This document shows, in pieces, positions 1 to 64,000 of a stretch of 64,000 nucleotides of DNA (its first letter is position 1; every line of letters begins with the position of its first letter). The DNA comes from Pseudomonas chlororaphis subsp. piscium (lineage in GTDB: Bacteria; Pseudomonadota; Gammaproteobacteria; Pseudomonadales; Pseudomonadaceae): positions 1,364,001 to 1,428,000 of the forward strand of contig NZ_CP027707.1 of the NCBI RefSeq assembly GCF_003850345.1. The letters are read 5' to 3'. A model generated the notes under the pieces. It saw only the letters and a list, made by a program, of their open reading frames with translations. It had not been told where the DNA came from and did no database searches. The position numbers and the translations under genes were made by a program.

Positions 1-668
1 CCCCCACGGAACTCCATCGGCGTACCGGCGTGCCTCAATCCACCCTTTCGCGGATCCTCAGCGGCAAGATTGTCGATCCTTCGGACAAACACATCTCGCG
101 GATCGCCGAGTACTTCCAGGTGAGCACCGATCAACTGCGCGGGCGCGCGGCTGTCGCCTCTGTCCGGTCGGCCGATCCGCATTCGGAACTCAAGGACATA
201 AGTCTGTGGGACGACGATACCCCCGTCGATGACGACGAGGTGTCGGTCCCCTTTCTTCGCGAGGTTGAATTGGCTGCGGGATCAGGAAGATTCGTCATCG
301 AGGAAAGCGAGCGCTCCAGTCTGCGCTTCGGCAAGCGCAGCCTGCGGCATAATGGCGTGCAGTTCGACCAGGCCAAATGCGTGACGGTACGCGGCAACAG
401 CATGTTGCCGGTGCTGCGTGACGGCGCCACGGTGGGGGTCAATGCCGGCAAGTGCGGTATCGGCGACATCATCGACGGCGACCTGTATGCCATCAACCAC
501 AACGGCCAGCTGCGAGTGAAGCAGCTCTATCGCCTGCCTTCCGGTATTCGCCTGCGCAGCTTCAACCGCGACGAACACCCGGATGAGGACTACAGCTTCC
601 AGGAAATGCAGGAAGAGCAGATCGTCATCCTCGGTCACGTCTTCTGGTGGGGCATGTACGCCCGTTAA
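1..668 (+). CDS. prtR: PrtR/LexA-type tailocin repressor (5' truncated by window)
   Basis: Self-cleaving transcriptional repressor expected to hold the tailocin genes off until DNA damage. The open frame runs off the left edge (frame starts at base 3), so the GTG at 30 is not the true start. The first visible residues form a helix-turn-helix (LHRRTGVPQSTLSRILSGK). The C-terminal half is an S24 peptidase: Ala-Gly cleavage site at 276-281, catalytic Ser in GNSMLP (399-401), catalytic Lys in RVKQLY (519-521). By analogy with P. aeruginosa PrtR, RecA-stimulated self-cleavage derepresses the operon. It lies just upstream of the operator-covered promoter at 755-827, its likely target. The exact orthology to PrtR is inference. 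Confidence 0.88.
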   Translation, partial: PTELHRRTGVPQSTLSRILSGKIVDPSDKHISRIAEYFQVSTDQLRGRAAVASVRSADPHSELKDISLWDDDTPVDDDEVSVPFLREVELAAGSGRFVIEESERSSLRFGKRSLRHNGVQFDQAKCVTVRGNSMLPVLRDGATVGVNAGKCGIGDIIDGDLYAINHNGQLRVKQLYRLPSGIRLRSFNRDEHPDEDYSFQEMQEEQIVILGHVFWWGMYAR

Positions 669-685
669 CCGCAGCCCATAACGTC

Positions 686-712
686 AAAGCCCGCCATCGA
701 GCGGGCTTTTTT
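686..712 (+). terminator. Intrinsic terminator after the repressor gene
   Basis: A perfect 9-bp stem (AAAGCCCGC / GCGGGCTTT, six-base loop) is followed by a T-run. It separates repressor transcription from the promoter downstream. Confidence 0.88.
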
Positions 713-736
713 GTGCCTGCGGAAAACCCCCACGCC

Positions 737-834
737 TTTATTTATGCGGCTCTCATGCGCGCATGCATTTCTTTCGCATAAATAAATGCATTTGTGCATT
801 GACTGTATATGCATCCATGCATATTATTCGTTCC
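737..834 (+). promoter_or_regulatory. Tailocin promoter with three repressor-operator palindromes
   Basis: The -35 is TTGACT (799-804) and the -10 is TATTAT (822-827), separated by 17 bp, a near-consensus sigma70 promoter with a start near 834. Three 14-bp sites of the form ATGCRY-NN-(A/G)TGCAT lie at 755-768, 786-799 and 809-822. The second touches the -35, and the third fills the spacer up to the -10. A perfect 12-bp inverted repeat (737-748 and 775-786) flanks the first. Bound repressor would occlude RNA polymerase. The region is AT-rich compared with its surroundings. The identity of the bound protein is inferred from adjacency to the S24 repressor. Confidence 0.8.
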
Positions 835-1114
835 AAGCCGCCCGACAGCGGCGAGCAACACCGCTCTTTAGTGGCAAAAGCAAAGGCAGCGATGAACCGG
901 CCTCGACGGTTCAGAGGGTTGGCAACTGACCCGGGTGTGCAGCGTAAAGCACCGTGAACAGTTATCCGGCGGGCAGGGACCGCGGTCGGAAAAACAATTT
1001 GAATGGACTCGTACCGCGCCAGTAGCGCCGAAAAGTCAGCTTCCTTTTGTTCACAGGATGAAAGGAAGGCGAAGGATCGCATTCTGAAAAGCCCGGTGGA
1101 TTGCCGGGCTTTTT
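834..1114 (+). ncRNA. Structured leader RNA or small RNA ending at a terminator
   Basis: Transcription from the promoter at 799-827 gives about 280 nt before the terminator at 1087-1114. There is no convincing gene, only a possible 21-codon ORF (892-957). Several hairpins can form: TGAACCG/CGGTTCA (893-899/907-913), GGGT/ACCC (916-919/929-932), GGTG/CACC (934-937/950-953), and a palindrome GACCGCGGTC (978-987). It could be a free-standing sRNA, an attenuator, or an antitermination (put-like) element. I do not recognise the family. Confidence 0.45.
1087..1114 (+). terminator. Intrinsic terminator closing the leader transcript
   Basis: A perfect 10-bp stem AAAAGCCCGG / CCGGGCTTTT with a seven-base loop and a terminal T-run. 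It lies between the only strong promoter seen and every tailocin gene. Confidence 0.85.
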
Positions 1115-1209
1115 GGAATGCCTACCTGAAGCGCACAGGCATATCAGGCTTCATCGCTGGATGGCCAATGCAAAAGGAAGGATCCGATGAACATCACAAG
1201 GCATTGCAG

Positions 1210-1398
1210 ATGTTGAAAGATTGCCGATGTGGACATTGCAAAAGACTGCTCGCCCGGATCGGCGAGTATGCAGAGCTCCAGATCAAATGTTCCCGATGTG
1301 GAACGCTGAATCATGTGAGGGCCGCGAGCCCCGAGCGATCGCCTGTGAGCGACATGAATGCTGCTTCGACGGCACGACCCAATCAATCACAGCCATAG
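1210..1398 (+). CDS. com: Mu Com-like zinc-finger protein, copy 1
   Basis: Small RNA-binding zinc-finger protein (62 aa) of the phage Mu Com family. Its four cysteines are arranged as CRCGHC...CSRCG in residues 5-35. In Mu, Com binds mRNA and switches on translation of mom. No mom gene is visible here. ATG 1210 is chosen because an AAGG Shine-Dalgarno lies 8 bases upstream and the family starts this way; ATG 1168 in frame has no such site. A 9-codon mini-ORF (1187-1216) with a good ribosome site overlaps the start and may couple translation. The stop lies 8 bases before the secreted-protein gene at 1407, the position mom holds in Mu. Confidence 0.75.
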   Translation: MLKDCRCGHCKRLLARIGEYAELQIKCSRCGTLNHVRAASPERSPVSDMNAASTARPNQSQP

Positions 1399-1406
1399 GT
1401 GAACAC

Positions 1407-1988
1407 ATGAAAGTTTTGAAAAAATACGTCGCTCCCATTCTGGCCGCCGTTGTGCTGCTGGGCTCCGCAGCCAATGCTGTTGCGGCCAACCTGCTGGTCA
1501 ACGGCAGCTTTGAACAGCCCGGTTGCAGTGGTAGCTGTATTCTGGATACCCCGGCAAAAACCAACTTCATTACCGGCTGGACGACATTCCTGTCCGGTGC
1601 CGAGTACTTCAACGTGCCGGCTTCGATTGGCGGCTCCGTAGCCGCGGATGGTCTGGTGATTGTTGACCTGGCGAACTATGTCTATGGCAACGGCGGGGGC
1701 ATTCAACAGAACTTTGCCACTGTCGTTGGCGCCAAGTACCGACTGACGTTCAGCGCCGGCAATTCGAAGTTCGCCGGTCGTTCGGGCGACGGTGTGGTAC
1801 AGGTCAAAGTGGCTGGCCAAACCGCCACTTTCAATACCCCGACCGCCAAAGGCGTTGCGATCGAGTGGAGCACCCTGACCTACGACTTCACGGCCACTAC
1901 CACGCAAACGACTCTGGCGTTCTCCAACGAGCAGAATCCGTACGCCAACTTTGCCTTTATCGACAACGTCATTGTTGAACGTCTGTAA
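1407..1988 (+). CDS. Secreted DUF642-like carbohydrate-binding protein
   Basis: 193 aa with a Sec signal peptide (residues 1-29, KVLKKY then a hydrophobic run, cleavage after ANAVAA). The mature protein matches the DUF642 pattern: NLLVNGSFEQP at its start, a GW motif, GGIQQNF, YRLTFSAGN, TFTAT-type strands and an FIDNVIVE ending. DUF642 proteins are galactose-binding-like beta-sandwiches known from plant cell walls and some bacteria. A secreted polysaccharide-binding protein in a lysis island is unusual. It may be released with the tailocin or be passenger cargo. The start is fixed by GGTGAA 5 bases upstream, a segment also found before the gene at 4209. Confidence 0.72.
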   Translation: MKVLKKYVAPILAAVVLLGSAANAVAANLLVNGSFEQPGCSGSCILDTPAKTNFITGWTTFLSGAEYFNVPASIGGSVAADGLVIVDLANYVYGNGGGIQQNFATVVGAKYRLTFSAGNSKFAGRSGDGVVQVKVAGQTATFNTPTAKGVAIEWSTLTYDFTATTTQTTLAFSNEQNPYANFAFIDNVIVERL

Positions 1989-2090
1989 CTCCCGTTCAGC
2001 GGACTTTTCCAGGGTTGAAGACAGCGCCGGTGACCCGGTGCTGTCTTGCACTCAATCCCTGCACTCATCAACGCTCCCAGGAGGCGTGAC

Positions 2091-2438
2091 ATGACAAACG
2101 AGCAACAAGCGTTGCTGGACATGCCGATCTGGCTTGTCATCGTCCTCGCCCTGGTGGGTGGGGTGTCCGGCGAAATGTGGCGCGCCGACAAGGAGGGCGC
2201 CCGTGGCTGGTTGCTGCTGAGGCGCCTGGCACTGCGCTCCGGGGCCTGCGTGATCTGCGGGGTCTCGACCATCATGCTGCTGTACGCCGCCGGCGTATCG
2301 ATCTGGACCGCCGGCGCCTTCGGTTGCCTGACCGCCATGGCGGGCGCCGACGTGGCCATCGGGCTCTACGAGCGCTGGGCGGCCAAGCGGCTGGGTGTGT
2401 GCGAAGTGCCGCCCAAGGACTCCCGCTCGGACTCCTGA
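2091..2438 (+). CDS. Phage holin-like membrane protein
   Basis: 115 aa with hydrophobic segments at about residues 9-26 and 46-85 and a charged hydrophilic tail, the profile of phage holins of Pseudomonas tailocins. Its role would be to permeabilise the inner membrane and let endolysin reach the cell wall at the time of release. A strong GGAGG Shine-Dalgarno at 2080-2085 fixes the ATG. It sits at the head of the island, as in pyocin clusters, while the matching endolysin/spanin set is at the far end (32680-33761). Subfamily not assigned. Confidence 0.72.
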   Translation: MTNEQQALLDMPIWLVIVLALVGGVSGEMWRADKEGARGWLLLRRLALRSGACVICGVSTIMLLYAAGVSIWTAGAFGCLTAMAGADVAIGLYERWAAKRLGVCEVPPKDSRSDS

Positions 2439-2604
2439 ATAACGACCAAAACAGATCGTCGATTCATTGAGTCGACGCTGCCGTGAGACCCGCCTGACGC
2501 AGGACGCGTACTCGTATTGAACGAGCTCAATCAGCCCTCCCGGCAGGGAGGCGCCAGGTACGGCCCAGCGCCGTCCGTCCATCCGTTTTAAAGAGAGGCA
2601 AACC

Positions 2605-3369
2605 ATGATCCCAATCGACTACAACAGCTATCGCACCCTTGCACCCTACAACAAGCGGGTGCGTTTTCTGGTGCTGCATTACACGGCCCTGAACTTCGAG
2701 GCGTCGGTCAAGGCCCTGACCACCGGCGCGGCGAGCGCCCATTACCTGATCCCGGCGGTGCAGGATCCGACGTATCAGGCCGCGGGTTTCCAGGAACAAC
2801 GAATCTTCAACCTGGTGGCCGAAGAAGACCGCGCCTGGCATGCCGGTGTCAGTGACTGGGCCGGTCGCAGCGGCTTGAACGACACCTCCATCGGCATCGA
2901 GATCGTCAACGAGGCCACCGACGTCAACGGTGTCTTCACCTTCCCGGATTACGAAGGCTCCCAGGTCGAGGCGCTCAAGCAGCTGGCCCTGAATATTCTC
3001 CAGCGTTATCCGGACATGTCGCCGAAGAATGTGGTGGGCCACTCCGATATCGCGGTGGGCCGCAAATCCGATCCGGGCCCCAAGCTGCCCTGGAAAGAAC
3101 TCTACAAAGCCGGGATTGGCGCCTGGTACGACGAGCCGACCAAGAAGAAATACGTCCAGCAATTCCGCGCTGCCGGGCTGCCCGAGCGTGCCGACGTGCT
3201 CAAGGCCTTCGCCACCTACGGCTATGGCGTGCCGGCCCAGGCAACGGATGACTTCTACCAGTCCCTGGTGCGGGCATTCCAGATGCACTTCAGGCCGAAG
3301 AATTACACCGGGAAACTGGACGTGGAAACCTGCGCGATTCTTTATGCGCTGAACGAGAAGTACGCCTGA
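2605..3369 (+). CDS. N-acetylmuramoyl-L-alanine amidase (Amidase_2, AmiD-like)
   Basis: 254 aa. Cleaves the amide bond between N-acetylmuramic acid and the stem peptide. The zinc ligands of the Amidase_2 fold are visible: His25 (VLHYTA), His146 (VGHSDI) and Asp156 (KSDPGP), with the conserved GIEIVN strand near residue 95. The C-terminal 70 residues resemble a peptidoglycan-binding helical domain. No signal peptide is seen, so it would need the holin to reach the wall. A GAGAGGCA ribosome site precedes the ATG. It adds a second wall-cutting activity to the GH19 enzyme at 32680. Confidence 0.85.
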   Translation: MIPIDYNSYRTLAPYNKRVRFLVLHYTALNFEASVKALTTGAASAHYLIPAVQDPTYQAAGFQEQRIFNLVAEEDRAWHAGVSDWAGRSGLNDTSIGIEIVNEATDVNGVFTFPDYEGSQVEALKQLALNILQRYPDMSPKNVVGHSDIAVGRKSDPGPKLPWKELYKAGIGAWYDEPTKKKYVQQFRAAGLPERADVLKAFATYGYGVPAQATDDFYQSLVRAFQMHFRPKNYTGKLDVETCAILYALNEKYA

Positions 3370-3413
3370 GTTTTTATAGCCCGGTGTTCAGCTATTACAG
3401 CGCGACACCACAC

Positions 3414-3444
3414 AAAAAGCCCGGCCTTCGGGTCGGGTTTTTTT
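3414..3444 (+). terminator. Intrinsic terminator after the amidase
   Basis: Stem CCCGGCC-TTCG-GGTCGGG (one G-U pair) with seven Ts after it. It is upstream of both tail clusters. Confidence 0.85.
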
Positions 3445-3462
3445 GTGCCTGCAAGAATGCAA

Positions 3463-3488
3463 AAAGCCCCGACAAGTTCGGGGCTTTC
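3463..3488. terminator. Second terminator hairpin, possibly bidirectional
   Basis: A perfect 10-bp stem AAAGCCCCGA / TCGGGGCTTT with a five-base loop. The T-run is better on the minus strand (five A before the left arm), so it may stop antisense transcription or act in both directions. Confidence 0.65.
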
Positions 3489-3610
3489 GTTAGCGCGGGA
3501 AAATAGAGAGGGCGACTCAATAGGGGGTATGAACACCCAAAAGAGACGCCAGATCGCAGAGATAGCCTGCAAGCCTGCCAAGGCCTTCACTGCTCGCACG
3601 AGCGGGGTGG

Positions 3611-3820
3611 ATGGCAGCAAATCAAATGGACTTGCAGATGTTGAAAGAATGCAGATGCGGTAATTGCAAACGACTTCTCGCCCGCGTGGGTGAGTTTACC
3701 GAGCTCCAGATCAAATGTTCCCGATGCGGGACGTTGAATCATGAGAAGGCCACGAGCCTCGAGCGATCGCCTTTGAGCGACCTGTCTGCGGTTAACACTG
3801 CAGATCCCCTTTCGGCATAG
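3611..3820 (+). CDS. com: Mu Com-like zinc-finger protein, copy 2
   Basis: 69 aa from ATG 3611, or 60 aa from ATG 3638, the start aligned with copy 1. CRCGNC and CSRCG give the same four-cysteine zinc site. DNA and protein are clearly homologous to the copy at 1210-1398 (MLK-CRCG-CKRLLAR, then ELQIKCSRCGTLNH), so the gene was duplicated with its surroundings. An upstream ORF (ATG 3529, 44 codons) ends inside it. The start is uncertain. No mom methyl-carbamoyl transferase gene is present. The role is likely post-transcriptional control of a neighbouring gene. Confidence 0.68.
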   Translation: MAANQMDLQMLKECRCGNCKRLLARVGEFTELQIKCSRCGTLNHEKATSLERSPLSDLSAVNTADPLSA

Positions 3821-3851
3821 GGCTGACTGGGACAACTCTAAGGAGATACAC

Positions 3852-4100
3852 ATGGATCGTTTCCCCAGCACCGTAAAGAACATCTTGGAAGGTTTCCGCA
3901 CTGTCGCGCCAATCGGCGGTGTCGACGCGCTCGCGGTTTTCAAGAACAAATTTGGTCGCAACGGCAATGAAAGCGAGTACGCGCACCTGAAGCTGCTGCT
4001 TGATGCCGGCTATATCACGTACACCGGGTTTGGCGTCGATGGTGTGCAGCTTTATCAGCTGACCTGGTCGGGCTACGCCCTTTCGGATTCGTTGCGATAA
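3852..4100 (+). CDS. Small winged-helix-like protein (DUF2513-like)
   Basis: 82 aa. The C-terminal half (HLKLLLDAGYITY...YQLTWSGYALSDSLR) resembles the wing and final helix of DUF2513/winged-helix proteins found near phage regulators. Strong AAGGAGAT ribosome site, ATG at 3852. No enzymatic motif and no membrane segment. Lying between two terminators and the structural genes, it could be a regulator, or a passenger gene like its secreted neighbours. Function not established. Confidence 0.5.
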   Translation: MDRFPSTVKNILEGFRTVAPIGGVDALAVFKNKFGRNGNESEYAHLKLLLDAGYITYTGFGVDGVQLYQLTWSGYALSDSLR

Positions 4101-4137
4101 GCGTCTAGCCCTCGAATCTCAGAGCCGAGAACTCAAC

Positions 4138-4208
4138 TCCATCGCCTGTGAGCGACATGAGAGCGGAGTTCTCCGCAACCAATCATTCGATTCAGTAGGT
4201 GAACCAAT
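4138..4208 (+). repeat. Remnant of a third com 3' end fused to a conserved leader
   Basis: The segment ATCGCCTGTGAGCGACATGA matches the end of com copy 1 (1338-1359) almost exactly. It is followed by a CAATCA...TAGGTGAAC stretch also present just before the secreted gene at 1407. A GCGGAGTTCTCCGC hairpin lies inside. It shows a third copy of the com-plus-cargo junction, with most of com deleted. Confidence 0.65.
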
Positions 4209-4850
4209 ATGAAGAAAGTTGTCAGTGCCTCACTGCTCGGCTTGCTGGTGCTTTTGGGTACCGCCATGAACGCTTCGGCAGACACCGCCATGTCCTGGAA
4301 CCTGGCTAGGGATGTAATCCTGGCGAAGGAGAGCTCTCCTCCGAACTCTACCTGGTCGTTCATGCAGAATTCTTCCGGGGTGAACAAGGCTGAAAACTAC
4401 ACCGCGCTACCCTACTTCAAGGCCGATACGTGCAGCGGCTTGCCTGCGACGTGCTGGCAAGATCCGGTATCTGGGGCTCATGTGTCGGTTCATTTCAAAC
4501 CCTATACCTACACCGCGAACGGCACCTTTTCGATCGCGGCCGGCAACGTTGCTTTTCACCCTGGCCAGAACAGTCAGACAGTCATCCGCTGGGCGAGCCC
4601 CGTGGCTGGAGAGATAAACATCCTCGGGCGCGTCAATAGCATCCACGATTCCTGCGGTGATGGCGTGGCCTGGTCCCTGAATCTGGGCGACACAGTGCTT
4701 CAGTCTGGAAGCTTGGTCAGAGGCACCGGTGCTGTTTTTTCGGCCAGTAAAGTGCCTGTCACCCAGTCGTCTGCCATTTATTTGGTACTCGACAAGAAGG
4801 CTAACTACGTCTGCGATTCCAGCACCATCGACATGCTGATCACCCACTGA
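4209..4850 (+). CDS. Secreted beta-rich protein of unknown function
   Basis: 213 aa with a clear signal peptide (MKKVVSASLLGLLVLLGTA, cleavage near ASA at 24). The mature part is beta-rich with four cysteines (likely two disulphides). It has a block VAFHPGQNSQTVIRWASPVAG followed by a DGVAWSLNLGD strand, typical of jelly-roll carbohydrate-binding modules of secreted proteins. No catalytic motif seen. The 5' flank (CAATCATTC...TAGGTGAAC) is shared with the DUF642 gene at 1407, so both look like interchangeable secreted cargo. Function unknown. Confidence 0.6.
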   Translation: MKKVVSASLLGLLVLLGTAMNASADTAMSWNLARDVILAKESSPPNSTWSFMQNSSGVNKAENYTALPYFKADTCSGLPATCWQDPVSGAHVSVHFKPYTYTANGTFSIAAGNVAFHPGQNSQTVIRWASPVAGEINILGRVNSIHDSCGDGVAWSLNLGDTVLQSGSLVRGTGAVFSASKVPVTQSSAIYLVLDKKANYVCDSSTIDMLITH

Positions 4851-4953
4851 TCAAGGTCATGTTCCGTCGCATCAGGATGTAGTGCGCTCCAGGTGAAAGA
4901 GGGTGCGCCTGTCCATGCGGCTGAGAACGACGCTGTTTGAGCCCCCAGCGTAA

Positions 4954-4994
4954 GTCGCGACACGTTTCTCGAGTCAATCAAGTCGTGTCGCGAC
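4954..4994. promoter_or_regulatory. Paired TCGCGA palindromes upstream of the structural genes
   Basis: Arms GTCGCGACACG (4954-4964) and CGTGTCGCGAC (4984-4994) form an 11-bp inverted repeat. Each contains TCGCGA, and the second is part of the 12-bp palindrome GTGTCGCGACAC. Their centres are 30 bp apart (about three helical turns), as in cooperative operator pairs. They lie in the 242-base gap before the first tail gene. No clear -35/-10 was found here. Confidence 0.5.
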
Positions 4995-5092
4995 ACGCGG
5001 CAAACCGACGTTCGTCGCCCCTCCATATCACGCCACATTCGCAACACCCCCGCGCAATCTCAACCCTGCTATCTGAACAGGAAGCCCCCCCT

Positions 5093-5617
5093 ATGCCCGC
5101 CGTCATCGACAAGCCGTCGCAACTGTTTTTCGCCATTGCCGAGATCCTGCGAGGGGCGGGCCTTGGCCTCAAGGTTGGCAGTCACCAGGACTTCGATGCC
5201 GTGCTCGACCAGGCCTGGGTGTTGATTGCGATCGAGCGCAATGCTCCGGGCATGCGCAGCCAGGAAGGGCGTATCGCCCATGTCCTGACAGTCTCGCTGC
5301 AAGCTGTGGCGGCTGTGGGGGCCGAGCGGTCCGGGTTCGAGTCCTGCGATCTGGCGAGTGCTCTGAAGGACCTGGCCACGGATAACCGCTGGGGCCTACC
5401 GGCAGCGCAGTGCGACCTGCCCATGAACCTCGAGGGCCTGCCTTCGACCCTGATTCGCGGCGATCAGCAATACGCGGCCTGGACGCTGTCGTTCACCCAG
5501 ACGCTGTACCTCGGGCAGACATTGCTGGACGACCCGACCGGCATACCGAAGTTCGCCCGCACCTGGGAAGTCTCGAACATCGATGACCCCGACCAATACC
5601 AAGTACTTGAGGGCTGA
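5093..5617 (+). CDS. Cluster 1 first tail gene, uncharacterised (PA0615 position)
   Basis: 174 aa. No recognised domain. It has the position held by the hypothetical protein before gpV in P. aeruginosa R-pyocin clusters (PA0615-like), and its size and mixed alpha/beta look fit a tail-completion or tail-terminator role. ATG 5093 is chosen (AGGAAG upstream) over the longer frame back to 4937, which overlaps the palindrome region. It ends 3 bases before gpV, as expected in an operon. The function is inferred from position only. Confidence 0.6.
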   Translation: MPAVIDKPSQLFFAIAEILRGAGLGLKVGSHQDFDAVLDQAWVLIAIERNAPGMRSQEGRIAHVLTVSLQAVAAVGAERSGFESCDLASALKDLATDNRWGLPAAQCDLPMNLEGLPSTLIRGDQQYAAWTLSFTQTLYLGQTLLDDPTGIPKFARTWEVSNIDDPDQYQVLEG

Positions 5618-5620
5618 GCC

Positions 5621-6229
5621 ATGTTTGACGAGCTGCTGCGCATGCAGTTGGGCCCGATCATCGAGCGCCTGGCCGAAATGGAAACCGAACTCGATGACTT
5701 GCACCGGCGCGCGGAAAACCACTGCCGTATCGGTGTGTGCCAGTCGGTCGATGTGGTCAGTAACACTTGTCGGGTCAGCCATGGAGAGCTGTTGACGCCG
5801 GCGATCAGGTTCTTCAACCCCAGTGCCGGCGCGCAAAGCGAATCGCGCATTCCTTCCGTGGGCGAGCAGTGCCTGCTGTTCAACTACGGTGGCGGCGATG
5901 GCAGTGCTCAATCGGTGGCGCTGTTCGGCCTCAACTGCGACCGCTTTCCACCGGTGTCGACCCAGGCCGAGCTGACCCGCCGCCAATATACCGATGGCAC
6001 CCAAAGCAGTTATGACGATGCCGGTCATGTCTTGAGCTGGAGCAACGGCCCGACCGCGCTCACCGCCTCTCGCGAGGCGGTCGAGTTGAGCATCGGTCCC
6101 GCCCGGCTGGCGATGAGATCCGAAGCGATCGAGCTGCGGCTGGGCGCGGTGGGCATCTTGCTCGACAGCGCCGGCATCCACTTCAGCGGCCCTTTGGTGG
6201 AACACCAGGGCCGCGTTATCAGCCCTTGA
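5621..6229 (+). CDS. P2 gpV-like baseplate spike protein
   Basis: 202 aa. Forms the trimeric membrane-piercing spike at the centre of the baseplate. The N-terminus has a short coiled-coil stretch (IIERLAEMETELDDL). An OB-fold follows at about 35-105 (GVCQSVDVVSNTCRV...VGEQCLLFNYGGGDGS), then a beta-helix-like C-terminus of short repeats ending in GIHFSGP. The canonical HxH iron site at the tip is not obvious here. First gene of the V-W-J-I module of P2 and R-pyocins. Confidence 0.87.
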   Translation: MFDELLRMQLGPIIERLAEMETELDDLHRRAENHCRIGVCQSVDVVSNTCRVSHGELLTPAIRFFNPSAGAQSESRIPSVGEQCLLFNYGGGDGSAQSVALFGLNCDRFPPVSTQAELTRRQYTDGTQSSYDDAGHVLSWSNGPTALTASREAVELSIGPARLAMRSEAIELRLGAVGILLDSAGIHFSGPLVEHQGRVISP

Positions 6230-6242
6230 TAAGAGGCTTTCC

Positions 6243-6575
6243 ATGATTGGAGTCGATAGAAACACCGGCGCCGCGGTCGATGACTGGCTGCAGTTCGTGC
6301 AGCGCGCGACCCGTGCCCTGACCACGCCGCTGGGCACCCGGCAGAAACGCCCTTTGTACGGTTCGCTGATTCCCGAGCTGCTGGGCCAGAACCTCGGCGA
6401 TGACCTGCTGATCCTCGCCCAAAGCCATGCCGCGCAGGCGTTCTACAACGAGCAGAACGGCATCGGCGATTTCGAGCCGCAGGTCATAGTCGCCAGCCGG
6501 CGCGGCGCCGGGCTGTTGTTGCGTTTCGCCGGCACCTGGAAAAACCGCCAACAGACGTTCGAGGTCGTGACATGA
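6243..6575 (+). CDS. P2 gpW / T4 gp25-like baseplate wedge protein
   Basis: 110 aa, the usual size for the gpW/gp25 family that clamps sheath to baseplate. The motif TPLGTRQKRPLYGS (residues 28-41) is the family signature, followed by the conserved helix and the FEPQ strand. The stop overlaps the start of gpJ by 4 bases (ATGA), indicating translational coupling. Confidence 0.9.
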   Translation: MIGVDRNTGAAVDDWLQFVQRATRALTTPLGTRQKRPLYGSLIPELLGQNLGDDLLILAQSHAAQAFYNEQNGIGDFEPQVIVASRRGAGLLLRFAGTWKNRQQTFEVVT

Positions 6576-7567
6576 GCATGCTGATACCCGGTGAACACCA
6601 GTTGGCCGAGCCGGCCATTGTCACAGTCGAAGAATTCGAGACGCTGCTCGCCGAGTTCAAGACCTTTGTCGTCGATTACGTGGCCCAGCGTTCCCCCGCC
6701 AATGCGCAGAAACTACAGGCCAGCCTGGCCAACGAAAGCGAGCTGCTGACCCTGGCGCTGGAAGCCTTCTGCTTGCGCCTGCAAACCCATGAGCGCAAGT
6801 ACAACGCCCGCATCAAGCAGATGCTGGCCTGGTGGGCCACCGGCAGCAACCTCGATGCGCGCCTGGCGGACATGGGCCTGGAGCGGCAGTTGCTCGACCC
6901 GGGCGACCCGGCGGCCTTTCCACCGGTCCCCGCGGTCTACGAAAGCGACGAAGATGCCCGCCTGCGCTACTACCTGGCGCCCCACGCGCCGGCCGCCGGT
7001 TCGCGCATGCAGTACCGCCGCGAAGTCTTCACCCTCGGCGAGCGACCGACAGTGAAGGTGGACTCCACCGATGCGGGCGTGGTGACCGTCACCTACACCT
7101 TCGATCCGGACAGCTTCGCCGCTCAGGTCAAGGATGGCAACGGCCGCCGCACCGCACCGGGCGAAGTGCAGGTCACCGTGCTCTCCCGGGAAGGCGACGG
7201 CACGCCGTCCGAGGACCTGCTCGAAGGCGTACGCCGACACTTTGCCCGACCGGACGTGAAGCCGGAAACGGATCGGGTGACGGTGCAGGCGGCGCAGATC
7301 AAACCCTACAAGATCCGCGTGGTGGCCAAGATCAACCCGGGCCCCGATTCCGGGCTGACCCAGGTCGCCACACAGCGGCAACTGCAGGCCTACGCGGACA
7401 GCTGTCATCGCCTGGAAGGGCGGGTGGATCCGAGCTGGATCGATTACACGCTGCATACGGCGGGTGCGGTACAGCTGGAGATTCTCGAGCCGTTGCAACC
7501 GATCGTGACCACGGCTTTCCAGGCACCGTATTGCACGGGGGTTGAAGTGGAGGTGCGCATCTTATGA
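6572..7567 (+). CDS. P2 gpJ-like baseplate wedge protein
   Basis: 331 aa, Baseplate_J family. It assembles with gpW and gpI into the baseplate wedges that trigger sheath contraction. Family features: an N-terminal helical region, ESDEDARLRYYLAPHAPAAGS near residue 125, and a GEVQVTVLSREGDGTPS turn near 195. Overlaps gpW before it and gpI after it (4 bases each). Confidence 0.92.
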   Translation: MSMLIPGEHQLAEPAIVTVEEFETLLAEFKTFVVDYVAQRSPANAQKLQASLANESELLTLALEAFCLRLQTHERKYNARIKQMLAWWATGSNLDARLADMGLERQLLDPGDPAAFPPVPAVYESDEDARLRYYLAPHAPAAGSRMQYRREVFTLGERPTVKVDSTDAGVVTVTYTFDPDSFAAQVKDGNGRRTAPGEVQVTVLSREGDGTPSEDLLEGVRRHFARPDVKPETDRVTVQAAQIKPYKIRVVAKINPGPDSGLTQVATQRQLQAYADSCHRLEGRVDPSWIDYTLHTAGAVQLEILEPLQPIVTTAFQAPYCTGVEVEVRIL

Positions 7568-8298
7568 GTGACGACACTGCTCGCTTGAGCCTGCTGCCGG
7601 CCAACAGCTCGGCGCTGGAGAAGGCACTCGATCTCGGTTTCGCCCGCTTGCTCGAACGTGTGGATCCGCCCTTTCCCGAACTGATGAGCCCTGCCCAGAC
7701 CCCTGTGTATTTCCTGCCTTATCTGGCGGCAGATCGCGGGGTCAGCGAATGGGACGCGGAGGCCAGTGAGGCCGAAAAGCGCCTGACCGTCTCGCTGTCC
7801 TGGCAGATCCAGCGGCAGGCCGGGACCAACAAGGCCCTGAGCCACGCTGTCGAATCCCTGGGTTTCATGCCCAACATCGCCGCCTGGTATGAGCAGCGAC
7901 CGCTGGGCAAGCCCTACACCTTCGATGTGCAGGCAATCATCGTCCGGGACTGGTCCAGCGGTGATCACAATCGCTTGATACGCCGCATCAACGCCGCCAA
8001 GAGCGAGCGCGACGACGGCACTATCACCATCGTCCATCAAACCACGGGTGGGTTGCGACTGGCCGCTGGCGCCGATCCTGGCCTGAGCGTCAGCGATGAC
8101 AGCCAGCCTGGGGCCTTGCCCGAGGTCAAGCTGCACGGATCGCTGAGCATGAGTTGCGTTGCATATACACCGCTGAGCGATGGCGAACTCTGTCTTGACG
8201 GAGCACTGCCTGAATTCGGGCTCGGCGCTCGGTTTAACAGTGCCGGGGTTTCCCAGCACTACACCATTAACGACTACGACCTCAGGGCGCAGCTATGA
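7564..8298 (+). CDS. P2 gpI-like tail protein I
   Basis: 244 aa. Baseplate component that joins the wedges to the tail fibres. The N-terminal ALEKALDLGFARL and the central block YFLPYLAADRGVSEWD are the Tail_P2_I family signature. The C-terminal 80 residues are less conserved, as usual. Overlaps gpJ and the fibre gene by 4 bases on each side. Confidence 0.88.
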   Translation: MSDDTARLSLLPANSSALEKALDLGFARLLERVDPPFPELMSPAQTPVYFLPYLAADRGVSEWDAEASEAEKRLTVSLSWQIQRQAGTNKALSHAVESLGFMPNIAAWYEQRPLGKPYTFDVQAIIVRDWSSGDHNRLIRRINAAKSERDDGTITIVHQTTGGLRLAAGADPGLSVSDDSQPGALPEVKLHGSLSMSCVAYTPLSDGELCLDGALPEFGLGARFNSAGVSQHYTINDYDLRAQL

Positions 8299-8831
8299 CA
8301 GAAGACATTACGCGCTTGGTTCGCTTCACTTCCGCCGGTCTGGATGAAGTGTTGGCGGCAAAGAACCAAGGCTTGAAAGGTGAGATCACCCACATCGGCG
8401 CCGGCACCGGCCGCTACAACCCGGACGGCACGGAAACCGCCTTGCGCAACGAGCGCCAGCGAGTGGCGATCGTGGATTACGAGGACCTGGGTTCGCGCCA
8501 GCTGCGGATGGCGGCGCTGTTCGACGGTCCGGACGAATACGAGATCGGCGAGTTCGGTTTCTACCTGGCCAGTGGCACCCTGCTGGCGGTGTATTCGGTT
8601 GCCGGCAAGCTGTTGACTTACAAGGCTGCTGCTGCACGGGTGCTGCAAAAGTTCACCCTGGATATTTCGCCGTTGCCTGCGGACAGTGTGACGGTAGTGG
8701 TGGGATCCGAGAATCTCAACATCTTGCTGGCAGAGGAGTTGGCCACTCTTTCGGCGGCCAGCATCGACAACATGGCCCGTGGGCTTGGGGTGCTCTTTCG
8801 TGTGAGAGCGCTGGAAGAAAAGGTCATTTGA
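8295..8831 (+). CDS. Cluster 1 tail-fibre proximal part (DUF3751)
   Basis: 178 aa. Matches the N-terminal tail-collar/DUF3751 domain that attaches fibres to the gpI baseplate (VRFTSAGLDEVLAAKNQGLKG, then a GEFGFYLASGTLLAVYS strand). It stops right after this domain, much shorter than a normal one-piece fibre. A 23-residue open frame (8828-8902) follows in another register and could be a broken continuation. The distal part may be supplied by the next gene. Confidence 0.8.
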   Translation: MTEDITRLVRFTSAGLDEVLAAKNQGLKGEITHIGAGTGRYNPDGTETALRNERQRVAIVDYEDLGSRQLRMAALFDGPDEYEIGEFGFYLASGTLLAVYSVAGKLLTYKAAAARVLQKFTLDISPLPADSVTVVVGSENLNILLAEELATLSAASIDNMARGLGVLFRVRALEEKVI

Positions 8832-8934
8832 AAATCAGCAAGTCAGGTTTCGCAGGTGCCGATGGCCTGTCCTTTGGCTCCGAATGGGAAGTGTCGTTGT
8901 GAGCAAGATCAATGGAATCTAAGGAGTTAAGACT

Positions 8935-9687
8935 TTGAGTACAGAACAGCAACTGGCCGCGGTGGTAAGCGCGGCGAATAATTTGACCAACACTGTCACG
9001 GGCAAGGTTGGCGAGATCGACAAGGCACTGGCGGATGCCAGGCTGCAATACGATGCGCAGCTTCTGGATCTGAAAAGCCGACTGCCGCGGCTGGCGGTCA
9101 CCAAGAACTTCACCCTGTTGCCCAATACCGCCGGGACGTTGATTGACAGCTGGGGTATTCATGGGCAGGTCACCACGACGAAGTTGCGTTCGATCACCTC
9201 GGTGTCCCAAGCAGTCGGTCGGCCGGCAGCAGACGTTGAGTTCATGCTCAAGGTCCAGGCCGACGTGCGGGAGCAGTTCCCCAATTTTGATATCCGGGCA
9301 ACGGACTACTGGCGCGGGGCGATCAACGTCTGGCAAATGAAATGGACGGAGGCCGATAGCAGTCCCTGGCTCGCCTTTCCTTATGCCACCGACCAGACGC
9401 TGGCCAATGGCGCCGCCGCGGTGCCATTGAACTCTTATCTGACCCTGGGCGCTTTCGTGCGTGTCGTTGATGGCTCGGTCAGTGGCGCCTGGAGCATCGG
9501 CTCGCAGAAAGGCAAATGGCGTTGGTGCTCCGCGGTGGTTTCTCCTTCCGGAGCATTCGGTGCCTATTTCCACCTGCACCCGATGCGTACTTCGAGCACT
9601 GGATTGATTGAAATCATGCTGGCCGGTGCCTGCACCGGCGTAGTCACCGACCCGGGCGACTGGGGCACCATGCTCGCTATTAGTTAA
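8935..9687 (+). CDS. Cluster 1 distal fibre / receptor-binding candidate
   Basis: 250 aa from a TTG start, fixed by a strong AAGGAG (8921-8926) 8 bases upstream. An N-terminal helical stalk (residues 5-45, GKVGEIDKALADARLQYDAQ, likely coiled coil) is followed by a beta-rich domain with many Trp and Tyr residues, the layout of a trimeric receptor-binding tip. The motif DLKSRLPRLAV recurs near the ends of Pseudomonas tail fibres. Lies between the DUF3751 gene and a chaperone-like gene. Host-recognition role inferred. Confidence 0.6.
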   Translation: MSTEQQLAAVVSAANNLTNTVTGKVGEIDKALADARLQYDAQLLDLKSRLPRLAVTKNFTLLPNTAGTLIDSWGIHGQVTTTKLRSITSVSQAVGRPAADVEFMLKVQADVREQFPNFDIRATDYWRGAINVWQMKWTEADSSPWLAFPYATDQTLANGAAAVPLNSYLTLGAFVRVVDGSVSGAWSIGSQKGKWRWCSAVVSPSGAFGAYFHLHPMRTSSTGLIEIMLAGACTGVVTDPGDWGTMLAIS

Positions 9688-9698
9688 GGAAAAGCACA

Positions 9699-9935
9699 AT
9701 GAAACCAACTTTTGTACCTGCTGAACTGCACCCGATCATCAAGTGGGAAATGATTCGCAAGGCTCGCGATGAAGACTTGGCGGCGAGTGATTACGCGGCC
9801 ATGCCCGACTACCCCATGAACGAGACCAATCGTCCGGCGTTTGCCGCCTATCGTCAGGGGCTGCGCGATATTCCCGATCAGGGCAGTGATCCGGATGCGG
9901 TTGCCTGGCCGGTCAAGCCGGATTTCCTGAAGTAA
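9699..9935 (+). CDS. Cluster 1 small tail-fibre assembly chaperone
   Basis: 78 aa, rich in charged residues. The ending YRQGLRDIPDQGSDPDAVAWPVKPDF is typical of small phage tail-assembly chaperones (Phage_tail_APC type) that fold the preceding fibre. It follows the fibre gene by 11 bases with AAGGAAAAG as ribosome site. Confidence 0.75.
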   Translation: MKPTFVPAELHPIIKWEMIRKARDEDLAASDYAAMPDYPMNETNRPAFAAYRQGLRDIPDQGSDPDAVAWPVKPDFLK

Positions 9936-9942
9936 GACCTCC

Positions 9943-9964
9943 ACCGCGAAAGCGGTTTTTTTTC
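9943..9964 (+). terminator. Terminator between fibre chaperone and sheath
   Basis: Stem ACCGC-GAAA-GCGGT with eight Ts after it. A second hairpin (AAAGCCCC / GGGGCTTT, 9973-9993) lies 10 bases on. Both are inside the tail operon, so sheath and tube need read-through or another promoter; none is obvious in the 60 bases before 10023. Confidence 0.7.
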
Positions 9965-10022
9965 GCCTGCACAAAGCCCCGCCGAGGGGCTTTGGCGCTT
10001 TTGTGTCTGGAGAAATTCGCAC

Positions 10023-10244
10023 ATGTCCATCCGCCAGCAATACACCGTCCTGGTGCCGTTCCCCACCGGTGGTGGCCACTGGTCGAGCGTCGGCCAGCAA
10101 CTGGAACTGCTCGATGTCGAGGCCAGTGCCCTACGTGCCGCCGGCCGCCTGGAGCTGACCCGCGTTCTTGAAACGCGCCAACAGGCCGAGTTGGCCACCC
10201 CATCCACCAAGGCCTTGAAGGCCGCTGCCAAGAAGGCTGAATAA
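10023..10244 (+). CDS. Small tail-cluster protein of unknown function
   Basis: 73 aa, ends 2 bases before the sheath gene, so it is co-translated with it. Lys/Ala-rich C-terminus (TKALKAAAKKAE). It has the same place and size as the DUF2635 gene before the cluster 2 sheath, but I cannot show homology. Function unknown. Confidence 0.6.
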   Translation: MSIRQQYTVLVPFPTGGGHWSSVGQQLELLDVEASALRAAGRLELTRVLETRQQAELATPSTKALKAAAKKAE

Positions 10245-10246
10245 CC

Positions 10247-11413
10247 ATGGCTGAGGTTCTGAACTTCGAGCACAACGGCATTACCGTCAATGCCACCGAA
10301 TCCCCTGAGGCCATGGGTGGCCTGGGTGACAACGTCATCGGTCTGGTCGGCACCGCGCCGAAGGCCGACCCGCTGATTCCGCGCAATGCGCCATTTCGCA
10401 TCAACAGTTTCACCACCCAGGCCCTGCTGGACCCGACTGGCGCCGAGTCAGGCACCCTGTTCCAGGCGGTGTACCAGATCCTCAAAGTGGTCAAGGTCCC
10501 GGTCTATGTGGTGATCGTCGAAGAGGGCGCGACCCCGGCCGACACCGTTAACAACGTGATCGGCGGCGTCGACGCCACCACCGGCCGCAAGCTCGGCCTG
10601 GCTGCCCTGGGCAGCGTCCCGGAAGACCTGACCATCATCGGCGCGCCGGGCTTCACCGGTACCAAGGCGGTGGCCGGTGAGTTCGCTTCCTTCGGCAAGC
10701 GCATCAAGGCCCGTGTGGTGCTGGATGGCAAGGACGCCTCGGTCGCCGACCAGGTGACTTACAGCAAGGAGCTGGGCGGCGCGGACCTGGGTTTCGACCG
10801 CTGCCTGGTGGTGCACAACATGCCGGCCGTGTACTCCAAGGCGGCCAAGAAGAACGTGTTCCTGGCGCCGTCGAGCCTGGCCATCGCCGCGCTGGCCAAG
10901 GTCAAGCAGTGGGAGAGCCCGGGCAACCAGGTAACCTACGCCGAAGACGTTTCGCGCACCGTGGAATACAACATTCTCGACACCTCGACCGAGGGCGACC
11001 TGCTCAACCGCTACGGCGTCAGCTACTACGCCCGCACCGTGCTCGGCGGTTTCTCGCTGCTGGGTAACCGCTCCATCACCGGCAAGTTCATCAGCTATGT
11101 CGGCCTGGAAGACGCCATCAGCCGCAAGCTGGTCAAGGCCGGGCAGAAAGCCATGGCCAAGAACCTGACCAAGTCCTTCATGGACCAGGAGGTCAAGCGC
11201 ATCAACGACTGGCTGCAGACCCTGGTCGCCGACGAAACCATCCCGGGCGGCAGCGTGTACCTGCACCCCGAGTTGAACAGCGTCGAGAAGTACAAGAACG
11301 GTACCTGGTACGTGGTCATCGACTACGGCCGCTACGCGCCGAACGAGCACATGGTGTATCAGCTCAACGCCCGCGATGAAATCATCGAGCAGTTCCTGGA
11401 GGATGTTCTCTAA
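10247..11413 (+). CDS. Cluster 1 contractile tail sheath (P2 FI-like)
   Basis: 388 aa, the usual size for P2 FI and R-pyocin sheath. Forms the outer contractile cylinder. Typical family features: VIGLVGTAPKADPLIP near residue 28, YQILKVVKVPVYVVIV at about 80, and a C-terminal DYGRYAPNEHMVYQLNARD strand that interlocks neighbouring subunits. Immediately followed by the tube gene (stop and start overlap). Confidence 0.93.
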   Translation: MAEVLNFEHNGITVNATESPEAMGGLGDNVIGLVGTAPKADPLIPRNAPFRINSFTTQALLDPTGAESGTLFQAVYQILKVVKVPVYVVIVEEGATPADTVNNVIGGVDATTGRKLGLAALGSVPEDLTIIGAPGFTGTKAVAGEFASFGKRIKARVVLDGKDASVADQVTYSKELGGADLGFDRCLVVHNMPAVYSKAAKKNVFLAPSSLAIAALAKVKQWESPGNQVTYAEDVSRTVEYNILDTSTEGDLLNRYGVSYYARTVLGGFSLLGNRSITGKFISYVGLEDAISRKLVKAGQKAMAKNLTKSFMDQEVKRINDWLQTLVADETIPGGSVYLHPELNSVEKYKNGTWYVVIDYGRYAPNEHMVYQLNARDEIIEQFLEDVL

Positions 11414-11919
11414 TGTTTACCAACCGCGTAAGACAGGCCATCGCGGCCACCCTGCAAGGCCTGCCGTTGTCGGCGACCGTGGAAGAGTTCACCCCGCCGA
11501 AGATCGAATTCGAAATGGAAGCGATGACCGGTGGACGCTTCATCGCTGAAGAAATGGCCAAGAGCGGCAAGGCGCTGACGGCCACCCTCAAGCTGCAGGG
11601 ACTGGGGCCGGAAATCATGCTGGCGCTGGGCGTAAAGCTGGGTGACGACATCCTGCTCAATGTCCGCGAGGCGGGCCAGGATCAGGATGGCAAGACCTGG
11701 TTCACCTACCACACCGTGGGCGGCAAGCTGAAATCCCTGGCCGAAACGGCCATGAAGATGAATGAAAAACCCACCACCACCCTGGAACTCTCCTGCCGTA
11801 CCTACAACCGCATCGAGAACGGCGTGCCGGTGATCGACATCGACGTGCGCACCCAGAAGTTCGTGCTCAGCGGCGTCGACATTCTCGGCGACGCCCGTCG
11901 CGCCGTACTGATGCCGTAA
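11413..11919 (+). CDS. Cluster 1 tail tube (P2 FII-like)
   Basis: 168 aa, matching P2 FII and R2-pyocin tube length. Hexamers stack into the inner tube driven through the target envelope. Features: GLPLSATVEEFTPPKIEFE at the N-terminus, and a central strand ELSCRTYNRIENG near residue 130 typical of FII. It overlaps the last base of the sheath stop codon (TAATG). Confidence 0.92.
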   Translation: MFTNRVRQAIAATLQGLPLSATVEEFTPPKIEFEMEAMTGGRFIAEEMAKSGKALTATLKLQGLGPEIMLALGVKLGDDILLNVREAGQDQDGKTWFTYHTVGGKLKSLAETAMKMNEKPTTTLELSCRTYNRIENGVPVIDIDVRTQKFVLSGVDILGDARRAVLMP

Positions 11920-11935
11920 CCCGCGACACTTCCCC

Positions 11936-12024
11936 TCTGTAGGCACGAGCGGCTCGCGATGACGGCCTGACAGCCCGCATCGCAAGCGCTGTTCATCTCC
12001 TATCGCGAGCCTGCTCGCTCCTAC
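11936..12024. repeat. REPIN (inverted REP pair) inside the tail operon
   Basis: The left REP (TGTAGGCACGAGCGGCTCGC, from 11939) and the right REP (TATCGCGAGCCTGCTCGCTC, from 12001) are in inverted order and fill the 126-base tube-chaperone gap. They fit the Pseudomonas consensus GTAGGAGCGAGC...TCGCGA. This is a RAYT-mobilised repeat, unusual inside a phage-type operon. Confidence 0.8.
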
Positions 12025-12045
12025 CTTTTACATAGGAATTCATTC

Positions 12046-12657
12046 ATGTCCTGGACGCCTCCGATCCATGCCCTGCTGTGCCCGATCACTGCCGACGACG
12101 AGTCGCAGATCGCGCAGATTCAGCTCAAGCCATTGTTCTACGCCGCGCAGAAAGAAGCGCTGGCCCGCGCCGGCGACGACGAGGACGATCAGTTCTTCGA
12201 GCTGGCCAAGCTGGCGACCGGACTGTCGGCCAATGAGCTCGATCAGCTCAAGCGTCCGGACTACGTGAGCATCGCTCAATACGTCCATGACATGTCGACA
12301 CGCCCGGCTGCGTACTTCCTCCAGCAGGGTGTCGAGTCCGAAACGGCCAGCGATACCCTCGACGATGGGCCGGCGCAGGATGACCTGGACCAGGTGAACC
12401 TGCTGTTGCCACTCGATGTGGCGGGCCAGCGCCTGACTTCCCTGACTCTGGAAATGCCCGCGCTGCGAGCGACCAAGGTGATGAAGAAGCTCAAGACCAC
12501 CAAGGAACGCGCCGAATTCATCACCGCGCATTGCACCGGCCTGATGCTGCCCGACCTGGCGTTGCTCAGCGTGCCTGACTGGACGCAGTTGCAAGAGCGC
12601 ATCGACGATTTTTTAAACAAACCGGCGGCCTTCTTTCGGAGCGCGACATCGAAGTGA
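12046..12657 (+). CDS. Cluster 1 tail assembly chaperone (short form)
   Basis: 203 aa, the unshifted product of the chaperone frame between tube and tape measure. The family binds the tape measure during tail polymerisation and is absent from the finished tail. ATG 12046 follows CATAGGAATTCATTC. Position and frameshift signal match lambda G/GT and P2 E/E+E'. Codon 190 lies inside a T TTT TTA heptamer (12609-12615), after which ribosomes can slip to the frame ending at 12779. Confidence 0.85.
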   Translation: MSWTPPIHALLCPITADDESQIAQIQLKPLFYAAQKEALARAGDDEDDQFFELAKLATGLSANELDQLKRPDYVSIAQYVHDMSTRPAAYFLQQGVESETASDTLDDGPAQDDLDQVNLLLPLDVAGQRLTSLTLEMPALRATKVMKKLKTTKERAEFITAHCTGLMLPDLALLSVPDWTQLQERIDDFLNKPAAFFRSATSK

Positions 12658-12779
12658 TTCTCGATGTGGTGCCGCTCATTTACTCGGTAAGTGAGGCGGA
12701 AATCCTGGAGTGGGACGCTGGCAAGGCCTTGCGCCGCTACGACATCGCGATTACTCGCCTTGGCGTGAAAGAGGAGTAG
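12046..12779 (+). CDS. Cluster 1 chaperone -1 frameshift product (G-T type)
   Basis: Programmed -1 frameshift on T_TTT_TTA at 12609-12615 joins the first 190 codons to a 54-codon frame (12615-12779, stop TAG). The extension reads KQTGGLLSERDIEVILDVVP then SVSEAEILEWDAGKALRRYD, without its own start codon or ribosome site. It ends 6 bases before the tape measure. In lambda the T extension recruits the major tail protein. Seen: heptamer, open frame, position. Inferred: frequency and function. Confidence 0.85.
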
Positions 12780-12785
12780 AGCGGG

Positions 12786-14993
12786 ATGGCGAACAATCAG
12801 TTTTCGCTCAAGAACGCCAGCATGGAGCCGTCCTGGCTGGCGCCTGTCGGTACCGGCCAGCCAGATGACCGGAGCACAGCCGTGGCGAGCCCGGCAAATG
12901 CCGGCCTGTCATCCATCAGTTTCATCCTGGCCCTGAATACCGCCAGCGTGGACATTCGTCTGCTGACCACGGCCATCGACTCGTTGAAATTGACGCTGTC
13001 GTCGCAACGCCCGTTGCAGCTGGCATCCTCCGGCAGCGCCAAGACCGAGGCGAGCGGCGCCAAAGCCACGGACAAGGCCTCTGGTGGGCTTCAAGCGCCT
13101 GACCTGTTCAAGTCGGCGATGGCGATGGATGCGGCGCTGGCCGATCTGGGAAGAGTGGTTTCTCTCCCCGGCAATGAACGCGAGGAACTCGCGAAAGACA
13201 ACTACCGCATGGCCAGTTATCCAGGCATCGCCGCGGGTGGAACCACGGCGGTCGATCTGGCGAAGCTTGAATACGCCGCTGCCAAGGCCGGGATCGAGAA
13301 CGATAAAGGCGCGTCCCGACGGCAGACCCTGACGGCATTCGGCGGTGATGCTGCGCTCATGGCAACCGCGTTCAAGATGCCGGGCAAGGATGCCGGGGAC
13401 ATGCTGGCCGGCTGGCGCACCTCGATGAACCTGGATCGCAACCAGGCCCTCGATCTGGCGGACGCGACCAACCACCTCGGCAAGCGTCCGGGAGACGCGG
13501 AGGCAGCTGACATCGGGGTGATCCTGCAACGGCATGGCGCTGCCGCCACGGCGGCGGGGCTGGCCCCGGAGCAGGCGGCGGCACTGACGGCGGCACTGCT
13601 CAACACCGGCACGCAAAAGGCCGATGCCGGGGCCGCGCTGAAAGGTATCGCTGCCGTGCTGGGCAAGGGCGAACCCAAGACCGAGGCGCAGCAAGTGGCC
13701 TTGCAACGGTTGCACATCGACCCGCTGAAGCTGGATGGGGCAGGTGGTCTGACCAAGGTGCTGGAGGCGCTGCAAGCGCCCGACGTGTCGAGCCGGGAGC
13801 GCTCCGCGTTGGCCGCTACCCTGTTCGGCAGCGCGAATGAAGCTGCGTTGCGCCTGGCGCAACAACTGCCTGAAGTTCAAAAGGCCTTGGTGCAGGTCGC
13901 CGACAAGAAGCAGTACGCCACCTCCGAGCTGGGCGACAAGGGCTCGGTACGTCAGTCCGCATCGGCCCAGGCGAATACCTTCGATGCCCGCTTGAACCGG
14001 ATGAACACCGCGTTCGGCTCCGCCCTCGCGCCAGTGGCGGAAGGGGCGATGGTGCCTATCGGTGGCGTGGTCGATGGCTTGAGCAGCCTGGCTACGGAGT
14101 TTCCGAAGATCGCCGCCGGCCTGGCCTTGGCTGGGGCGGCCATCGCACCGGTGGTGGGGCGCTTGCTCAAGTCGGTGCTGGACGAAGTCTTTACCCAGGT
14201 GGCGAAGAAACTCTTGAGTCTCGCGGCTCCGCGCCTGCCGTCGAGTATTGGCAAGCTGTTTGGCGAAGGCGGAGGCTGCTGCGGCGGCCCTCCGGGCGGT
14301 GGTGAAACCCGCGGCCCTAACAGAAGAGAGCGAAGGCAACGGGACAGGCAAGAAAAGAAAGATAGGCAAAAGAACCAAGCCAATACGGCGAGGTCCGCAA
14401 CAAAAACCAGCTCTGCAGCTGCACCGCGCGCCGGCCTGATCTCGCGCATTGGCCGCGGATTGAGCGGCAGCTTCGCCGGTCTGCGCTCCGTGGCCGGCGG
14501 GGTGGCCAGTCGACCGCTCAAGCTGCTCAGGGCCGGCCTGAATGTGTTCAGGGGCGTGCGTAACCGCGATCCCAAGGCCATTGGTTCCGGCCTGGGGACC
14601 CTGGGTGGCGCCTGGGCCGGCAGCACATCCGGTGCCGCGCTCGGAGCGGCCCTGGGCAGCGTCGTGCCGATCCTCGGTACGGCTGTCGGCGGGCTGGTGG
14701 GTGGAGCCATTGGCGGATGGCTTGGCAGCGAGGCGTTCAGTCGGCTGGGGGGCGAGGTTGGAGACCGCTTGAAGTCGCCGGATGAAGTGAGCAAGAACCT
14801 CGCAGCCAGCTCGACTTCCTGCCAGCAGGTTACCTTCGCCCCGGTCATCAATATCTATGGCCAGGATCAGGCTACCTCCAGGCAACTGGTGGACATGGTG
14901 ATCCAGCAAATGCAGATGCAGGTCATGCCTCTGATGATGACCAACCCGCTCGCGGTACGGCGCGATGTGGCCCTGACCGATGGAGTGATGTGA
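12786..14993 (+). CDS. Cluster 1 tape measure protein
   Basis: 735 aa, TP901-type tape measure. Its length sets tail length and it scaffolds tube assembly. Helical in the first 450 residues (residues 105-400 with Ala-rich amphipathic helices), then hydrophobic Gly/Ala segments (about 600-655) that may cross the target membrane. Residues 493-543 hold an odd Cys/Gly knot-like stretch (GGGCCGGPPGGG) then a very basic Arg/Lys/Gln run with AGA/AGG codons unlike its neighbours. Last codon overlaps the gpU start. Confidence 0.9.
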   Translation: MANNQFSLKNASMEPSWLAPVGTGQPDDRSTAVASPANAGLSSISFILALNTASVDIRLLTTAIDSLKLTLSSQRPLQLASSGSAKTEASGAKATDKASGGLQAPDLFKSAMAMDAALADLGRVVSLPGNEREELAKDNYRMASYPGIAAGGTTAVDLAKLEYAAAKAGIENDKGASRRQTLTAFGGDAALMATAFKMPGKDAGDMLAGWRTSMNLDRNQALDLADATNHLGKRPGDAEAADIGVILQRHGAAATAAGLAPEQAAALTAALLNTGTQKADAGAALKGIAAVLGKGEPKTEAQQVALQRLHIDPLKLDGAGGLTKVLEALQAPDVSSRERSALAATLFGSANEAALRLAQQLPEVQKALVQVADKKQYATSELGDKGSVRQSASAQANTFDARLNRMNTAFGSALAPVAEGAMVPIGGVVDGLSSLATEFPKIAAGLALAGAAIAPVVGRLLKSVLDEVFTQVAKKLLSLAAPRLPSSIGKLFGEGGGCCGGPPGGGETRGPNRRERRQRDRQEKKDRQKNQANTARSATKTSSAAAPRAGLISRIGRGLSGSFAGLRSVAGGVASRPLKLLRAGLNVFRGVRNRDPKAIGSGLGTLGGAWAGSTSGAALGAALGSVVPILGTAVGGLVGGAIGGWLGSEAFSRLGGEVGDRLKSPDEVSKNLAASSTSCQQVTFAPVINIYGQDQATSRQLVDMVIQQMQMQVMPLMMTNPLAVRRDVALTDGVM

Positions 14994-15376
14994 TGCGACA
15001 GCAGATGGCGTTGGGCAATTTCATTTTCGGCTTGTCCACCGGCTTCGCCTACGACCGGCTTGAACGCAAGACGGACGGTGGCTGGGCCAGTATCGACATC
15101 ATCACCAGCAAGCCGAAATCGCAGCAGGCCGGGCAGAAGCTGGAAACGCTGCAGATCAGTGGCAAGTCGATGTACGCCACGGGCATGGCGCGCCTGGACC
15201 AGCTGCGCGAGTTGCAGGCCGCCCGTGTGCCCTTGCCGCTGGTGGATGGCATCGGCCGCAACTGGGGGCGCTGGCGCGTCAACCTGGTGACGGAGGTGCA
15301 GACCTCCATCATCGATGACGGCACCGCGCTGGTAATCAACTGGACCATCAACCTCGAGGAATTCGTCAATGCGTAG
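14993..15376 (+). CDS. P2 gpU-like tail protein
   Basis: 127 aa, gpU family, the tail-completion protein capping the tube. FIFGLSTGFAYDRLERKTDG near the N-terminus and the LDQLRELQAARVPLPLVDG block are family signatures. ATG 14993 overlaps the tape measure stop (TGATG). GTG 14990 is an alternative start. Confidence 0.9.
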   Translation: MRQQMALGNFIFGLSTGFAYDRLERKTDGGWASIDIITSKPKSQQAGQKLETLQISGKSMYATGMARLDQLRELQAARVPLPLVDGIGRNWGRWRVNLVTEVQTSIIDDGTALVINWTINLEEFVNA

Positions 15377-15581
15377 GGTTCGAAGTATTGCCGGCGATTC
15401 GGTCAACCTGCTGCTCTACCGCGAGGTGGGGCGTTGCGACGATGCGGTCGAGGAGGCGCTCTGGCGCCTCAATCCGCTGCTGGCCGAGAAGGGCCCGGTG
15501 CTGCCGGCGGGTGTCTGGGTGATAGTGCCAGAGATCGAGTCCCGGCCGGTTGCCGCGACCCCGGTCTCGGCCTGGGACTAA
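15369..15581 (+). CDS. P2 gpX-like tail protein (LysM-like)
   Basis: 70 aa, tail protein X family. A LysM-like fold usually placed at the hub (VLPAGVWVIVPE). Overlaps gpU by 8 bases. Followed 9 bases later by gpD with an AAGGAGG ribosome site. Confidence 0.9.
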   Translation: MRRVRSIAGDSVNLLLYREVGRCDDAVEEALWRLNPLLAEKGPVLPAGVWVIVPEIESRPVAATPVSAWD

Positions 15582-15590
15582 GGAGGGCAT

Positions 15591-16607
15591 ATGACCCTGG
15601 GATTCACCCCGAGCATTGAGCTCTACGGCGCCAATGCCGCGCGCCTCAACCAACGACTGATCAGCTGGACGCACATCGATGCGGCAGGTATCGAGTCCGA
15701 CCAGCTCACGCTGACCCTCGATATCGAAGGCCTGGAAGGGCTCCCCGAGCTGGGTGGGAAAGTCGGACTGCGGGTGGGTTATCTGGAGTCGGGACTGGTG
15801 GATCGTGGCGAGTTCATCATCACCCGGCGCACGCCCAACCTGTTTCCGCCGCGCCTGACCCTGGTGGCCACGGCAGCACCCTTCAAGGTGGCGGACGCGA
15901 CCGGCTTCAAGCAGCGCCGCTCCGCCAGTCATGGCCCCACGACCCTCGGCGCACTGTTTCGCCAGCTGACCTCCCGGCACGGTTTTTCACCCCGGGTGGC
16001 GCCCGAACTGGACTCGATACCTGTCCCGCATGTCGATCAGTGCAACGAGACCGACATGAGCTTCTTGACGCGCATTGCGCGGCCGCACGATGCCGTTACC
16101 AAACCGCTCAACGAGATGTATGTGCTGGCGCTGCGGGGGCAGGCGAAGTCGCTCTCGGGGAAAATCCTTTCACCGGTGCGCTTGAGCGTCACCCGGGATA
16201 ACCGCCCGGGGGATCCGGCGTTCATCTCCGCCGGCATCGATGAGAACGGCCGGGCCAAGCACAAGGGCTGCCAGGCCACCTGGTGGGATTCGGCGGCCGG
16301 CAAGGAGCGTGTGGTCAAGTTGGGGCAGGCCCCCTTCCAGACCTTGCGCCAGCGTTACCCGGGGGAGGGCGAGGCCCGTAGCGCAGCCCAAGGGGCGATG
16401 CGCCGGATCGAGCGCGAAGCGATCAAGCTCAAGCTCGACTGTCCCGGCGATCCGGCCCTGTCGGCCGAGGGACTGGTGTTGCTGGACAACAGCTGGCCAG
16501 CGTTCATGCAGGGCACCTGGTCGATCGACAAGGTGACTGCCAGCGGCAGTCGCGAGAAAAACTATCGCTGCATGATCGAGGCAACCTGCCTGGAGCAGCA
16601 GCCTTAA
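15591..16607 (+). CDS. P2 gpD-like tail hub protein
   Basis: 338 aa, Phage_GPD family, structurally like T4 gp27. Forms the hub ring joining tube to spike. Features: N-terminal beta domain (SWTHIDAAGIESDQLTLTLD), and a central GTTLGALFRQL-like helix (LGALFRQLTSRHGFSPRV) near residue 125. Last gene of cluster 1. Confidence 0.9.
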   Translation: MTLGFTPSIELYGANAARLNQRLISWTHIDAAGIESDQLTLTLDIEGLEGLPELGGKVGLRVGYLESGLVDRGEFIITRRTPNLFPPRLTLVATAAPFKVADATGFKQRRSASHGPTTLGALFRQLTSRHGFSPRVAPELDSIPVPHVDQCNETDMSFLTRIARPHDAVTKPLNEMYVLALRGQAKSLSGKILSPVRLSVTRDNRPGDPAFISAGIDENGRAKHKGCQATWWDSAAGKERVVKLGQAPFQTLRQRYPGEGEARSAAQGAMRRIEREAIKLKLDCPGDPALSAEGLVLLDNSWPAFMQGTWSIDKVTASGSREKNYRCMIEATCLEQQP

Positions 16608-16748
16608 TTGCCGGGCCTTGCTCGGCATCCTGTTCTCCCGCGTCCTTTTTTCTACGACTCCGTCCTGTTGCCCGGGCGCCCGTTGCCTGGGCGATCCGTT
16701 GTGGCCGCGCCTGATGGTTTCCCATTCACTCAGTTTTGGAGCTTCTTC
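16608..16748. other. Gap between the two tail clusters, no gene seen
   Basis: 141 bases with no convincing ORF, promoter or terminator. The long open frame that crosses it belongs to the next gene only from ATG 16749. Confidence 0.6.
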
Positions 16749-17333
16749 ATGAAGATCACTCCGATCCTCACGCAACTGCGCGATCACTGCCCCGGCCTGG
16801 CCAATCAGGTGGCCGTCGGCGTCGATCTCGCGCTGCTGCAAAGCAATACCGCGTTGCCCACCCCCAGTGCCCATGTGACGCCGATCGCCGATCTGGCCAG
16901 CCCGAGCACCGTGCAGAACGCTACCCGCCAGGCCATCCGTGACCGCTTTGTGATCACCCTGGTACTGGACGCCAGCGACGGCCGGCAGGCCCTGGAGCAA
17001 CTCGAAGGCCTGCGTGCCGAGTCGTGGCGGGCGCTGGTGGGGTTCAAGCCGGGCGCGGACTACAACCCGATCGAATACGACGGTGGCGAGCTGGTTTCGC
17101 TCAGCGCCACGCGGTTGCTCTATCAGCTGCGCTTTTTCGCCGAGTTCCAGCTGGGACGCAACCTGGCCAGCCAGCCGGCGGAAACCTGGCGTGAGCGTGA
17201 ACTGGACGGCTTGCCGTCCTTTACCGGGGTCACGGTGCGGGTCGATGCCATCGACCCGGCGGACCCCAACCTGAAACACCCGGGGCCCGACGGGCGCCTG
17301 GAACTGACTTTCTCTGGAGACGTAACGCAATGA
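16749..17333 (+). CDS. Cluster 2 Gp37-type tail protein (tail terminator candidate)
   Basis: 194 aa, resembles the Gp37/DUF1834 proteins encoded before the sheath in Mu-like phages. ATG 16749 (MKITPILTQLRDHCPGLANQ) is chosen by family start; the upstream open frame is not conserved-looking. Likely ends the tail tube. Overlaps the next gene by 4 bases (ATGA). Confidence 0.75.
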   Translation: MKITPILTQLRDHCPGLANQVAVGVDLALLQSNTALPTPSAHVTPIADLASPSTVQNATRQAIRDRFVITLVLDASDGRQALEQLEGLRAESWRALVGFKPGADYNPIEYDGGELVSLSATRLLYQLRFFAEFQLGRNLASQPAETWRERELDGLPSFTGVTVRVDAIDPADPNLKHPGPDGRLELTFSGDVTQ

Positions 17334-17512
17334 GCAACCGCATCACTGTGCTGCCGGCCGCGGGCCGCGCCGTGCCGGACCCCGAAGCCGGCGACCTGCT
17401 GCCCCTCGAAGGCCGTGAAGTCGACGACAACGCCTGGTGGCGCCGGCGTCTGGCCGATGGCGATATCACCCTCAAGTCTGCGAAGGCGGCCAAACCACAA
17501 GGAGCCAAATAA
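17330..17512 (+). CDS. DUF2635 small tail-cluster protein
   Basis: 60 aa. VLPAAGRAVPDPEAGDLLP and VDDNAWWRRRLADGDI are hallmarks of DUF2635, always beside the Mu-like sheath. Stop and sheath start overlap (TAATG). Role unknown, perhaps sheath-assembly. Confidence 0.85.
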   Translation: MSNRITVLPAAGRAVPDPEAGDLLPLEGREVDDNAWWRRRLADGDITLKSAKAAKPQGAK

Positions 17513-19008
17513 TGGCGATCGGATTCAGCAATATTCCGGCGGACATTCGTGTGCCGCTGTTCTACGCCGAGATGGACAATTCGGCGGCCAATAGCGCTTC
17601 TTCGGCCATGCGCCGACTGATCGTGGCCCAGGTCAACGACAATGTGGCGCCTGCCGAAACCGGCAAGCTGGTGCTGGTGTCCAGCGTCGCGCTGGCCAAG
17701 AGCATCGGCGGTCAGGGCTCGATGCTCGCCTCCATGTACGAGACCTGGCGCAAGACCGACCCGATCGGTGAGATCTGGTGCCTGCCGCTGCACAACGTCG
17801 AAGGCAGCGTGGCCAAGGCCGAGCTGAAGTTCACCGGCGCCGCCAGCGAAAGCGGCGTGCTCAACCTGTATGTCGGTGGTGTGCGGGTTCAGGCCGCCAT
17901 CGTCAACGCCGCCACCGCGGCTCAGGCCGCCAGCGCGCTGGCGCTGAAAATCAATGCCGCCGCCGACCTGCCGGTGAGCGCCGCCGCGGTCGAAGGCACC
18001 CTGACGCTGACCGCCAAATGGACCGGCGATAGCGCTAACGACATCAGCCTGCAGCTCAACCGCCTGGGCAAGAGCAATGGCGAAGAAACCCCGGCCGGCC
18101 TGAGCGTGACTGTCGGCAAAATGGCCGGCGGTGCCGGCGTGCCGGATCAGGTCGCTGCCCTGGCGGCCCTGGGCGATGAACCTTTCGAGTTCATCTGCAT
18201 GCCGTGGACCGACACCGCGACCCTCAACGCCTGGCAAGCCGTCATGGATGACAGCACCGGTCGCTGGTCCTGGGCCAAGCAACTGTTCGGTCATGTCTAC
18301 AGCGCCAAGCGCGGCACCGTCGGCACCCTGGTGGCGGCCGGTCAGGCCCGCAACGACCAGCACATCACCATCCAGGCCCTGGAGCCGGGCGTACCGCAAC
18401 CGTTCTGGGTGCAGGCCGCCGCACTGGCCGCGCGCACCTCGGTGTTCATCTCCGCCGATGCCAGCCGTCCGACCCAGAGCGGCAGCCTGCCGGGTGTCGA
18501 TCCGGCGCCGGCCAGCGAGCGTTTCACCCTGACCGAGCGTCAGTCGCTGCTCAGCTACGGCATCGCCACCGCCTACTACGAAGGCGGTTACGTGCGCATC
18601 CAGCGCTCGATCACCACCTACCAGAAGAACGCCTACGGCCAGGCCGACAACTCCTACCTGGACAGCGAAACCATGCACCAGTCGGCCTTTATCGTGCGCC
18701 GCCTGCAAAGCGTGATCACCAGCAAGTACGGGCGCCACAAACTGGCCGCCGACGGTACCCGCTTCGGCGCCGGCCAGCCGATCGTGACTCCGAGCACCAT
18801 CCGCGGCGAGCTGATCGCCCAGTACGCCAAGCTGGAACTGGAAGGCCATGTGGAGAACGCCGAGCTGTTCGCCGAGCACCTGATCGTCGAGCGCGACAGC
18901 CAGGACCCGAGCCGGGTCAACGTGCTGTTCCCGCCGGACTACATCAACGGCCTGCGAGTGTTCGCGCTGCTCAACCAATTCCGTCTGCAGTACGACGCGG
19001 CGGCCTAA
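17512..19008 (+). CDS. Cluster 2 contractile tail sheath (Mu gpL-like)
   Basis: 498 aa, close to Mu gpL length (about 495). Contains the MAIGFSNIPADIRVPLFYAE opening, an ALGDEPFEFICMPWTDTATL strand near 222 and the C-terminal VNVLFPPDYINGLRVFALLNQFRLQY interlock. Unrelated in length and start to the cluster 1 sheath, so the two tails are separate machines. Confidence 0.93.
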   Translation: MAIGFSNIPADIRVPLFYAEMDNSAANSASSAMRRLIVAQVNDNVAPAETGKLVLVSSVALAKSIGGQGSMLASMYETWRKTDPIGEIWCLPLHNVEGSVAKAELKFTGAASESGVLNLYVGGVRVQAAIVNAATAAQAASALALKINAAADLPVSAAAVEGTLTLTAKWTGDSANDISLQLNRLGKSNGEETPAGLSVTVGKMAGGAGVPDQVAALAALGDEPFEFICMPWTDTATLNAWQAVMDDSTGRWSWAKQLFGHVYSAKRGTVGTLVAAGQARNDQHITIQALEPGVPQPFWVQAAALAARTSVFISADASRPTQSGSLPGVDPAPASERFTLTERQSLLSYGIATAYYEGGYVRIQRSITTYQKNAYGQADNSYLDSETMHQSAFIVRRLQSVITSKYGRHKLAADGTRFGAGQPIVTPSTIRGELIAQYAKLELEGHVENAELFAEHLIVERDSQDPSRVNVLFPPDYINGLRVFALLNQFRLQYDAAA

Positions 19009-19037
19009 GCCGAGCCTCTTTCACTGCGCTTTTCCAG

Positions 19038-19064
19038 CCCGCCTCGCGCGGGCTCATTTTTTGG
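19038..19064 (+). terminator. Terminator-like hairpin between sheath and tube
   Basis: Stem AGCCCGC / GCGGGCT with loop CTCGC and, two bases on, TTTTTT. It sits inside the operon and could attenuate downstream genes. Confidence 0.7.
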
Positions 19065-19074
19065 GAGAAACACC

Positions 19075-19422
19075 ATGGGTCAACTGATTGCGGGCACCTG
19101 CTACGTCAAAGTGGACGGCGCTCAACTGACCATCAACGGCGGCTGCGAAGCACCGCTGATGTCCGTGAAACGGGAAACCATCGTGCCGGGTTTCTACAAG
19201 GAAACCGACATTGCCCCGTCCTTCAAGGTCACGGCGCTGCACACCCCGGACTTCCCGCTCAAGCAGCTGGTGGCCGGTTCCGACATGACCGTCACCTGCG
19301 AATTCAGCAACGGCAAGGTCTACGTCCTGGCCGGCGCCTACCTGGTGGAAGAGCCGGTTTCCAAGGGTGACGACGCGAGCATCGAACTGAAGTTCGAAGG
19401 CATCAAGGGGACCTGGCAATGA
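19075..19422 (+). CDS. Cluster 2 tail tube (Mu gpM-like)
   Basis: 115 aa, close to Mu gpM (118 aa). GTCYVKVDGAQLTINGGCEA opening and KVYVLAGAYLVEEP strand are family features. TTGGGAGAAA ribosome site. Overlaps the chaperone gene by 4 bases. Confidence 0.9.
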   Translation: MGQLIAGTCYVKVDGAQLTINGGCEAPLMSVKRETIVPGFYKETDIAPSFKVTALHTPDFPLKQLVAGSDMTVTCEFSNGKVYVLAGAYLVEEPVSKGDDASIELKFEGIKGTWQ

Positions 19423-19715
19423 GCGATAGCGTAAAGCTGCGTGTGGCCATCGAAGCCCACGGCGAACCGCTGACCGAACTGACCCTGCGCCGCCCGACGG
19501 TGCAGGAAGTGCGGGCGATCAAGGCGCTGCCGTACAAGATCGACAAGAGCGAAGAAGTCAGCCTCGACATGGACGTCGCGGCCAAGTACATCGCGGTCTG
19601 TGCCGGCATTCCTCCGTCCTCGGTCAACCAGCTGGACCTGGCTGACCTCAACGCCCTGAGCTGGGCGGTCGCGAGTTTTTTCATGAGTGCGGCATCGGAG
19701 CCATCAGCGACCTGA
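19419..19715 (+). CDS. Cluster 2 tail assembly chaperone (Mu gp41-like, short form)
   Basis: 98 aa, phage tail assembly chaperone E / Mu gp41 type (LRVAIEAHGEPLTELTLRRP, then ALSWAVASFF). Works with the frameshift product to load tape measure. A T TTT TTC heptamer (19676-19682) lies 11 codons before the stop. Confidence 0.87.
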   Translation: MSDSVKLRVAIEAHGEPLTELTLRRPTVQEVRAIKALPYKIDKSEEVSLDMDVAAKYIAVCAGIPPSSVNQLDLADLNALSWAVASFFMSAASEPSAT

Positions 19716-19846
19716 TCGCGGTTGCCTATGACCTGGCCTGGTTCTGGAAGGTTGACCCCGAACAGATGATGGCCAGGCCACTGGATGTGCTCCGGGAGTC
19801 CCTGGAGCACGCGCAACGGATCAATGCGATGCAGCAGGTGCAGTGA
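19419..19846 (+). CDS. Cluster 2 chaperone -1 frameshift product (gp41-gp42 type)
   Basis: Slip at T_TTT_TTC (19676-19682) enters a frame running to TGA 19844-19846, adding 54 codons (HECGIGAISDLIAVAYDLAW then FWKVDPEQMMARPLDVL). This extension matches the Mu gp42-type C-terminus and has no start codon of its own. Its stop overlaps the tape-measure ATG (TGATG), coupling translation. Known for Mu-like phages; here supported by heptamer and frame. Confidence 0.88.
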
Positions 19847-21798
19847 TGGCGAACATCAATCAAAGCTTGAATCAGACGAGCATCAAACAGCGCCTGAGCG
19901 TGACCAATGTGCAGACCACGGTGAACATGCTGGTGGTCATGCAAGGCATGCAGAAACTGGACGCCGAGCTGGGCGAGGTTCGTTCGAAAGTCAGCAACTT
20001 CAAGAAAAGCATCGAAGACAGCGGCCTGGGCGGGCTGGATTTTTCCGGCCTGATAAAGGGCGGTGGCCTGGCCGCGCCCTTCGTGGCGGGGGTCAATTCC
20101 GCCATCGAATTCGAGAACCAGGCGGCGCGGGCCAAGCTGGTGGCGCAGGGCATCGAACCGCCCAAGGATGTGCTGGGCGAGACGGGCACCAACCTGAAGG
20201 CGTTCAGCGACAGCGTCGACGATATTTCGCAAAAGTTCGGCAGCGCGCTGCTGCCGGCGGTCAACTCGGTAGTGACCGCCGTGCAGCCGCTGCTGGGCTT
20301 TGTGGCGAAGGTCATTGAAAGCAACCCGCAGCTGGTCCAGGGCCTCGCCGCCGGGGCCCTGGCCTTCACTGCGATCCGCGGCGCCATGACCCTGGCCTCG
20401 TCCGCCGTGACTCTGTTCAGCAGCGGCCTGCTGGCCTCGCCCATCGGCCTGATCGCCCTGGGGATCGCGGTGGCGGCGGGCCTGATCGTGGCCAACTGGG
20501 AGCCGCTGTCGGCGTTTTTTGTCACCCTCTGGGCGGGCATCAAGGACGCCGCCACGCAACTGATGGCGGGGTTGAGGACTGTCTTCGGCTGGACCCCGCT
20601 GGGAATGGTGATCGCCAATTGGGGATCGATCACCGGCTTTTTTGCCGGTCTCTGGGAACAGCTCAAGACGATGGCCGCGTCAGTGGTCGACTTCTTCAAG
20701 CACGTGTTTTCCTGGACGCCGCTGGGGCTGGTGATTGAAAACTGGACGCCCCTGAGCGGCCTGTTTTCGGCGCTGTGGGAGTTGCTCAAGGCGTTGTCCG
20801 TTCCGGCGATGGACTTCCTCAAAGGTCTATTCGACTGGACGCCGCTGGGGATGGTGATCAACAACTGGGGAGCGATCAGCGGTTTCTTCGCCTCGCTCTG
20901 GGCCGGCCTGCAAGGTCCGGCGCAACGGCTCAAGGCCTTCTTCATCGGGCTGTTCGACAGCTCGCCGCTGGGGATGGTGATCAACAACTGGGGCGCGATC
21001 AGCGCCTACTTCGCTTCGTTCTGGGCCGGCCTGCAAGGTCCGGCGCAACGGGTCAAGGCCTTCTTCATCGGGCTGTTCGACAGCTCGCCACTGGGGATGG
21101 TGATCAACAACTGGGGCGTCATCAGCACCTACTTCGACTCCATCTGGGCAACCCTGAAAAGCGCGGCGCAGGTCATCAAGGACTTTTTTGTCACCCTGTT
21201 CGAGTGGTCGCCCGTGGGGCAGGTCATCGCCAACTGGCAGCCCATCAGCGATGTGTTCGCGGCCCTCTGGGAGGTGTTGAAAGCCCTGGCGGCGCCGGCC
21301 ATCGAGTTTATGCGCGGCATGTTCGAGTGGTCGCCCCTGGGGCAGATCATCAAGAACTGGGAGCCGATCACCGAGTGGTTCAGCGGCCTGTGGCAACGGC
21401 TGCAGGCGGTGATCGCACCGATCAGGGAACTGTTCGACGGCGGTTTCGCCGGCTTCGTCGCCCGCGTCACCGGCAAGGTCGAAAGCCTGACCGAGGCACA
21501 GCGGCAAACCAATGCCGAAGGCAAAGGCGCGCTGGCGCCGGCGTTTTTTGGTGGTGGCCAGCCGGCGCCGGGTTCTTCGGCGCTTTCCGGCAGCCTGTCG
21601 CAAAGCTCCACCTCGCTGCTGCAACAGAGCGCGGCCAACAACCGCACGCAATTGCAGGGCGGGCTGACGGTGAGTTTCGAAAACGCCCCGGCGGGCTTGC
21701 GTACCAGCGCGCCGCAAATCAACCAGCCCGGCGTGGCGCTGTCGTCGCGTGTCGGCTACCGCTCACTTTCGCTAGGAGGTTCCAATGAGCTGGCGTGA
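19846..21798 (+). CDS. Cluster 2 tape measure protein with 41-residue repeats
   Basis: 650 aa. N-terminal 200 residues helical, with a hydrophobic segment near 165-215 (SSAVTLFSSGLLASPIGLIA). From residue 216 (20491) there are seven full tandem repeats of exactly 41 residues plus a partial eighth, consensus NNWGxISxFFxxLWxxL then SPLGMVI. Copies 4 and 5 are nearly identical in DNA. As tape length sets tail length, copy number would tune it in steps. ATG 19846 overlaps the preceding stop; GTG 19843 is the alternative. Confidence 0.9.
   Translation: MANINQSLNQTSIKQRLSVTNVQTTVNMLVVMQGMQKLDAELGEVRSKVSNFKKSIEDSGLGGLDFSGLIKGGGLAAPFVAGVNSAIEFENQAARAKLVAQGIEPPKDVLGETGTNLKAFSDSVDDISQKFGSALLPAVNSVVTAVQPLLGFVAKVIESNPQLVQGLAAGALAFTAIRGAMTLASSAVTLFSSGLLASPIGLIALGIAVAAGLIVANWEPLSAFFVTLWAGIKDAATQLMAGLRTVFGWTPLGMVIANWGSITGFFAGLWEQLKTMAASVVDFFKHVFSWTPLGLVIENWTPLSGLFSALWELLKALSVPAMDFLKGLFDWTPLGMVINNWGAISGFFASLWAGLQGPAQRLKAFFIGLFDSSPLGMVINNWGAISAYFASFWAGLQGPAQRVKAFFIGLFDSSPLGMVINNWGVISTYFDSIWATLKSAAQVIKDFFVTLFEWSPVGQVIANWQPISDVFAALWEVLKALAAPAIEFMRGMFEWSPLGQIIKNWEPITEWFSGLWQRLQAVIAPIRELFDGGFAGFVARVTGKVESLTEAQRQTNAEGKGALAPAFFGGGQPAPGSSALSGSLSQSSTSLLQQSAANNRTQLQGGLTVSFENAPAGLRTSAPQINQPGVALSSRVGYRSLSLGGSNELA
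20491..21447 (+). repeat. 123-bp tandem repeat array within tape measure
   Basis: Period of 123 bases (starts at 20491, 20614, 20737, 20860, 20983, 21106, 21229) and a partial unit from 21352. Each encodes one 41-residue W/G-rich repeat. In-frame gain or loss of a unit would preserve the protein. Confidence 0.88.
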
Positions 21799-23023
21799 TC
21801 GTTTGTTGCCGGCGTCGTTTCGTGGCGTCGGGTTCTGGGTCGACCAGGCGAAAACCCCGGTCGGCCACAAGGGCCAGTTGCACGAGTACCCGCAGCGTGA
21901 CCTGCCGTTCTACGAGAGCCTGGGACGGCAGGCGCGGACCCACGACCTGACGGCGTTCATCGTCGGCGCCGATTGCCTGGAGCAGCGCGACAAGCTGCTC
22001 AAGGCGCTGGAGGAGGGCAGTGGTGAGCTGGTGCACCCGTGGCTGGGGCGCCTGCAGGTCAAGGTCGGCGAATGCGAGATGACCCAGAGCCGTCAGGACG
22101 GCGGCCTGGTGACTTTCACCCTGAAGTTCTACCCCGACCAGCCGTTGCAGTTCCCCAGCGCCACGGTCAACACCCGCCAGCTGTTGCTGGTGTCGGCCGA
22201 CAGCCTTATCGGCTCGGCAGTGCGCCGCTTCGAGGAGGCCATGACCCTGGTCAAGGCCGCGCGCATCGGCATCGCCGATCTGCGCAACAGCCTCAAGGAG
22301 GTCTACCAGACCATCGAGCAGGAGCTCAAGCCGCTGATCGACACCTACCGTGATCTCAACCTGCTGGTGCGGGCGATCAAGGACTTGCCCAAGGAAGTGA
22401 GCGCCGAGTTCAAGGGCTTGCTGGGGGACATCAAGGACCTCAAGGACTATGCGCGCAACGGTTATCGCGGCGTGCTGGCCAACGTCTCGCAGCAGGTCGA
22501 GGCGGTGAAGAAGATCGACACGCCGAAACTCACCACCGGCAAGGACACCACCGCCGCGGCGCAAGCCATGGCGGACCTGGTGCAGGACGCCGTGCTGGTG
22601 CGGATCGCCCAGGCCGTGGCGTCGCTGCCGGTGGCGACCCCGGCGGTCAAGCTCAGCGGCACGCCGTCGCTGGCCAAGCAGGCGATCCAGCCGGTGACCC
22701 GTGCGGAAGTGCCGGTGGCCGATGAGGTGCTGGCGCTGCGCAACTCGATCAACGAGGCGATCTGGCAGGCGGCGGAAAAAGCCGACGCCCTGCATTACGA
22801 GGTGCTCAACGGCCTGCGCCAGCTGGTCTACGGCCACCTCACCGCGGTGGCTTCGTCCGGCGTGCGGCTGGTGGTCAAGAACCCGATGCAGAGCCTGCCG
22901 ACGGTGGTGCTCGCCTATCGGCTGTTTGGCGATGCCACCCGGGCGGCCGAAGTCCAGCAGCGCAACGGCGTGGCCCATCCCGGGTTCCTGCCGCCGACCA
23001 ACGTCAAAGTGGCGGGGGAGTGA
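21785..23023 (+). CDS. Mu gpN-like tail/baseplate protein
   Basis: 412 aa, DNA circularisation protein N family; in Mu-like tails gpN is a baseplate component despite the name. SWRDRLLPASFRGVGFWVDQ opening and HEYPQRDLPFYESLGR are family signatures. Overlaps the tape measure by 14 bases; GGAGG at 21776-21780 is its ribosome site. Confidence 0.9.
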   Translation: MSWRDRLLPASFRGVGFWVDQAKTPVGHKGQLHEYPQRDLPFYESLGRQARTHDLTAFIVGADCLEQRDKLLKALEEGSGELVHPWLGRLQVKVGECEMTQSRQDGGLVTFTLKFYPDQPLQFPSATVNTRQLLLVSADSLIGSAVRRFEEAMTLVKAARIGIADLRNSLKEVYQTIEQELKPLIDTYRDLNLLVRAIKDLPKEVSAEFKGLLGDIKDLKDYARNGYRGVLANVSQQVEAVKKIDTPKLTTGKDTTAAAQAMADLVQDAVLVRIAQAVASLPVATPAVKLSGTPSLAKQAIQPVTRAEVPVADEVLALRNSINEAIWQAAEKADALHYEVLNGLRQLVYGHLTAVASSGVRLVVKNPMQSLPTVVLAYRLFGDATRAAEVQQRNGVAHPGFLPPTNVKVAGE

Positions 23024-23026
23024 GCC

Positions 23027-24067
23027 ATGAGCAACTTCGATAACCGGGTGCTGTTGACGGTGGACGGCCAGGATTACGGCGGCTGGAAAAGCGTCGAAAT
23101 CAGCGCCGACCTGGAGCGCCAGTTTCGCACCTTCAAGCTCGACGTGACCTGGCAATGGCCGGGGCAGACCCTGGATCAGCGCATCCGTCCCGGCGCCAAG
23201 TGCCAGGTGCGCATCGGTGCCGACCTGTTGCTCAGCGGCCATGTGTTCAAGGCGCCGATCAGCTATGACGGTCGGCAGATCGGCCTGAGCATCGAGGGCA
23301 GTTCCCTGACCCAGGACCTGGTGGATTGCGCGGCGATCAACCAGCCCGGCCAATGGCGCGAACAGAGCCTGCTGAAAATCGTCCAGGCCCTGGCCGCGTC
23401 CTATGGCGTCGGGGTGGTCAGCGAGATCGCCGAAACCACGCGGCTGAGCAGCCACAGCATCGTGCCCGGGGAAACCGTGTTCCAGTCCATCGACCGTCTG
23501 CTGACGTTGTTCCGGGTGTTCTCCACCGACGACGCCGAAGGCCGGGTGCTGTTGGCCCGGCCGGGCAGCGGCGGGCGTGCGGTGGATGTGCTGGAACTGG
23601 GCAAGAATATCCTCTCGGCCAGCGCGCCGATGGACTTCAGCCAGGTGTTTTCCGAATACCGGGTGATCGGCCAGCACAAGGGCAACGACCAGAAAAGCGG
23701 CGCCGCGGTCAGCGAAGTGTCGGGCGTGGCCAGCGACAGCACGGCCAAGCGCAAGCGGGTCACGGTGATCAACGAGCCGGCGCAGTTGACCCAGGAGCTG
23801 GCCCAGCAACGGGCCGACTGGGAAAGCGCCATTCGCACCGGCAAGGCCCTGACCAGCACCTACAAGGTGCAGGGCTGGCGCCAGAGCAACGGTGACCTGT
23901 GGCGCCACAACACCCTGGTGCGGGTGATCGACCCGGTGCTGGGTTTCGACCAGGACCTGCTGATTTCCAAGGTCACCTATTCGCTCTCCGAGCAGGGCTC
24001 GATCACCACCCTGCAGGTGGCGCCGCCCCATACCTTCGACGCCAGCCCCGTGCCACCCAAAACCTGA
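23027..24067 (+). CDS. Mu gpP-like tail hub protein
   Basis: 346 aa, the gp27-like hub of Mu-type baseplates. NRVLLTVDGQDYGGWKSVEI opening and STYKVQGWRQSNGDLWRHN near residue 275 fit the family. Starts 3 bases after gpN. Confidence 0.9.
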   Translation: MSNFDNRVLLTVDGQDYGGWKSVEISADLERQFRTFKLDVTWQWPGQTLDQRIRPGAKCQVRIGADLLLSGHVFKAPISYDGRQIGLSIEGSSLTQDLVDCAAINQPGQWREQSLLKIVQALAASYGVGVVSEIAETTRLSSHSIVPGETVFQSIDRLLTLFRVFSTDDAEGRVLLARPGSGGRAVDVLELGKNILSASAPMDFSQVFSEYRVIGQHKGNDQKSGAAVSEVSGVASDSTAKRKRVTVINEPAQLTQELAQQRADWESAIRTGKALTSTYKVQGWRQSNGDLWRHNTLVRVIDPVLGFDQDLLISKVTYSLSEQGSITTLQVAPPHTFDASPVPPKT

Positions 24068-24078
24068 TGCCGCCCTAT

Positions 24079-24099
24079 CTGCAGGAGTCGCTCCTGCAG
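24079..24099. repeat. Perfect hairpin between gpP and gp45
   Basis: CTGCAGGAG-TCG-CTCCTGCAG, 9-bp perfect stem, in the 64-base gap. No T-run follows, so it is REP-like or an mRNA-processing or stability element and not a terminator. Confidence 0.6.
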
Positions 24100-24131
24100 A
24101 AAGCGCAGGCTTCGCCGCCAAGGACATTTCC

Positions 24132-24641
24132 ATGAGCCTACTGACACGCCTGTTGGCGCGCGGCACCGTCGTGCTCGCCAACTCGGCCAACAAACTGCAA
24201 TCGCTGCAAATGCGCCTGACCGCCGGCGAAGTGAACGACGACATGGAGCACTTCGAGCCCTACGGCTTCACCAGCAACCCGCTGGCCGGCGCCGAAGGCA
24301 TCGCCACCTTTCTGGGCGGCGACCGCTCCCATGCCGTCGTGCTGGTGGTCGCCGATCGCCGCTTCCGCCTCAAGGCCCTGGCCCCCGGCGAAGTGGCGAT
24401 CTACACCGACGAAGGCGACAAGATTCATTTCAAGCGCGGGCGAATCATCGACATCGAGACCGCCACCCTCAATATCCGCGCCAGCAGCGCGGTGCACATC
24501 GACACCCCGACCCTGACCCAGACCGGCAAGATCGTCTCCCAGGGCGATCAGGTCGCTGGCGGCATCAGCCAGATCAAGCACGTGCATGGCGGCGTGCAGT
24601 CGGGTAGCGGGCAGACCGGCGCGCCGGCGGGAGGCCAATGA
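24132..24641 (+). CDS. Mu gp45-like baseplate spike
   Basis: 169 aa. Membrane-piercing spike of Mu-type tails. OB-fold (residues 25-95, LQMRLTAGEVNDDMEHFEPY...FRLKALAPGEVAIYTDEGD), then a beta-helix (IDIETATLNIRASSAVHIDT). The C-terminal HVH motif (KHVHGGVQ, about residue 153) is the iron-binding HxH tip of such spikes. Overlaps gp46 by 4 bases. Confidence 0.92.
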   Translation: MSLLTRLLARGTVVLANSANKLQSLQMRLTAGEVNDDMEHFEPYGFTSNPLAGAEGIATFLGGDRSHAVVLVVADRRFRLKALAPGEVAIYTDEGDKIHFKRGRIIDIETATLNIRASSAVHIDTPTLTQTGKIVSQGDQVAGGISQIKHVHGGVQSGSGQTGAPAGGQ

Positions 24642-25039
24642 TGTTTATCAGCCAAGACCTGCACCGCGCACTGACCCGTTCCGTACTGATCAGCCTGTTC
24701 ACCTGGCGCCGCGCGGCGGACGACGACCCGCTGGACGACGAGGAGCGCTTCGGCTGGTGGGGCGACAGTTTTCCCACCGTGGCCGACGACTGCATCGGCT
24801 CGCGGCTGTGGCTGCTGCGTCGGGTCAAGCTCACCCGCCAGACCCAGCTCGACGCCGAGTTCTATGCCCGCGAAGCCCTGCAATGGCTGATCGACGATGG
24901 CCATTGCAGCGCGGTCGAGATCATCAGCGAACGTCTCGACGACCAGCGCCTGAACCTGCGCACGACGCTGGTCCTGGCCAACGGTGAACGCCTGGACATC
25001 AACCCCGATAACAGTTGGCAGGTGACCTATGCCCTTTGA
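24638..25039 (+). CDS. Mu gp46-like baseplate protein (gp25-like)
   Basis: 133 aa, phage gp46 family (W-like wedge protein). FGWWGDSFPTVADDCIGSRL and QTQLDAEFYAREALQWLIDD are the family blocks. Overlaps both neighbours (4 and 11 bases). Confidence 0.9.
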   Translation: MMFISQDLHRALTRSVLISLFTWRRAADDDPLDDEERFGWWGDSFPTVADDCIGSRLWLLRRVKLTRQTQLDAEFYAREALQWLIDDGHCSAVEIISERLDDQRLNLRTTLVLANGERLDINPDNSWQVTYAL

Positions 25040-26069
25040 TACCCCTTCGCTGCCGGTGCTGATCAAGCGCACCCAAAGCGACCTGGCCAGCGATGCGCTG
25101 CGCCAGTCCGATGCGCAAGTGCTGGCCCGCACCCTCGGTGGCGCCGCCTATGGCCTCTACGGTTACCTGGACTGGATCGCCGATCAGATCCTGCCGGACA
25201 AGGCCGATGAGTCGACCCTGGAGCGCATCGCCGCGCTGCGTCTCAACCAGCCGCGCAAGGCCGCCCAGGCGGCCAGCGGTTCGGTGAGCTTCAGCGCCGC
25301 CGCAGGCGCGGTGCTGGACGTCGATACCCTGCTGCAGGCCAGTGACGGCCGCACCTACAAAGTCACCGCCGCCCGCACCACCAGCGCCGGCAACAACAGC
25401 ACCACCGTCCAGGCCCTCGACGCCGGCACCCTGGGCAATGCCGAGGCCGGCCTGGAGCTGATCCCGGTGCAACCGATCCAGGGCATCGGCAACAGCTTCA
25501 CCGTGCTCGCCCCCGGCCTGAGCGGCGGCGTCGCCGCGGAAAGCCTGGAATCGCTGCGCGCGCGGGTGATTCGCTCCTACCGCATTATCCCTCACGGCGG
25601 CTCGGCCCAGGACTATGAAACCTGGGCGCTGGAGTGCCCGGGGATTACCCGCGCCTGGTGCCGTGGCAGCTACCTGGGGCCGGGCACCGTGGGGCTGTTC
25701 GTGATGCGCGACGACGATGCGCAACCTATCCCGAATGCCGAGCAACTGGCGGAGGTAAAGGCCTACATCGAACCGCTGCGCCCGGTGACGGCCGAATTGC
25801 ATGTGCTGGCGCCGCAGCAGTCGCCCGTGACCTACAGCCTGCGGCTGTCGCCGGACACCAGCGCGGTACGCGCGGCGGTCGAGGCCCAGTTGCGCGATCT
25901 GCACAACCGCGAGGCCGGCCTGGGCGACACCTTGCTGATCAGCCATATCCGCGAGGCCATCAGCAGTGCCGCCGGCGAGAACGATCACCGGCTCAGCGCA
26001 CCGGCCGCGGATGTCCCCGCCGCCAGTAACCAGTTGCTGACGTTCGGAGGTTGCGTATGGCTGGAGTAA
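25029..26069 (+). CDS. Mu gp47-like baseplate J protein
   Basis: 346 aa, Baseplate_J. The SLPVLIKRTQSDLASDALRQ opening and VSFSAAAGAVLDVDTLLQAS near residue 82 are family features. A piece of this gene (about 25237-25294, encoding IAALRLNQPRKAAQAASGSV) recurs as a relic at 28172-28242. Confidence 0.92.
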   Translation: MPFDTPSLPVLIKRTQSDLASDALRQSDAQVLARTLGGAAYGLYGYLDWIADQILPDKADESTLERIAALRLNQPRKAAQAASGSVSFSAAAGAVLDVDTLLQASDGRTYKVTAARTTSAGNNSTTVQALDAGTLGNAEAGLELIPVQPIQGIGNSFTVLAPGLSGGVAAESLESLRARVIRSYRIIPHGGSAQDYETWALECPGITRAWCRGSYLGPGTVGLFVMRDDDAQPIPNAEQLAEVKAYIEPLRPVTAELHVLAPQQSPVTYSLRLSPDTSAVRAAVEAQLRDLHNREAGLGDTLLISHIREAISSAAGENDHRLSAPAADVPAASNQLLTFGGCVWLE

Positions 26070-26656
26070 GAACCGCCGCGCAGTACCAGAGCCAGCTGCG
26101 CAGCCTGCTGCCCAGCGGCCCGGCCTGGGACCCGGAGCGGGTGCCGGAACTCGAGGAGGTGCTCGAAGGCATCTCCCAGGAACTGGCCCGCCTCGACGCC
26201 CGCGCCGCCGACCTGCTCAACGAAATGGACCCGGCGGGCGCCAGCGAGCTGGTACCGGATTGGGAGCGGGTGATGAACCTGCCCGATCCCTGCCTGGGTG
26301 CGACCCCGCTGTTCGACGACCGCCGCCTGGCCGTGCGCCGGCGGCTGCTGGCCGTCGGCAGCCAGGCGCTCGCCTACTACGTCGAGATCGCCCGCAGCCA
26401 GGGTTATCCGAACGCCACCATCACCGAGCACGAAGCCCCCCGCATGGGTCGCGCACGGTTTGGTGAAGCGCATTTCGGCACCTGGCAGGCGCAATTCATG
26501 TGGACGCTCAATACCGGTGGGCGACTGCTCCTGGGCCGGCGTTTCAACGCCAGCTACTGGGGCGAACGCTTCGGCATGAACCCGGGCTCGGCCCTGGAGT
26601 GCCAGATCCACCGCAGTGCTCCGGCCCATACGCGGGTGCACATCAATTATGACTAG
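26057..26656 (+). CDS. Mu gp48-like tail protein (DUF2313)
   Basis: 199 aa, YmfQ/DUF2313, the tail protein I equivalent that links baseplate to fibres. ATG 26057 is chosen: GGAGG lies 7 bases upstream, and TTG 26051 is only the extreme open frame. YYVEIARSQGYPNATITEHE and WTLNTGG are characteristic. Its 3' third is duplicated in degraded form before the second fibre gene. Confidence 0.9.
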   Translation: MAGVRTAAQYQSQLRSLLPSGPAWDPERVPELEEVLEGISQELARLDARAADLLNEMDPAGASELVPDWERVMNLPDPCLGATPLFDDRRLAVRRRLLAVGSQALAYYVEIARSQGYPNATITEHEAPRMGRARFGEAHFGTWQAQFMWTLNTGGRLLLGRRFNASYWGERFGMNPGSALECQIHRSAPAHTRVHINYD

Positions 26657-26667
26657 GGGATAGACCG

Positions 26668-27522
26668 ATGGATTATCCGAAGAGTGTGCCCAGTGCGGGG
26701 TTGGTCAATGGCAGGTTCGTCGATGAGAACCCGCTGACCGGTACGCCGGGATCGCTGATTCCGGCGGACTGGGGCAACGGGGTGACCCAGGAACTGCTGG
26801 CCGTGATCACGGCGGCTGACCTGACGCCCAGCGAGGCGAACCTGACGCAACTGCTGAGCGCGATCCGCAGCATCAGCCGCAAGAGCGCGGGGCTCGGCAT
26901 TCAGCGCTTCACCGCCAATGGCAGCTTCACCGTGCCGGAGGGTGTGACGAAGATCTGGCTCAGTGGGTGTGCGGGTGGGGGTGGCGGCGGCGCCTGCCCG
27001 GGAGGCACGAGTGCGACGTCTTCCGGTGGCGGTGGAGGCGGTGCCGGGCAGCCGGTTATCCGCTTTCCTGTCACCGTGACGCCGGGGCAGGTCATTCCCG
27101 TGGTGATCGGGGCGGCCGGGGTGGGTGGCAATGGCGCGGTATTGGCGACCAGTGGGGGAAATACATTGGTCGGTACAGCCGGCTCCCTGCTGTCGCTGTC
27201 TGGCGGGAACGGAGCTGCCCCTGGGATCAATCTCTCCGGCTATGTCCCTGGTGCTCCGGGCGGACCGGGTTTTCCTGCGGGAGGTGATGCCACGGATGTT
27301 TCACCCAACACTGTCGCCGGCATTGGTGGTCCGGGGGCAAGTGGTCCGTATGGTGCGGGTGGGGGCATCTCCAGATCCGGCACAACTTCCGGGTACGCGG
27401 GCAAGCCCGCCTACGGCTATGGCGCGGGTGGTAGCGGCGCGGGTGGCTATTACATCGCGGGTGCCGGTCTTGCCCAGCCAGGTGGCAATGGGGCACCCGG
27501 CTTCATGCTGATCGAGTGGTGA
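26668..27522 (+). CDS. Tail fibre 1, glycine-rich tip
   Basis: 284 aa. Residues 1-66 are the shared attachment module (MDYPKSVPSAGLVNGRFVDE, then PGSLIPADWGNGVTQELL). The remaining 200 residues are extremely Gly-rich (GGGGG runs, GAGGSGAGGYY) and end in GFMLIEW, like fibres whose tips form packed polyglycine-type helices. First of three fibre/chaperone cassettes. Confidence 0.85.
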   Translation: MDYPKSVPSAGLVNGRFVDENPLTGTPGSLIPADWGNGVTQELLAVITAADLTPSEANLTQLLSAIRSISRKSAGLGIQRFTANGSFTVPEGVTKIWLSGCAGGGGGGACPGGTSATSSGGGGGGAGQPVIRFPVTVTPGQVIPVVIGAAGVGGNGAVLATSGGNTLVGTAGSLLSLSGGNGAAPGINLSGYVPGAPGGPGFPAGGDATDVSPNTVAGIGGPGASGPYGAGGGISRSGTTSGYAGKPAYGYGAGGSGAGGYYIAGAGLAQPGGNGAPGFMLIEW

Positions 27523-27526
27523 AAAC

Positions 27527-28168
27527 ATGAGCAAACAAATTCTTTATTGCGTGACATCGGGAATGGTCATCGATTGGCAGGACCTCGATCAGTTTGCCTA
27601 TGCCGCGCCTGCTCCGGCCATGAAGGTGCTGCCGGTCACTGCCGAGCAATGGAAGCACAAAGACGCGCTGCATTTCGTGCTGGATGGCGAGCTGACTCGG
27701 GTCGATGTCCCTCCACCCTCTGCCGCTCACCACTGGGACGGTAGCCAGTGGTCGTTGGACTCCCTGAAGGCCGCGGCAATCGCCGAACAGGAGATGGAGC
27801 AACTTTGCCTGCGAGTGGACGCGGAGGCTGACACCGCCCGGCAGGTGATCGGCGGTGACCCGCTGCGTGCCATGGAGTATGCCCAGGCCGCCAGCGACGC
27901 CCAGGCATTCAAGGAGGCCGGGTACCCGAAAAAGGCGGTGCCCCTCGCGGTAAGCGCCTGGGTGGTGAAAGGTCGTACCGCCAAGGATGCGGCCGACCAG
28001 ATTCTCGACAAGGCAGCCGAGCTCAACAGCAAGCTGCTCACACTTCGCACGCTGCGGTTGCAGGCAAAAGAGCGCATCCGGGCTCAGGCCGGCAAGGGCA
28101 AGCAGGAGGCTGCGAAAGACGTCTGCGAGGCGGCGATTGAGGCGATTCGCAAGGTTGCCAGCGACTGA
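27527..28168 (+). CDS. Fibre 1 partner / tail-assembly protein
   Basis: 213 aa, starts 4 bases after fibre 1. N-terminal 70 residues are beta-rich; the middle and end are a long charged helical domain (VDAEADTARQVIGGDPLRAM then KAVPLAVSAWVVKGRTAKDA) seen in Pseudomonas tail proteins. It holds the chaperone position but its sequence differs from the chaperones of cassettes 2 and 3, so the chaperone role is inferred. Confidence 0.65.
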   Translation: MSKQILYCVTSGMVIDWQDLDQFAYAAPAPAMKVLPVTAEQWKHKDALHFVLDGELTRVDVPPPSAAHHWDGSQWSLDSLKAAAIAEQEMEQLCLRVDAEADTARQVIGGDPLRAMEYAQAASDAQAFKEAGYPKKAVPLAVSAWVVKGRTAKDAADQILDKAAELNSKLLTLRTLRLQAKERIRAQAGKGKQEAAKDVCEAAIEAIRKVASD

Positions 28169-28171
28169 TCT

Positions 28172-28540
28172 GGATCGCCGTGTTGCGTTTCAAGCAGCCG
28201 TCCAAGACCACCCAGGCGGCCAGCGGTTCTGTGAGTTTCAGTTGGCGCGGCGTCTGCTCGCCATAGGCAATCAGAGCACGGCGTACTTCGTCGAAATTGC
28301 CCGCAGCCTGGGTTATCCGAGCGCTTCTGTTATCGGGCTCCATGCGCCTCGCATGGGGCGCTCGATCATTTCGGTACCTGGGGCGCAATTCACTTGCCCC
28401 CTCAACGCCGGCGGATAGCTGTCGCCGGGCCGCCGTTTCGGCCCCAGCGCTTCGTGACAGGCACTGGCAGTGCTCTGCAATACCTGATTCAACACAGTGC
28501 TCCGGCCCATGGGCTGGTGAACATCAATCATGACTAGAGA
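28172..28540 (+). pseudogene. Mosaic relic of gp47 (J) and gp48 before fibre 2
   Basis: 28172-28242 matches an internal piece of the gp47 gene (IAVLRFKQPSKTTQAASGSVSF vs IAALRLNQPRKAAQAASGSVSF). It joins directly to a piece of gp48 (NQSTAYFVEIARSLGYPSAS, then HAPRMGR) that continues with stops and indels to the gp48 end (CAGTGCTCCGGCCCAT). No intact frame. It shows that a block J-gp48-fibre-chaperone was duplicated and then internally deleted. Confidence 0.85.
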
Positions 28541-28548
28541 ATAGAGCA

Positions 28549-30099
28549 ATGGATTATCCAAAGAGCGTGCCCGGTGTCGGGCTGCTGAATGGGAAGTTTG
28601 TCGACGAAAATCCGGTGGCAGGTACCCCGGGATCATTGATTCCCGCTATCTGGGGCAATGCGGTTACCCAGGAGATCCTGAACGTCATCAAATCGGCCGG
28701 TCTGGTCCCCGACGAGGCATCGACCACTCAGTTGCTACAGGCGATCCAGAGTTTCGCTGCCCGAGATTTCAAGGACTCCGTGCGTGTTGCCACCACGGGC
28801 TCCGTTGCCTTGAGCGGTCTGCAAGCCATCGATGGCGTGCAGCTCACGGTCGCCGATCGTGTGCTGGTCAAGGACCAGGCTAATGCGGCGCAGAACGGGC
28901 TTTATATCGTTTCGGCCGATTCCTGGTCACGAGCACCGGATGCGGCGCTGGATTATCAGGTGACCTCTAACTTTATTGTCGGGACGGATGAAGGTCAGGT
29001 TAACAAGTCGCGTATCTGGCAAATGACCACTCCTGGGCCGATTACCGTCGGTGCCACGCCTTTGGTTTTCGAACTGATGGCCGGGGCCACCGGTGTGGCT
29101 GCCGGGGAGTATCGGAAAGTAGCGGTCAATGCACGCGGCCAAGTCACGTCGGGATCGAATCCGACCACCCTGGACGGTTATGCGATTACTGACGCTTACA
29201 GCAAAACGGCGGCGAACAATGCCTTCGTCAAGCAAGGTGGGATCGGTACCCAATTAACCAACGCTGTTTATATCGGTTGGGATGGGCAGAACGTTCTTAT
29301 CCAGGTCGATGCCACCAACTTTGGCAACCTGTGGTGTTCGAGAAACTTCGACCCTGCCAAAAAGGCCGATGTTTCCGAGGTGTACAGCAAAACAGCGGCC
29401 AATGCGTTGCTGGATGCCAAGATCAGTTCCGATGCTTGCTCTATTGCCGGTTTTGCCAGCGGTAACTCGGCAGCTCCTTATATGCGCAATAAAAATAATA
29501 ACGAGTATGTGGGGCTGGCCAGGGCTGCGACTACTTTGGGTGGGTATGGCATTGCCGACGCATACACAGCGGCTAAAGTTGATTCGCTTTTAGGTGAGCG
29601 CGTTCTAAGGGATGCGATTACCTATGCCGGCTTTGCAAGTAACGATCCGAACTACCCTTACTTCAGAAGAGCTTCCGATAATGGCGTTTATCATCTTCAG
29701 CCACGGCTTGGTTTTACTCCGGTACGCCAGGGTGGGGGGAATGGTCAGACTTCTAATGTGGTAATGCTGGGCTGGTCCGACGGCTCGGGTCTCAAGGCGC
29801 AAGTCGATGCTACCGATCTTGGGGCTATCTGGACCGACCATATTGGTAACTGGAAGGCGGTAGCTGCGCAGGCCACGGCCGGTACGGGCGCGGTTGGCTC
29901 CTATGCGCTCCTGCTTCTTGGCGGCGGTGGTGGTATAGGGCCTAGCTCTCTCGTGGCGGGTGTGAATTGCAGGTACGCCGCTTCGGATGGCAATGACTGG
30001 GGCGGCGCACCTGCTGGCACTTGGCGAATTATGGGTGGGGTCAGAAATACAGACGGCGCGAGCTCCGATTCTACAACTCTATGCTTGAGGGTTTCTTGA
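28549..30099 (+). CDS. Tail fibre 2, long repeat fibre
   Basis: 516 aa. The same N-terminal module (MDYPKSVPGVGLLNGKFVDE...PGSLIPAIWGNAVTQEIL), then a shaft with internal repeats: LDGYAITDAYSKTAANNAF / LGGYGIADAYTAAKVDSLL, and paired VYIGWDGQNVLIQVDATNFG / VMLGWSDGSGLKAQVDATDL. A Gly-rich LLLLGGGGGIG turn precedes a beta tip ending TLCLRVS. Lower GC than flanking tail genes in its second half suggests exchange of the distal part. Confidence 0.87.
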   Translation: MDYPKSVPGVGLLNGKFVDENPVAGTPGSLIPAIWGNAVTQEILNVIKSAGLVPDEASTTQLLQAIQSFAARDFKDSVRVATTGSVALSGLQAIDGVQLTVADRVLVKDQANAAQNGLYIVSADSWSRAPDAALDYQVTSNFIVGTDEGQVNKSRIWQMTTPGPITVGATPLVFELMAGATGVAAGEYRKVAVNARGQVTSGSNPTTLDGYAITDAYSKTAANNAFVKQGGIGTQLTNAVYIGWDGQNVLIQVDATNFGNLWCSRNFDPAKKADVSEVYSKTAANALLDAKISSDACSIAGFASGNSAAPYMRNKNNNEYVGLARAATTLGGYGIADAYTAAKVDSLLGERVLRDAITYAGFASNDPNYPYFRRASDNGVYHLQPRLGFTPVRQGGGNGQTSNVVMLGWSDGSGLKAQVDATDLGAIWTDHIGNWKAVAAQATAGTGAVGSYALLLLGGGGGIGPSSLVAGVNCRYAASDGNDWGGAPAGTWRIMGGVRNTDGASSDSTTLCLRVS

Positions 30100-30100
30100 G

Positions 30101-30571
30101 ATGATGAAAGTACTAAGTGCTCACACACCTTGCTGGAATGACGTGGCACATACAACGCTTAACCTGTATGTGACATTTGAAGATACCAAGGACTCTCTTG
30201 GCGAAATCATATTTACCGCCTCTCCAAATGACCCGGAATCTCATGGTCGGGACTTATTTGATCGTGCAGTGGCTTTGGAATTTGGTGATATCGCCGAGCC
30301 GGGGGTGGATATGATTAAGGGCAATATGCTGCTACAACGCGCCGAGCTGACGGCTGTCGCCAACTCCGTGATCGAGAAATTGCAGGTCGACGTGAATATC
30401 TTGCAAGACTCCGTGGAACTTGAAATTGCCACGGATAAGGAAATCGCAGCCTTGGCCACCAAGAAGGTCTCTCTGAGTGCCTGGAAAAAGTACCGGGTGC
30501 TGCTGTCGCGGGTGCAGGAGCAAGAAGGGTTTCCAACGGTTGTCGAGTGGCCCGAGGCTCCCGGTGAGTAA
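30101..30571 (+). CDS. Fibre 2 assembly chaperone
   Basis: 156 aa (ATG 30101 or 30104). C-terminus KKVSLSAWKKYRVLLSRVQE is typical of Caudo_TAP tail-fibre assembly proteins; the N-terminal half is variable and would match its own fibre. Starts 1 base after fibre 2. AT-richer than the core tail genes. Confidence 0.75.
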   Translation: MMKVLSAHTPCWNDVAHTTLNLYVTFEDTKDSLGEIIFTASPNDPESHGRDLFDRAVALEFGDIAEPGVDMIKGNMLLQRAELTAVANSVIEKLQVDVNILQDSVELEIATDKEIAALATKKVSLSAWKKYRVLLSRVQEQEGFPTVVEWPEAPGE

Positions 30572-30965
30572 GGTCAGCCTGCAGGCGTTTGCGTTGGAGG
30601 ACTTTCATCCATGCTGATTACTGAACCCGCTTTGCGAATGCCATATTGATGAATAGCTGATTAATCGAAATACAACGCATCCCGAGGCTCAGCTTTATGA
30701 GTTTCTGAATTGTATTCAGTCTTTACGTGACTGGCCCCACTCCCAGTTTTTCCAAATCCAGAAAGTCGTCCAGCGCCACCCGAGTGGTTGCCGGGATATT
30801 AGTATTTTTATTTGAATGATTTCTGGACTTTCTACCCAGATGTACTGGTTGATTCGTTCTTGTCCGATGGTATTGCTGGGTTGAAGCATGTTTCATGCGT
30901 ACCAGTTCTGGCGGAGGGGAGTTGTCTGGGTAATATCAGTCATATTCGAGGCAGAAGGTTAAATA
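30572..30965 (+). pseudogene. AT-rich gap with a frameshifted coding relic
   Basis: No intact gene in 394 bases. An open stretch 30657-30815 (EAQLYEFLNCIQSLRDWPHS, then QFFQIQKVV) continues one frame over from 30803 (NDFWTFYPDVLVDSFLSDGI, then AGLKHVSC). One indel in a T-run would join them, giving about 100 codons. Family not recognised; it is not similar to gp47/gp48. Confidence 0.4.
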
Positions 30966-32048
30966 ATGGATTATCCGAATAGTGTTCCAAGTGTTGGCTT
31001 GGTAGATGGCCGATTTATCGATGAAAATGCCATTTCTGGTGTTCCAGGATCATTGATTCCTGCAGCATGGGGCAATGGTGTAACTCAAGAGATACTGTCG
31101 GTAGTAAAAAGCGCAGGAATAGCACCGAATGAGAACGATAACGCTCAGTTGCTGAAGGCATTGCAAGTTATTGTTGGTAAAGCAAGCCCGATGCTTTCAG
31201 TCGTGAAAAATATTGCAGTTTCCAGATCGCTGGGGTCTGACGAACTGGGTTTGTTACTCATCAATGGTGCGGCAGATACGGTGTCGATAACGCTTCCTCC
31301 CAGCAACGCAGGTTTAGGTGTGCGTGACGTTGTTGTGCGTCGCGTGGACAACAGCGGCAACCGCTTGGTCGTGCAATGTTCGGGGACTGACAACATCAAG
31401 TTCCACACTCATTTGCGTTCTGCCGGTTATCCCTTCCTGGTGCTTATGGGGGCTGGTGACTGGTGGCATTTACGCAGTGATGGGAGCGGTAGTTGGTGGC
31501 CGGTCGGACGATTTGATGGCACCGCTCTGGGACGACCTGTATTTGAAACTACGGTGGTTCTGGCCCCTGGTGGGTATGGTGCCTTGAATGGATCAACCCT
31601 GAAGCGCACGGAATGGCCCTGGTTGTGGGATCACGCCCAGCAGTCTGGAATGTTACGTCCTGAAAGTGATCGCGCTGGGGCTTGGTCTCCCGGGGATGGG
31701 GCTACTACTTTCCGGACACCCGAGGCGCGTGGTGAGTTTCTGCGGGTCTGGTCCGAGGACAATACAGTCGATTCCGGTCGTACTCCAGGTTCATGGCAGG
31801 CGGGGTCCCTGGTGCATGGGGACAATGGCATCGGAAATAACATCATATTTGCCTCCGACATGCTTAACCAGAGGAAGCAACTGGGCTTCGATATTGGCTA
31901 TTTGGCTGCATATCCGGGATGTACCGTTAAATACATCTGGCCGGATCAGGCGGGTGTAACACAACTACCGGATTTGGAGTTGATGAATCACAGTGGCGTT
32001 GCTCGCCCTCGAAATATTGCCTATCCGGGGCGAATCAAGCTTATTTGA
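30966..32048 (+). CDS. Tail fibre 3, collar-domain fibre
   Basis: 360 aa. Shared module at residues 1-66 (MDYPNSVPSVGLVDGRFIDE...PGSLIPAAWGNGVTQEIL). The distal half has the phage tail-collar signature (TTFRTPEARGEFLRVWSEDN, TVDSGRTPGSWQ). Its codon use and GC are clearly lower than cluster 2 core genes, as for imported fibre DNA. Third cassette. Confidence 0.88.
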   Translation: MDYPNSVPSVGLVDGRFIDENAISGVPGSLIPAAWGNGVTQEILSVVKSAGIAPNENDNAQLLKALQVIVGKASPMLSVVKNIAVSRSLGSDELGLLLINGAADTVSITLPPSNAGLGVRDVVVRRVDNSGNRLVVQCSGTDNIKFHTHLRSAGYPFLVLMGAGDWWHLRSDGSGSWWPVGRFDGTALGRPVFETTVVLAPGGYGALNGSTLKRTEWPWLWDHAQQSGMLRPESDRAGAWSPGDGATTFRTPEARGEFLRVWSEDNTVDSGRTPGSWQAGSLVHGDNGIGNNIIFASDMLNQRKQLGFDIGYLAAYPGCTVKYIWPDQAGVTQLPDLELMNHSGVARPRNIAYPGRIKLI

Positions 32049-32055
32049 GATATTT

Positions 32056-32658
32056 ATGGCTAATTATTTAATCAATCAAGTACAAGCCTTAGTGGGGCCG
32101 GTGACGTTTCCATCGATTCCCGGTCTCGGAGTGCAGTTACCGAGTAACGCGGTGGAGCTGCCTCATGAGCTTCCGGAGCCTGAAAGTGGTTGCGTATGGG
32201 CGTGGATAGATAATGCTCCAATACAGTTGCCTGATCGGCGCGGCGCGATCTACCACATGCAAACGGGCACATTGACGCAATGGACAGAACTCGGGGAGTT
32301 ACCTGTTGGTTTTACCGACAAGCCTTGGCCGGGTAAGCACTTTATATGGGTAGAGGGTGACTGGAAGCTGGATGAAGTGGCGAAATCTGCTGCTGAGAGC
32401 AAAAACGCCCAGGCGGAGCGCGATAGTCGTTTACGTGAAGCGTCGTTACGCATAGCCCCACTTCAATATGCCCTTGAGCTGGGAGAGGCCTCGTCCGAGG
32501 AACAATCCGCCTTGCTGGAGTGGAAACGCTATTGCGTTGCCTTGAACCGTATCGAGCAGCAGCCGGGCTATCCGTTTGAAGTTGAGTGGCCAGTGCTCAA
32601 CCTTGAGGCCCCCCGCGGCCCGCTGAAAACACTGCGCTCCTTCTTCCGTAGTAAATGA
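32056..32658 (+). CDS. Fibre 3 assembly chaperone
   Basis: 200 aa, Caudo_TAP type. PGKHFIWVEGDWKLDEVAKS in the centre, then a helical region, and WKRYCVALNRIEQQPGYPFE near the end, the family signature. ATG 32056 chosen (MANYLINQVQ), 7 bases after fibre 3. The C-terminal motif is shared with the cassette 2 chaperone while the N-terminus is not. Confidence 0.8.
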   Translation: MANYLINQVQALVGPVTFPSIPGLGVQLPSNAVELPHELPEPESGCVWAWIDNAPIQLPDRRGAIYHMQTGTLTQWTELGELPVGFTDKPWPGKHFIWVEGDWKLDEVAKSAAESKNAQAERDSRLREASLRIAPLQYALELGEASSEEQSALLEWKRYCVALNRIEQQPGYPFEVEWPVLNLEAPRGPLKTLRSFFRSK

Positions 32659-32679
32659 ACCCAAGTCAGGGAGAGACTA

Positions 32680-33243
32680 ATGTCTGTGACCGAGGGACAA
32701 CTCCTCAAGATCATGCCCAACGCCCGCTCCCAAGCGGGCGTTTTTGTTTCTGCGCTTAACACCGCCATGGCGCACCGCTATATCAACACACCCAAGCGCA
32801 TGGCCGCGTTCCTCGCGCAGGTTGGCCATGAGTCGGGGCAGTTGCGTTATGTGCGGGAGCTGGGCAATGACCAGTACCTGAGCAAATACGACACCGGCAG
32901 CCTGGCGGCCCGTCTGGGCAATACCCCGGAGGCCGATGGCGACGGCCAGAAATACCGGGGCCGGGGTCTGATCCAGGTCACCGGTCGCAACAACTACCGG
33001 CAATGCAGCCTCGGCCTGTTCGGCGACGAGCGTTTGCTGGCGTTGCCGCAATTGCTGGAACAGCCGCAATGGGCCGCCGAGTCTGCCGCCTGGTTCTGGC
33101 AGCAGAACGGCCTTAACGAGCTGGCCGACCGCGACCAGTTCAACAGCATCACCCGGCGCATCAACGGCGGCTTGAACGGGCTGGAGGATCGTCTGCAGCT
33201 CTGGGCGCGGGCGCGGGAGGTGTTATGCCAGCCTTCGGCCTGA
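32680..33243 (+). CDS. GH19 endolysin
   Basis: 187 aa, glycoside hydrolase family 19 (chitinase-like lysozyme) as in pyocin lysis cassettes. Catalytic Glu in AQVGHESGQL (about residue 50) and the YRGRGLIQVTGRNNY block at about residue 88. No signal peptide; needs the holin at 2091. The CAGGGAGA ribosome site fixes the start. Codons 14-23 contain a perfect terminator-like hairpin (see 32719-32748). Overlaps the Rz gene by 19 bases. Confidence 0.92.
   Translation: MSVTEGQLLKIMPNARSQAGVFVSALNTAMAHRYINTPKRMAAFLAQVGHESGQLRYVRELGNDQYLSKYDTGSLAARLGNTPEADGDGQKYRGRGLIQVTGRNNYRQCSLGLFGDERLLALPQLLEQPQWAAESAAWFWQQNGLNELADRDQFNSITRRINGGLNGLEDRLQLWARAREVLCQPSA
32719..32748 (+). terminator. Terminator-like hairpin inside the endolysin gene
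   Basis: AACGCCCGCT / AGCGGGCGTT, a perfect 10-bp stem with loop CCCA, followed by TTTGTTT. It lies fully inside coding sequence (codons for NARSQAGVFV). Structure seen; activity not tested. Confidence 0.65.
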
Positions 33244-33761
33244 TGCCTCTGTCTTACCGGGCAATGGCTGTCGTCGTGTTGCTGGCCGTGGTGGCCGGCG
33301 TTGCCGGGATACTGGCCTGGCAGGTTCAGGATTGGCGCTTTGGTCGGCAGATGGCGGAGCAGGCCAGGCTGCACGATGACGCGCTGAATCAGCTGAACCT
33401 GGCGGCCGCTGCCCGGCAGCGGGGCGAGCAGGACAAACGCCTGGCCCTGGAGCGACAGCTACAAGCCAGCGATCAAACCCATTACCGAGCCCTGAGCGAT
33501 GCACAACGTGATCAAGGTCGCCTGCGCGACCGTCTTGCCACTGCTGATCTGCGCCTGTCAGTCCTCCTCGACGCCCATGACAGCGCCGCCGGCTGCACAG
33601 TGCCTGCCACCCCCGCCACCGGCGGCCTGGTTCATGGAGCCCCGCGAGCCCGACTTGACCCGGCGCATGCTCAACGAATTGTCGCCATCACCGATGCCGG
33701 CGACCAGGGACTGATCGCCCTGCAGGCGTGTCAGGCCTATGTCAGGGCGCTGGGCCGCTAA
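33225..33761 (+). CDS. Rz-like inner-membrane spanin
   Basis: 178 aa. A single N-terminal membrane anchor (residues 14-31, AVVVLLAVVAGVAGILAW), then a long periplasmic helical/coiled-coil domain (RQRGEQDKRLALERQLQA). With Rz1 it fuses inner and outer membranes in the last step of lysis. ATG 33225 has a GGGAGG ribosome site; ATG 33243 (TGATG junction with the endolysin stop) is an alternative. An Rz1 frame is embedded. Confidence 0.85.
   Translation: MPAFGLMPLSYRAMAVVVLLAVVAGVAGILAWQVQDWRFGRQMAEQARLHDDALNQLNLAAAARQRGEQDKRLALERQLQASDQTHYRALSDAQRDQGRLRDRLATADLRLSVLLDAHDSAAGCTVPATPATGGLVHGAPRARLDPAHAQRIVAITDAGDQGLIALQACQAYVRALGR
33499..33714 (+). CDS. Rz1-like outer-membrane lipoprotein spanin, embedded in Rz
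   Basis: 71 aa in the +1 frame wholly inside Rz. Basic N-terminus, hydrophobic stretch and lipobox ICAC (Cys20), then a proline-rich mature part (QCLPPPPPAAWF), the classic Rz1 pattern. The embedded arrangement matches lambda Rz/Rz1. Confidence 0.85.
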   Translation: MHNVIKVACATVLPLLICACQSSSTPMTAPPAAQCLPPPPPAAWFMEPREPDLTRRMLNELSPSPMPATRD

Positions 33762-33843
33762 ACATTTTGATCCGCTCCCTGCCTTGCAAGCGCGTATCGC
33801 TCGTGTACGGTAAGACCTCCGCCAACCCGATCAGGAGAGGACC

Positions 33844-34344
33844 GTGAACGAAATCACCCAGCTTGCCGCTGAACTTGGCAGACGCTTGCAGGTTCTGAAT
33901 ACCCACGTCACCACCGCCGAGTCCTGCACCGGTGGCGGGATTGCCGAGGCCATCACCCGCATTCCCGGGAGTTCGGCCTGGTTCGAGGCGGGTTATGTGA
34001 CCTACTCCAATCGGCAGAAGACCCAGCAACTGGGGGTGCCGGAAGTACTTTTCGCTTCCGTCGGCGCGGTCAGCCGCGAGGTGGTCGAGGCGATGGTGCG
34101 GGGCGCGCAGGGCAAAAGCAGGGCGCGTTATGCCGTGGCGGTCAGCGGGGTGGCCGGCCCGGATGGCGGTTCGCCGCAGAAGCCGGTGGGCACCGTATGG
34201 CTGGCCTGGGGCGTCGGAGAGGCGGTAACGACCGAGTGCCGACACTTCGCCGGGAATCGGGACGAAGTCCGCCGACAAACGGTGAAGGCCGCGCTAGAGG
34301 GCTTGCTGCAACATGCCGCGGCAGAAATCTCAAAACAGGGGTAG
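33844..34344 (+). CDS. cinA: CinA C-terminal-domain nicotinamide-nucleotide amidase
   Basis: 166 aa, the stand-alone CinA C-terminal domain (PncC). Hydrolyses NMN to NaMN in pyridine-nucleotide salvage. [20 protein letters not shown] (residues 21-40) with catalytic Ser and the [20 protein letters not shown] block are signatures. GTG start with AGGAGAGG upstream. Marks the right border of the tailocin island, as in other fluorescent pseudomonads. Confidence 0.93.
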
Positions 34345-34371
34345 GCGATCCACGAACGCTGTGGAATAATA

Positions 34372-34387
34372 CTGGCTACTTATACAG
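34372..34387 (+). promoter_or_regulatory. LexA (SOS) box of recA
   Basis: CTGGCTACTTATACAG fits CTG-N10-CAG, 40 bases before the recA ATG. Makes recA damage-inducible. Confidence 0.88.
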
Positions 34388-34427
34388 GTGTTGGCCGTCA
34401 GGCCTTATTGATTACGTGAGGACTTTA

Positions 34428-35480
34428 ATGGACGACAACAAGAAGAAAGCCTTGGCTGCGGCCCTGGGTCAGATCGAACGTCAATTCGGCAAGGGTGCCG
34501 TAATGCGTATGGGCGATCACGATCGCCAGGCGATCCCGGCCATTTCCACTGGCTCTCTGGGTCTGGACATCGCACTCGGCATCGGTGGTCTGCCAAAAGG
34601 CCGTATTGTTGAAATCTACGGTCCGGAATCGTCCGGTAAAACCACCCTGACCCTGTCGGTGATTGCCCAGGCACAGAAGATGGGCGCCACTTGCGCCTTC
34701 GTCGACGCCGAGCACGCACTGGACCCGGAATACGCCGGCAAACTGGGGGTCAACGTCGACGACCTGCTGGTTTCCCAGCCGGATACCGGCGAACAGGCGC
34801 TGGAAATCACCGACATGCTGGTGCGCTCCAATGCCATCGACGTGATCGTGATCGACTCCGTGGCGGCACTGGTACCCAAGGCCGAGATCGAAGGCGAGAT
34901 GGGCGACATGCACGTGGGCCTGCAGGCTCGCCTGATGTCCCAGGCGCTGCGCAAGATCACCGGTAACATCAAGAACGCCAACTGCCTGGTGATCTTCATC
35001 AACCAGATCCGTATGAAAATCGGCGTGATGTTCGGCAGCCCGGAAACCACCACCGGTGGTAACGCGCTGAAGTTCTACGCTTCGGTTCGTCTGGATATCC
35101 GTCGTACTGGCGCGGTGAAGGAAGGTGACGAAGTCGTCGGTAGCGAAACCCGGGTCAAGATCGTCAAGAACAAGGTGGCTCCACCCTTCCGTCAGGCTGA
35201 ATTCCAGATCCTGTACGGCAAGGGTATCTACCTGAACGGCGAGATCATCGATCTGGGCGTGCTGCACGGTTTCCTCGAGAAATCCGGTGCCTGGTACAGC
35301 TACCAGGGCAACAAGATCGGTCAGGGCAAGGCCAACTCGGCCAAGTTCCTGCAGGACAATCCGGAAATCGGTAATGCCCTCGAGAAGCAGATTCGCGACA
35401 AGCTGCTGGCTCCGAGCGGAGATACCAAGGCTCTGCCCGTCAACGAGACCATCGATGACATGGCCGACGCGGATATCTGA
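34428..35480 (+). CDS. recA: Recombinase RecA
   Basis: 350 aa, full length. ATP-dependent strand exchange and co-protease for LexA and S24 repressors, including probably the tailocin repressor at the left edge. Walker [13 protein letters not shown] (about residue 60), Walker [14 protein letters not shown]2 loop [20 protein letters not shown]. Start ATG 34428 (MDDNKKKAL), ribosome site GTGAGGAC; the longer open frame crosses the LexA box and is not used. Confidence 0.99.
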
Positions 35481-35488
35481 TCGATCCG

Positions 35489-35956
35489 ATGACCGCCGTA
35501 CTCGATACCCTCGTCGCGGTGCGGCGAACCGCAATGGACCTGCTCGCGCGACGCGAGCATGGTCGAGTCGAGCTGACGCGTAAACTGCGTCAGCGCGGCG
35601 CCCCTCCCGAAATGATCGAAACAGCCCTTGACCGTTTGACGGAAGAGGGGCTGTTATCCGAATCCCGCTACCTCGAAAGTTTCGTTTCCTATCGTGCCCG
35701 TTCCGGCTACGGCCCCATGCGTATTCGCGAAGAACTCAGCCAGCGCGGTTTGCAGCGCGCCGATATCGAACTCGCTTTGCGTGAGAGCGGTATCGACTGG
35801 CAAGCGCAACTGGAAGAGGTCTGGCGGCGCAAGTTTGCCGGGCATTTCCCGATAGATGCCAAGGAGCGTGCCAAACAAGGCCGCTTTCTGGGTTATCGGG
35901 GATATTCGATGGACATGATCGGCCGCTTGTTGAGCGGCCGAAGGGTGGACGACTGA
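35489..35956 (+). CDS. recX: Regulatory protein RecX
   Basis: 155 aa of three-helix repeats. Binds and restrains RecA filaments. [20 protein letters not shown] and the [15 protein letters not shown] repeat are signatures. Follows recA by 8 bases, co-transcribed in part. Confidence 0.95.
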
Positions 35957-35960
35957 CCTG

Positions 35961-36000
35961 TAGGGCCCGCGAGTCGAATGCGCGGGCCGCTGCTTTTCCG
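35961..36000. terminator. Convergent terminator recX / LOG gene
   Basis: Stem GGCCCGCG / CGCGGGCC with loop AGTCGAATG, then GCTGCTTTT; placed between convergent genes. Confidence 0.7.
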
Positions 36001-36001
36001 T

Positions 36002-37117
36002 TCAAGTGACCTTGATCGGTTCTCTGCTGCGTTGTGGCGTCCTGGCCTGATTCACCGCCCAGTTTTCCGGCAAATTGATGAAGTCGATCAGTTCGCGCAG
36101 GCGACCATTGTCGCGGGCGTTGAAGGTGAACGACAGGCGTGCCAGATGGCTGAACTCCGGTTCGTTGTGTTCCTCGACATTGTAAGCATGTTGATGGAAG
36201 CGATCGCTCAGGCACAGGTCGGCGAAAGCCGTCTGCATCTGCTCGAGCGCCGGTTCGCTGAGCTTGTGATTCATGCGAATGACAAACTGATGTTTCAGCC
36301 AGCGACTGGAGTGGAAGTTGCTGTAGAACTGGTTGATTTCCTTCACCGCCTCCTCGGTGTTGTGCGCCAGGCGCATCAGCTTCATGTCGGTTGGCAGGAT
36401 GTAGCGGTTGTTCTCGAGCTGGTTGTGAATAAAGTCCAGCGCCCCTTGCCAGAAGGTCCCTCCCGGGACATCCAGCAGCACCACCGGTACCAGCGGGCTT
36501 TTGCCGGTCTGGATCAGGGTCAGTACTTCCAGCGCCTCATCAAGCGTGCCAAAGCCACCCGGGCATAACACCAGGGCATCGGCTTCCTTGACGAAGAACA
36601 GCTTGCGGGTAAAGAAGAAGTGGAAGGACAGCAGGTTCTCTGTGCCGTCCACCGTCGGGTTCGCATGCTGCTCGAAGGGCAGGGTGATATTGAACCCCAG
36701 GCTGTGATCGCGACCGGCACCTTCGTGGGCCGCGGCCATGATGCCGCCACCAGCGCCAGTGATGACCATCAGGTCGGAGCGGGCCAGGGCTGCACCGAGT
36801 TCTCGCGCCAGGCCATACAGCGGGTGTTCGATCGGTGTACGCGCGGAGCCGAATACCGTCACCTTGCGTCGCCCCTTGAACTGTTCCAGTACACGGAAAG
36901 CATGTTCCAGTTCGCGCAGGGCCTGCAGGGTGATTTTTGCGTTCCAGCGGTTGAGGTCGTCCTGGGCCATGCGCAGGACGGTGAGAATCATGTCGCGGTA
37001 AAGAGGGATATTGGGGCTGTTGGGGGCGATCAGGTTGAGTTGTTCTTCGACCTTGCTGAGGTCGATACCGTTGCTCTGAAAATGACGACTGAGGAGGTCA
37101 TTCGGTTCGTAAGGCAT
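36002..37117 (-). CDS. LOG-family nucleotide 5'-monophosphate nucleosidase
   Basis: 371 aa. The central Rossmann domain has ITGAGGGIMAAAHEG (about 140) and CPGGFGTLDEALE (about 210), the PGGxGTxxE motif of LOG/'lysine decarboxylase-like' phosphoribohydrolases, which split nucleoside monophosphates into base and ribose-5-phosphate. An N-terminal helical extension of about 80 residues and a C-terminal 100-residue part make it longer than plain LOG, approaching PpnN. AAGGAGAAG precedes the ATG. Specific substrate not known. Confidence 0.82.
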   Translation of the reverse strand: MPYEPNDLLSRHFQSNGIDLSKVEEQLNLIAPNSPNIPLYRDMILTVLRMAQDDLNRWNAKITLQALRELEHAFRVLEQFKGRRKVTVFGSARTPIEHPLYGLARELGAALARSDLMVITGAGGGIMAAAHEGAGRDHSLGFNITLPFEQHANPTVDGTENLLSFHFFFTRKLFFVKEADALVLCPGGFGTLDEALEVLTLIQTGKSPLVPVVLLDVPGGTFWQGALDFIHNQLENNRYILPTDMKLMRLAHNTEEAVKEINQFYSNFHSSRWLKHQFVIRMNHKLSEPALEQMQTAFADLCLSDRFHQHAYNVEEHNEPEFSHLARLSFTFNARDNGRLRELIDFINLPENWAVNQARTPQRSREPIKVT

Positions 37118-37600
37118 TCAACTTCTCCTTCTGCACAGAACCTTTGACACGAACGAAGCATTCGTTGGTATCACGACACTGCATGTGTCGCTGTCAGCCC
37201 GGTTTTGGCGGCTGATTCGCCAGGGTGGAAAAACCCTGTCGTGGCCAGCGGGCCATCCATACAGGTTCTGCTATTCCTTGATTTAGAAAGCATCTGCACT
37301 GCAAGACGCGCTTGGGCAGCCTCCGGATCCACCCAGGAAAATTCAACATGAACACTTTGAAATCTAGACCTTCATGATGATTCGCGCTGACTTGATCATG
37401 GCCCTTGAAAGTCGGGGCTGGCAATCACTTATTGACGGTGGCGCGTAGTGTTTTCACCGCCTGTCTGAACGCGTACCGACCGCAGGAGGCTCTGATTTAC
37501 TAGGTTACAGCGCCAGCAAGACAGCTTGGCGTCAAAGGTCAGGATGCACGGGTCGGGGTTGTCGCGCAGGTAATGGCGAGTGGGGGCACGGAGGCTGGTC
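37118..37600. other. Intergenic stretch, no firm gene
   Basis: 483 bases. One tiny ORF (37377-37448, 23 codons) lacks a ribosome site. A minus-strand ORF (37194-37424) shows no family features. Codon bias looks non-coding. Possibly the remains of a lost gene linked to the RHH gene at 37601. Confidence 0.5.
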
Positions 37601-37795
37601 ATGCACAAAGTCGTGCTGGATATAGATGCGCAGCTGTATCAACTGCTGAAGTCAGCGGCAGACGCCAATCATCTGACTCTTGAAGAGGAGTGTCGACGCC
37701 GGCTTGAAGGTGGGGAGCGCCGTTCGAGCTATTTGCAGGCCCTGTTAGCGGAGCTGCGGGCCGATGATCAACAGCGGCACGCAGCAGGACACTGA
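37601..37795 (+). CDS. Ribbon-helix-helix protein, antitoxin-like, orphan
   Basis: 64 aa. MHKVVLDIDAQLYQLLKSAA then NHLTLEEECRRRLEGG matches the FitA/Arc-type RHH DNA-binding fold: N-terminal strand, two helices. ATG 37601 has GGAGG 8 bases upstream. No toxin (PIN or RelE type) is seen on either side, so it is either an orphan antitoxin or a small regulator. Ends 1 base before the convergent gene at 37797. Confidence 0.62.
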   Translation: MHKVVLDIDAQLYQLLKSAADANHLTLEEECRRRLEGGERRSSYLQALLAELRADDQQRHAAGH

Positions 37796-37796
37796 A

Positions 37797-38219
37797 TCAC
37801 TTTTTCTTCTTGGTCGGGGCCGGGCAGTCCGACTCCTGGAAGCGCGCCGAGGCGACCGGGCGGTTGGTGCGGTTTTCGGTGAATTCGTAGCGCATGATCG
37901 CGCCCTTGGCCATCAGCTTGCGGTAGTTCGGGTCACGACAAACGCTGGCACCCAGTTGCAGGTACACCGCCTTGGGGTTGGCGCGCATTTTTTCAGCGTG
38001 TTCGGCCTGGACGCTGAGGTGGTTGATCAGCTCCTTGCCTTCGACGGTATAACCTTGGTCGAGGATGTTCTCGTTGACTTCCCGGGGCGTGCCGACGTTA
38101 CTTTCCTCGGCGGTTTTCTGCAGGGTCTTGTTCAGTTCGAAGTCTTGCAGCGATGCAGCCTGAGCACTGAACGGCAAGGCCAGCAGAAGGGCGGCGGTGG
38201 GAACGATAAAGCGTAACAT
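37797..38219 (-). CDS. Secreted PA3611-like protein
   Basis: 140 aa with a signal peptide (cleavage after AQAA, about residue 22). Mature region NKTLQKTAEESNVGTPREVN, then ASVCRDPNYRKLMAKGAIMR, and a C-terminal SDCPAPTKKKK tail with a pair of cysteines. Resembles the P. aeruginosa PA3611 family described as quorum-sensing-regulated virulence factor; in PAO1 it is also near recA. Periplasmic, biochemical role unknown. Confidence 0.78.
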   Translation of the reverse strand: MLRFIVPTAALLLALPFSAQAASLQDFELNKTLQKTAEESNVGTPREVNENILDQGYTVEGKELINHLSVQAEHAEKMRANPKAVYLQLGASVCRDPNYRKLMAKGAIMRYEFTENRTNRPVASARFQESDCPAPTKKKK

Positions 38220-38408
38220 GAAACTCTCCTGGTTCAGTGACTGATGCTTCGACCAGTCACGTGACTGTGCGTTCAGTGGCGGCGAATTATAGGGGAGCGA
38301 GGGTAGGCGGTACAGGTTTGAGCAGAGAGCTCTGATAAACTTGTGCGAATTTTCAGCTTTCCGAGTTCCTTTCGTGTCGATTCCTTCTTTCTGTCAGGGC
38401 GGCTTCTA

Positions 38409-39119
38409 ATGAGTCACGCCGTTTCCCGCCTGCGCGCCCAGCGTCTCGCACGTGCTGTCAGACCTTTTACCGCGCGGGGTTCCCGGGCGGAACGCTGTGC
38501 GGGCTGTCGGGTGATTCCCAGCCACTGCATGTGCGCCTGGCGCCCCAAGGTTTCCGCGCAATCGGCGATGTGCCTGATCATGCATGACGTCGAACCCATG
38601 AAGCCGAGCAATACCGGCTGGCTGATCGCCGATGTCATAGAGGACACCATGGCGTTCCCCTGGTCGCGGACGGAGGTCGATCCCCAGTTGCTGGCCTTGC
38701 TGGCCGATCCCCAGTGGCAGCCTTATGTGGTGTTCCCCGGGGAGTTTGTCGCGCCTCAGCGGGTGGTGAGCGAAGTCCGCCTGGAAGAGGGCAAGCGCCC
38801 GCTGTTTATCCTGCTGGATGCGACCTGGAGCGAAGCACGCAAGATGTTTCGCAAAAGCCCTTATCTTGAGCACTTGCCGGTATTGAGCCTGGAGCCCGAG
38901 CAGTTGTCGCGCTACAAGCTGCGGCGTTCCAAGCGCGACGATCATTTCTGTACTGCGGAGGTTGCGGCGTTGTGTCTGGAACTGGCCGCGGACCGGCAGG
39001 CCGGCGAAGTGCTGGATGCTTATCTGGATGTGTTCAGCACTCATTATCTGTCGGCCAAGTTTCAGCTTGAGATCAACCCGGACGACGATACGCACACACG
39101 CCTCAAGCCTTTTCTGTAA
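38409..39119 (+). CDS. tapT: tRNA-uridine aminocarboxypropyltransferase (DTW domain)
   Basis: 236 aa, DTW-domain family. Installs acp3U in the variable loop of tRNAs using SAM. RCAGCRVIPSHCMCAW (about residues 25-41) is a cysteine-rich metal site; LLDATWSEARKM (about 140) is the DTW motif region, and RRSKRDDHFCTAEV follows. ATG 38409 (MSHAVSRLRA) is chosen over the 22-codon-longer open frame by family length. Confidence 0.82.
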   Translation: MSHAVSRLRAQRLARAVRPFTARGSRAERCAGCRVIPSHCMCAWRPKVSAQSAMCLIMHDVEPMKPSNTGWLIADVIEDTMAFPWSRTEVDPQLLALLADPQWQPYVVFPGEFVAPQRVVSEVRLEEGKRPLFILLDATWSEARKMFRKSPYLEHLPVLSLEPEQLSRYKLRRSKRDDHFCTAEVAALCLELAADRQAGEVLDAYLDVFSTHYLSAKFQLEINPDDDTHTRLKPFL

Positions 39120-39453
39120 GGCCTGAGGCAAGGGGCTGGAGTTTTTCCGGCCAAAGTTGCGCCATCAGTATCCCGCTCGGCATCGAGGCACAGCCGCGCA
39201 GGGCGTGGCTTTGCATGATGGCACTCTTGTTAGTTAGCAAGCTAAGATGCCGCACAGCCCGAAGCTTGACCACCCCGGCTTCGCTGGGCATGCTTGGCGC
39301 CGATTAGGGCGCGACCTATCCTTGAAACACCGCATTTCCGGGCTCTTGGCGTTGATCGTGCTCTTTGGGTGCAGCATTCTGGCTGACACCTGTGTTGCCT
39401 TGGCGAGGACCGAATGCATCGGTTCTCCCATAAAAAACAGGATCATTTGAAAA
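39120..39453. other. Gap upstream of erdR with a possible 42-codon lipoprotein
   Basis: 334 bases. A TTG-started frame at 39322-39450 reads LKHRISGLLALIVLFGC then SILADTCVALARTECIG, with a lipobox-like LFGC. Its stop lies 3 bases before erdR. No ribosome site is visible, so coding is doubtful. Nothing else seen. Confidence 0.35.
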
Positions 39454-40104
39454 ATGGCCACATACGAAATCCTGATTGCCGATGACCACCCCCTCTTTCG
39501 TAGCGCACTGCATCAGGCGGTGACCCTGGGTCTCGGCCCGGATGTCCGTCTGGTGGAAGTGGCGAGCATTGCCGAACTGGAAGCCCGCCTGACCGAAAAG
39601 GCCGACTGGGACCTGGTGCTGCTGGACCTGAACATGCCTGGCGCTTACGGTTTTTCCGGCCTGGTGCTGTTGCGCGGCCAGTACCCGCAGATTCCAGTGG
39701 TGATGGTGTCGGCACAGGAAGAAGCATCAGTGATGGTGCGTTCACGTGAATTTGGTGCCAGCGGTTTTATTCCCAAGTCCAGTTCTCTCGAAGTCATTCA
39801 ACAGGCTGTGCGTAGCGTGCTCGACGGCGACGTCTGGTGGCCGCCGCAGGCCTTTGAACAAGTCAGCGTCTCCGCCGAGGCCAAGGCGGCCAGCGAAGGC
39901 CTGGCGAGCCTGACGCCACAACAGTTCCGCGTGCTGACCATGGTCTGCGAGGGCTTGCTGAACAAGCAGATCGCTTATGAACTGAGCGTTTCGGAAGCGA
40001 CCATCAAGGCCCACGTGACGGCGATCTTCCGTAAGCTGGGGGTGCGTACCCGCACTCAGGCGGCACTGCTCCTGCAACAACTTGAGTCAATTTCCAGCCA
40101 GTAA
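39454..40104 (+). CDS. erdR: LuxR-type response regulator ErdR
   Basis: 216 aa. Receiver domain 1-125 (ILIADDHPLFRSAL, phospho-acceptor Asp in LVLLDLNMPG, Lys in FIPKSS), C-terminal LuxR HTH (LTPQQFRVLTMVCEGLLNKQ then VSEATIKAHVTAIFRKL). Matches ErdR, which controls acetyl-CoA synthetase and ethanol-oxidation genes in Pseudomonas. A cognate kinase is not in the window. Confidence 0.85.
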   Translation: MATYEILIADDHPLFRSALHQAVTLGLGPDVRLVEVASIAELEARLTEKADWDLVLLDLNMPGAYGFSGLVLLRGQYPQIPVVMVSAQEEASVMVRSREFGASGFIPKSSSLEVIQQAVRSVLDGDVWWPPQAFEQVSVSAEAKAASEGLASLTPQQFRVLTMVCEGLLNKQIAYELSVSEATIKAHVTAIFRKLGVRTRTQAALLLQQLESISSQ

Positions 40105-40180
40105 CTGGCTCTTTCTTCACGCTTTTTTGACTTTGGTTGAACTAGCTTTCCCATTCCTTATTGTTCTAGTTGCCTAATTT

Positions 40181-40543
40181 ATGTCGCCTTTCAAAGGTCA
40201 AACCGGTCTTAAACGCATCCTCAATGCCTCGGGGTATTCCCTCGATGGCCTGCGGGCCGCCTTCATCGGCGAAGCAGCGTTCCGTCAGTTGGTGCTGCTC
40301 AACGCGATTCTGATCCCCGTATCTTTCCTGCTGGATGTCAGCCGGGTCGAGCGGGCGTTGCTGATCGCGGTCTGCCTGTTGGCATTGATTGTCGAATTGC
40401 TCAATTCGGCGGTCGAGGCGGCGATCGACCGCATCTCCCTGGATCGCCATCCACTGTCGAAAAATGCCAAGGACATGGGCAGCGCCGCGCAATTCGTGGC
40501 CTTGAGCATGATTACCGTGGTCTGGGCAGTCATCCTGATTTAG
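40181..40543 (+). CDS. dgkA: Diacylglycerol kinase
   Basis: 120 aa, integral membrane enzyme recycling diacylglycerol to phosphatidic acid. Three TM helices; signature VELLNSAVEAAIDRIS (catalytic Glu) and SKNAKDMGSAAQF. Its 3' end overlaps convergent finR by 4 bases. Confidence 0.97.
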   Translation: MSPFKGQTGLKRILNASGYSLDGLRAAFIGEAAFRQLVLLNAILIPVSFLLDVSRVERALLIAVCLLALIVELLNSAVEAAIDRISLDRHPLSKNAKDMGSAAQFVALSMITVVWAVILI

Positions 40544-41466
40544 GGAATGCTCGGCAGCACGATCTCGTCGCTGCGCTGTACCCCAGCGGTAAAGGCGCGG
40601 CAGAGTTCGAGGAACTCGCGCATCGCCGACGTCTGGTACTTCTGTTTGTGCCAGATGAAGTAGAACTGCCGGGCCAGGTCCAGGTCCGGCGTCTCTACCG
40701 GAACCAGGCTGCCGCGACGGAAGGCGTCGCGCAGCGCCAGTCTGGAAATACAGCCAATCCCCAACCCCGACTCCACCGCGCGCTTGATCGCTTCGGTGTG
40801 TTCCAGCTCGAGCCGGATATTCAGCGCGCTGCGGTGATGACGCATGGCCTGGTCGAAGGTCAGGCGCGTTCCCGAGCCCTGTTCCCGCAGAATCCAGGCC
40901 TCGTGGGTCAGCTCTTCCATGCTCGCATGGCCGCGTTTGGCCAAGGGGTGCTGCGGGGCGCAGAACACCACCAACTCATCCTCGACCCAGGTTTGCACTT
41001 CGATGTCCGGGTGGCTGCAGTCGCCTTCGATTAGACCCAGGTCAATTTCGTAGTGGGCGACCTGTTGCACGATATGCGCAGTGTTCTGCACATGGAGTTT
41101 GACCTGGCTCTCCGGGTGGACCTGCATGAAGCTGCCGATCAACAGGGTCGCCAGGTAGTTGCCGATGGTCAGGGTCGCACCCACCGACAACGAGCCGAAG
41201 CCGGACTTGCCGTTGAGCAGGTCTTCGATTTCCTTGGCCTGGTCCAGCAACGCCACTGCCTGGGGCAGCAGCTGCTTGCCCAGGGCGTTGAGGCTCAGGC
41301 GCTTGCCGGCGCGATCGAACAACTGGCAACTGGATTGCCGTTCGAGTTCTGTGATCGAAGTGCTCGCCGCCGATTGGGAAAGGGCCAGCAGGCCGGCAGC
41401 ACGAGAAACGCTCTCTTGCTGGGCGACGGCGACGAATACTTGCAGTTGACGGAGAGTAAATCGCAT
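40540..41466 (-). CDS. finR: LysR-family regulator FinR
   Basis: 308 aa. wHTH RFTLRQLQVFVAVAQQESVS then SQSAASTSITELER at the N-terminus, and substrate-binding fold after. Divergent from fpr, the FinR/fprA arrangement of Pseudomonas, where FinR activates fpr on superoxide and sulfur starvation. Start ATG 41466; the longer open frame to 42081 crosses the divergent gene and is not used. Confidence 0.88.
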   Translation of the reverse strand: MRFTLRQLQVFVAVAQQESVSRAAGLLALSQSAASTSITELERQSSCQLFDRAGKRLSLNALGKQLLPQAVALLDQAKEIEDLLNGKSGFGSLSVGATLTIGNYLATLLIGSFMQVHPESQVKLHVQNTAHIVQQVAHYEIDLGLIEGDCSHPDIEVQTWVEDELVVFCAPQHPLAKRGHASMEELTHEAWILREQGSGTRLTFDQAMRHHRSALNIRLELEHTEAIKRAVESGLGIGCISRLALRDAFRRGSLVPVETPDLDLARQFYFIWHKQKYQTSAMREFLELCRAFTAGVQRSDEIVLPSIP

Positions 41467-41601
41467 ATCGATATAACCGATAACCCTTATCTTAATAATC
41501 CAGTTAACAGATATTGTCGCCGCCATTAGAATGCTGTGCAATTGCGCTCGGCTCGCTTGTCGCAGAGCAGGCGCCGACAACTTCCCAGGAGTCCCCCGTA
41601 C
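41467..41601. promoter_or_regulatory. finR-fpr divergent control region
   Basis: 135 bases, AT-rich near finR (ATCGATATAACCGATAACCC and CTTATCTTAATAAT), probably holding the FinR sites; exact boxes are not assigned. Confidence 0.5.
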
Positions 41602-42381
41602 ATGAGCAACATGAACCACGAGCGTGTCCTCAGTGTTCATCACTGGAACGACACTCTGTTCAGCTTCAAGTGCACCCGCGATCCGGGCCTGCGCTTCGAG
41701 AACGGTCAGTTCGTGATGATCGGCCTGCAACAGCCCAACGGCCGCCCGCTTATGCGCGCTTACTCGATTGCCAGCCCGAACTGGGAAGAGCATCTCGAGT
41801 TCTTCAGCATCAAGGTTCCCGATGGTCCGCTGACTTCCCAGCTGCAGCATTTGAAGGAAGGCGACGAGATCATCATCAGCAAGAAGCCCACCGGTACCCT
41901 GGTACTGGACGACTTGAAGCCTGGTAAGCACCTGTACCTGCTCAGCACCGGCACTGGCCTGGCGCCGTTCATGAGCGTCATCCAGGATCCGGAAACCTAC
42001 GAGCGTTTCGAAAAAGTGATCCTGTGCCACGGCGTGCGTTACGTCAACGAAGTCGCCTACCGCGAGTTCATCACCGAGCACCTGCCACAGAACGAGTTCT
42101 TCGGCGAAGCGCTGCGTGAAAAACTGATCTACTACCCGACCGTGACCCGCGAGCCGTTCGAGAACGAAGGCCGCCTGACCGACCTGATGCGCAGCGGCAA
42201 GCTGTTCAGCGATATCGGCCTGCCGCCGATCAACCCGCAGGACGACCGCGCCATGCTGTGCGGTAGCCCGAGCATGCTCGACGAGACCAGCGAAGTGCTC
42301 AATAGCTTCGGCCTGACCGTTTCGCCACGCATGCGCGAGCCGGGTGACTACCTGATCGAGCGCGCCTTCGTCGAGAAGTAA
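41602..42381 (+). CDS. fpr: Ferredoxin--NADP+ reductase
   Basis: 259 aa. FAD-binding RAYSIASPNW (about 50), NADP-binding STGTGLAPFMSVI (about 115), C-terminal AFVEK. Passes electrons between NADPH and ferredoxin or flavodoxin, aiding oxidative stress and Fe-S repair. Start ATG 41602 after CCAGGAGTC. Confidence 0.96.
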   Translation: MSNMNHERVLSVHHWNDTLFSFKCTRDPGLRFENGQFVMIGLQQPNGRPLMRAYSIASPNWEEHLEFFSIKVPDGPLTSQLQHLKEGDEIIISKKPTGTLVLDDLKPGKHLYLLSTGTGLAPFMSVIQDPETYERFEKVILCHGVRYVNEVAYREFITEHLPQNEFFGEALREKLIYYPTVTREPFENEGRLTDLMRSGKLFSDIGLPPINPQDDRAMLCGSPSMLDETSEVLNSFGLTVSPRMREPGDYLIERAFVEK

Positions 42382-42398
42382 GCGACTCGCAGCACTGA

Positions 42399-42440
42399 AA
42401 AAGCCCGCGTTGCCTAAGAAGGCAGCGCGGGCTTTTTCGT
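42399..42440. terminator. Bidirectional terminator fpr / trmO
   Basis: AAAAAGCCCGCG...CGCGGGCTTTTT with internal TTGCC/GGCAG pairing, between convergent genes. Confidence 0.85.
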
Positions 42441-42453
42441 TTCCGGCTGGCGC

Positions 42454-43149
42454 TCAGCGCGCGGGAACCACTTCCAGGACCTGGATCAGGCCCGGCTGCG
42501 GGTAATGCCAGCGCACGTCCAGGTCCCAGAACTGCGCGCCATATTCCCGTTCCGGGGTGGGCGTCTGGTAGGCCGGGCGCGGGTCCTGGGCCAGGCATTG
42601 TTCGATCAGCTCTACCAGTGGCTCCTGCAGGCGTTGAGCGTGCGTATGGGCCTGTTGCAGGGCGTTGTTGCTCCACTGCACCGGGATCAGCTCCGGCGCC
42701 GCGCTGGCGATGCTGTTGCTCGCGCTGTCGATGATGTCGGCATAGGGCACGTAGGGCTTGATATCGAGAACCGGCGTGCCGTCCAGCAGGTCGATGCCGG
42801 AGATCCACAGGCGGTTGGCCTCGACCTTGTCCAGCTTGACCACCGACTGACCTATGCCGTTAGGTCGATGGGTAGCGCGGGTGGCGAATACGCCCATGGA
42901 CTTGTTGCCGCCCAGGCGCGGCGGGCGGACCTTGAGCCGCGGTTTGTCTTCCAGCGCCTGGTGAAACAGAAACAACAGCCAGACGTGGCTGACCTGTTCC
43001 AGGCCCTGCACCGCGTCGCCCTGATCGAAGGGCGCCACCAGCTCCAGCACGCCACGGGCCGCCGGGGCCAGTTGCGGCTGGCGCGGGATGGCGAACTTTT
43101 CCTTGAAGCAGGAGCGTACGAAGCCGATGGGGGAAACGCTGTAGGTCAT
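42454..43149 (-). CDS. trmO: tRNA m6t6A37 methyltransferase TrmO
   Basis: 231 aa, TsaA/TrmO beta-barrel SAM enzyme that N6-methylates t6A37 in tRNA-Thr. FVRSCFKEKFAIPRQPQLAP at the start, GNKSMGVFATRATHRPNGIG at about 88 and DIKPYVPYAD near 135 are signatures. ATG 43149 (MTYSVSPIG) is preferred over the MAAPTPSRPQ extension (43182). Confidence 0.9.
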   Translation of the reverse strand: MTYSVSPIGFVRSCFKEKFAIPRQPQLAPAARGVLELVAPFDQGDAVQGLEQVSHVWLLFLFHQALEDKPRLKVRPPRLGGNKSMGVFATRATHRPNGIGQSVVKLDKVEANRLWISGIDLLDGTPVLDIKPYVPYADIIDSASNSIASAAPELIPVQWSNNALQQAHTHAQRLQEPLVELIEQCLAQDPRPAYQTPTPEREYGAQFWDLDVRWHYPQPGLIQVLEVVPAR

Positions 43150-43198
43150 GGTCTGGGGTCGAGACGGGGTAGGGGCCGCCATGATAACCCGCGTTGAC

Positions 43199-43229
43199 CT
43201 GTAGCCGCTGCCGCAGGCTGCGGCTACAG
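43199..43229. repeat. REP-like hairpin
   Basis: CTGTAGCCGC / GCGGCTACAG, a perfect 10-bp stem with an 11-base centre, 6 bases past rhlG (minus strand). May serve as transcript end. Confidence 0.75.
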
Positions 43230-43235
43230 GTGGAG

Positions 43236-44006
43236 TCAGAGGCTGAAGCCACCATCCAATGGAATGATGTTCCCGGTCATATAGGCCCCGGCGGTGCTTG
43301 CCAGGCTGATGGCCAGGGCGGCCATTTCTTCCTCGCGACCCCAGCGTTTCATCGGGATCAGCGCCGTATCCTCGGCCAGGGCCTGCTCGTCGTTGCCGAT
43401 ATGCTGGGTCATCTTGCTCGGAAAGCGCCCGGGGGCGATCACGTTGACGTTGATGTGCTGGCTGACCAGTTCGCGGGCGAGGATCCGTGACAGCTGATGC
43501 AGCGCGGCCTTGCTCGGGCCATAAGCATAAGCCTGCTCGCCAAAGGAGGAGATCCCGGCCACCGAGCCGATATTGATGATGCGCGCCGGGTTGGCCGCGG
43601 AGCCCGCCTTGCGCAGCAGCGGCAGGAATTGCTGGATGCAGCTGAACACCGAGGTCACGTTCAATTGCATGACCTTTTCCCAGCCCTTGACCGGGTAGCT
43701 TTCCAGCGGCGCGCCCCAGGTGGTGCCGGCGTTGTTCACCAGAATATCCAGTCGATCGACCTGGGCTTCGAGGCGGGAGACGAGTTGCTGTATGCCTTCT
43801 TCATTCGCCAGGTTGGCGGAAAGGGCATGGCAACTGCCCAGGGCCCCGAGCTCCGTTGCGGTCTGCTGGCAGGCCTCGGCATCGCGGGCGCAGACATAGA
43901 CAGTGGCACCGGCCTCGACAAACGCCTTGGCGATCATCTTGCCGATGCCGCGGGTGCCGCCGGTCACCAGGGCGGTACGGCCTTGCAGGGAAAAGTAGGG
44001 ATGCAT
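43236..44006 (-). CDS. rhlG: RhlG-type short-chain dehydrogenase
   Basis: 256 aa. NADPH-binding TGGTRGIG (15-22), NNAG (about 91), catalytic Ser (INIGSVAGIS), Tyr/Lys (AYAYGPSKAAL). Nearly end-to-end similar to P. aeruginosa RhlG (HPYFSLQGRTALVTGG, then ESYPVKGWEKVMQLNVTSVF). Once linked to rhamnolipid/beta-hydroxyacid supply, its exact substrate is uncertain. Single gene. Confidence 0.88.
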   Translation of the reverse strand: MHPYFSLQGRTALVTGGTRGIGKMIAKAFVEAGATVYVCARDAEACQQTATELGALGSCHALSANLANEEGIQQLVSRLEAQVDRLDILVNNAGTTWGAPLESYPVKGWEKVMQLNVTSVFSCIQQFLPLLRKAGSAANPARIINIGSVAGISSFGEQAYAYGPSKAALHQLSRILARELVSQHINVNVIAPGRFPSKMTQHIGNDEQALAEDTALIPMKRWGREEEMAALAISLASTAGAYMTGNIIPLDGGFSL

Positions 44007-44139
44007 GGCGAATCCTGAGGGCTGAGGGTCAGTGCATACCCTAGTCGTCAGTCTCGGTGAGCGGAGCCATTATTGTGCGGGGGAATGAAGGATCATGCAT
44101 GGCGGTGGCCGAGGGTGGCCACCGCGGATCGAGGGGGAG

Positions 44140-44601
44140 TCAGCCGCGAATGCGCAGGGTCAGGCCCTTGAGGAAGTTGCGCAGCAACTGGTCGCCGCAG
44201 GGGCGGTAGTTGGTGTGGCCGAACTTGCGGAACAGCGCGCTCAGCTCGGGCTTGGACACCGGGAAGTCGGCGGCCTTGAGGATGGCGTGCATGTCGTCTT
44301 CCTTCAGCTCGAAGGCGACCCGCAGCTTCTTCAGGATGATGTTGTTGGTCACCGGCAGTTCGATCGGCAGCGGCGGACGGCTTTCGTCCTTGCCACGCTT
44401 GAAGATCACCAGGCCGTCGAGGAAGTGCGCCATGACCTCGTCCGGGCAATGCACGAAACCTTCTTCCTCGTCCTTTTTCAGGTAGCCGACGATGTCGTCC
44501 AGGCTCACTTCAAAGCCGGTGAGCTTGATGATCTCGACGACCTTCTTGTCGCTGATGTCGAGCATGTAGCGCACGCTGCGCAGTACATCGTTATGAATCA
44601 T
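44140..44601 (-). CDS. DUF1456 (YehS-like) protein
   Basis: 153 aa with two DUF1456 repeats (NDVLRSVRYMLDISDKKVVE at 4-23; NNIILKKLRVAFELKEDDMH near 85). Cytosolic, function unknown. Ribosome site AGGACTG upstream. Confidence 0.88.
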   Translation of the reverse strand: MIHNDVLRSVRYMLDISDKKVVEIIKLTGFEVSLDDIVGYLKKDEEEGFVHCPDEVMAHFLDGLVIFKRGKDESRPPLPIELPVTNNIILKKLRVAFELKEDDMHAILKAADFPVSKPELSALFRKFGHTNYRPCGDQLLRNFLKGLTLRIRG

Positions 44602-44667
44602 GTCTACAGTCCTGGTCTGTTCACGTTGAGCGCCGCAGGCAAGCGCGGCGTCTGAATGGGTGTCGGC

Positions 44668-45378
44668 CTAGAATTTCTCTTTGGCGGACAGGTAGCGCCA
44701 TTGCCCGACCGGCACCTTGCCGATGGAAACCCCACCGATACGGATGCGGCGAATGGCGACGACCTTCAGGCCTACCGCTTCGCAGAGCTGGGCGATCACG
44801 CCCGGTTGCGGGTTCTTCATGGCGAAGCGCAGGCGGTTTTCGTTCTGCCAGCTGGCCTTGACCGGCGGCAGTTCCCGTCCCTTGTAAGTCAGGCCGTGGT
44901 TCAGGCGGTTGAGGCCGTGGGCGACCATCTCGCCTTCTACCTCGACCACGTATTCCTGCTCGATCTTGGCCGCGTCGGCGGTCAGCTTGCGCAGGATCTT
45001 CCAGTCCTGGGTGAACACCAGCAGGCCGCTGGCGTTGGCTTGCAGGTCGGCGCTGGCGGTCAGGCGCAGGAAGTGGCCCTTGAGTGGCCGTTTGCCGAAG
45101 CGGTGTTCCTCGGACAGGCTGGCGGCGCTCAGCGACTGCATGGCGCTGTCGACATCCTGGCCGGCCGGCACGTTCAGCAGCAGGGTCACCGGCTCTGGCG
45201 CGGTGGCCTTGGCCTGCGGGTCGAGCTCGACTTTCTGGGTGTCGACCTTGAACTGCGGCTCGTCGATGACCTCGCCATCCACGGTGACCCAGCCGCCCTC
45301 GATGAACAGCTCAGCCTCCCGGCGGGAGCAGCCGACGAGTTCGATGAGGCGTTTGGAGAGACGAATCGGGTCAGTCAT
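44668..45378 (-). CDS. RsuA-family rRNA pseudouridine synthase, altered motif
   Basis: 236 aa. S4 RNA-binding domain at 5-50 (SKRLIELVGCSRREAELFIE), then the synthase fold with SGLLVFTQDWKILRKL. The usual catalytic GRLD reads ASAD: Asp is kept, Gly-Arg-Leu is not. Start ATG 45378 (MTDPIRLSKR) by family length. Resembles RluF-like enzymes; rRNA target not assigned. Confidence 0.8.
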   Translation of the reverse strand: MTDPIRLSKRLIELVGCSRREAELFIEGGWVTVDGEVIDEPQFKVDTQKVELDPQAKATAPEPVTLLLNVPAGQDVDSAMQSLSAASLSEEHRFGKRPLKGHFLRLTASADLQANASGLLVFTQDWKILRKLTADAAKIEQEYVVEVEGEMVAHGLNRLNHGLTYKGRELPPVKASWQNENRLRFAMKNPQPGVIAQLCEAVGLKVVAIRRIRIGGVSIGKVPVGQWRYLSAKEKF

Positions 45379-45460
45379 GACAGGGGCCGTAACAAAAGGG
45401 GGCAGGCATTGTACCTGCCCGGCGCCGGTTAATCGCGGGTCCATTTGCCCGCTGTGGCTT

Positions 45461-45934
45461 TTAGCCGCGCACTGCCTGCTGCTGGGGCTGTTTCAAACGC
45501 ATGTGCAGCAGCGGGTAGGGCTGGCCCATGCCGTCGTGCTCGGAGCGGCCGATGATCTCGAAGCCCTGCTTGAAGTAGAAGCCCAGGGCTTGCGGGTTCT
45601 GCTCGTTGACGTCCAGTTCGTCGGCGTTCAGGTGTTCGATGGCGTACCTGAGCAATTGCTTGCCCAGGCCCTGGCCGCGATGGTCGGGGTCGATGAAGAG
45701 CATTTCGATCTTGCCGGCGGCGACCCCGGCGAAGCCGGTGATGTGCTGGCGCTGATCCCGGGTGCAGATCAGCATCACCGCATCCAGATAGCGGTTCAGC
45801 ACCAGGTTTCTCAGCAGTTCGATGTAGCTGTCCGGCAGGAAGTCGTGGGTGGCGCGTACCGAGGCTTCCCAGACCCGGGTCAGTTCCGGGTAGTCACTGT
45901 GTTTCGGGGTATGGATGACCGAATGATGGCGCAT
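45461..45934 (-). CDS. GNAT-family acetyltransferase
   Basis: 157 aa. Acetyl-CoA loop DPDHRGQGLGKQLL (about 82-95) and NPQALGFYFKQGFE motif near 113, as in YjaB-like GNATs. ATG 45934 (MRHHSVIHTPK); extension to 46003 unlikely as it enters the terminator region. Substrate unknown. Confidence 0.85.
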   Translation of the reverse strand: MRHHSVIHTPKHSDYPELTRVWEASVRATHDFLPDSYIELLRNLVLNRYLDAVMLICTRDQRQHITGFAGVAAGKIEMLFIDPDHRGQGLGKQLLRYAIEHLNADELDVNEQNPQALGFYFKQGFEIIGRSEHDGMGQPYPLLHMRLKQPQQQAVRG

Positions 45935-45983
45935 GCCGCCTGCTCCTGTGTGGTGACGCATCCGTGGTCCTGAGCAAACGATA

Positions 45984-46031
45984 GACGTAAAAAAGCCCCG
46001 CATCTCGCGAAGAGAGCGGGGCTTTGCGGTT
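45984..46031 (-). terminator. Terminator after rimO
   Basis: AAAAAAGCCCCGC...GCGGGGCTTT with loop ATCTCGCGAAGAGA; Ts on both sides. Confidence 0.85.
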
Positions 46032-46040
46032 TTTTACGCC

Positions 46041-47378
<1,338 letters not shown>

Positions 47379-47709
47379 GTCTAACCTCGGTATAGGTGTC
47401 GGGTCGCTCGGCGATTTGGATAAAACCGCTGGCGACGAACGGGCGCTAGGGGCGCCTCTGATCAAAAAGTGCGCAATTCTAGCGATGGCCGGCGCACTTG
47501 ACCAGCTTTATGCAGGGAAATACGACGAGTGCTGCGCTATGCTTCGCGCCGTTGCGCCCAGGTGAATTCTTATAGTCAACAGAACGTCTGTAACTGTAAG
47601 TAAATGGGTGCATGCTGCATTGGCATTCACGAGAGTCTTGCAAGCTTAGTGTTGTCTTGAATGTCATGCCTTTTATAAGAAGCCCCGATCTGGGTAGTAG
47701 GAGTGGTGG

Positions 47710-49611
47710 ATGGGTCAGGCAAGTAGTCAGGCGGTGGGCGGCGAGCATTCCAGGGCCAGGCCCCTGGGGATGCTGGTGGCGGCGGTCGGGGTGGTTTATG
47801 GCGACATCGGGACCAGCCCGCTTTATACCTTGAAGGAGGTATTCGCGGGGCATTACGGGGTTCCAGTCAACCACGACGGTGTATTCGGCATTCTTGCATT
47901 GATCTTCTGGTCGCTGATCTGGGTGGTCTCGATCAAATACGTGTTGTTCATCCTGCGGGCCGACAACCAGGGCGAGGGCGGCATCATGGCCTTGACCGCC
48001 CTGGCCCGGCGGGCGTCGACGCCCTATCCGAGGCTGCGGATGGTCCTGGTCATCCTGGGCCTGATCGGCGCGGCCTTGTTCTATGGCGACAGCATGATCA
48101 CCCCGGCGATTTCCGTATTGTCGGCGGTAGAGGGGCTGGAGATCGCCTTCGACGGGCTTGAGCACTGGGTCGTGCCGCTGGCGCTGATCGTGCTGGTGGC
48201 GCTGTTTCTGATCCAGAAACACGGTACCGATCGCATCGGCAAGCTGTTCGGGCCGGTGATGGTCCTGTGGTTCGTGACCCTGGGCGGGCTGGGGGTCTAC
48301 GGCATCGCCCAGCATCCGGAAGTGCTGCAGGCGCTGAACCCGGTCTGGGGCGTGCGGTTCTTCATCGTGCATCCGGGCATGGGCGTGGCCATCCTGGGCG
48401 CCGTGGTACTGGCGTTGACCGGCGCCGAAGCGCTGTACGCCGACATGGGCCACTTCGGCCGCAAGCCGATCGCCCGCGCCTGGTTCGCCCTGGTGCTGCC
48501 GGCGCTGGTGCTCAACTATTTCGGCCAGGGCGCCTTGCTCCTGGAAAACCCGGAAGCGGCGCGTAACCCCTTCTATCTGCTGGCACCGAGCTGGGCCCTG
48601 ATCCCGCTGGTAGTGCTGGCCACACTGGCTACCGTGATCGCCTCCCAGGCGGTGATCTCCGGCGCGTTCTCCCTGACCCGCCAGGCGATCCAGCTGGGTT
48701 ATATCCCGCGCATGTACATCCAGCACACCTCCAGCGCGGAGCAGGGACAGATCTACATTGGCGCGGTGAACTGGGCGCTGATGGTCGGTGTGATCCTCCT
48801 GGTGCTGGGCTTCGAGTCCTCGGGCGCACTGGCTTCGGCCTACGGCGTGGCGGTGACCGGGACCATGCTGATCACCAGCATCCTGGTGTCGGCGGTGATG
48901 TTGTTGCTGTGGAAGTGGTCGCCGGTGCTGACGGTGCCGATCCTGGTGGGCTTCCTGCTGGTGGACGGGCTGTTCTTCGCCGCCAACGTGCCGAAAATCT
49001 TCCAGGGCGGTGCTTTCCCGGTATTGGCGGGGATTGTGCTGTTCGCCCTGATGACCACCTGGAAGCGCGGCAAGGAACTGTTGATGGAGCGCCTTGGCGA
49101 GGGCGCGTTGCCGCTGCCGATCTTTATCAACAGCATCCGTGTGCAACCGCCGCATCGGGTCCAGGGTACCGCGGTGTTCCTGACCGCGCGTTCCGACGCC
49201 GTACCCCATGCGCTGTTGCACAATCTGCTGCATAACCAGGTGCTGCACGAGCAAGTGGTGTTGCTGACCGTGGTCTATGAAGATATCCCACGGGTGCCGA
49301 CGCAACGGCGTTTCGAGGTGGACTCTTATGGCGAAGGCTTCTTCCGGGTGATCCTGCACTTCGGTTTCACCGACGAGCCGGACGTGCCTGAAGCGCTGAA
49401 GCTGTGCCATCTGGACGAGCTGGACTTCAGCCCGATGCGCACCACCTACTTCCTCAGCCGCGAGACGGTCATCACCTCCAAGATCGTCGGCATGGCGCGT
49501 TGGCGCGAGACGCTGTTCGCCTTCATGCTCAAGAACGCCAACGGCAACTTGCGCTTCTTCAAGCTGCCGGTGAACCGGGTGATCGAGCTGGGTACCCAGA
49601 TCGAGATGTAG
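47710..49611 (+). CDS. kup: Low-affinity K+ transporter Kup
   Basis: 633 aa. KUP/HAK family; [19 protein letters not shown] at 27-45 is the signature; about 12 TM helices to residue 440, then a cytosolic C-terminal domain. H+-coupled potassium uptake. Confidence 0.97.
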
Positions 49612-49622
49612 GCCCAATCAAA

Positions 49623-49667
49623 AACGAAAAGCCTCCGTTGCCTTGCGGCAGCGGGGGCTTTTTCGTT
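49623..49667 (+). terminator. Terminator after kup
   Basis: AAAAACGAAAAGCC(T)CC...GGGGGCTTTTTCGTTT, long stem with internal TTGCC/GGCAG and a T-run. Confidence 0.85.
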
Positions 49668-49712
49668 TCAGAGCCTTGAGTGGCTTTCAGGCCGCAGCTG
49701 CATGGATTCGCG

Positions 49713-49988
49713 CTACGGGGTCAGTACCTGCACTACATCGTCAATCACCGCCTTGCTCATGGCCGTCAGGTAATGCGCGGCCCAGGCGTGGCGGTCGGTG
49801 TCTTTGGTGTAGGCGGCATCCTCGGCAAGTGCCTTGGCGAGGAACAACAGGTCGGAGGCTTGGGCCAGGGCGTCGCCAATGGGGACGCCGGCGCTGACGT
49901 GAAACAGCGGCTGGTCTGAGCGGTAGATGAAAGGGGTGAGGCCGATGGTTTTCAGTTCACAAGGTGCAGGCGGATTTGTTTGGGACAT
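49713..49988 (-). CDS. DUF3077 protein
   Basis: 91 aa. GLTPFIYRSDQPLFHVSAGV, then PIGDALAQASDLLFLAKALA and a C-terminal MSKAVIDDVV are the DUF3077 pattern, a Pseudomonas-restricted family of unknown role. ATG 49988; AGGAG lies 7 bases upstream but inside a hairpin. Confidence 0.85.
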   Translation of the reverse strand: MSQTNPPAPCELKTIGLTPFIYRSDQPLFHVSAGVPIGDALAQASDLLFLAKALAEDAAYTKDTDRHAWAAHYLTAMSKAVIDDVVQVLTP

Positions 49989-49995
49989 GATCAAA

Positions 49996-50112
49996 CTCCT
50001 AGTTAAGGAGCTGCCGCATTCGTTTCCAAGCAAATGGGTGGCAGCTGTACGCAGGTTGGAAAACCGGAAACTAGGAACCGGCACGCCCTAAGGCGTCCCA
50101 CGCACAGCTGCC
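49996..50112 (-). promoter_or_regulatory. Structured leader of the DUF3077 gene, sequestered ribosome site
   Basis: On the minus strand CTCCT-TAACT-AGGAG (50010-49996) pairs the Shine-Dalgarno with an anti-SD. Upstream, GGCAGCTGT (50112-50104) and ACAGCTGCC (50048-50040) form a long-range 9-bp stem enclosing ACGCC/GGCGT and GGTT/AACC hairpins. A third GGCAGCT copy (50017-50011) abuts the anti-SD, so alternate pairings are possible. Confidence 0.6.
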
Positions 50113-50433
50113 ATAACTCAGGATCACAAAGAATGTCTGTAATCGTGATGGGGCGCTGTTGCGGCTAGTATTCAACGGGTTTCCAAGCCCGATCGCTGAA
50201 TAGTCAGCGACGTCTGGAGCCTATCCCGTCGAAGCGAAGGCCAACAAGGCAGCAAAGTGCTCTAGCGCATCCCCTTACGCAATGTTCGGAGTTTGCCTAC
50301 AACCTCTGCGGGAGTCATCCGGCATTGCGATGTTCCGCCCTCGTTTGGCGCCTTGAGGCGTTCCGGCAGCATGCTGGCGGGATGGCCCAGCCGTGCTGGA
50401 GACCGGGTCGCTCTTGAGTTTTCAGCAGGCGTA
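50113..50433. other. Gap without a confident gene
   Basis: 320 bases. A minus-strand ORF over 50262-50483 overlaps the acvB terminator and shows no family features. Probably promoter and leader of the DUF3077 gene plus untranslated DNA. Confidence 0.5.
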
Positions 50434-50474
50434 AAAAAGCCCCTGCAACCATCAGGCTGCAGGGGCTTTTGATA
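50434..50474 (-). terminator. Terminator after acvB
   Basis: AAAAGCCCCTGCA...TGCAGGGGCTTTT, a perfect 13-bp stem with loop ACCATCAGGC. Confidence 0.88.
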
Positions 50475-50488
50475 CAACGGCACTCAGA

Positions 50489-51784
50489 TCATTCTTCGGC
50501 GACCTTGTCCTTGCCCTGGCGCTTCTCGATGACGTTGACCAGGCGCTGGGCCAGGGCCGGGTAGTTCTCGTCGAAGTGGTGGCCGCCCGGCAGCTTCATG
50601 GCTTCGCCGACGGCGGTCTTGTCGGTGCAACCGCTTTCGTCGACTTCTTCCTCACCGTAGATGCACACCACCTTGGCCGCTGGCAGCTTGGCCATTTCCG
50701 GGCCAGTGGCGGCTTCCTTGCCGGCGTTGCCCAGCCAGCCTTCGACTTCGATCTCGAAGCTGCCGGTGCGGGCGAAGGCTAGCAGGATAATTGCGTCGAC
50801 CCGCTGCTGCTCGGCTTCCGGCAGGCGGTTGTAGATAGCTGGCAAGACATCGGCGCCGAACGAGTAGCCGGTCAGCACGAAGCGCTTGGTACCCCATTTC
50901 TGCCGGTAGTGCTGCATCAGTTCGGCCAGGTCGGTGGCGCTCTGTTCCGGGGTCTTGTGCTGCCAGTAGTAGCGCAGGGTGTCGATGCCGACCACCGGGT
51001 AGCCGATCTTGGCCATCTCGCCGGCCACGTCGCGGTCCAGGTCGCGCCAGCCGCCGTCACCGGAGAGGAACAGGGTCACGGTGTCCTTGGCCTGGCCGGC
51101 CGGCACTTCGACCACCGGGATGTTCAGGCCGCCGTTGTCCGAACCCACCAGCAGCTTGCGCAGCTCGTTGTTCAGCACCTGGGGCAGGTGAATGTCGTAG
51201 TCGCTGATGCTGGTGCTGGCATTGGGAGTGTCACGCACGAAACCGGCGCTTTCGTCATCCGGGTTGTCATTCCAGGCCACCAGCCAATGGCCGTGGGCCA
51301 GGGTCTTGGGCAATGGATCGGTGCAGCCTGGAGCCGGGTTGATGGTAAAGCCCACCGACACGGCCTGGGCCTTGTCGTCGTTCTGGGTGGCGATCCAGCG
51401 CCAGGCCAGGGCGGCGCCAGGGCCGATGCCGCTGACCAGGGTCGCCGGGCCCTTGAGTTGGCCAAGGGCGGTTTGCAGGGCTTGTTCCTGCAGCTTGCAG
51501 TCGTCCTTGGGCAGGATCACCTGGACGATCTGCGCCGCGCCGCCGCGGCTCAGGGCCAGGAGCTGGGTATCGGTCAGGGCTTCGTCGGCGAGGACGGCCA
51601 CGGCGACCCGGGCCTTGGCCTGGGTGGCCGGGGTGACACGGGTCAGGGTCGAGCCATCGGTCTGGGCCAGGTGTTCCAGGGTCGGTTGGGGCGCTGGACG
51701 ATTCCAGTACCAGTAGCCGCCTCCCGCTATCAGGGCAAACACCACCAGAGTGGCTAATACATACCGCCAGGAGCGTTGAATCAT
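50489..51784 (-). CDS. acvB: AcvB/VirJ-type aminoacyl-phosphatidylglycerol hydrolase
   Basis: 431 aa. N-terminal anchor (residues 9-27, VLATLVVFALIAGGGYWYW), then two alpha/beta-hydrolase halves; nucleophile elbow GYSFGAD near 302 and final His in PGGHHFDE. Expected in the periplasm. In P. aeruginosa the gene after mprF (PA0919) removes alanine from alanyl-PG. ATGA overlap with mprF makes the pair translationally coupled. Confidence 0.85.
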   Translation of the reverse strand: MIQRSWRYVLATLVVFALIAGGGYWYWNRPAPQPTLEHLAQTDGSTLTRVTPATQAKARVAVAVLADEALTDTQLLALSRGGAAQIVQVILPKDDCKLQEQALQTALGQLKGPATLVSGIGPGAALAWRWIATQNDDKAQAVSVGFTINPAPGCTDPLPKTLAHGHWLVAWNDNPDDESAGFVRDTPNASTSISDYDIHLPQVLNNELRKLLVGSDNGGLNIPVVEVPAGQAKDTVTLFLSGDGGWRDLDRDVAGEMAKIGYPVVGIDTLRYYWQHKTPEQSATDLAELMQHYRQKWGTKRFVLTGYSFGADVLPAIYNRLPEAEQQRVDAIILLAFARTGSFEIEVEGWLGNAGKEAATGPEMAKLPAAKVVCIYGEEEVDESGCTDKTAVGEAMKLPGGHHFDENYPALAQRLVNVIEKRQGKDKVAEE

Positions 51785-54432
51785 CAGCGTTTCACCAATC
51801 CAGTCAGGCCGCCCGCAATCAGGGCGGCGGTATCGGCCAGTGCCACCAGCGGATCCAGTCCGGCGGGCACGGCCATGTAACGAGGTTCCCAGTCAGGCTG
51901 GAATTTGTCTTTGAAACGGCGCAACCCTTGGAAGTTGTACAGCTGCTCACCCCGACGGAAAACCATCGATCCAAGGCGCTGGGTCAGTGGCGCGCCACGC
52001 CGGGGTTGCAGGCCCGACAACGGCACCATCCCCAGGCTGAAGCGGGCATACCCATGGTTTTTATAATGCTGGATCAGGCCGACCATCATGAATTCCATGG
52101 TCAGCTTGGGAGCCTCCGGGTGGGCGCGCATCAGGTCGAGGCTGGCCAGGTCATGGCTGTAGGTCTCGAGCAGGTTGGCGAAGGCCACCGGACGTCCTTC
52201 AAAACGGATGATCGCGATACGGAAATGCTTGAGGTAGTCCTCGCTGAAACGTCCCAGGGAGAAACCTTTCTCGCGGACATTCTTGCCGGTCAGCCAGGCG
52301 TCGGAAATGACTTTCAGCTCGTCCATCGGCGCGTGCCCGGCTTCATGGATTTCCAGGGCAAGGCCGTCCCGGGTGCCGCGGTTCCAGGTGTAGCGCAGGT
52401 CCTTCATCTCCTTGCCCTTGGCTTCGAGGTCAAAGCGATTCAGGTCAACCCGGGCTTCTTCGCCGAGCTTGATCGCAGTCAGGCCGATGTCCATGTAGTA
52501 CGGCAGGTTTTCCGCGCGCACCTGATAGAACACCGGACGCGCATGGTGGACGTCGCACAGGTCGCGGAACTGCCAGATCATCTCGGCCCGTTGCTGGGTC
52601 GGCCCGATCGGGTCGTACAGCGCCACCAGGCTGCGGCCGCGCCGCGCATACATGAGGAAGGCGTCGTCGTTGGGGTGGAACAGCAGGGCCTTGTCGCCGG
52701 TCAGGGACAGGCCGCCGTCGGGCTGGGAAGAGGCCATGAGGATCTTCGCCGCGCGGTCCAGCTCCTCGCCATTGGGCAGGTGAATCACCGGGCGCGCGGT
52801 GCGCAGCAGCCAGGTCAGGGACACCACCACCAGCAGTACCGCGGCCCCCAGCAGCGAGCGCAGGCCCCGAGGGGCGTCGGCGTCGAGGGTGAACTGCCAC
52901 CACAGCTGATGGCTGTAAGGCACGTCCTGATAGGCGAACAGCAGCAGCCAGATCGAGGCGCCCAGCACGCAGACGCTGGCCACCAGGTACAGCGGCGAGA
53001 ACGGCAGTTCGGTGAGGCGGCTCGGTCGGTAGAAGGAGCGCCGGAAGACCGCCAGCAGGCTGGCGGTCAGGGTCATCAGGCTGGCTTCTTCCCAGTCGAA
53101 GCCCTTGAGCAGCGAGAGCACGGCGCCGGCCAGCAGCAGGATGGTGGTGAGTATCCAGGCCGCGGATAGGCGCCGGCGCAGGCCCTGGGCCAGCAGCAGG
53201 CACAGCACCCCGATCAGGCTGGCGCCGAAGTGCGAGGCATCCACCAGGCGGTGCGGGATCAGAAAACCGATGTGTTGCAGGCGGGTGTCGATCTCCGGGG
53301 TCACGCCGGAAAACAGCAGCACCACGCCAGACAGGAACACCAGCACCGCGAGGATCGGTGCCGCCAGGCCCGAGGCCACCCGCAGCGATTGACGGGTCTG
53401 GAACAGGCGCTGGGCTTCATTGATCAGCAGCAGGACGCAGGCCACCAGCATCGGCAGGATCACGTAGATCAACCGGTACAGCAGCAGGGCGGCGGCCAGT
53501 GGCGCCGCGCCGAGTTTGTCGGCGAAGGCGGCCAGCAGAATGGCTTCGAACACCCCGACTCCACCGGGTACATGGCTGAGCACGCCGGCCGCCAGGGCCA
53601 GCAGGTAGACCAGCAGGAAAGCGCCGAAAGGCGGCGCTTCGGGCAGCAGCAGATAGAGCACTGTGGCTGCTGCTGCGACGTCGAGTGCGGTGATCAGCAG
53701 TTGCAGGAGCGTCAGGCGGCGTCCCGGCAGGCGCAGGGTGCGGCGCCCGGCCTTGACCAGCAGATTGTCCGGCAATGGCTGTTCGGGCAGGCGGCGCCGG
53801 TAGATACCGATGACCAGGATCGCGCAGAGCAGCAGTACGGCGCCGGCAATGCTGGCCAGCAGACCTTCGGACAGGCGCAGGGCGGCGGAGGCGGCGGGCA
53901 GGTTGCTCAGGGTCGCCAGGGCGGCAAGCGGTGGCAGGGCGCAGCCCAGGGACAGGCTGGCGAACAGCGTCATATGGGCGACGTCGCCGGCGCCCACACC
54001 ATGCCGGGCATACAGTCGGTAACGCACCGAGCCGCCGGAGAGCAGCGACAGGCCGATGGCGTTGCCGATGGCAAAAGCGGTGAAGCCACCCAGGGCCAGG
54101 GTACGTGGCGGCAGGTTCACCCCGGCGTAGCGGCTGGCGGACCATTCGTAGCCGAGCAGGATGACGAAGCCGACCACGGTTGCGGCCAGGGCACCGAGCA
54201 GGGCCGGTTTGGGCACGTCGAGGATCGAGTCATGCAGGGCATACAGATCCAGCTCGCTGAGCAGGTGACGACAGGCAATCAGGGCGATGCCGAACAGCAG
54301 CAGGGTCACGACCATGCCGATGGGCTGGCGGTATTTGCTCAACAGCTCCAGCCAGCGCAAGCGGGTGGCCGCAACCGGTGGGTTCGCTGCAACGGTATCG
54401 GTGTCTTGTGAATCAGACGAGTTGGCGCGCAT
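51784..54432 (-). CDS. mprF: Phosphatidylglycerol aminoacyltransferase MprF
   Basis: 882 aa. About 14 TM helices (flippase part, residues 30-520), then a DUF2156/GNAT-like cytosolic domain using aminoacyl-tRNA (YTWNRGTRDGLALEIHEAGH, WLTGKNVREKGFSLGRF). Modifies PG with Ala or Lys and lowers sensitivity to cationic peptides. ATG 54432 with GAGGTG upstream; the TTG at 54435 is only the open-frame end. Confidence 0.94.
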   Translation of the reverse strand: MRANSSDSQDTDTVAANPPVAATRLRWLELLSKYRQPIGMVVTLLLFGIALIACRHLLSELDLYALHDSILDVPKPALLGALAATVVGFVILLGYEWSASRYAGVNLPPRTLALGGFTAFAIGNAIGLSLLSGGSVRYRLYARHGVGAGDVAHMTLFASLSLGCALPPLAALATLSNLPAASAALRLSEGLLASIAGAVLLLCAILVIGIYRRRLPEQPLPDNLLVKAGRRTLRLPGRRLTLLQLLITALDVAAAATVLYLLLPEAPPFGAFLLVYLLALAAGVLSHVPGGVGVFEAILLAAFADKLGAAPLAAALLLYRLIYVILPMLVACVLLLINEAQRLFQTRQSLRVASGLAAPILAVLVFLSGVVLLFSGVTPEIDTRLQHIGFLIPHRLVDASHFGASLIGVLCLLLAQGLRRRLSAAWILTTILLLAGAVLSLLKGFDWEEASLMTLTASLLAVFRRSFYRPSRLTELPFSPLYLVASVCVLGASIWLLLFAYQDVPYSHQLWWQFTLDADAPRGLRSLLGAAVLLVVVSLTWLLRTARPVIHLPNGEELDRAAKILMASSQPDGGLSLTGDKALLFHPNDDAFLMYARRGRSLVALYDPIGPTQQRAEMIWQFRDLCDVHHARPVFYQVRAENLPYYMDIGLTAIKLGEEARVDLNRFDLEAKGKEMKDLRYTWNRGTRDGLALEIHEAGHAPMDELKVISDAWLTGKNVREKGFSLGRFSEDYLKHFRIAIIRFEGRPVAFANLLETYSHDLASLDLMRAHPEAPKLTMEFMMVGLIQHYKNHGYARFSLGMVPLSGLQPRRGAPLTQRLGSMVFRRGEQLYNFQGLRRFKDKFQPDWEPRYMAVPAGLDPLVALADTAALIAGGLTGLVKR

Positions 54433-54672
54433 CAATCACCTCGTGGATTGTGCGCGACAGGATGGGGGTATCCAGCCAAGTTACCAATCCCTGCAGAAAA
54501 AATAGTTTCAAATATTAACGCGTCTCACCATGGCCCTGCGAGCCCGGACGGCCAGCGTTTTCAAGCGACAGACTGCCAATGAGCATAGCGGGTTGGAAAG
54601 AGTGGGGGAGGTGACTGACGGTTCACGGGAGATTGCCAGGTCATTGTTGCGAAAAGATTTTTTCGACAGATA

Positions 54673-54706
54673 CAAAAAAGGCCACTCTTTCGAGTAGCCT
54701 TTTTTG
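54673..54706 (-). terminator. Terminator of tRNA-fMet copy 1
   Basis: AAAAAAGGC(C)ACTC / GAGTAGCCTTTTTT hairpin, duplicated at 54957-54990. Confidence 0.85.
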
Positions 54707-54711
54707 ATGTT

Positions 54712-54788
<77 letters not shown>

Positions 54789-54801
54789 TCTGTGTGGCGG
54801 C

Positions 54802-54829
54802 ATTCTACAGACGAACGCCGGAGTGTCAA
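54802..54829 (-). promoter_or_regulatory. Promoter of tRNA-fMet copy 1
   Basis: TTGACA (54829-54824), 16-bp spacer, TAGAAT (54807-54802) on the minus strand. Confidence 0.88.
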
Positions 54830-54956
54830 CCGTTAATGGTCCATTGAGTCAAATAAGTGTTGAATGACTCCCAGGGCGGGTTAAGTCCCGGAGCTGCAAA
54901 GGGTTTTGTTTTTTGCGCGACACTCGCGCAAGGCACGGCGATAAAACGGGTGCGCA

Positions 54957-54990
54957 CAAAAAAGGCCACTCTTTCGAGTAGCCTTTTTTG
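54957..54990 (-). terminator. Terminator of tRNA-fMet copy 2
   Basis: Same hairpin as at 54673-54706. Confidence 0.85.
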
Positions 54991-54995
54991 ATGTT

Positions 54996-55072
<77 letters not shown>

Positions 55073-55085
55073 TCTGTGTGGCGGC

Positions 55086-55113
55086 ATTCTACAGAGGATC
55101 GCCGGGCTGTCAA
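55086..55113 (-). promoter_or_regulatory. Promoter of tRNA-fMet copy 2
   Basis: TTGACA (55113-55108), 16-bp spacer, TAGAAT (55091-55086). Confidence 0.88.
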
Positions 55114-55289
55114 CCGATCAGGCGAAAAAAACTGTTCTCGTTCAATCGCTTAGCTTGAAAGGACAGCCCTTGAATCGGCCTCGGGGGCATGCCACACAAG
55201 GCTTTCAGCTCTATTGAGGGGCTTTGACCGATTGAGAAAATAAATTCATCTTCCGATTTTTCTGGTGGCAGGCAGGAGAAATCAAACTA

Positions 55290-55305
55290 CTGGTGCTATA
55301 TACAG
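55290..55305 (+). promoter_or_regulatory. LexA (SOS) box of dinB
   Basis: CTGGTGCTATATACAG fits CTG-N10-CAG with the TATATA core, 66 bases before the dinB ATG. Confidence 0.87.
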
Positions 55306-55371
55306 TTCTCGGTGAGATACTGTCGCCCTGTCTCACGATTGACCTCTTGCTTCCATGAACTCTGCCTTTAT

Positions 55372-56436
55372 ATGACGCAGCGCAAAATCATCCACATCGA
55401 CTGCGATTGCTTCTACGCCGCCATCGAAATGCGCGACGACCCGCAATTGGCCGGTAGGCCGATGGCGGTGGGTGGCTCGGCGGAGCGACGCGGGGTGATC
55501 GCCACTTGCAACTATGAAGCCCGCGCCTTTGGCGTGCGTTCGGCCATGTCTTCGCGGCATGCGCTGACGCTGTGCCCCGACTTGCTGATCGTCAAGCCGC
55601 GCATGGAGGCCTACCGGGAAGCGTCGAAAGAGATTCATGTGATCTTTCGCGACTACACCGACCTGATCGAGCCCTTGTCCCTGGATGAGGCCTATCTGGA
55701 CGTCTCCGACAGCCCCAACTTCGCCGGCAGCGCCACGCGCATCGCCCAGGATATTCGCCGCCGGGTCTCCAACCAGCTGCATATCACCGTGTCGGCCGGG
55801 GTGGCGCCGAACAAGTTCCTGGCCAAGATCGCCAGCGACTGGAAGAAGCCCAATGGCCTGTTCGTGATCACCCCGGACCAGGTCGAGGACTTCGTTTCGG
55901 CCTTGCCGGTGAACAAGCTGCATGGCGTGGGCAAGGTCACGGCCGACAAACTGGGACGCCTGGGTATCGTCAACTGCGAGGGGTTGCGCGACTGGAGCAA
56001 GCTGGCGCTGGTGCGCGAGTTCGGCAGTTTTGGCGAGCGCCTGTGGAACTTGGCCCGGGGCATCGATGAGCGGCCGGTGCAGAACGACAGCCGCCGGCAG
56101 TCCATCAGTGTGGAAAACACCTACGACGTCGATCTGCCCGATCTGCAGAGCTGCCTGGATAAACTCCCGGAGCTGATGCAGACCCTGGCCGGGCGGATCG
56201 AACGAATCGACAGCAGTTATCGTCCGGGCAAGCCCTTCGTCAAAGTGAAGTTTCACGATTTCACCCAGACCACGCTCGAACAGGCGGGGGCAGGGCGGGA
56301 CCTGGAGAGTTACCGGCAGCTTTTGACCCAGGCGTTCAAGCGCGGGGACAGGCCGGTGCGGCTATTGGGGATTGGTGTGCGTTTGCAGGATATGCGTGGC
56401 GGGCATGAACAGCTGGAGTTGTTCAGCCGTTCCTGA
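55372..56436 (+). CDS. dinB: DNA polymerase IV
   Basis: 354 aa, Y-family translesion polymerase. IHIDCDCFYAAIE (8-20) and SLDEAYLDVS (about 103) hold the catalytic Asp and Glu; little-finger domain and C-terminal beta-clamp-like HEQLELF. ATG 55372 by family start. SOS-controlled. Confidence 0.97.
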   Translation: MTQRKIIHIDCDCFYAAIEMRDDPQLAGRPMAVGGSAERRGVIATCNYEARAFGVRSAMSSRHALTLCPDLLIVKPRMEAYREASKEIHVIFRDYTDLIEPLSLDEAYLDVSDSPNFAGSATRIAQDIRRRVSNQLHITVSAGVAPNKFLAKIASDWKKPNGLFVITPDQVEDFVSALPVNKLHGVGKVTADKLGRLGIVNCEGLRDWSKLALVREFGSFGERLWNLARGIDERPVQNDSRRQSISVENTYDVDLPDLQSCLDKLPELMQTLAGRIERIDSSYRPGKPFVKVKFHDFTQTTLEQAGAGRDLESYRQLLTQAFKRGDRPVRLLGIGVRLQDMRGGHEQLELFSRS

Positions 56437-56440
56437 AAAA

Positions 56441-56487
56441 GCATCGCGATCCAGCCCACTCCTGCAGTGCAGGCTGGCTCGCGATGG
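56441..56487. repeat. REP-like inverted repeat between dinB and the lipoprotein gene
   Basis: GCATCGCGATCCAGCC (56441-56456) and GGCTGGCTCGCGATGG (56472-56487) form a near-perfect stem; lies between convergent genes and may end both transcripts. Confidence 0.75.
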
Positions 56488-56495
56488 CTTGCAGA

Positions 56496-57449
56496 TCAAT
56501 TGGCGCCGGGATCGGCGACCAGGCGGCCGGCGTTCTTGGTCAGCGACTTGAGAAATTCGCTTTGCAGCTCCGGATCGTTGCGGGTCAGCTCGATCAGGCT
56601 CTGTTCCAGTTCGCTGGCTTCTTCTTCCAGACCCAGTTCGGAGAGACGCTTGACCCGGTGCACCCACTGGCTCACTTCGTCATCCTCGAGGTCGTCGTAG
56701 ATCAGGTTGTGCGCTTCCAGCAGCTTACCGCGCAGGGTGTTGCTGATGGCCAGCGACGAGTCGGAATGCACGTCGTCCTGGGCATCCGCGACGCTGATCT
56801 GCAGCTTGCCGATGTGGTTCAGGTCCTGCTCGGAAAACGGGCTGTCCAACAGGTTCAGGCGCAGTATGCCGTTGCGGTCGGTGCTCAGCTCATGGGTTTC
56901 CTTGCCGGCCTTGACCTGCACCGGGCGTTCGCTCCAGGGCAGGCTCGAATACTCCACGCGCTTGTCGCGCTGGACTTCATCGATCCCCGCCAGGTTCTGT
57001 TGCGCCCGACCATGGGACTGCACGTTCATGAACGGGTTGAGCCCGGCCACGCCGTAGCTGATCCAGTCCTTGGTGACGCTGTCCGGCAGGTTGCCCAGGG
57101 CAAACACATTGACCACGTTGGCGCCGATACCGGCGACCACGGCTACCGCGCCCAGCGGGATCTCGTAGATCTCCCGCCAGGGTTGATAGGGCGTGTAGCG
57201 ATCGTAGCGACGCGTGACTTCGAACTCGGTGACTTCGAAGGTCTTCTGCTCGTGGATGCGTACCCGGCGTTGCGGCAGCTCAAGCACCTTAGGCTCACCG
57301 ACATCGATCTGCAGGCTGTGGTCGAGCAATTTGCGCTCGACGCGTTCCTCGTGCTCGCTGCGTTGCGACATTTGGTTGGCACAGCCGCTGAGCAACAGGG
57401 CGCCGCACAAGGCGGCGCCACCGAGGCTTAAGGTGTTTCGCTTGAACAT
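56496..57449 (-). CDS. Lipoprotein of unknown function
   Basis: 317 aa. Lipobox LLLSGC at Cys23. One hydrophobic stretch near 97-117 (IPLGAVAVVAGIGANVVNVF), acidic helical C-terminus. No known domain. Upstream (minus strand) is proS, 17 bases away. Confidence 0.7.
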   Translation of the reverse strand: MFKRNTLSLGGAALCGALLLSGCANQMSQRSEHEERVERKLLDHSLQIDVGEPKVLELPQRRVRIHEQKTFEVTEFEVTRRYDRYTPYQPWREIYEIPLGAVAVVAGIGANVVNVFALGNLPDSVTKDWISYGVAGLNPFMNVQSHGRAQQNLAGIDEVQRDKRVEYSSLPWSERPVQVKAGKETHELSTDRNGILRLNLLDSPFSEQDLNHIGKLQISVADAQDDVHSDSSLAISNTLRGKLLEAHNLIYDDLEDDEVSQWVHRVKRLSELGLEEEASELEQSLIELTRNDPELQSEFLKSLTKNAGRLVADPGAN

Positions 57450-57466
57450 GACTTCTCTATCTGGTT

Positions 57467-59182
57467 TCAGCGACGGATACGGGCTTGGAGGAAGGACAGC
57501 ACGTCCGCCACTGGCAGCGCTTGCGCCTCGGCTTCGGTACGGCTCTTGTATTCCAGGTTGCCTTCGGCGAGGCCGCGGTCGCTGACCACGATCCGGTGTG
57601 GAATGCCGATCAGCTCCATGTCCGCGAACTTGATGCCCGGGCTGGTCTTCTTGTCGCGGTCGTCCAGCAGCACTTCGAAGCCGGCGGCGGTGAGTTCCGC
57701 GTACAGCTTGTCGGTGGCTTCGCGAACCTGCTCGGTTTCATAGCGCAGCGGTACCAGAGCGATCTGGAACGGGGCCAGGGTGTCGCTCCAGATGATGCCG
57801 TTCTCGTCGTTGTTCTGCTCGATGGCCGCAGCCACCACGCGGGACACGCCGATGCCGTAGCAGCCCATTTCCAGGGTGACCGGCTTGCCGTTCTCGCCCA
57901 GCACTTCGCACTTCATCGCCTTGCTGTACTTGTTGCCCAGCTGGAAGATGTGCCCGACTTCGATGCCGCGCTTGATTTCCAGGGTGCCCTTGCCGTCCGG
58001 GCTCGGGTCGCCGGAGACGACGTTGCGCAGGTCGGCCACGGTAGGGACCGGCATGTCGCGTTCCCAGTTGAAGCCGAAATAGTGCTTGTCGTCGACGTTC
58101 GCGCCGATACCGAAGTCGCTCATCAGGGCCACCGAACGGTCGACGATGATGGGCAGCGGCAGGTTCAGCGGGCCCAGGGAGCCGGCGCCGGCGCCGATGG
58201 CGTCACGCAGCTCGGCTTCCGAAGCCATGACCAGCGGGCTGGCGACGCCAGGCTGGTTGGCGGCCTTGATTTCGTTCAACTCGTGGTCGCCACGGATGAT
58301 CAGGGCGATCAGCTTGCCGGCTTCCTCGGCGTGCACCACCAGGGTCTTGACGGTCTTTTCGATCGGCAGGTTGTAGCCTTCCACCAGCTGCGCGATGGTT
58401 TTCGCGTCAGGGGTGTCGACCAGGCGCAGTTCTTCGCTCGGCGCCGGACGCGAGGTTTCCCGTGGCACGGCTTCGGCTTTCTCGATGTTCGCCGCGTAGT
58501 CGGAGCCGTTGCTGAAAACGATGTCGTCTTCGCCGGACTCGGCCAGTACGTGGAATTCGTGGGAGCCGGCGCCGCCGATGGAGCCGTTGTCCGCTTCGAC
58601 CGGACGGAATTTCAGGCCCAGGCGGGTGAACACGTTGCAGTAGGCCTGGTGCATGCGGTCATAGGTGACCTGCAGCGATGCCTGGTCGGCGTGGAAGGAA
58701 TAGGCATCCTTCATGATGAACTCGCGACCGCGCATCAAGCCGAAGCGTGGACGGATTTCATCGCGGAATTTGGTCTGGATCTGGTACAGGTTGATCGGCA
58801 GCTGCTTGTAGCTGCTCAGCTCGTTGCGGGCCAGATCGGTGATCACTTCTTCGTGGGTCGGGCCGGCGCAGAAGTCGCGACCATGGCGATCCTTGAAGCG
58901 CAGCAGTTCAGGGCCGTACTCCTCCCAGCGACCGGATTCCTGCCACAGTTCAGCCGGTTGCGTGCTCGGCATCAACACTTCAAGCGAGCCGGCGGCGTTC
59001 ATTTCTTCACGAACGATGGCTTCGACCTTGCGCATCACCCGCAGGCCCATCGGGAGCCAGGTGTACAGGCCCGAGGCCAGTTTGCGGATCATGCCGGCGC
59101 GCAGCATCAGCTGATGGCTGATCACGACCGCATCGGAAGGCGTTTCTTTCTGTGTGGCGAGCAAAAATTGACTGGTGCGCAT
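57467..59182 (-). CDS. proS: Prolyl-tRNA synthetase
   Basis: 571 aa, bacterial-type class II enzyme with the INS editing domain (about 225-400). Motif 2 [15 protein letters not shown] and motif 3 GCYGIGVSR are seen. ATG 59182 ([18 protein letters not shown]). Confidence 0.98.
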
Positions 59183-59311
59183 GGTAGGCCGTTGTCGGTT
59201 GCTGAAGACTAGAAGTGACGAAGCATTGTACGGGCGAGAACCCTTGGCGTACAGGATTGCGGCCGGGGGAGGTCGGGGCGCCGGATGAGTGCCGGTGCGC
59301 CCCGGGGTTTC

Positions 59312-60889
59312 CTAGGGTTCTTCGCTGACCGCAGTAGTGGGTGGAGTGGCCGGCGGTGCGGCTTCGGGTGTTTCCGGCGGTTCGGCGCGGCGGCTTTCCT
59401 GGAACCAGTGCAGGGCGATCAGGATCAGGGTCGGCACACCGAGCAGGGCGGTAATCAGGAAGAAGTCGTGATAGCCGAACTTCTCCACCATGACTCCCGA
59501 ATAACCGCCGATCAGGCGCGGCAACAGCAGCATGATCGAGCTGAGCAGGGCGTACTGGGTCGCCGAGAACTTCAGGTTGGTCAGGCTCGACAGGTAGGCG
59601 ACGAAGGCCGAGGTGGCCAGCCCCGAGCTGAAGTTGTCCAGGGAAATGGTCACCACCAGCATCTGCAGGTTGGGGCCCATGTCGGCCAGCATCAGGAACA
59701 GCAGGTTGGTGGCGGCCGAGGCGGCGCCGCCGATGAACAGGATCGGCAGGATGCCGAAGCGCACGATCAGCAGGCCGCCCATGCCGGCGCCGACCAGGGT
59801 CATGATCAGGCCGAAAATCTTGCTGACGCTGGCGATCTGGTCCTTGGTGAAGCCCTGGTCGATGTAGAACACGTTGGCCATCACGCCCATCACCGTGTCC
59901 GACATCCGGTAGGTGGCGATCAGGCCCAGCAGCAGCAGGGCTTGCCAGCGATAGCGCAGGATGAAGTCGTTGACAGGCGTCAGCACCGGAGCCAGGCCGC
60001 GGCGGCCCATGGCTGACAGGCACAGCGATGTCAGGATGATGTAGAGAATGGCGCGCAGGAAGGCCCGGTCTTCCAGCAACAGGTCCAGCAGGCTGGCGCC
60101 TTCGAACAGCACGCTGGCGAAGTCGGTGTTGTACAGCTGGGTGAACATCGCCGGCACGGACACCAGCAGCACGATCAGCACGAACACCGACACCAGCTGG
60201 TGCAGGAAACTGTAGCGCCCGGCCGACAACTGGGTACGCAGTGGCACGGGCGGTTCGCGCATGAACAGTGTGGTCAGCAGGGCTGGAATCATCAGTACGC
60301 CGAACAGCACGTAGGTGCCGGTCCAGGCCGAGTGTTTGTAGCTGAAACCGGTGGAGCCGAAACCTTCGGCGAAGAACAGGGCGCCAGCGGTGGCCAGCAG
60401 GGCGGCGACGCGGTAGCCGGACATATAGGCGGCGGCCAGGGCAGCCTGGCGGTTGTCTTCGGCGATTTCCAGGCGGTAGGCGTCCACCGCGATGTCCTGG
60501 GTGGCCGAGGCGAAGGCGACGATAACGGCAATGGCGATCAGCCAGGACAGGTGTTTTTGCGGATCGCAGAACCCCATGCCGATCAGCCCGAGCAGCACCA
60601 GCGATTGCGACAGGACCAGCCAGGAGCGGCGGCGCCCGAGCTTGCCCAGCAGGGGCAGGCGCCATTGGTCGAGCAAGGGCGACCAGACCCATTTGAAGGC
60701 GTAGGCCAGGCCGATCAGGCTGGCGTAGCCAATGGTCTCGCGGGCCACACCGGCTTCGCGCAACCAGACTGAAAGTGTCGAAAACACCAGCATGTAGGGC
60801 AGGCCGGCGGCGAAACCAAGCAGCAACAGCACGAGCGTCGAGGGGCTGGCATAGGCGGCGAGCGCGGCGCGCCAGGTTTTACGGGGCAT
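59312..60889 (-). CDS. AmpG-like muropeptide permease (MFS)
   Basis: 525 aa, about 14 TM helices. SPSTLVLLLLGFAAGLPYML at the N-terminus, KWVWSPLLDQ and FASATQDIAVDAYRLE are AmpG signatures. AmpG imports GlcNAc-anhydroMurNAc peptides and feeds AmpR signalling. Pseudomonas has two (AmpG, AmpP); this one is not resolved by sequence alone. Confidence 0.82.
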   Translation of the reverse strand: MPRKTWRAALAAYASPSTLVLLLLGFAAGLPYMLVFSTLSVWLREAGVARETIGYASLIGLAYAFKWVWSPLLDQWRLPLLGKLGRRRSWLVLSQSLVLLGLIGMGFCDPQKHLSWLIAIAVIVAFASATQDIAVDAYRLEIAEDNRQAALAAAYMSGYRVAALLATAGALFFAEGFGSTGFSYKHSAWTGTYVLFGVLMIPALLTTLFMREPPVPLRTQLSAGRYSFLHQLVSVFVLIVLLVSVPAMFTQLYNTDFASVLFEGASLLDLLLEDRAFLRAILYIILTSLCLSAMGRRGLAPVLTPVNDFILRYRWQALLLLGLIATYRMSDTVMGVMANVFYIDQGFTKDQIASVSKIFGLIMTLVGAGMGGLLIVRFGILPILFIGGAASAATNLLFLMLADMGPNLQMLVVTISLDNFSSGLATSAFVAYLSSLTNLKFSATQYALLSSIMLLLPRLIGGYSGVMVEKFGYHDFFLITALLGVPTLILIALHWFQESRRAEPPETPEAAPPATPPTTAVSEEP

Positions 60890-60933
60890 GGGCTGGAGTC
60901 TGCCTCAAGAATTACGGAAACAAAGCGCGCACT

Positions 60934-61332
60934 CTAACCGCTGTGCTCTACCGGGCGCCAGCCATGGCGCTGAATATCCACACGATTGTTCAGGATCGAG
61001 ACACCTTCCATACGCAGTCGCGCGCGCTGTTCGTCGCCCGATGCGCTGCCCACGGGCAGGCTGATACGCCCGCCCGCGCCCAGTACGCGGTGCCAGGGCA
61101 GGCTGGTGTCGGTGGGCAGCTGGCTGAGGGTCCGCCCAACCCAGCGCGCGGCGCGACCCAGGCCTGCCATTTCCGCCAGTTGCCCATAGCTGACCACCTT
61201 GCCTTCCGGGACCTGGGCAAGGGTCAGGTAGAGCGCCGTGCGTCGGATTTCGGCGGGGCTTTGACCGGTGTCGGGCGGTTCGATCACGTTCGGGGGTTCC
61301 TGATGCAGGCCTGTAAACCGTCTGTAGGACAA
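60934..61332 (-). CDS. Alkyltransferase-like protein (ATL)
   Basis: 132 aa, MGMT C-terminal fold (VVSYGQLAEMAGLGRAARWV), but the PCHR active site reads PWHR (residues 78-81): Trp replaces the acceptor Cys. Such proteins bind O6-alkylguanine and hand it to nucleotide excision repair without transferring the alkyl group. Confidence 0.88.
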   Translation of the reverse strand: MSYRRFTGLHQEPPNVIEPPDTGQSPAEIRRTALYLTLAQVPEGKVVSYGQLAEMAGLGRAARWVGRTLSQLPTDTSLPWHRVLGAGGRISLPVGSASGDEQRARLRMEGVSILNNRVDIQRHGWRPVEHSG

Positions 61333-61452
61333 AGGGTTTATTAACCGTTGAGGATTGAACTCACTATAGATAGTCGAGTCAGTCCCTACCTGAGGTTTTA
61401 TTCATGTGGATAATGCCGGTTTTTTTCGCAAACTCGAGTCCTGTATCTGTTT

Positions 61453-62460
61453 ATGTTGTCCAGAGCCCTGTTGTGCCTTGCCGTTTTCAGTGCCTCCACG
61501 CCTTTGCTCGCCGATACCGTCTGGTTGAAGAACGGTGACCGTCTGAGCGGCAAGATCAAAGTCTTCGATGGCGGCAAATTACTGATCCAGACCGAGTATG
61601 CCGGGGCCATCCCGATCGACTGGAAGCAGGTCAAGACGCTGGAGAGCGATCAGGAGCTGCTGGTCAAGCAGGATGCCTACACCGGCGAGAAGGCCAAATC
61701 CCTGCAGGCGGCGGAAGATGGCAAGGTCACCCTGGCCAACGGCGAGACGCCGAAGACCGTCGAGCTGGCGAGCATCCAGCAGATCATGAAGCCCAAGCCG
61801 GTGGTCGAGGATCTGGTGTGGAAGGGCAATGTCGACATGGCGCTGGATTATCAGCGGGCGGAAAAGGATACCGACGACTACGACATCGACTTCAAGACCT
61901 CGGCGCGCCACGGCAAATGGCGGCACACGGCGGAGGGCGAGTACAACCGCGAATTCCAGAACGATGTGGTCACCACCGACAACTGGCGCGCCGAATACGC
62001 GCTGGACCGCTTCCTCACCGATAAGTGGTTCTGGCAGGGGCGGCTGAATTACAAGCGTGACAAGGTCGAGGAGCTGGCGCGCCAGCGCGTGGTGGGTACC
62101 GGTCCGGGCTACCAGTTCTGGGATGACGAATTGGGTGCGTTCTCCCTGGGTTCGCTGCTCAACCGCACGGACTACGAGTACAAGGACGGCGGCAAGGACA
62201 ACTTCTATTCCCTGGCCATGAAGTGGGACTACAACCGTTACCTGATTGGCAAGCGGGTCGAGCTGTTTACCAATGGCGAGGTGGGCAGGCCACTGTCCAA
62301 TATTGCCGATTACGCCCTGGATGCCGAGATCGGCCTGCGCTACAAGGTCACGGAATGGGCGTCGCTCAACCTCAAGGCCGAACGGGACATCATCAGCGGC
62401 ACCAAGGACAGCGACCTCAACAAGACCCGTTATACCGCGGGGTTTGGCGTGGCTTGGTAA
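61453..62460 (+). CDS. DUF481 outer-membrane-like protein
   Basis: 335 aa, signal peptide (1-20, cleavage after LLA). N-terminal 90 residues resemble a beta-rich domain (DTVWLKNGDRLSGKIKVFDG); from about 110 DUF481 barrel strands end in aromatic FGVAW, typical for outer-membrane insertion. Role unknown. Confidence 0.82.
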   Translation: MLSRALLCLAVFSASTPLLADTVWLKNGDRLSGKIKVFDGGKLLIQTEYAGAIPIDWKQVKTLESDQELLVKQDAYTGEKAKSLQAAEDGKVTLANGETPKTVELASIQQIMKPKPVVEDLVWKGNVDMALDYQRAEKDTDDYDIDFKTSARHGKWRHTAEGEYNREFQNDVVTTDNWRAEYALDRFLTDKWFWQGRLNYKRDKVEELARQRVVGTGPGYQFWDDELGAFSLGSLLNRTDYEYKDGGKDNFYSLAMKWDYNRYLIGKRVELFTNGEVGRPLSNIADYALDAEIGLRYKVTEWASLNLKAERDIISGTKDSDLNKTRYTAGFGVAW

Positions 62461-62478
62461 GCTCGCAGGCCTGGAAAT

Positions 62479-62516
62479 GAAAAAGTCCCGCGGTTTGCAC
62501 CGGCGGGACTTTTTTG
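62479..62516. terminator. Bidirectional terminator DUF481 / MORN gene
   Basis: AAAAAGTCCCGC...GCGGGACTTTTTT, 12-bp stem, between convergent genes. Confidence 0.88.
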
Positions 62517-62565
62517 TTTGGCTGCGGGAAGAGTGCTGTCTCAATAGCGCCGTGTTATGCCCGGC

Positions 62566-63984
62566 TCAACTGCATGCCTCATGACGGCTGCCCGTCTGGT
62601 ACTGGCATTCGCTCTGCAGGCTGCCGTCCTCGTTCCAGAGGCGCATCCAGCCGTGCGCTTTGCCATCCAGGTAATCCGTGGATGATTCCATCTGTCCGCT
62701 TTCGTACCAGGTGACGGCGGGGCCTTCGAGTTTCGCGTCCTTGTAGATCTTGTGGTCCTTGAGCTGGCCGTTGTCGTACCAGGCTTTGAAATCACCCTGC
62801 TCGCGGTGCTGTTCATCCCATTGCCACTGGAGGGTTTGCACGCCCTGTTCGTTCCAGAGGGCATAACTGCGCTGGGTGCCGTGTTCGTCGTTGAATTGCT
62901 TCTGTTTTACCTTGCCGTTGGGGTGGTACTGGATTTGCCAGCCCACGGGCTGGTTGTTCACGTAATCGACGGTGCTTTCCAGTGTGCCGTCAGGGTAATA
63001 GGACGGGCTGGGGCCGACTTTCTTGCCGGCAACGAACTGTCCGCTGTCTTTGATCTTGCCATCCGGGTAGTAGCTGGTAATTGGGCCGTCCGGCAGATTC
63101 GCCCGGTAGGTGATGCGCCCGACCCGCTTGCCGTTCTCGTCGTACTCATGGTATTCGCCGTCGACTCGTTTGCCTTGGCTCCAGTTGTAGGACTCGGCGA
63201 TTTTGCCATTGTCGTGGTAAGTGCTTTGCCAACCCTCCAGGAGTCCGTCCCGATAGTTCGAGCGTTTAACCACGACACCGCTCTCGGAGTAGGTCAGCGC
63301 TTCTCCCTGGCGTTTGCCATTGATGTCATAGCGAGCGCTGTGGCGGACCTGGCCGTCCGGATAGTAGGTTTTCGAGGCATGAACGGCCTTGCCCGAAACG
63401 AAGTCCTTGGCGCTGACGAAATAGTCCCGGCGCAGGGCGCCTGAATCGACGTAGAAGACTTTCGCGTTCCAGGCCTTTTGCCGGTCGTCGTAGCTCATCG
63501 GCATCGTCAGGAAGTACGAGGCCTGGCCTTGGCCTGTCGGGGCATACTGCTCGTCGAGGTAGAGCTTGCCGTCGACCGGGGATGCAGTCAGTTCTGCGCA
63601 TTCCTGGGCGGTGCAGGGCCGGACCTTTTCGAAAAAGGCTCGTTTTCCGTCGCAGTCTGAAAGTGTCAGCAAGAGTGGGGTCTGGTCATCGATCAGTTGC
63701 TGGATTTCTTCCAGGGCCTGACCGAAGGACTCCGTGGGGATGCCTGAAGATTCAGGCGTGAGGTAAACCTCGTTGCTGCCACAACGATGGGCGTTGGAAA
63801 GTTCCAGCAGTACTGCGCGCCGCAACTCGGGTTGTTGTTTCGAGTCCTTGGCAATGTAGCTGGCGCCGCTGTCCATGCTGACGATGACCGTTGGATGGTC
63901 GGGGCGAGGCGTGGCGTTGAGTGCGAGAGGGAGGGTGAGTGTGAGCACCGCTGCGCTCAACAACTTCCAGTGTCTGAACGGCAT
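62566..63984 (-). CDS. Secreted MORN-repeat (YwqK-like) protein
   Basis: 472 aa with signal peptide (1-24). About 12 repeats of the type YYPDGxxxxxxxYxNGKxxG in residues 200-460. Usually called YwqK antitoxin-like by similarity, without evidence for toxin pairing. N-terminal 190 residues (PTVIVSMDSGASYIAKDSKQ) not recognised. Probably periplasmic. Confidence 0.75.
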   Translation of the reverse strand: MPFRHWKLLSAAVLTLTLPLALNATPRPDHPTVIVSMDSGASYIAKDSKQQPELRRAVLLELSNAHRCGSNEVYLTPESSGIPTESFGQALEEIQQLIDDQTPLLLTLSDCDGKRAFFEKVRPCTAQECAELTASPVDGKLYLDEQYAPTGQGQASYFLTMPMSYDDRQKAWNAKVFYVDSGALRRDYFVSAKDFVSGKAVHASKTYYPDGQVRHSARYDINGKRQGEALTYSESGVVVKRSNYRDGLLEGWQSTYHDNGKIAESYNWSQGKRVDGEYHEYDENGKRVGRITYRANLPDGPITSYYPDGKIKDSGQFVAGKKVGPSPSYYPDGTLESTVDYVNNQPVGWQIQYHPNGKVKQKQFNDEHGTQRSYALWNEQGVQTLQWQWDEQHREQGDFKAWYDNGQLKDHKIYKDAKLEGPAVTWYESGQMESSTDYLDGKAHGWMRLWNEDGSLQSECQYQTGSRHEACS

Positions 63985-64000
63985 CCTGCTGTTTCCATAT

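Follow-up and report, generated by a model that had tools for sequence, protein, structure and literature searches.

A row of three tail fibre cassettes behind a Mu/SfV-like R-tailocin of Pseudomonas chlororaphis and its probable replacement slot by slot

The window, a stretch of 64,000 nucleotides from Pseudomonas chlororaphis subsp. piscium, probably contains the multi-fibre array of a Mu/SfV-like R-tailocin, in which fibre cassettes occupy ordered slots and are replaced slot-wise without a DNA switch. As far as the DNA can be read, this picture emerges from the anatomy of the locus, the order of the cassettes, slot replacements among relatives, a scar of baseplate genes and low dN/dS values. 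With regard to function, we propose that each of the fibres, all encoded on one strand, forms a trimer and is folded together with its own downstream chaperone, and that co-expressed fibres dock via their shared N-terminal module to the same gp48-like baseplate protein, such that one producer strain would release particles jointly recognizing several target surfaces. The array would then be an ordered row of slots in which cassettes keep their place while homologous recombination, with crossovers in the conserved module and the neighbouring genes, replaces the content of a slot or block. Cassette 2 was probably added together with adjoining baseplate DNA that later decayed.

The tailocin and its three fibre cassettes

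Two contractile tailocins, rather than the one assumed in the preliminary description, are located between mutS and cinA/recA, and the fibre cassettes stand behind the second, Mu/SfV-like one, the other being P2-like. MutS was matched at G000:C1:1361350-1361910, about 2 kb to the left of the window, and CinA, RecA and RecX (Pfam) to the right of the array. The body of the second tailocin (16608..26656, plus strand) was assigned on the basis of PHROG and Pfam matches and comprises genes for the tail terminator (from 16608), sheath (from 17437), tube (from 19075), a tail protein (from 19419), tape measure (from 19843), hub (from 21785 and 23027), a gp45-like protein (from 24132), a baseplate wedge (from 24638), baseplate J (from 25029) and a gp48-like wedge (from 26051) resembling Mu gp48 chain 9ki1_a (E 1.8e-7). 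For the gp45-like protein the sole match was to a PHROG of unknown function, and its name comes from its position, following the gene order in EU982300, while the gene at 16608-17333 matched phrog_209, labelled portal protein, yet scored as a tail terminator in Pfam at 95.9 bits. Lysis genes follow the array on the same strand (32680..33761; Pfam, PHROG), namely an endolysin/chitinase-like gene (32680-33243), within which there is a hairpin, and an Rz-like spanin (33225-33761). Contractile sheath, tube, tape measure and baseplate genes (PHROG, Pfam), lysis genes and the site between mutS and cinA/recA are the features of an R-type tailocin; head genes were searched for in a subset of the ORFs of the cluster. 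Matches to the phage integrase family were absent from the window (nine in the whole genome, the nearest about 122 kb to the left of the window), Rfam gave nothing at the gathering threshold over 24000-34500 and NCBIfam had no matches for eight proteins.

Three intact, co-directional fibre genes, beginning at 26668, 28549 and 30966, have an N-terminal module of about 68 residues in common. In a whole-genome search, module 2 and module 3 were 71% and 62% identical to module 1 (E 2.4e-28 and 3.1e-25), a likeness far beyond chance, and a fourth copy was not found at E<=0.1. This bears out the earlier statement that three fibres on one strand share an attachment module, then given as 66 residues, but differ in their tips. 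At the DNA level, module 1 shares 77% identity with module 2 and 71% with module 3 across 137 nt, and the modules of this genome are 61-70% identical in our module comparison set. Over 13 representatives 25 of 68 columns are invariant. A profile of the module weakly matched the Mu tail fibre protein S (8ju3 and 5yvq, E 0.007). For Mu, the fibre N-terminus is described as sitting on the docking loop of gp48, with six trimers per particle (PMC11915804). The same module starts all three fibres, and no separate fibre-to-fibre docking domains appeared in Pfam and PHROG scans of known domains.

Fibre 1 (26668..27522, plus strand, 284 aa; tip family L) consists of the module (26668-26871) and a glycine-rich tip (26872-27519) that matches Gly_rich_2 (PF21722, 2e-10), in agreement with the glycine-type tip noted before, and resembles the Pam3 cyanophage fibre (1.4e-8). 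In fibre 2 (28549..30099, plus strand, 516 aa; tip family M), the module (28549-28752) is followed by a long shaft and tip with a stretch resembling a capsid-decoration protein (9nx3, 2.4e-8). Of the "long repeat shaft" ascribed to this fibre, the length stands, while repetition amounts to one internal pair of about 31 nt at 77%. Sixty-three phage records match fibre 2 and none of the 25 matches listed covers 80% of the query. Fibre 3 (30966..32048, plus strand, 360 aa; tip family A) combines the module (30966-31169) with a collar-like tip. The Collar match of 17.8 bits stays below the cut-off of 24, but the match to the tail fibre family phrog_1858 is strong (2.7e-53); the predicted structure (mean pLDDT 41.7) was unusable.

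A chaperone or chaperone-like gene follows every fibre gene, as had been proposed. Those of cassette 2 (30101..30571, plus strand, 156 aa; Caudo_TAP 37.6 bits and Phage_tail_APC 33.2 bits) and cassette 3 (32056..32658, plus strand, 200 aa; Caudo_TAP 74.5 bits when scanned from 31993) exceed the respective cut-offs and encode tail fibre assembly chaperones; the start of the latter, formerly placed at 31993, was corrected to 32056 from the sequence. The chaperone-like gene of cassette 1 (27527..28168, plus strand, 213 aa) is a candidate. It matched phrog_8983 (1.7e-69; unknown function), weakly phrog_8258, "tail fiber assembly" (3.2e-7), and no Pfam family, and its model (mean pLDDT 80.7) shows a low-confidence beta-rich N-terminal part followed by a helical C-terminal domain. 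Foldseek returned a best E of 0.14 and VIA-align helical bundles only, a lack of chaperone matches that is uninformative.

Cassette 1 begins 11 nt past gp48, whereas cassettes 2 and 3 are preceded by spacers of about 380 nt and 394 nt. The first of these is occupied by a decayed baseplate remnant (28174..28548, plus strand) in which 68 nt of J (85% identical to 25227-25294) are fused to the 3' half of gp48 (identity to 26339-26656 about 68-78%); the remnant contains in-frame stops. We regard this remnant as the scar that the arrival of cassette 2 appears to have left. Among 222 non-first junctions for which 340 nt or more of upstream sequence was available, four carry a remnant at E<1e-7 (the window, L004, L089 and L075), and those of the window, L004 and L089 probably go back to one event; four further junctions matched at E 0.57-0.95, compared with one match at E<1 in shuffled controls. 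Of the close relatives, L136 and L141 have gp48 pieces before cassette 2, and L138 and L139 have none at that threshold. In G034 and G053, a relative of fibre 2 follows gp48 directly, as the first of the module-bearing fibres or as the only one. The scar does not support a descent of cassette 2 from that lineage, its final 130 nt being 0.64-0.65 identical to the gp48 ends of G034 and G053, 0.67 to that of the window itself and 0.70 to the best other. The second spacer (30572-30965) gave a single match, of 57 nt, to L089. GC content does fall toward cassette 3, as stated in the preliminary description, but its minimum lies in the module of this cassette and the spacer before it (44.6% and 45.7%) and not in the tip (54.3%). 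Since whole cassettes are low in GC and module 3 is lowest, GC was rejected as a sign of acquired tips and suggests acquired cassettes at most.

Order and replacement of cassettes in Pseudomonas

The module is present in 123 of 398 Pseudomonas genomes, 62 of which have at least two copies, with a maximum of six. A discovery set of 77 loci was obtained by scanning with fibre 2 and is thus no random sample. Held-out arrays were taken from the 123 matching genomes, chosen mostly for at least three copies; from 39 loci, 12 on contigs of the discovery set and one identical array were dropped, leaving 26, of which 21 were informative. The order of tip families was kept in all 75 informative pairs of the held-out arrays, which none of 10000 shuffles reached, and in 114 of 116 pairs of the discovery set, where two arrays (L043, L057) break it. 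This rule omits families C and F, each of which occurs in more than one slot, as well as the pair B386/E, since B386 and E alternate, and for family B a split by length was introduced once the data had been inspected. The 75 pairs are non-independent events and the conservation of order is in part shared ancestry.

Kinship of the modules was followed in 198 copies from tip families with at least three members, families C and F being split by position. The nearest module by DNA belonged to the same tip family in another genome in 187 cases, to another family elsewhere in nine and to the own genome in only two, which argues against shuffling of modules within genomes.

Slot replacement can be followed among relatives from IMG/VR, where the best 80 of 485 loci were taken and the first 13 analysed by slot. 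Together with the window, these 13 relatives, whose gp48 is 97-99% identical, fall into arrays of the composition L-M-A (n=5) and L-B-C-(F or E) (n=9); L141 is counted among the former, although its divergent second fibre of 455 residues is unassigned by the family rule. Both slot-1 alleles occur with both downstream blocks. L130 and L132 agree at 96.4% identity as far as a point 125 nt into the slot-4 module; the fibres they carry beyond that crossover are only 19% identical over the whole length. Judged from these sequences, close relatives differ by single-slot replacement, in one case with the crossover inside the module. It seems somewhat more likely than not that tailocins of the P. fluorescens group select their targets in a combinatorial manner, with up to six fibre genes in fixed, ordered slots behind gp48, each slot having its own tip alleles that strains exchange slot by slot through recombination in module or flank, and that the killing range is a multi-locus haplotype instead of a single fibre allele.

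Use of the fibres and composition of the particles

Cassettes 2 and 3, lying behind their spacers, may be expressed only weakly; scans for promoters and terminators were uninformative (1 and 7 sites vs. 3.2 and 7.9 in shuffles). That only cassette 1 is used and the other two are a silent archive or decaying imports would fit the immediate vicinity of cassette 1 to gp48, the spacers, one of them a pseudogene scar, and the lower GC of cassettes 2 and 3. Against this, all cassette ORFs are intact in three genomes (the window, L004 and L089), and dN/dS, from two pairwise comparisons, is well under 1: 0.07 and 0.16 for fibre 1, 0.12 and 0.09 for fibre 2, 0.23 for fibre 3 (second comparison saturated) and 0.11-0.21 for the chaperones. 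In addition, every module opens a frame of at least 150 aa in 71 of 74 complete discovery arrays (exceptions L008, L017 and L025), and published mutants, as they are described, tie activity to different fibre–chaperone pairs. A truncated fibre may nevertheless retain a frame of this length, as is probably the case in L023. We consider silence of two cassettes, which had been named as an outcome that would overturn the idea of a multi-fibre tailocin, improbable. Even less credence is due to a recombinational switch in which cassettes swap tips with cassette 1 via the shared modules during growth. The identity of module DNA within the genome and the crossover between L130 and L132 speak for it, as does one review that speaks of "switching" of tail fibres as the mechanism in P. 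chlororaphis (PMC12961389). On the other hand, module kinship and the preserved cassette order speak against it, the best inverted pairs in 25000-33800 are 28 nt at 71% (longest) and 19 nt at 84% (most complementary), a single resolvase-family match in the whole genome lies below the cut-off and 1.7 Mb away, and the window lacks integrase-family matches. Signs of a Mu-type invertible switch were hence not found in this region and genome, in line with the earlier reading of same-strand cassettes without inversion sites, and both forms of switch are disfavoured. The broadened target range suggested in that reading agrees with two accounts of P. chlororaphis (PMC12090994, PMC13280938), but not with the term "switching" used in the review.

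Two sub-cases of the preferred multi-fibre array concern the individual particle. The six docking sites of a baseplate may be filled at random from the pool of three fibres, most particles then being hybrid, and we give this nearly even chances. The modules are alike and no separate docking types were seen; with six sites, three equal types and independent loading, only 0.4% of the particles would be uniform. However, the two accounts just cited have a particle bear one of several fibre types, and a hybrid would average two cognate fibres, while a review describes contraction as triggered by the binding of multiple fibres. Alternatively, one fibre type may fill a baseplate, e.g., by burst loading of fibre–chaperone complexes, resulting in three sub-populations. 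This is possible, if somewhat less so: it corresponds to secondary accounts of Dorosky 2018 (PMC12090994, PMC13280938), but a sorting device is not visible in the sequence and, given the proportion of 0.4%, particles with one fibre type are not expected from random loading.

Comparison with known systems

As far as they are described, phage Mu with its S-U/U'-S' arrangement of alternative fibres and cognate assembly genes and carotovoricin Er with its alternative fibre end resemble the array. The fibre N-terminus is constant in both. However, Mu and carotovoricin Er invert DNA and express one set, whereas the window contains complete tandem genes on one strand, and neither an invertase nor a good inverted repeat was found. 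The Ackermannviridae are described as broadening their range, as proposed here, by tail-spike complexes with several receptor-binding proteins per phage; these spikes form a branched complex, while the fibres of the window start with one common N-terminal module. Ackermannviridae spikes carry dedicated docking domains.

Prophage 01 of P. fluorescens Q8r1-96 (EU982300; Mavrodi et al. 2009, PMC2647930) shares the mutS-cinA/recA site and the Mu/SfV-like tail. Between its gp48 homologue and lys lie three pairs of genes (Orf21-26), whose products carry annotations as fibre, collar, fibre assembly or hypothetical proteins. The tips differ from those of the window, and PMC2647930, where it treats collar and fibre proteins, gives no array rule.

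By published description, P. chlororaphis 30-84 has two tailocins per cluster with one lysis cassette, and one of them has three fibre genes with chaperone partners; the window likewise has three module-sharing fibre genes in one of two tailocins. Production of such particles by P. chlororaphis from three fibre genes was reported by Dorosky et al. (2018, AEM 01230-18), as related in PMC12090994 and PMC13280938, and these papers assign activity to fibre–chaperone pairs. According to a recent review, a single fibre allele per tailocin is the prevailing condition. Should arrays with two to six fibres be common with this Pseudomonas tailocin and inherited as ordered slots, strain sensitivity and resistance would be combinations, and the number of matching fibres needed for firing would become testable across natural strains and single-cassette deletions. 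Multi-fibre clusters as such are already known, and the core idea has appeared in print; the order of slots, their exchange and the baseplate scar go beyond the accounts of 30-84 in PMC12090994 and PMC13280938, and the contribution of the present comparison appears to lie in the module census, the fixed order, slot replacement, the scar of cassette 2 and low dN/dS.

Locus layout and the three fibre cassettes

The genome of the window, a single Pseudomonas contig of 7,065,155 bases, carries two contractile tail clusters flanked by mutS, which lies some 2 kb to the left of the window, and by cinA (33844), recA (34422) and recX (35489). The upstream cluster is a P2-like contractile tailocin (5621-16607) comprising baseplate V (5621), J (6572) and I (7564), sheath (10247), tube FII (11413) and tape measure (12786) genes. 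This tailocin has a fibre-like gene of its own (8295-8831, phrog_3737) with an ORF without assigned function (8935-9687, phrog_8748) behind it, and is devoid of the attachment module that the three cassettes share. The cassettes stand behind the gp48-like gene of the second, Mu/SfV-like contractile cluster (16608-26656), with fibre genes at 26668-27522, 28549-30099 and 30966-32048, all on the plus strand. Farther to the right, two tRNA-Met genes with the same anticodon (54712-54788 and 54996-55072, both on the minus strand) lie 207 bases apart.

The preliminary description had proposed a common attachment module of 66 residues joined to different tips, and both points were borne out. The module covers roughly the first 68 residues. 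Relative to copy 1, identity is 71% for copy 2 and 62% for copy 3, and a search of the genome revealed no fourth copy; past the module, the fibre proteins do not align convincingly. Fibre 1 indeed has a glycine-rich tip similar to the Pam3 fibre, its only match among solved proteins (two entries). The Pam3 fibre is described as forming a 3:3 complex with a chaperone whose N-terminal domain is beta and whose C-terminal domain is helical (PMC9608196). The tip of fibre 2 is a long shaft with a decoration-like stretch: residues 74-211 (28768-29181) resemble the phage capsid-decoration protein 9nx3, and a similar stretch occurs at G000:C1:3844081-3844395 of the same genome. The collar-like tip suggested for fibre 3 is clear in PHROGs, but the Pfam match is sub-threshold. 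The consensus of 16 fibres of its tip family (A) contains SHxHG near the C-terminus, where fibre 3 (31809-31829) reads LVHGDNG and one histidine seems to be missing. As to the chaperone-like gene proposed after each fibre, Pfam identifies the products of genes 2 and 3 as tail fibre assembly proteins, while the same reading of gene 1 is based on a weak profile match, its position and its general build.

Ordered arrays and exchange between strains

With fibre 2 as query, named genome contigs yielded 77 loci, 74 of them complete on both sides, among which one, two, three, four, five and six module-bearing fibres occur in 22, 11, 13, 11, 15 and 2 loci, respectively. A module profile detected the module in 123 of 398 Pseudomonas genomes, with one to six copies in 61, 16, 14, 13, 18 and 1 genomes; in these whole-genome counts, copies elsewhere than in the array may be included, and in three genomes (G002, G019, G183) the retrieved stretch held one copy fewer.

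When tips were sorted into families by similarity, they followed the order D, A, B308, then B386 or E (B308 and B386 being family B split by length). In the discovery set (78 arrays including the window, 38 informative), 114 pairs obey this order and two break it. All 75 pairs obey it in 26 arrays outside rule-making (21 informative), compared with 56 in the best of 10,000 shuffles; as the strains share ancestry, this reflects inheritance of position and not 75 independent events. The array of the window reads L-M-A, with fibre 1 in first place and fibre 3 in family A.

Of 198 modules, 187 had their nearest DNA neighbour within the same tip family of a different genome, nine in another family elsewhere and two in their own genome, which speaks against a switch within a genome; for P. 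chlororaphis, PMC12961389 uses the term fibre 'switching'. In 13 close relatives from IMG/VR (the first 13 of the best 80 of 485), the slot-1 module is 99-100% and gp48 97-99% identical to those of the window. Four of these arrays are L-M-A-like, one having a divergent second fibre of 455 residues, and nine are L-B-C plus F (six) or E (three). The first slot-1 allele is found with both kinds of block, and a second one, 76-77% identical over the whole fibre, accompanies B-C-E in L133 and M-A in L136 and L138; slot 1 and the rest of the array have thus recombined. Loci L130 and L132 share 96.4% identity along a 5.8-kb stretch that reaches 125 nt into the slot-4 module; from there on they differ, and their slot-4 fibres are 19% identical across the whole alignment. 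The window and L130 match up to and including chaperone 1, and their agreement resumes about 30 nt into the endolysin gene. The docking module and neighbouring genes can therefore act as crossover sites.

Probable arrival and maintenance of the cassettes

Cassette 2 probably came with adjoining baseplate DNA that has since decayed, because it is preceded by a scar (28174-28548) in which 68 nt of baseplate J adjoin the 3' half of gp48. These pieces are 85% and about 68-78% identical to the corresponding genes of the window, and the gp48 frame is interrupted by stops. L004 (Pseudomonas sp. NFIX28) has the same scar and L089 (genome G361) part of it. In L075, a distinct gp48 remnant (9825-10129) precedes the second fibre and would represent a second such case. 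Comparison of the scar with the gp48 ends of relatives identified no donor.

All genes compared between the window and L004 or L089 are intact. The dN/dS values (NG86; L004/L089) are 0.07/0.16 for fibre 1, 0.12/0.09 for fibre 2 and 0.23 for fibre 3, whose second comparison was saturated, and 0.03-0.10 for two baseplate genes. Silence of the cassettes is unlikely. Just past the array, a strong terminator-like hairpin with a T run (32719-32742, plus strand) lies within the first codons of the endolysin gene. Of 74 such genes, from the window and its relatives, 62 have the strict form, compared with 1.5 expected by synonymous re-sampling, a control that keeps the effect of shared ancestry in; a looser form is shared by 72 of 73 relatives. 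The hairpin may terminate the fibre transcript or attenuate lysis.

Relation to known tailocins and to phage Mu

The multi-fibre array is of a known kind: several fibre genes on a P. chlororaphis tailocin and broadened killing have been published (Dorosky 2018, as reported in PMC12090994 and PMC13280938), and three fibre-type gene pairs at one locus were already reported in 2009 (EU982300; PMC2647930). Searches of an open-licence library retrieved no account of four-to-six-fibre arrays, fixed order or slot exchange in Pseudomonas. It is the ordered, slot-wise behaviour of the cassettes that merits pursuit.

The module bears a weak resemblance (E 0.007) to part of the N-terminal region of Mu fibre protein S. 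The gene directly upstream of the array resembles Mu gp48, whose docking loop is stated to carry six trimeric fibres (PMC11915804). By analogy with Mu, the three fibres would compete for six equal baseplate sites. Random loading of three equal types on six sites arithmetically gives a mean of two cognate fibres per particle and 0.4% uniform particles. This expectation contrasts with P. chlororaphis, for which fibres are stated to go into separate particles, or each particle to carry one of several types of fibre (PMC12090994, PMC13280938).
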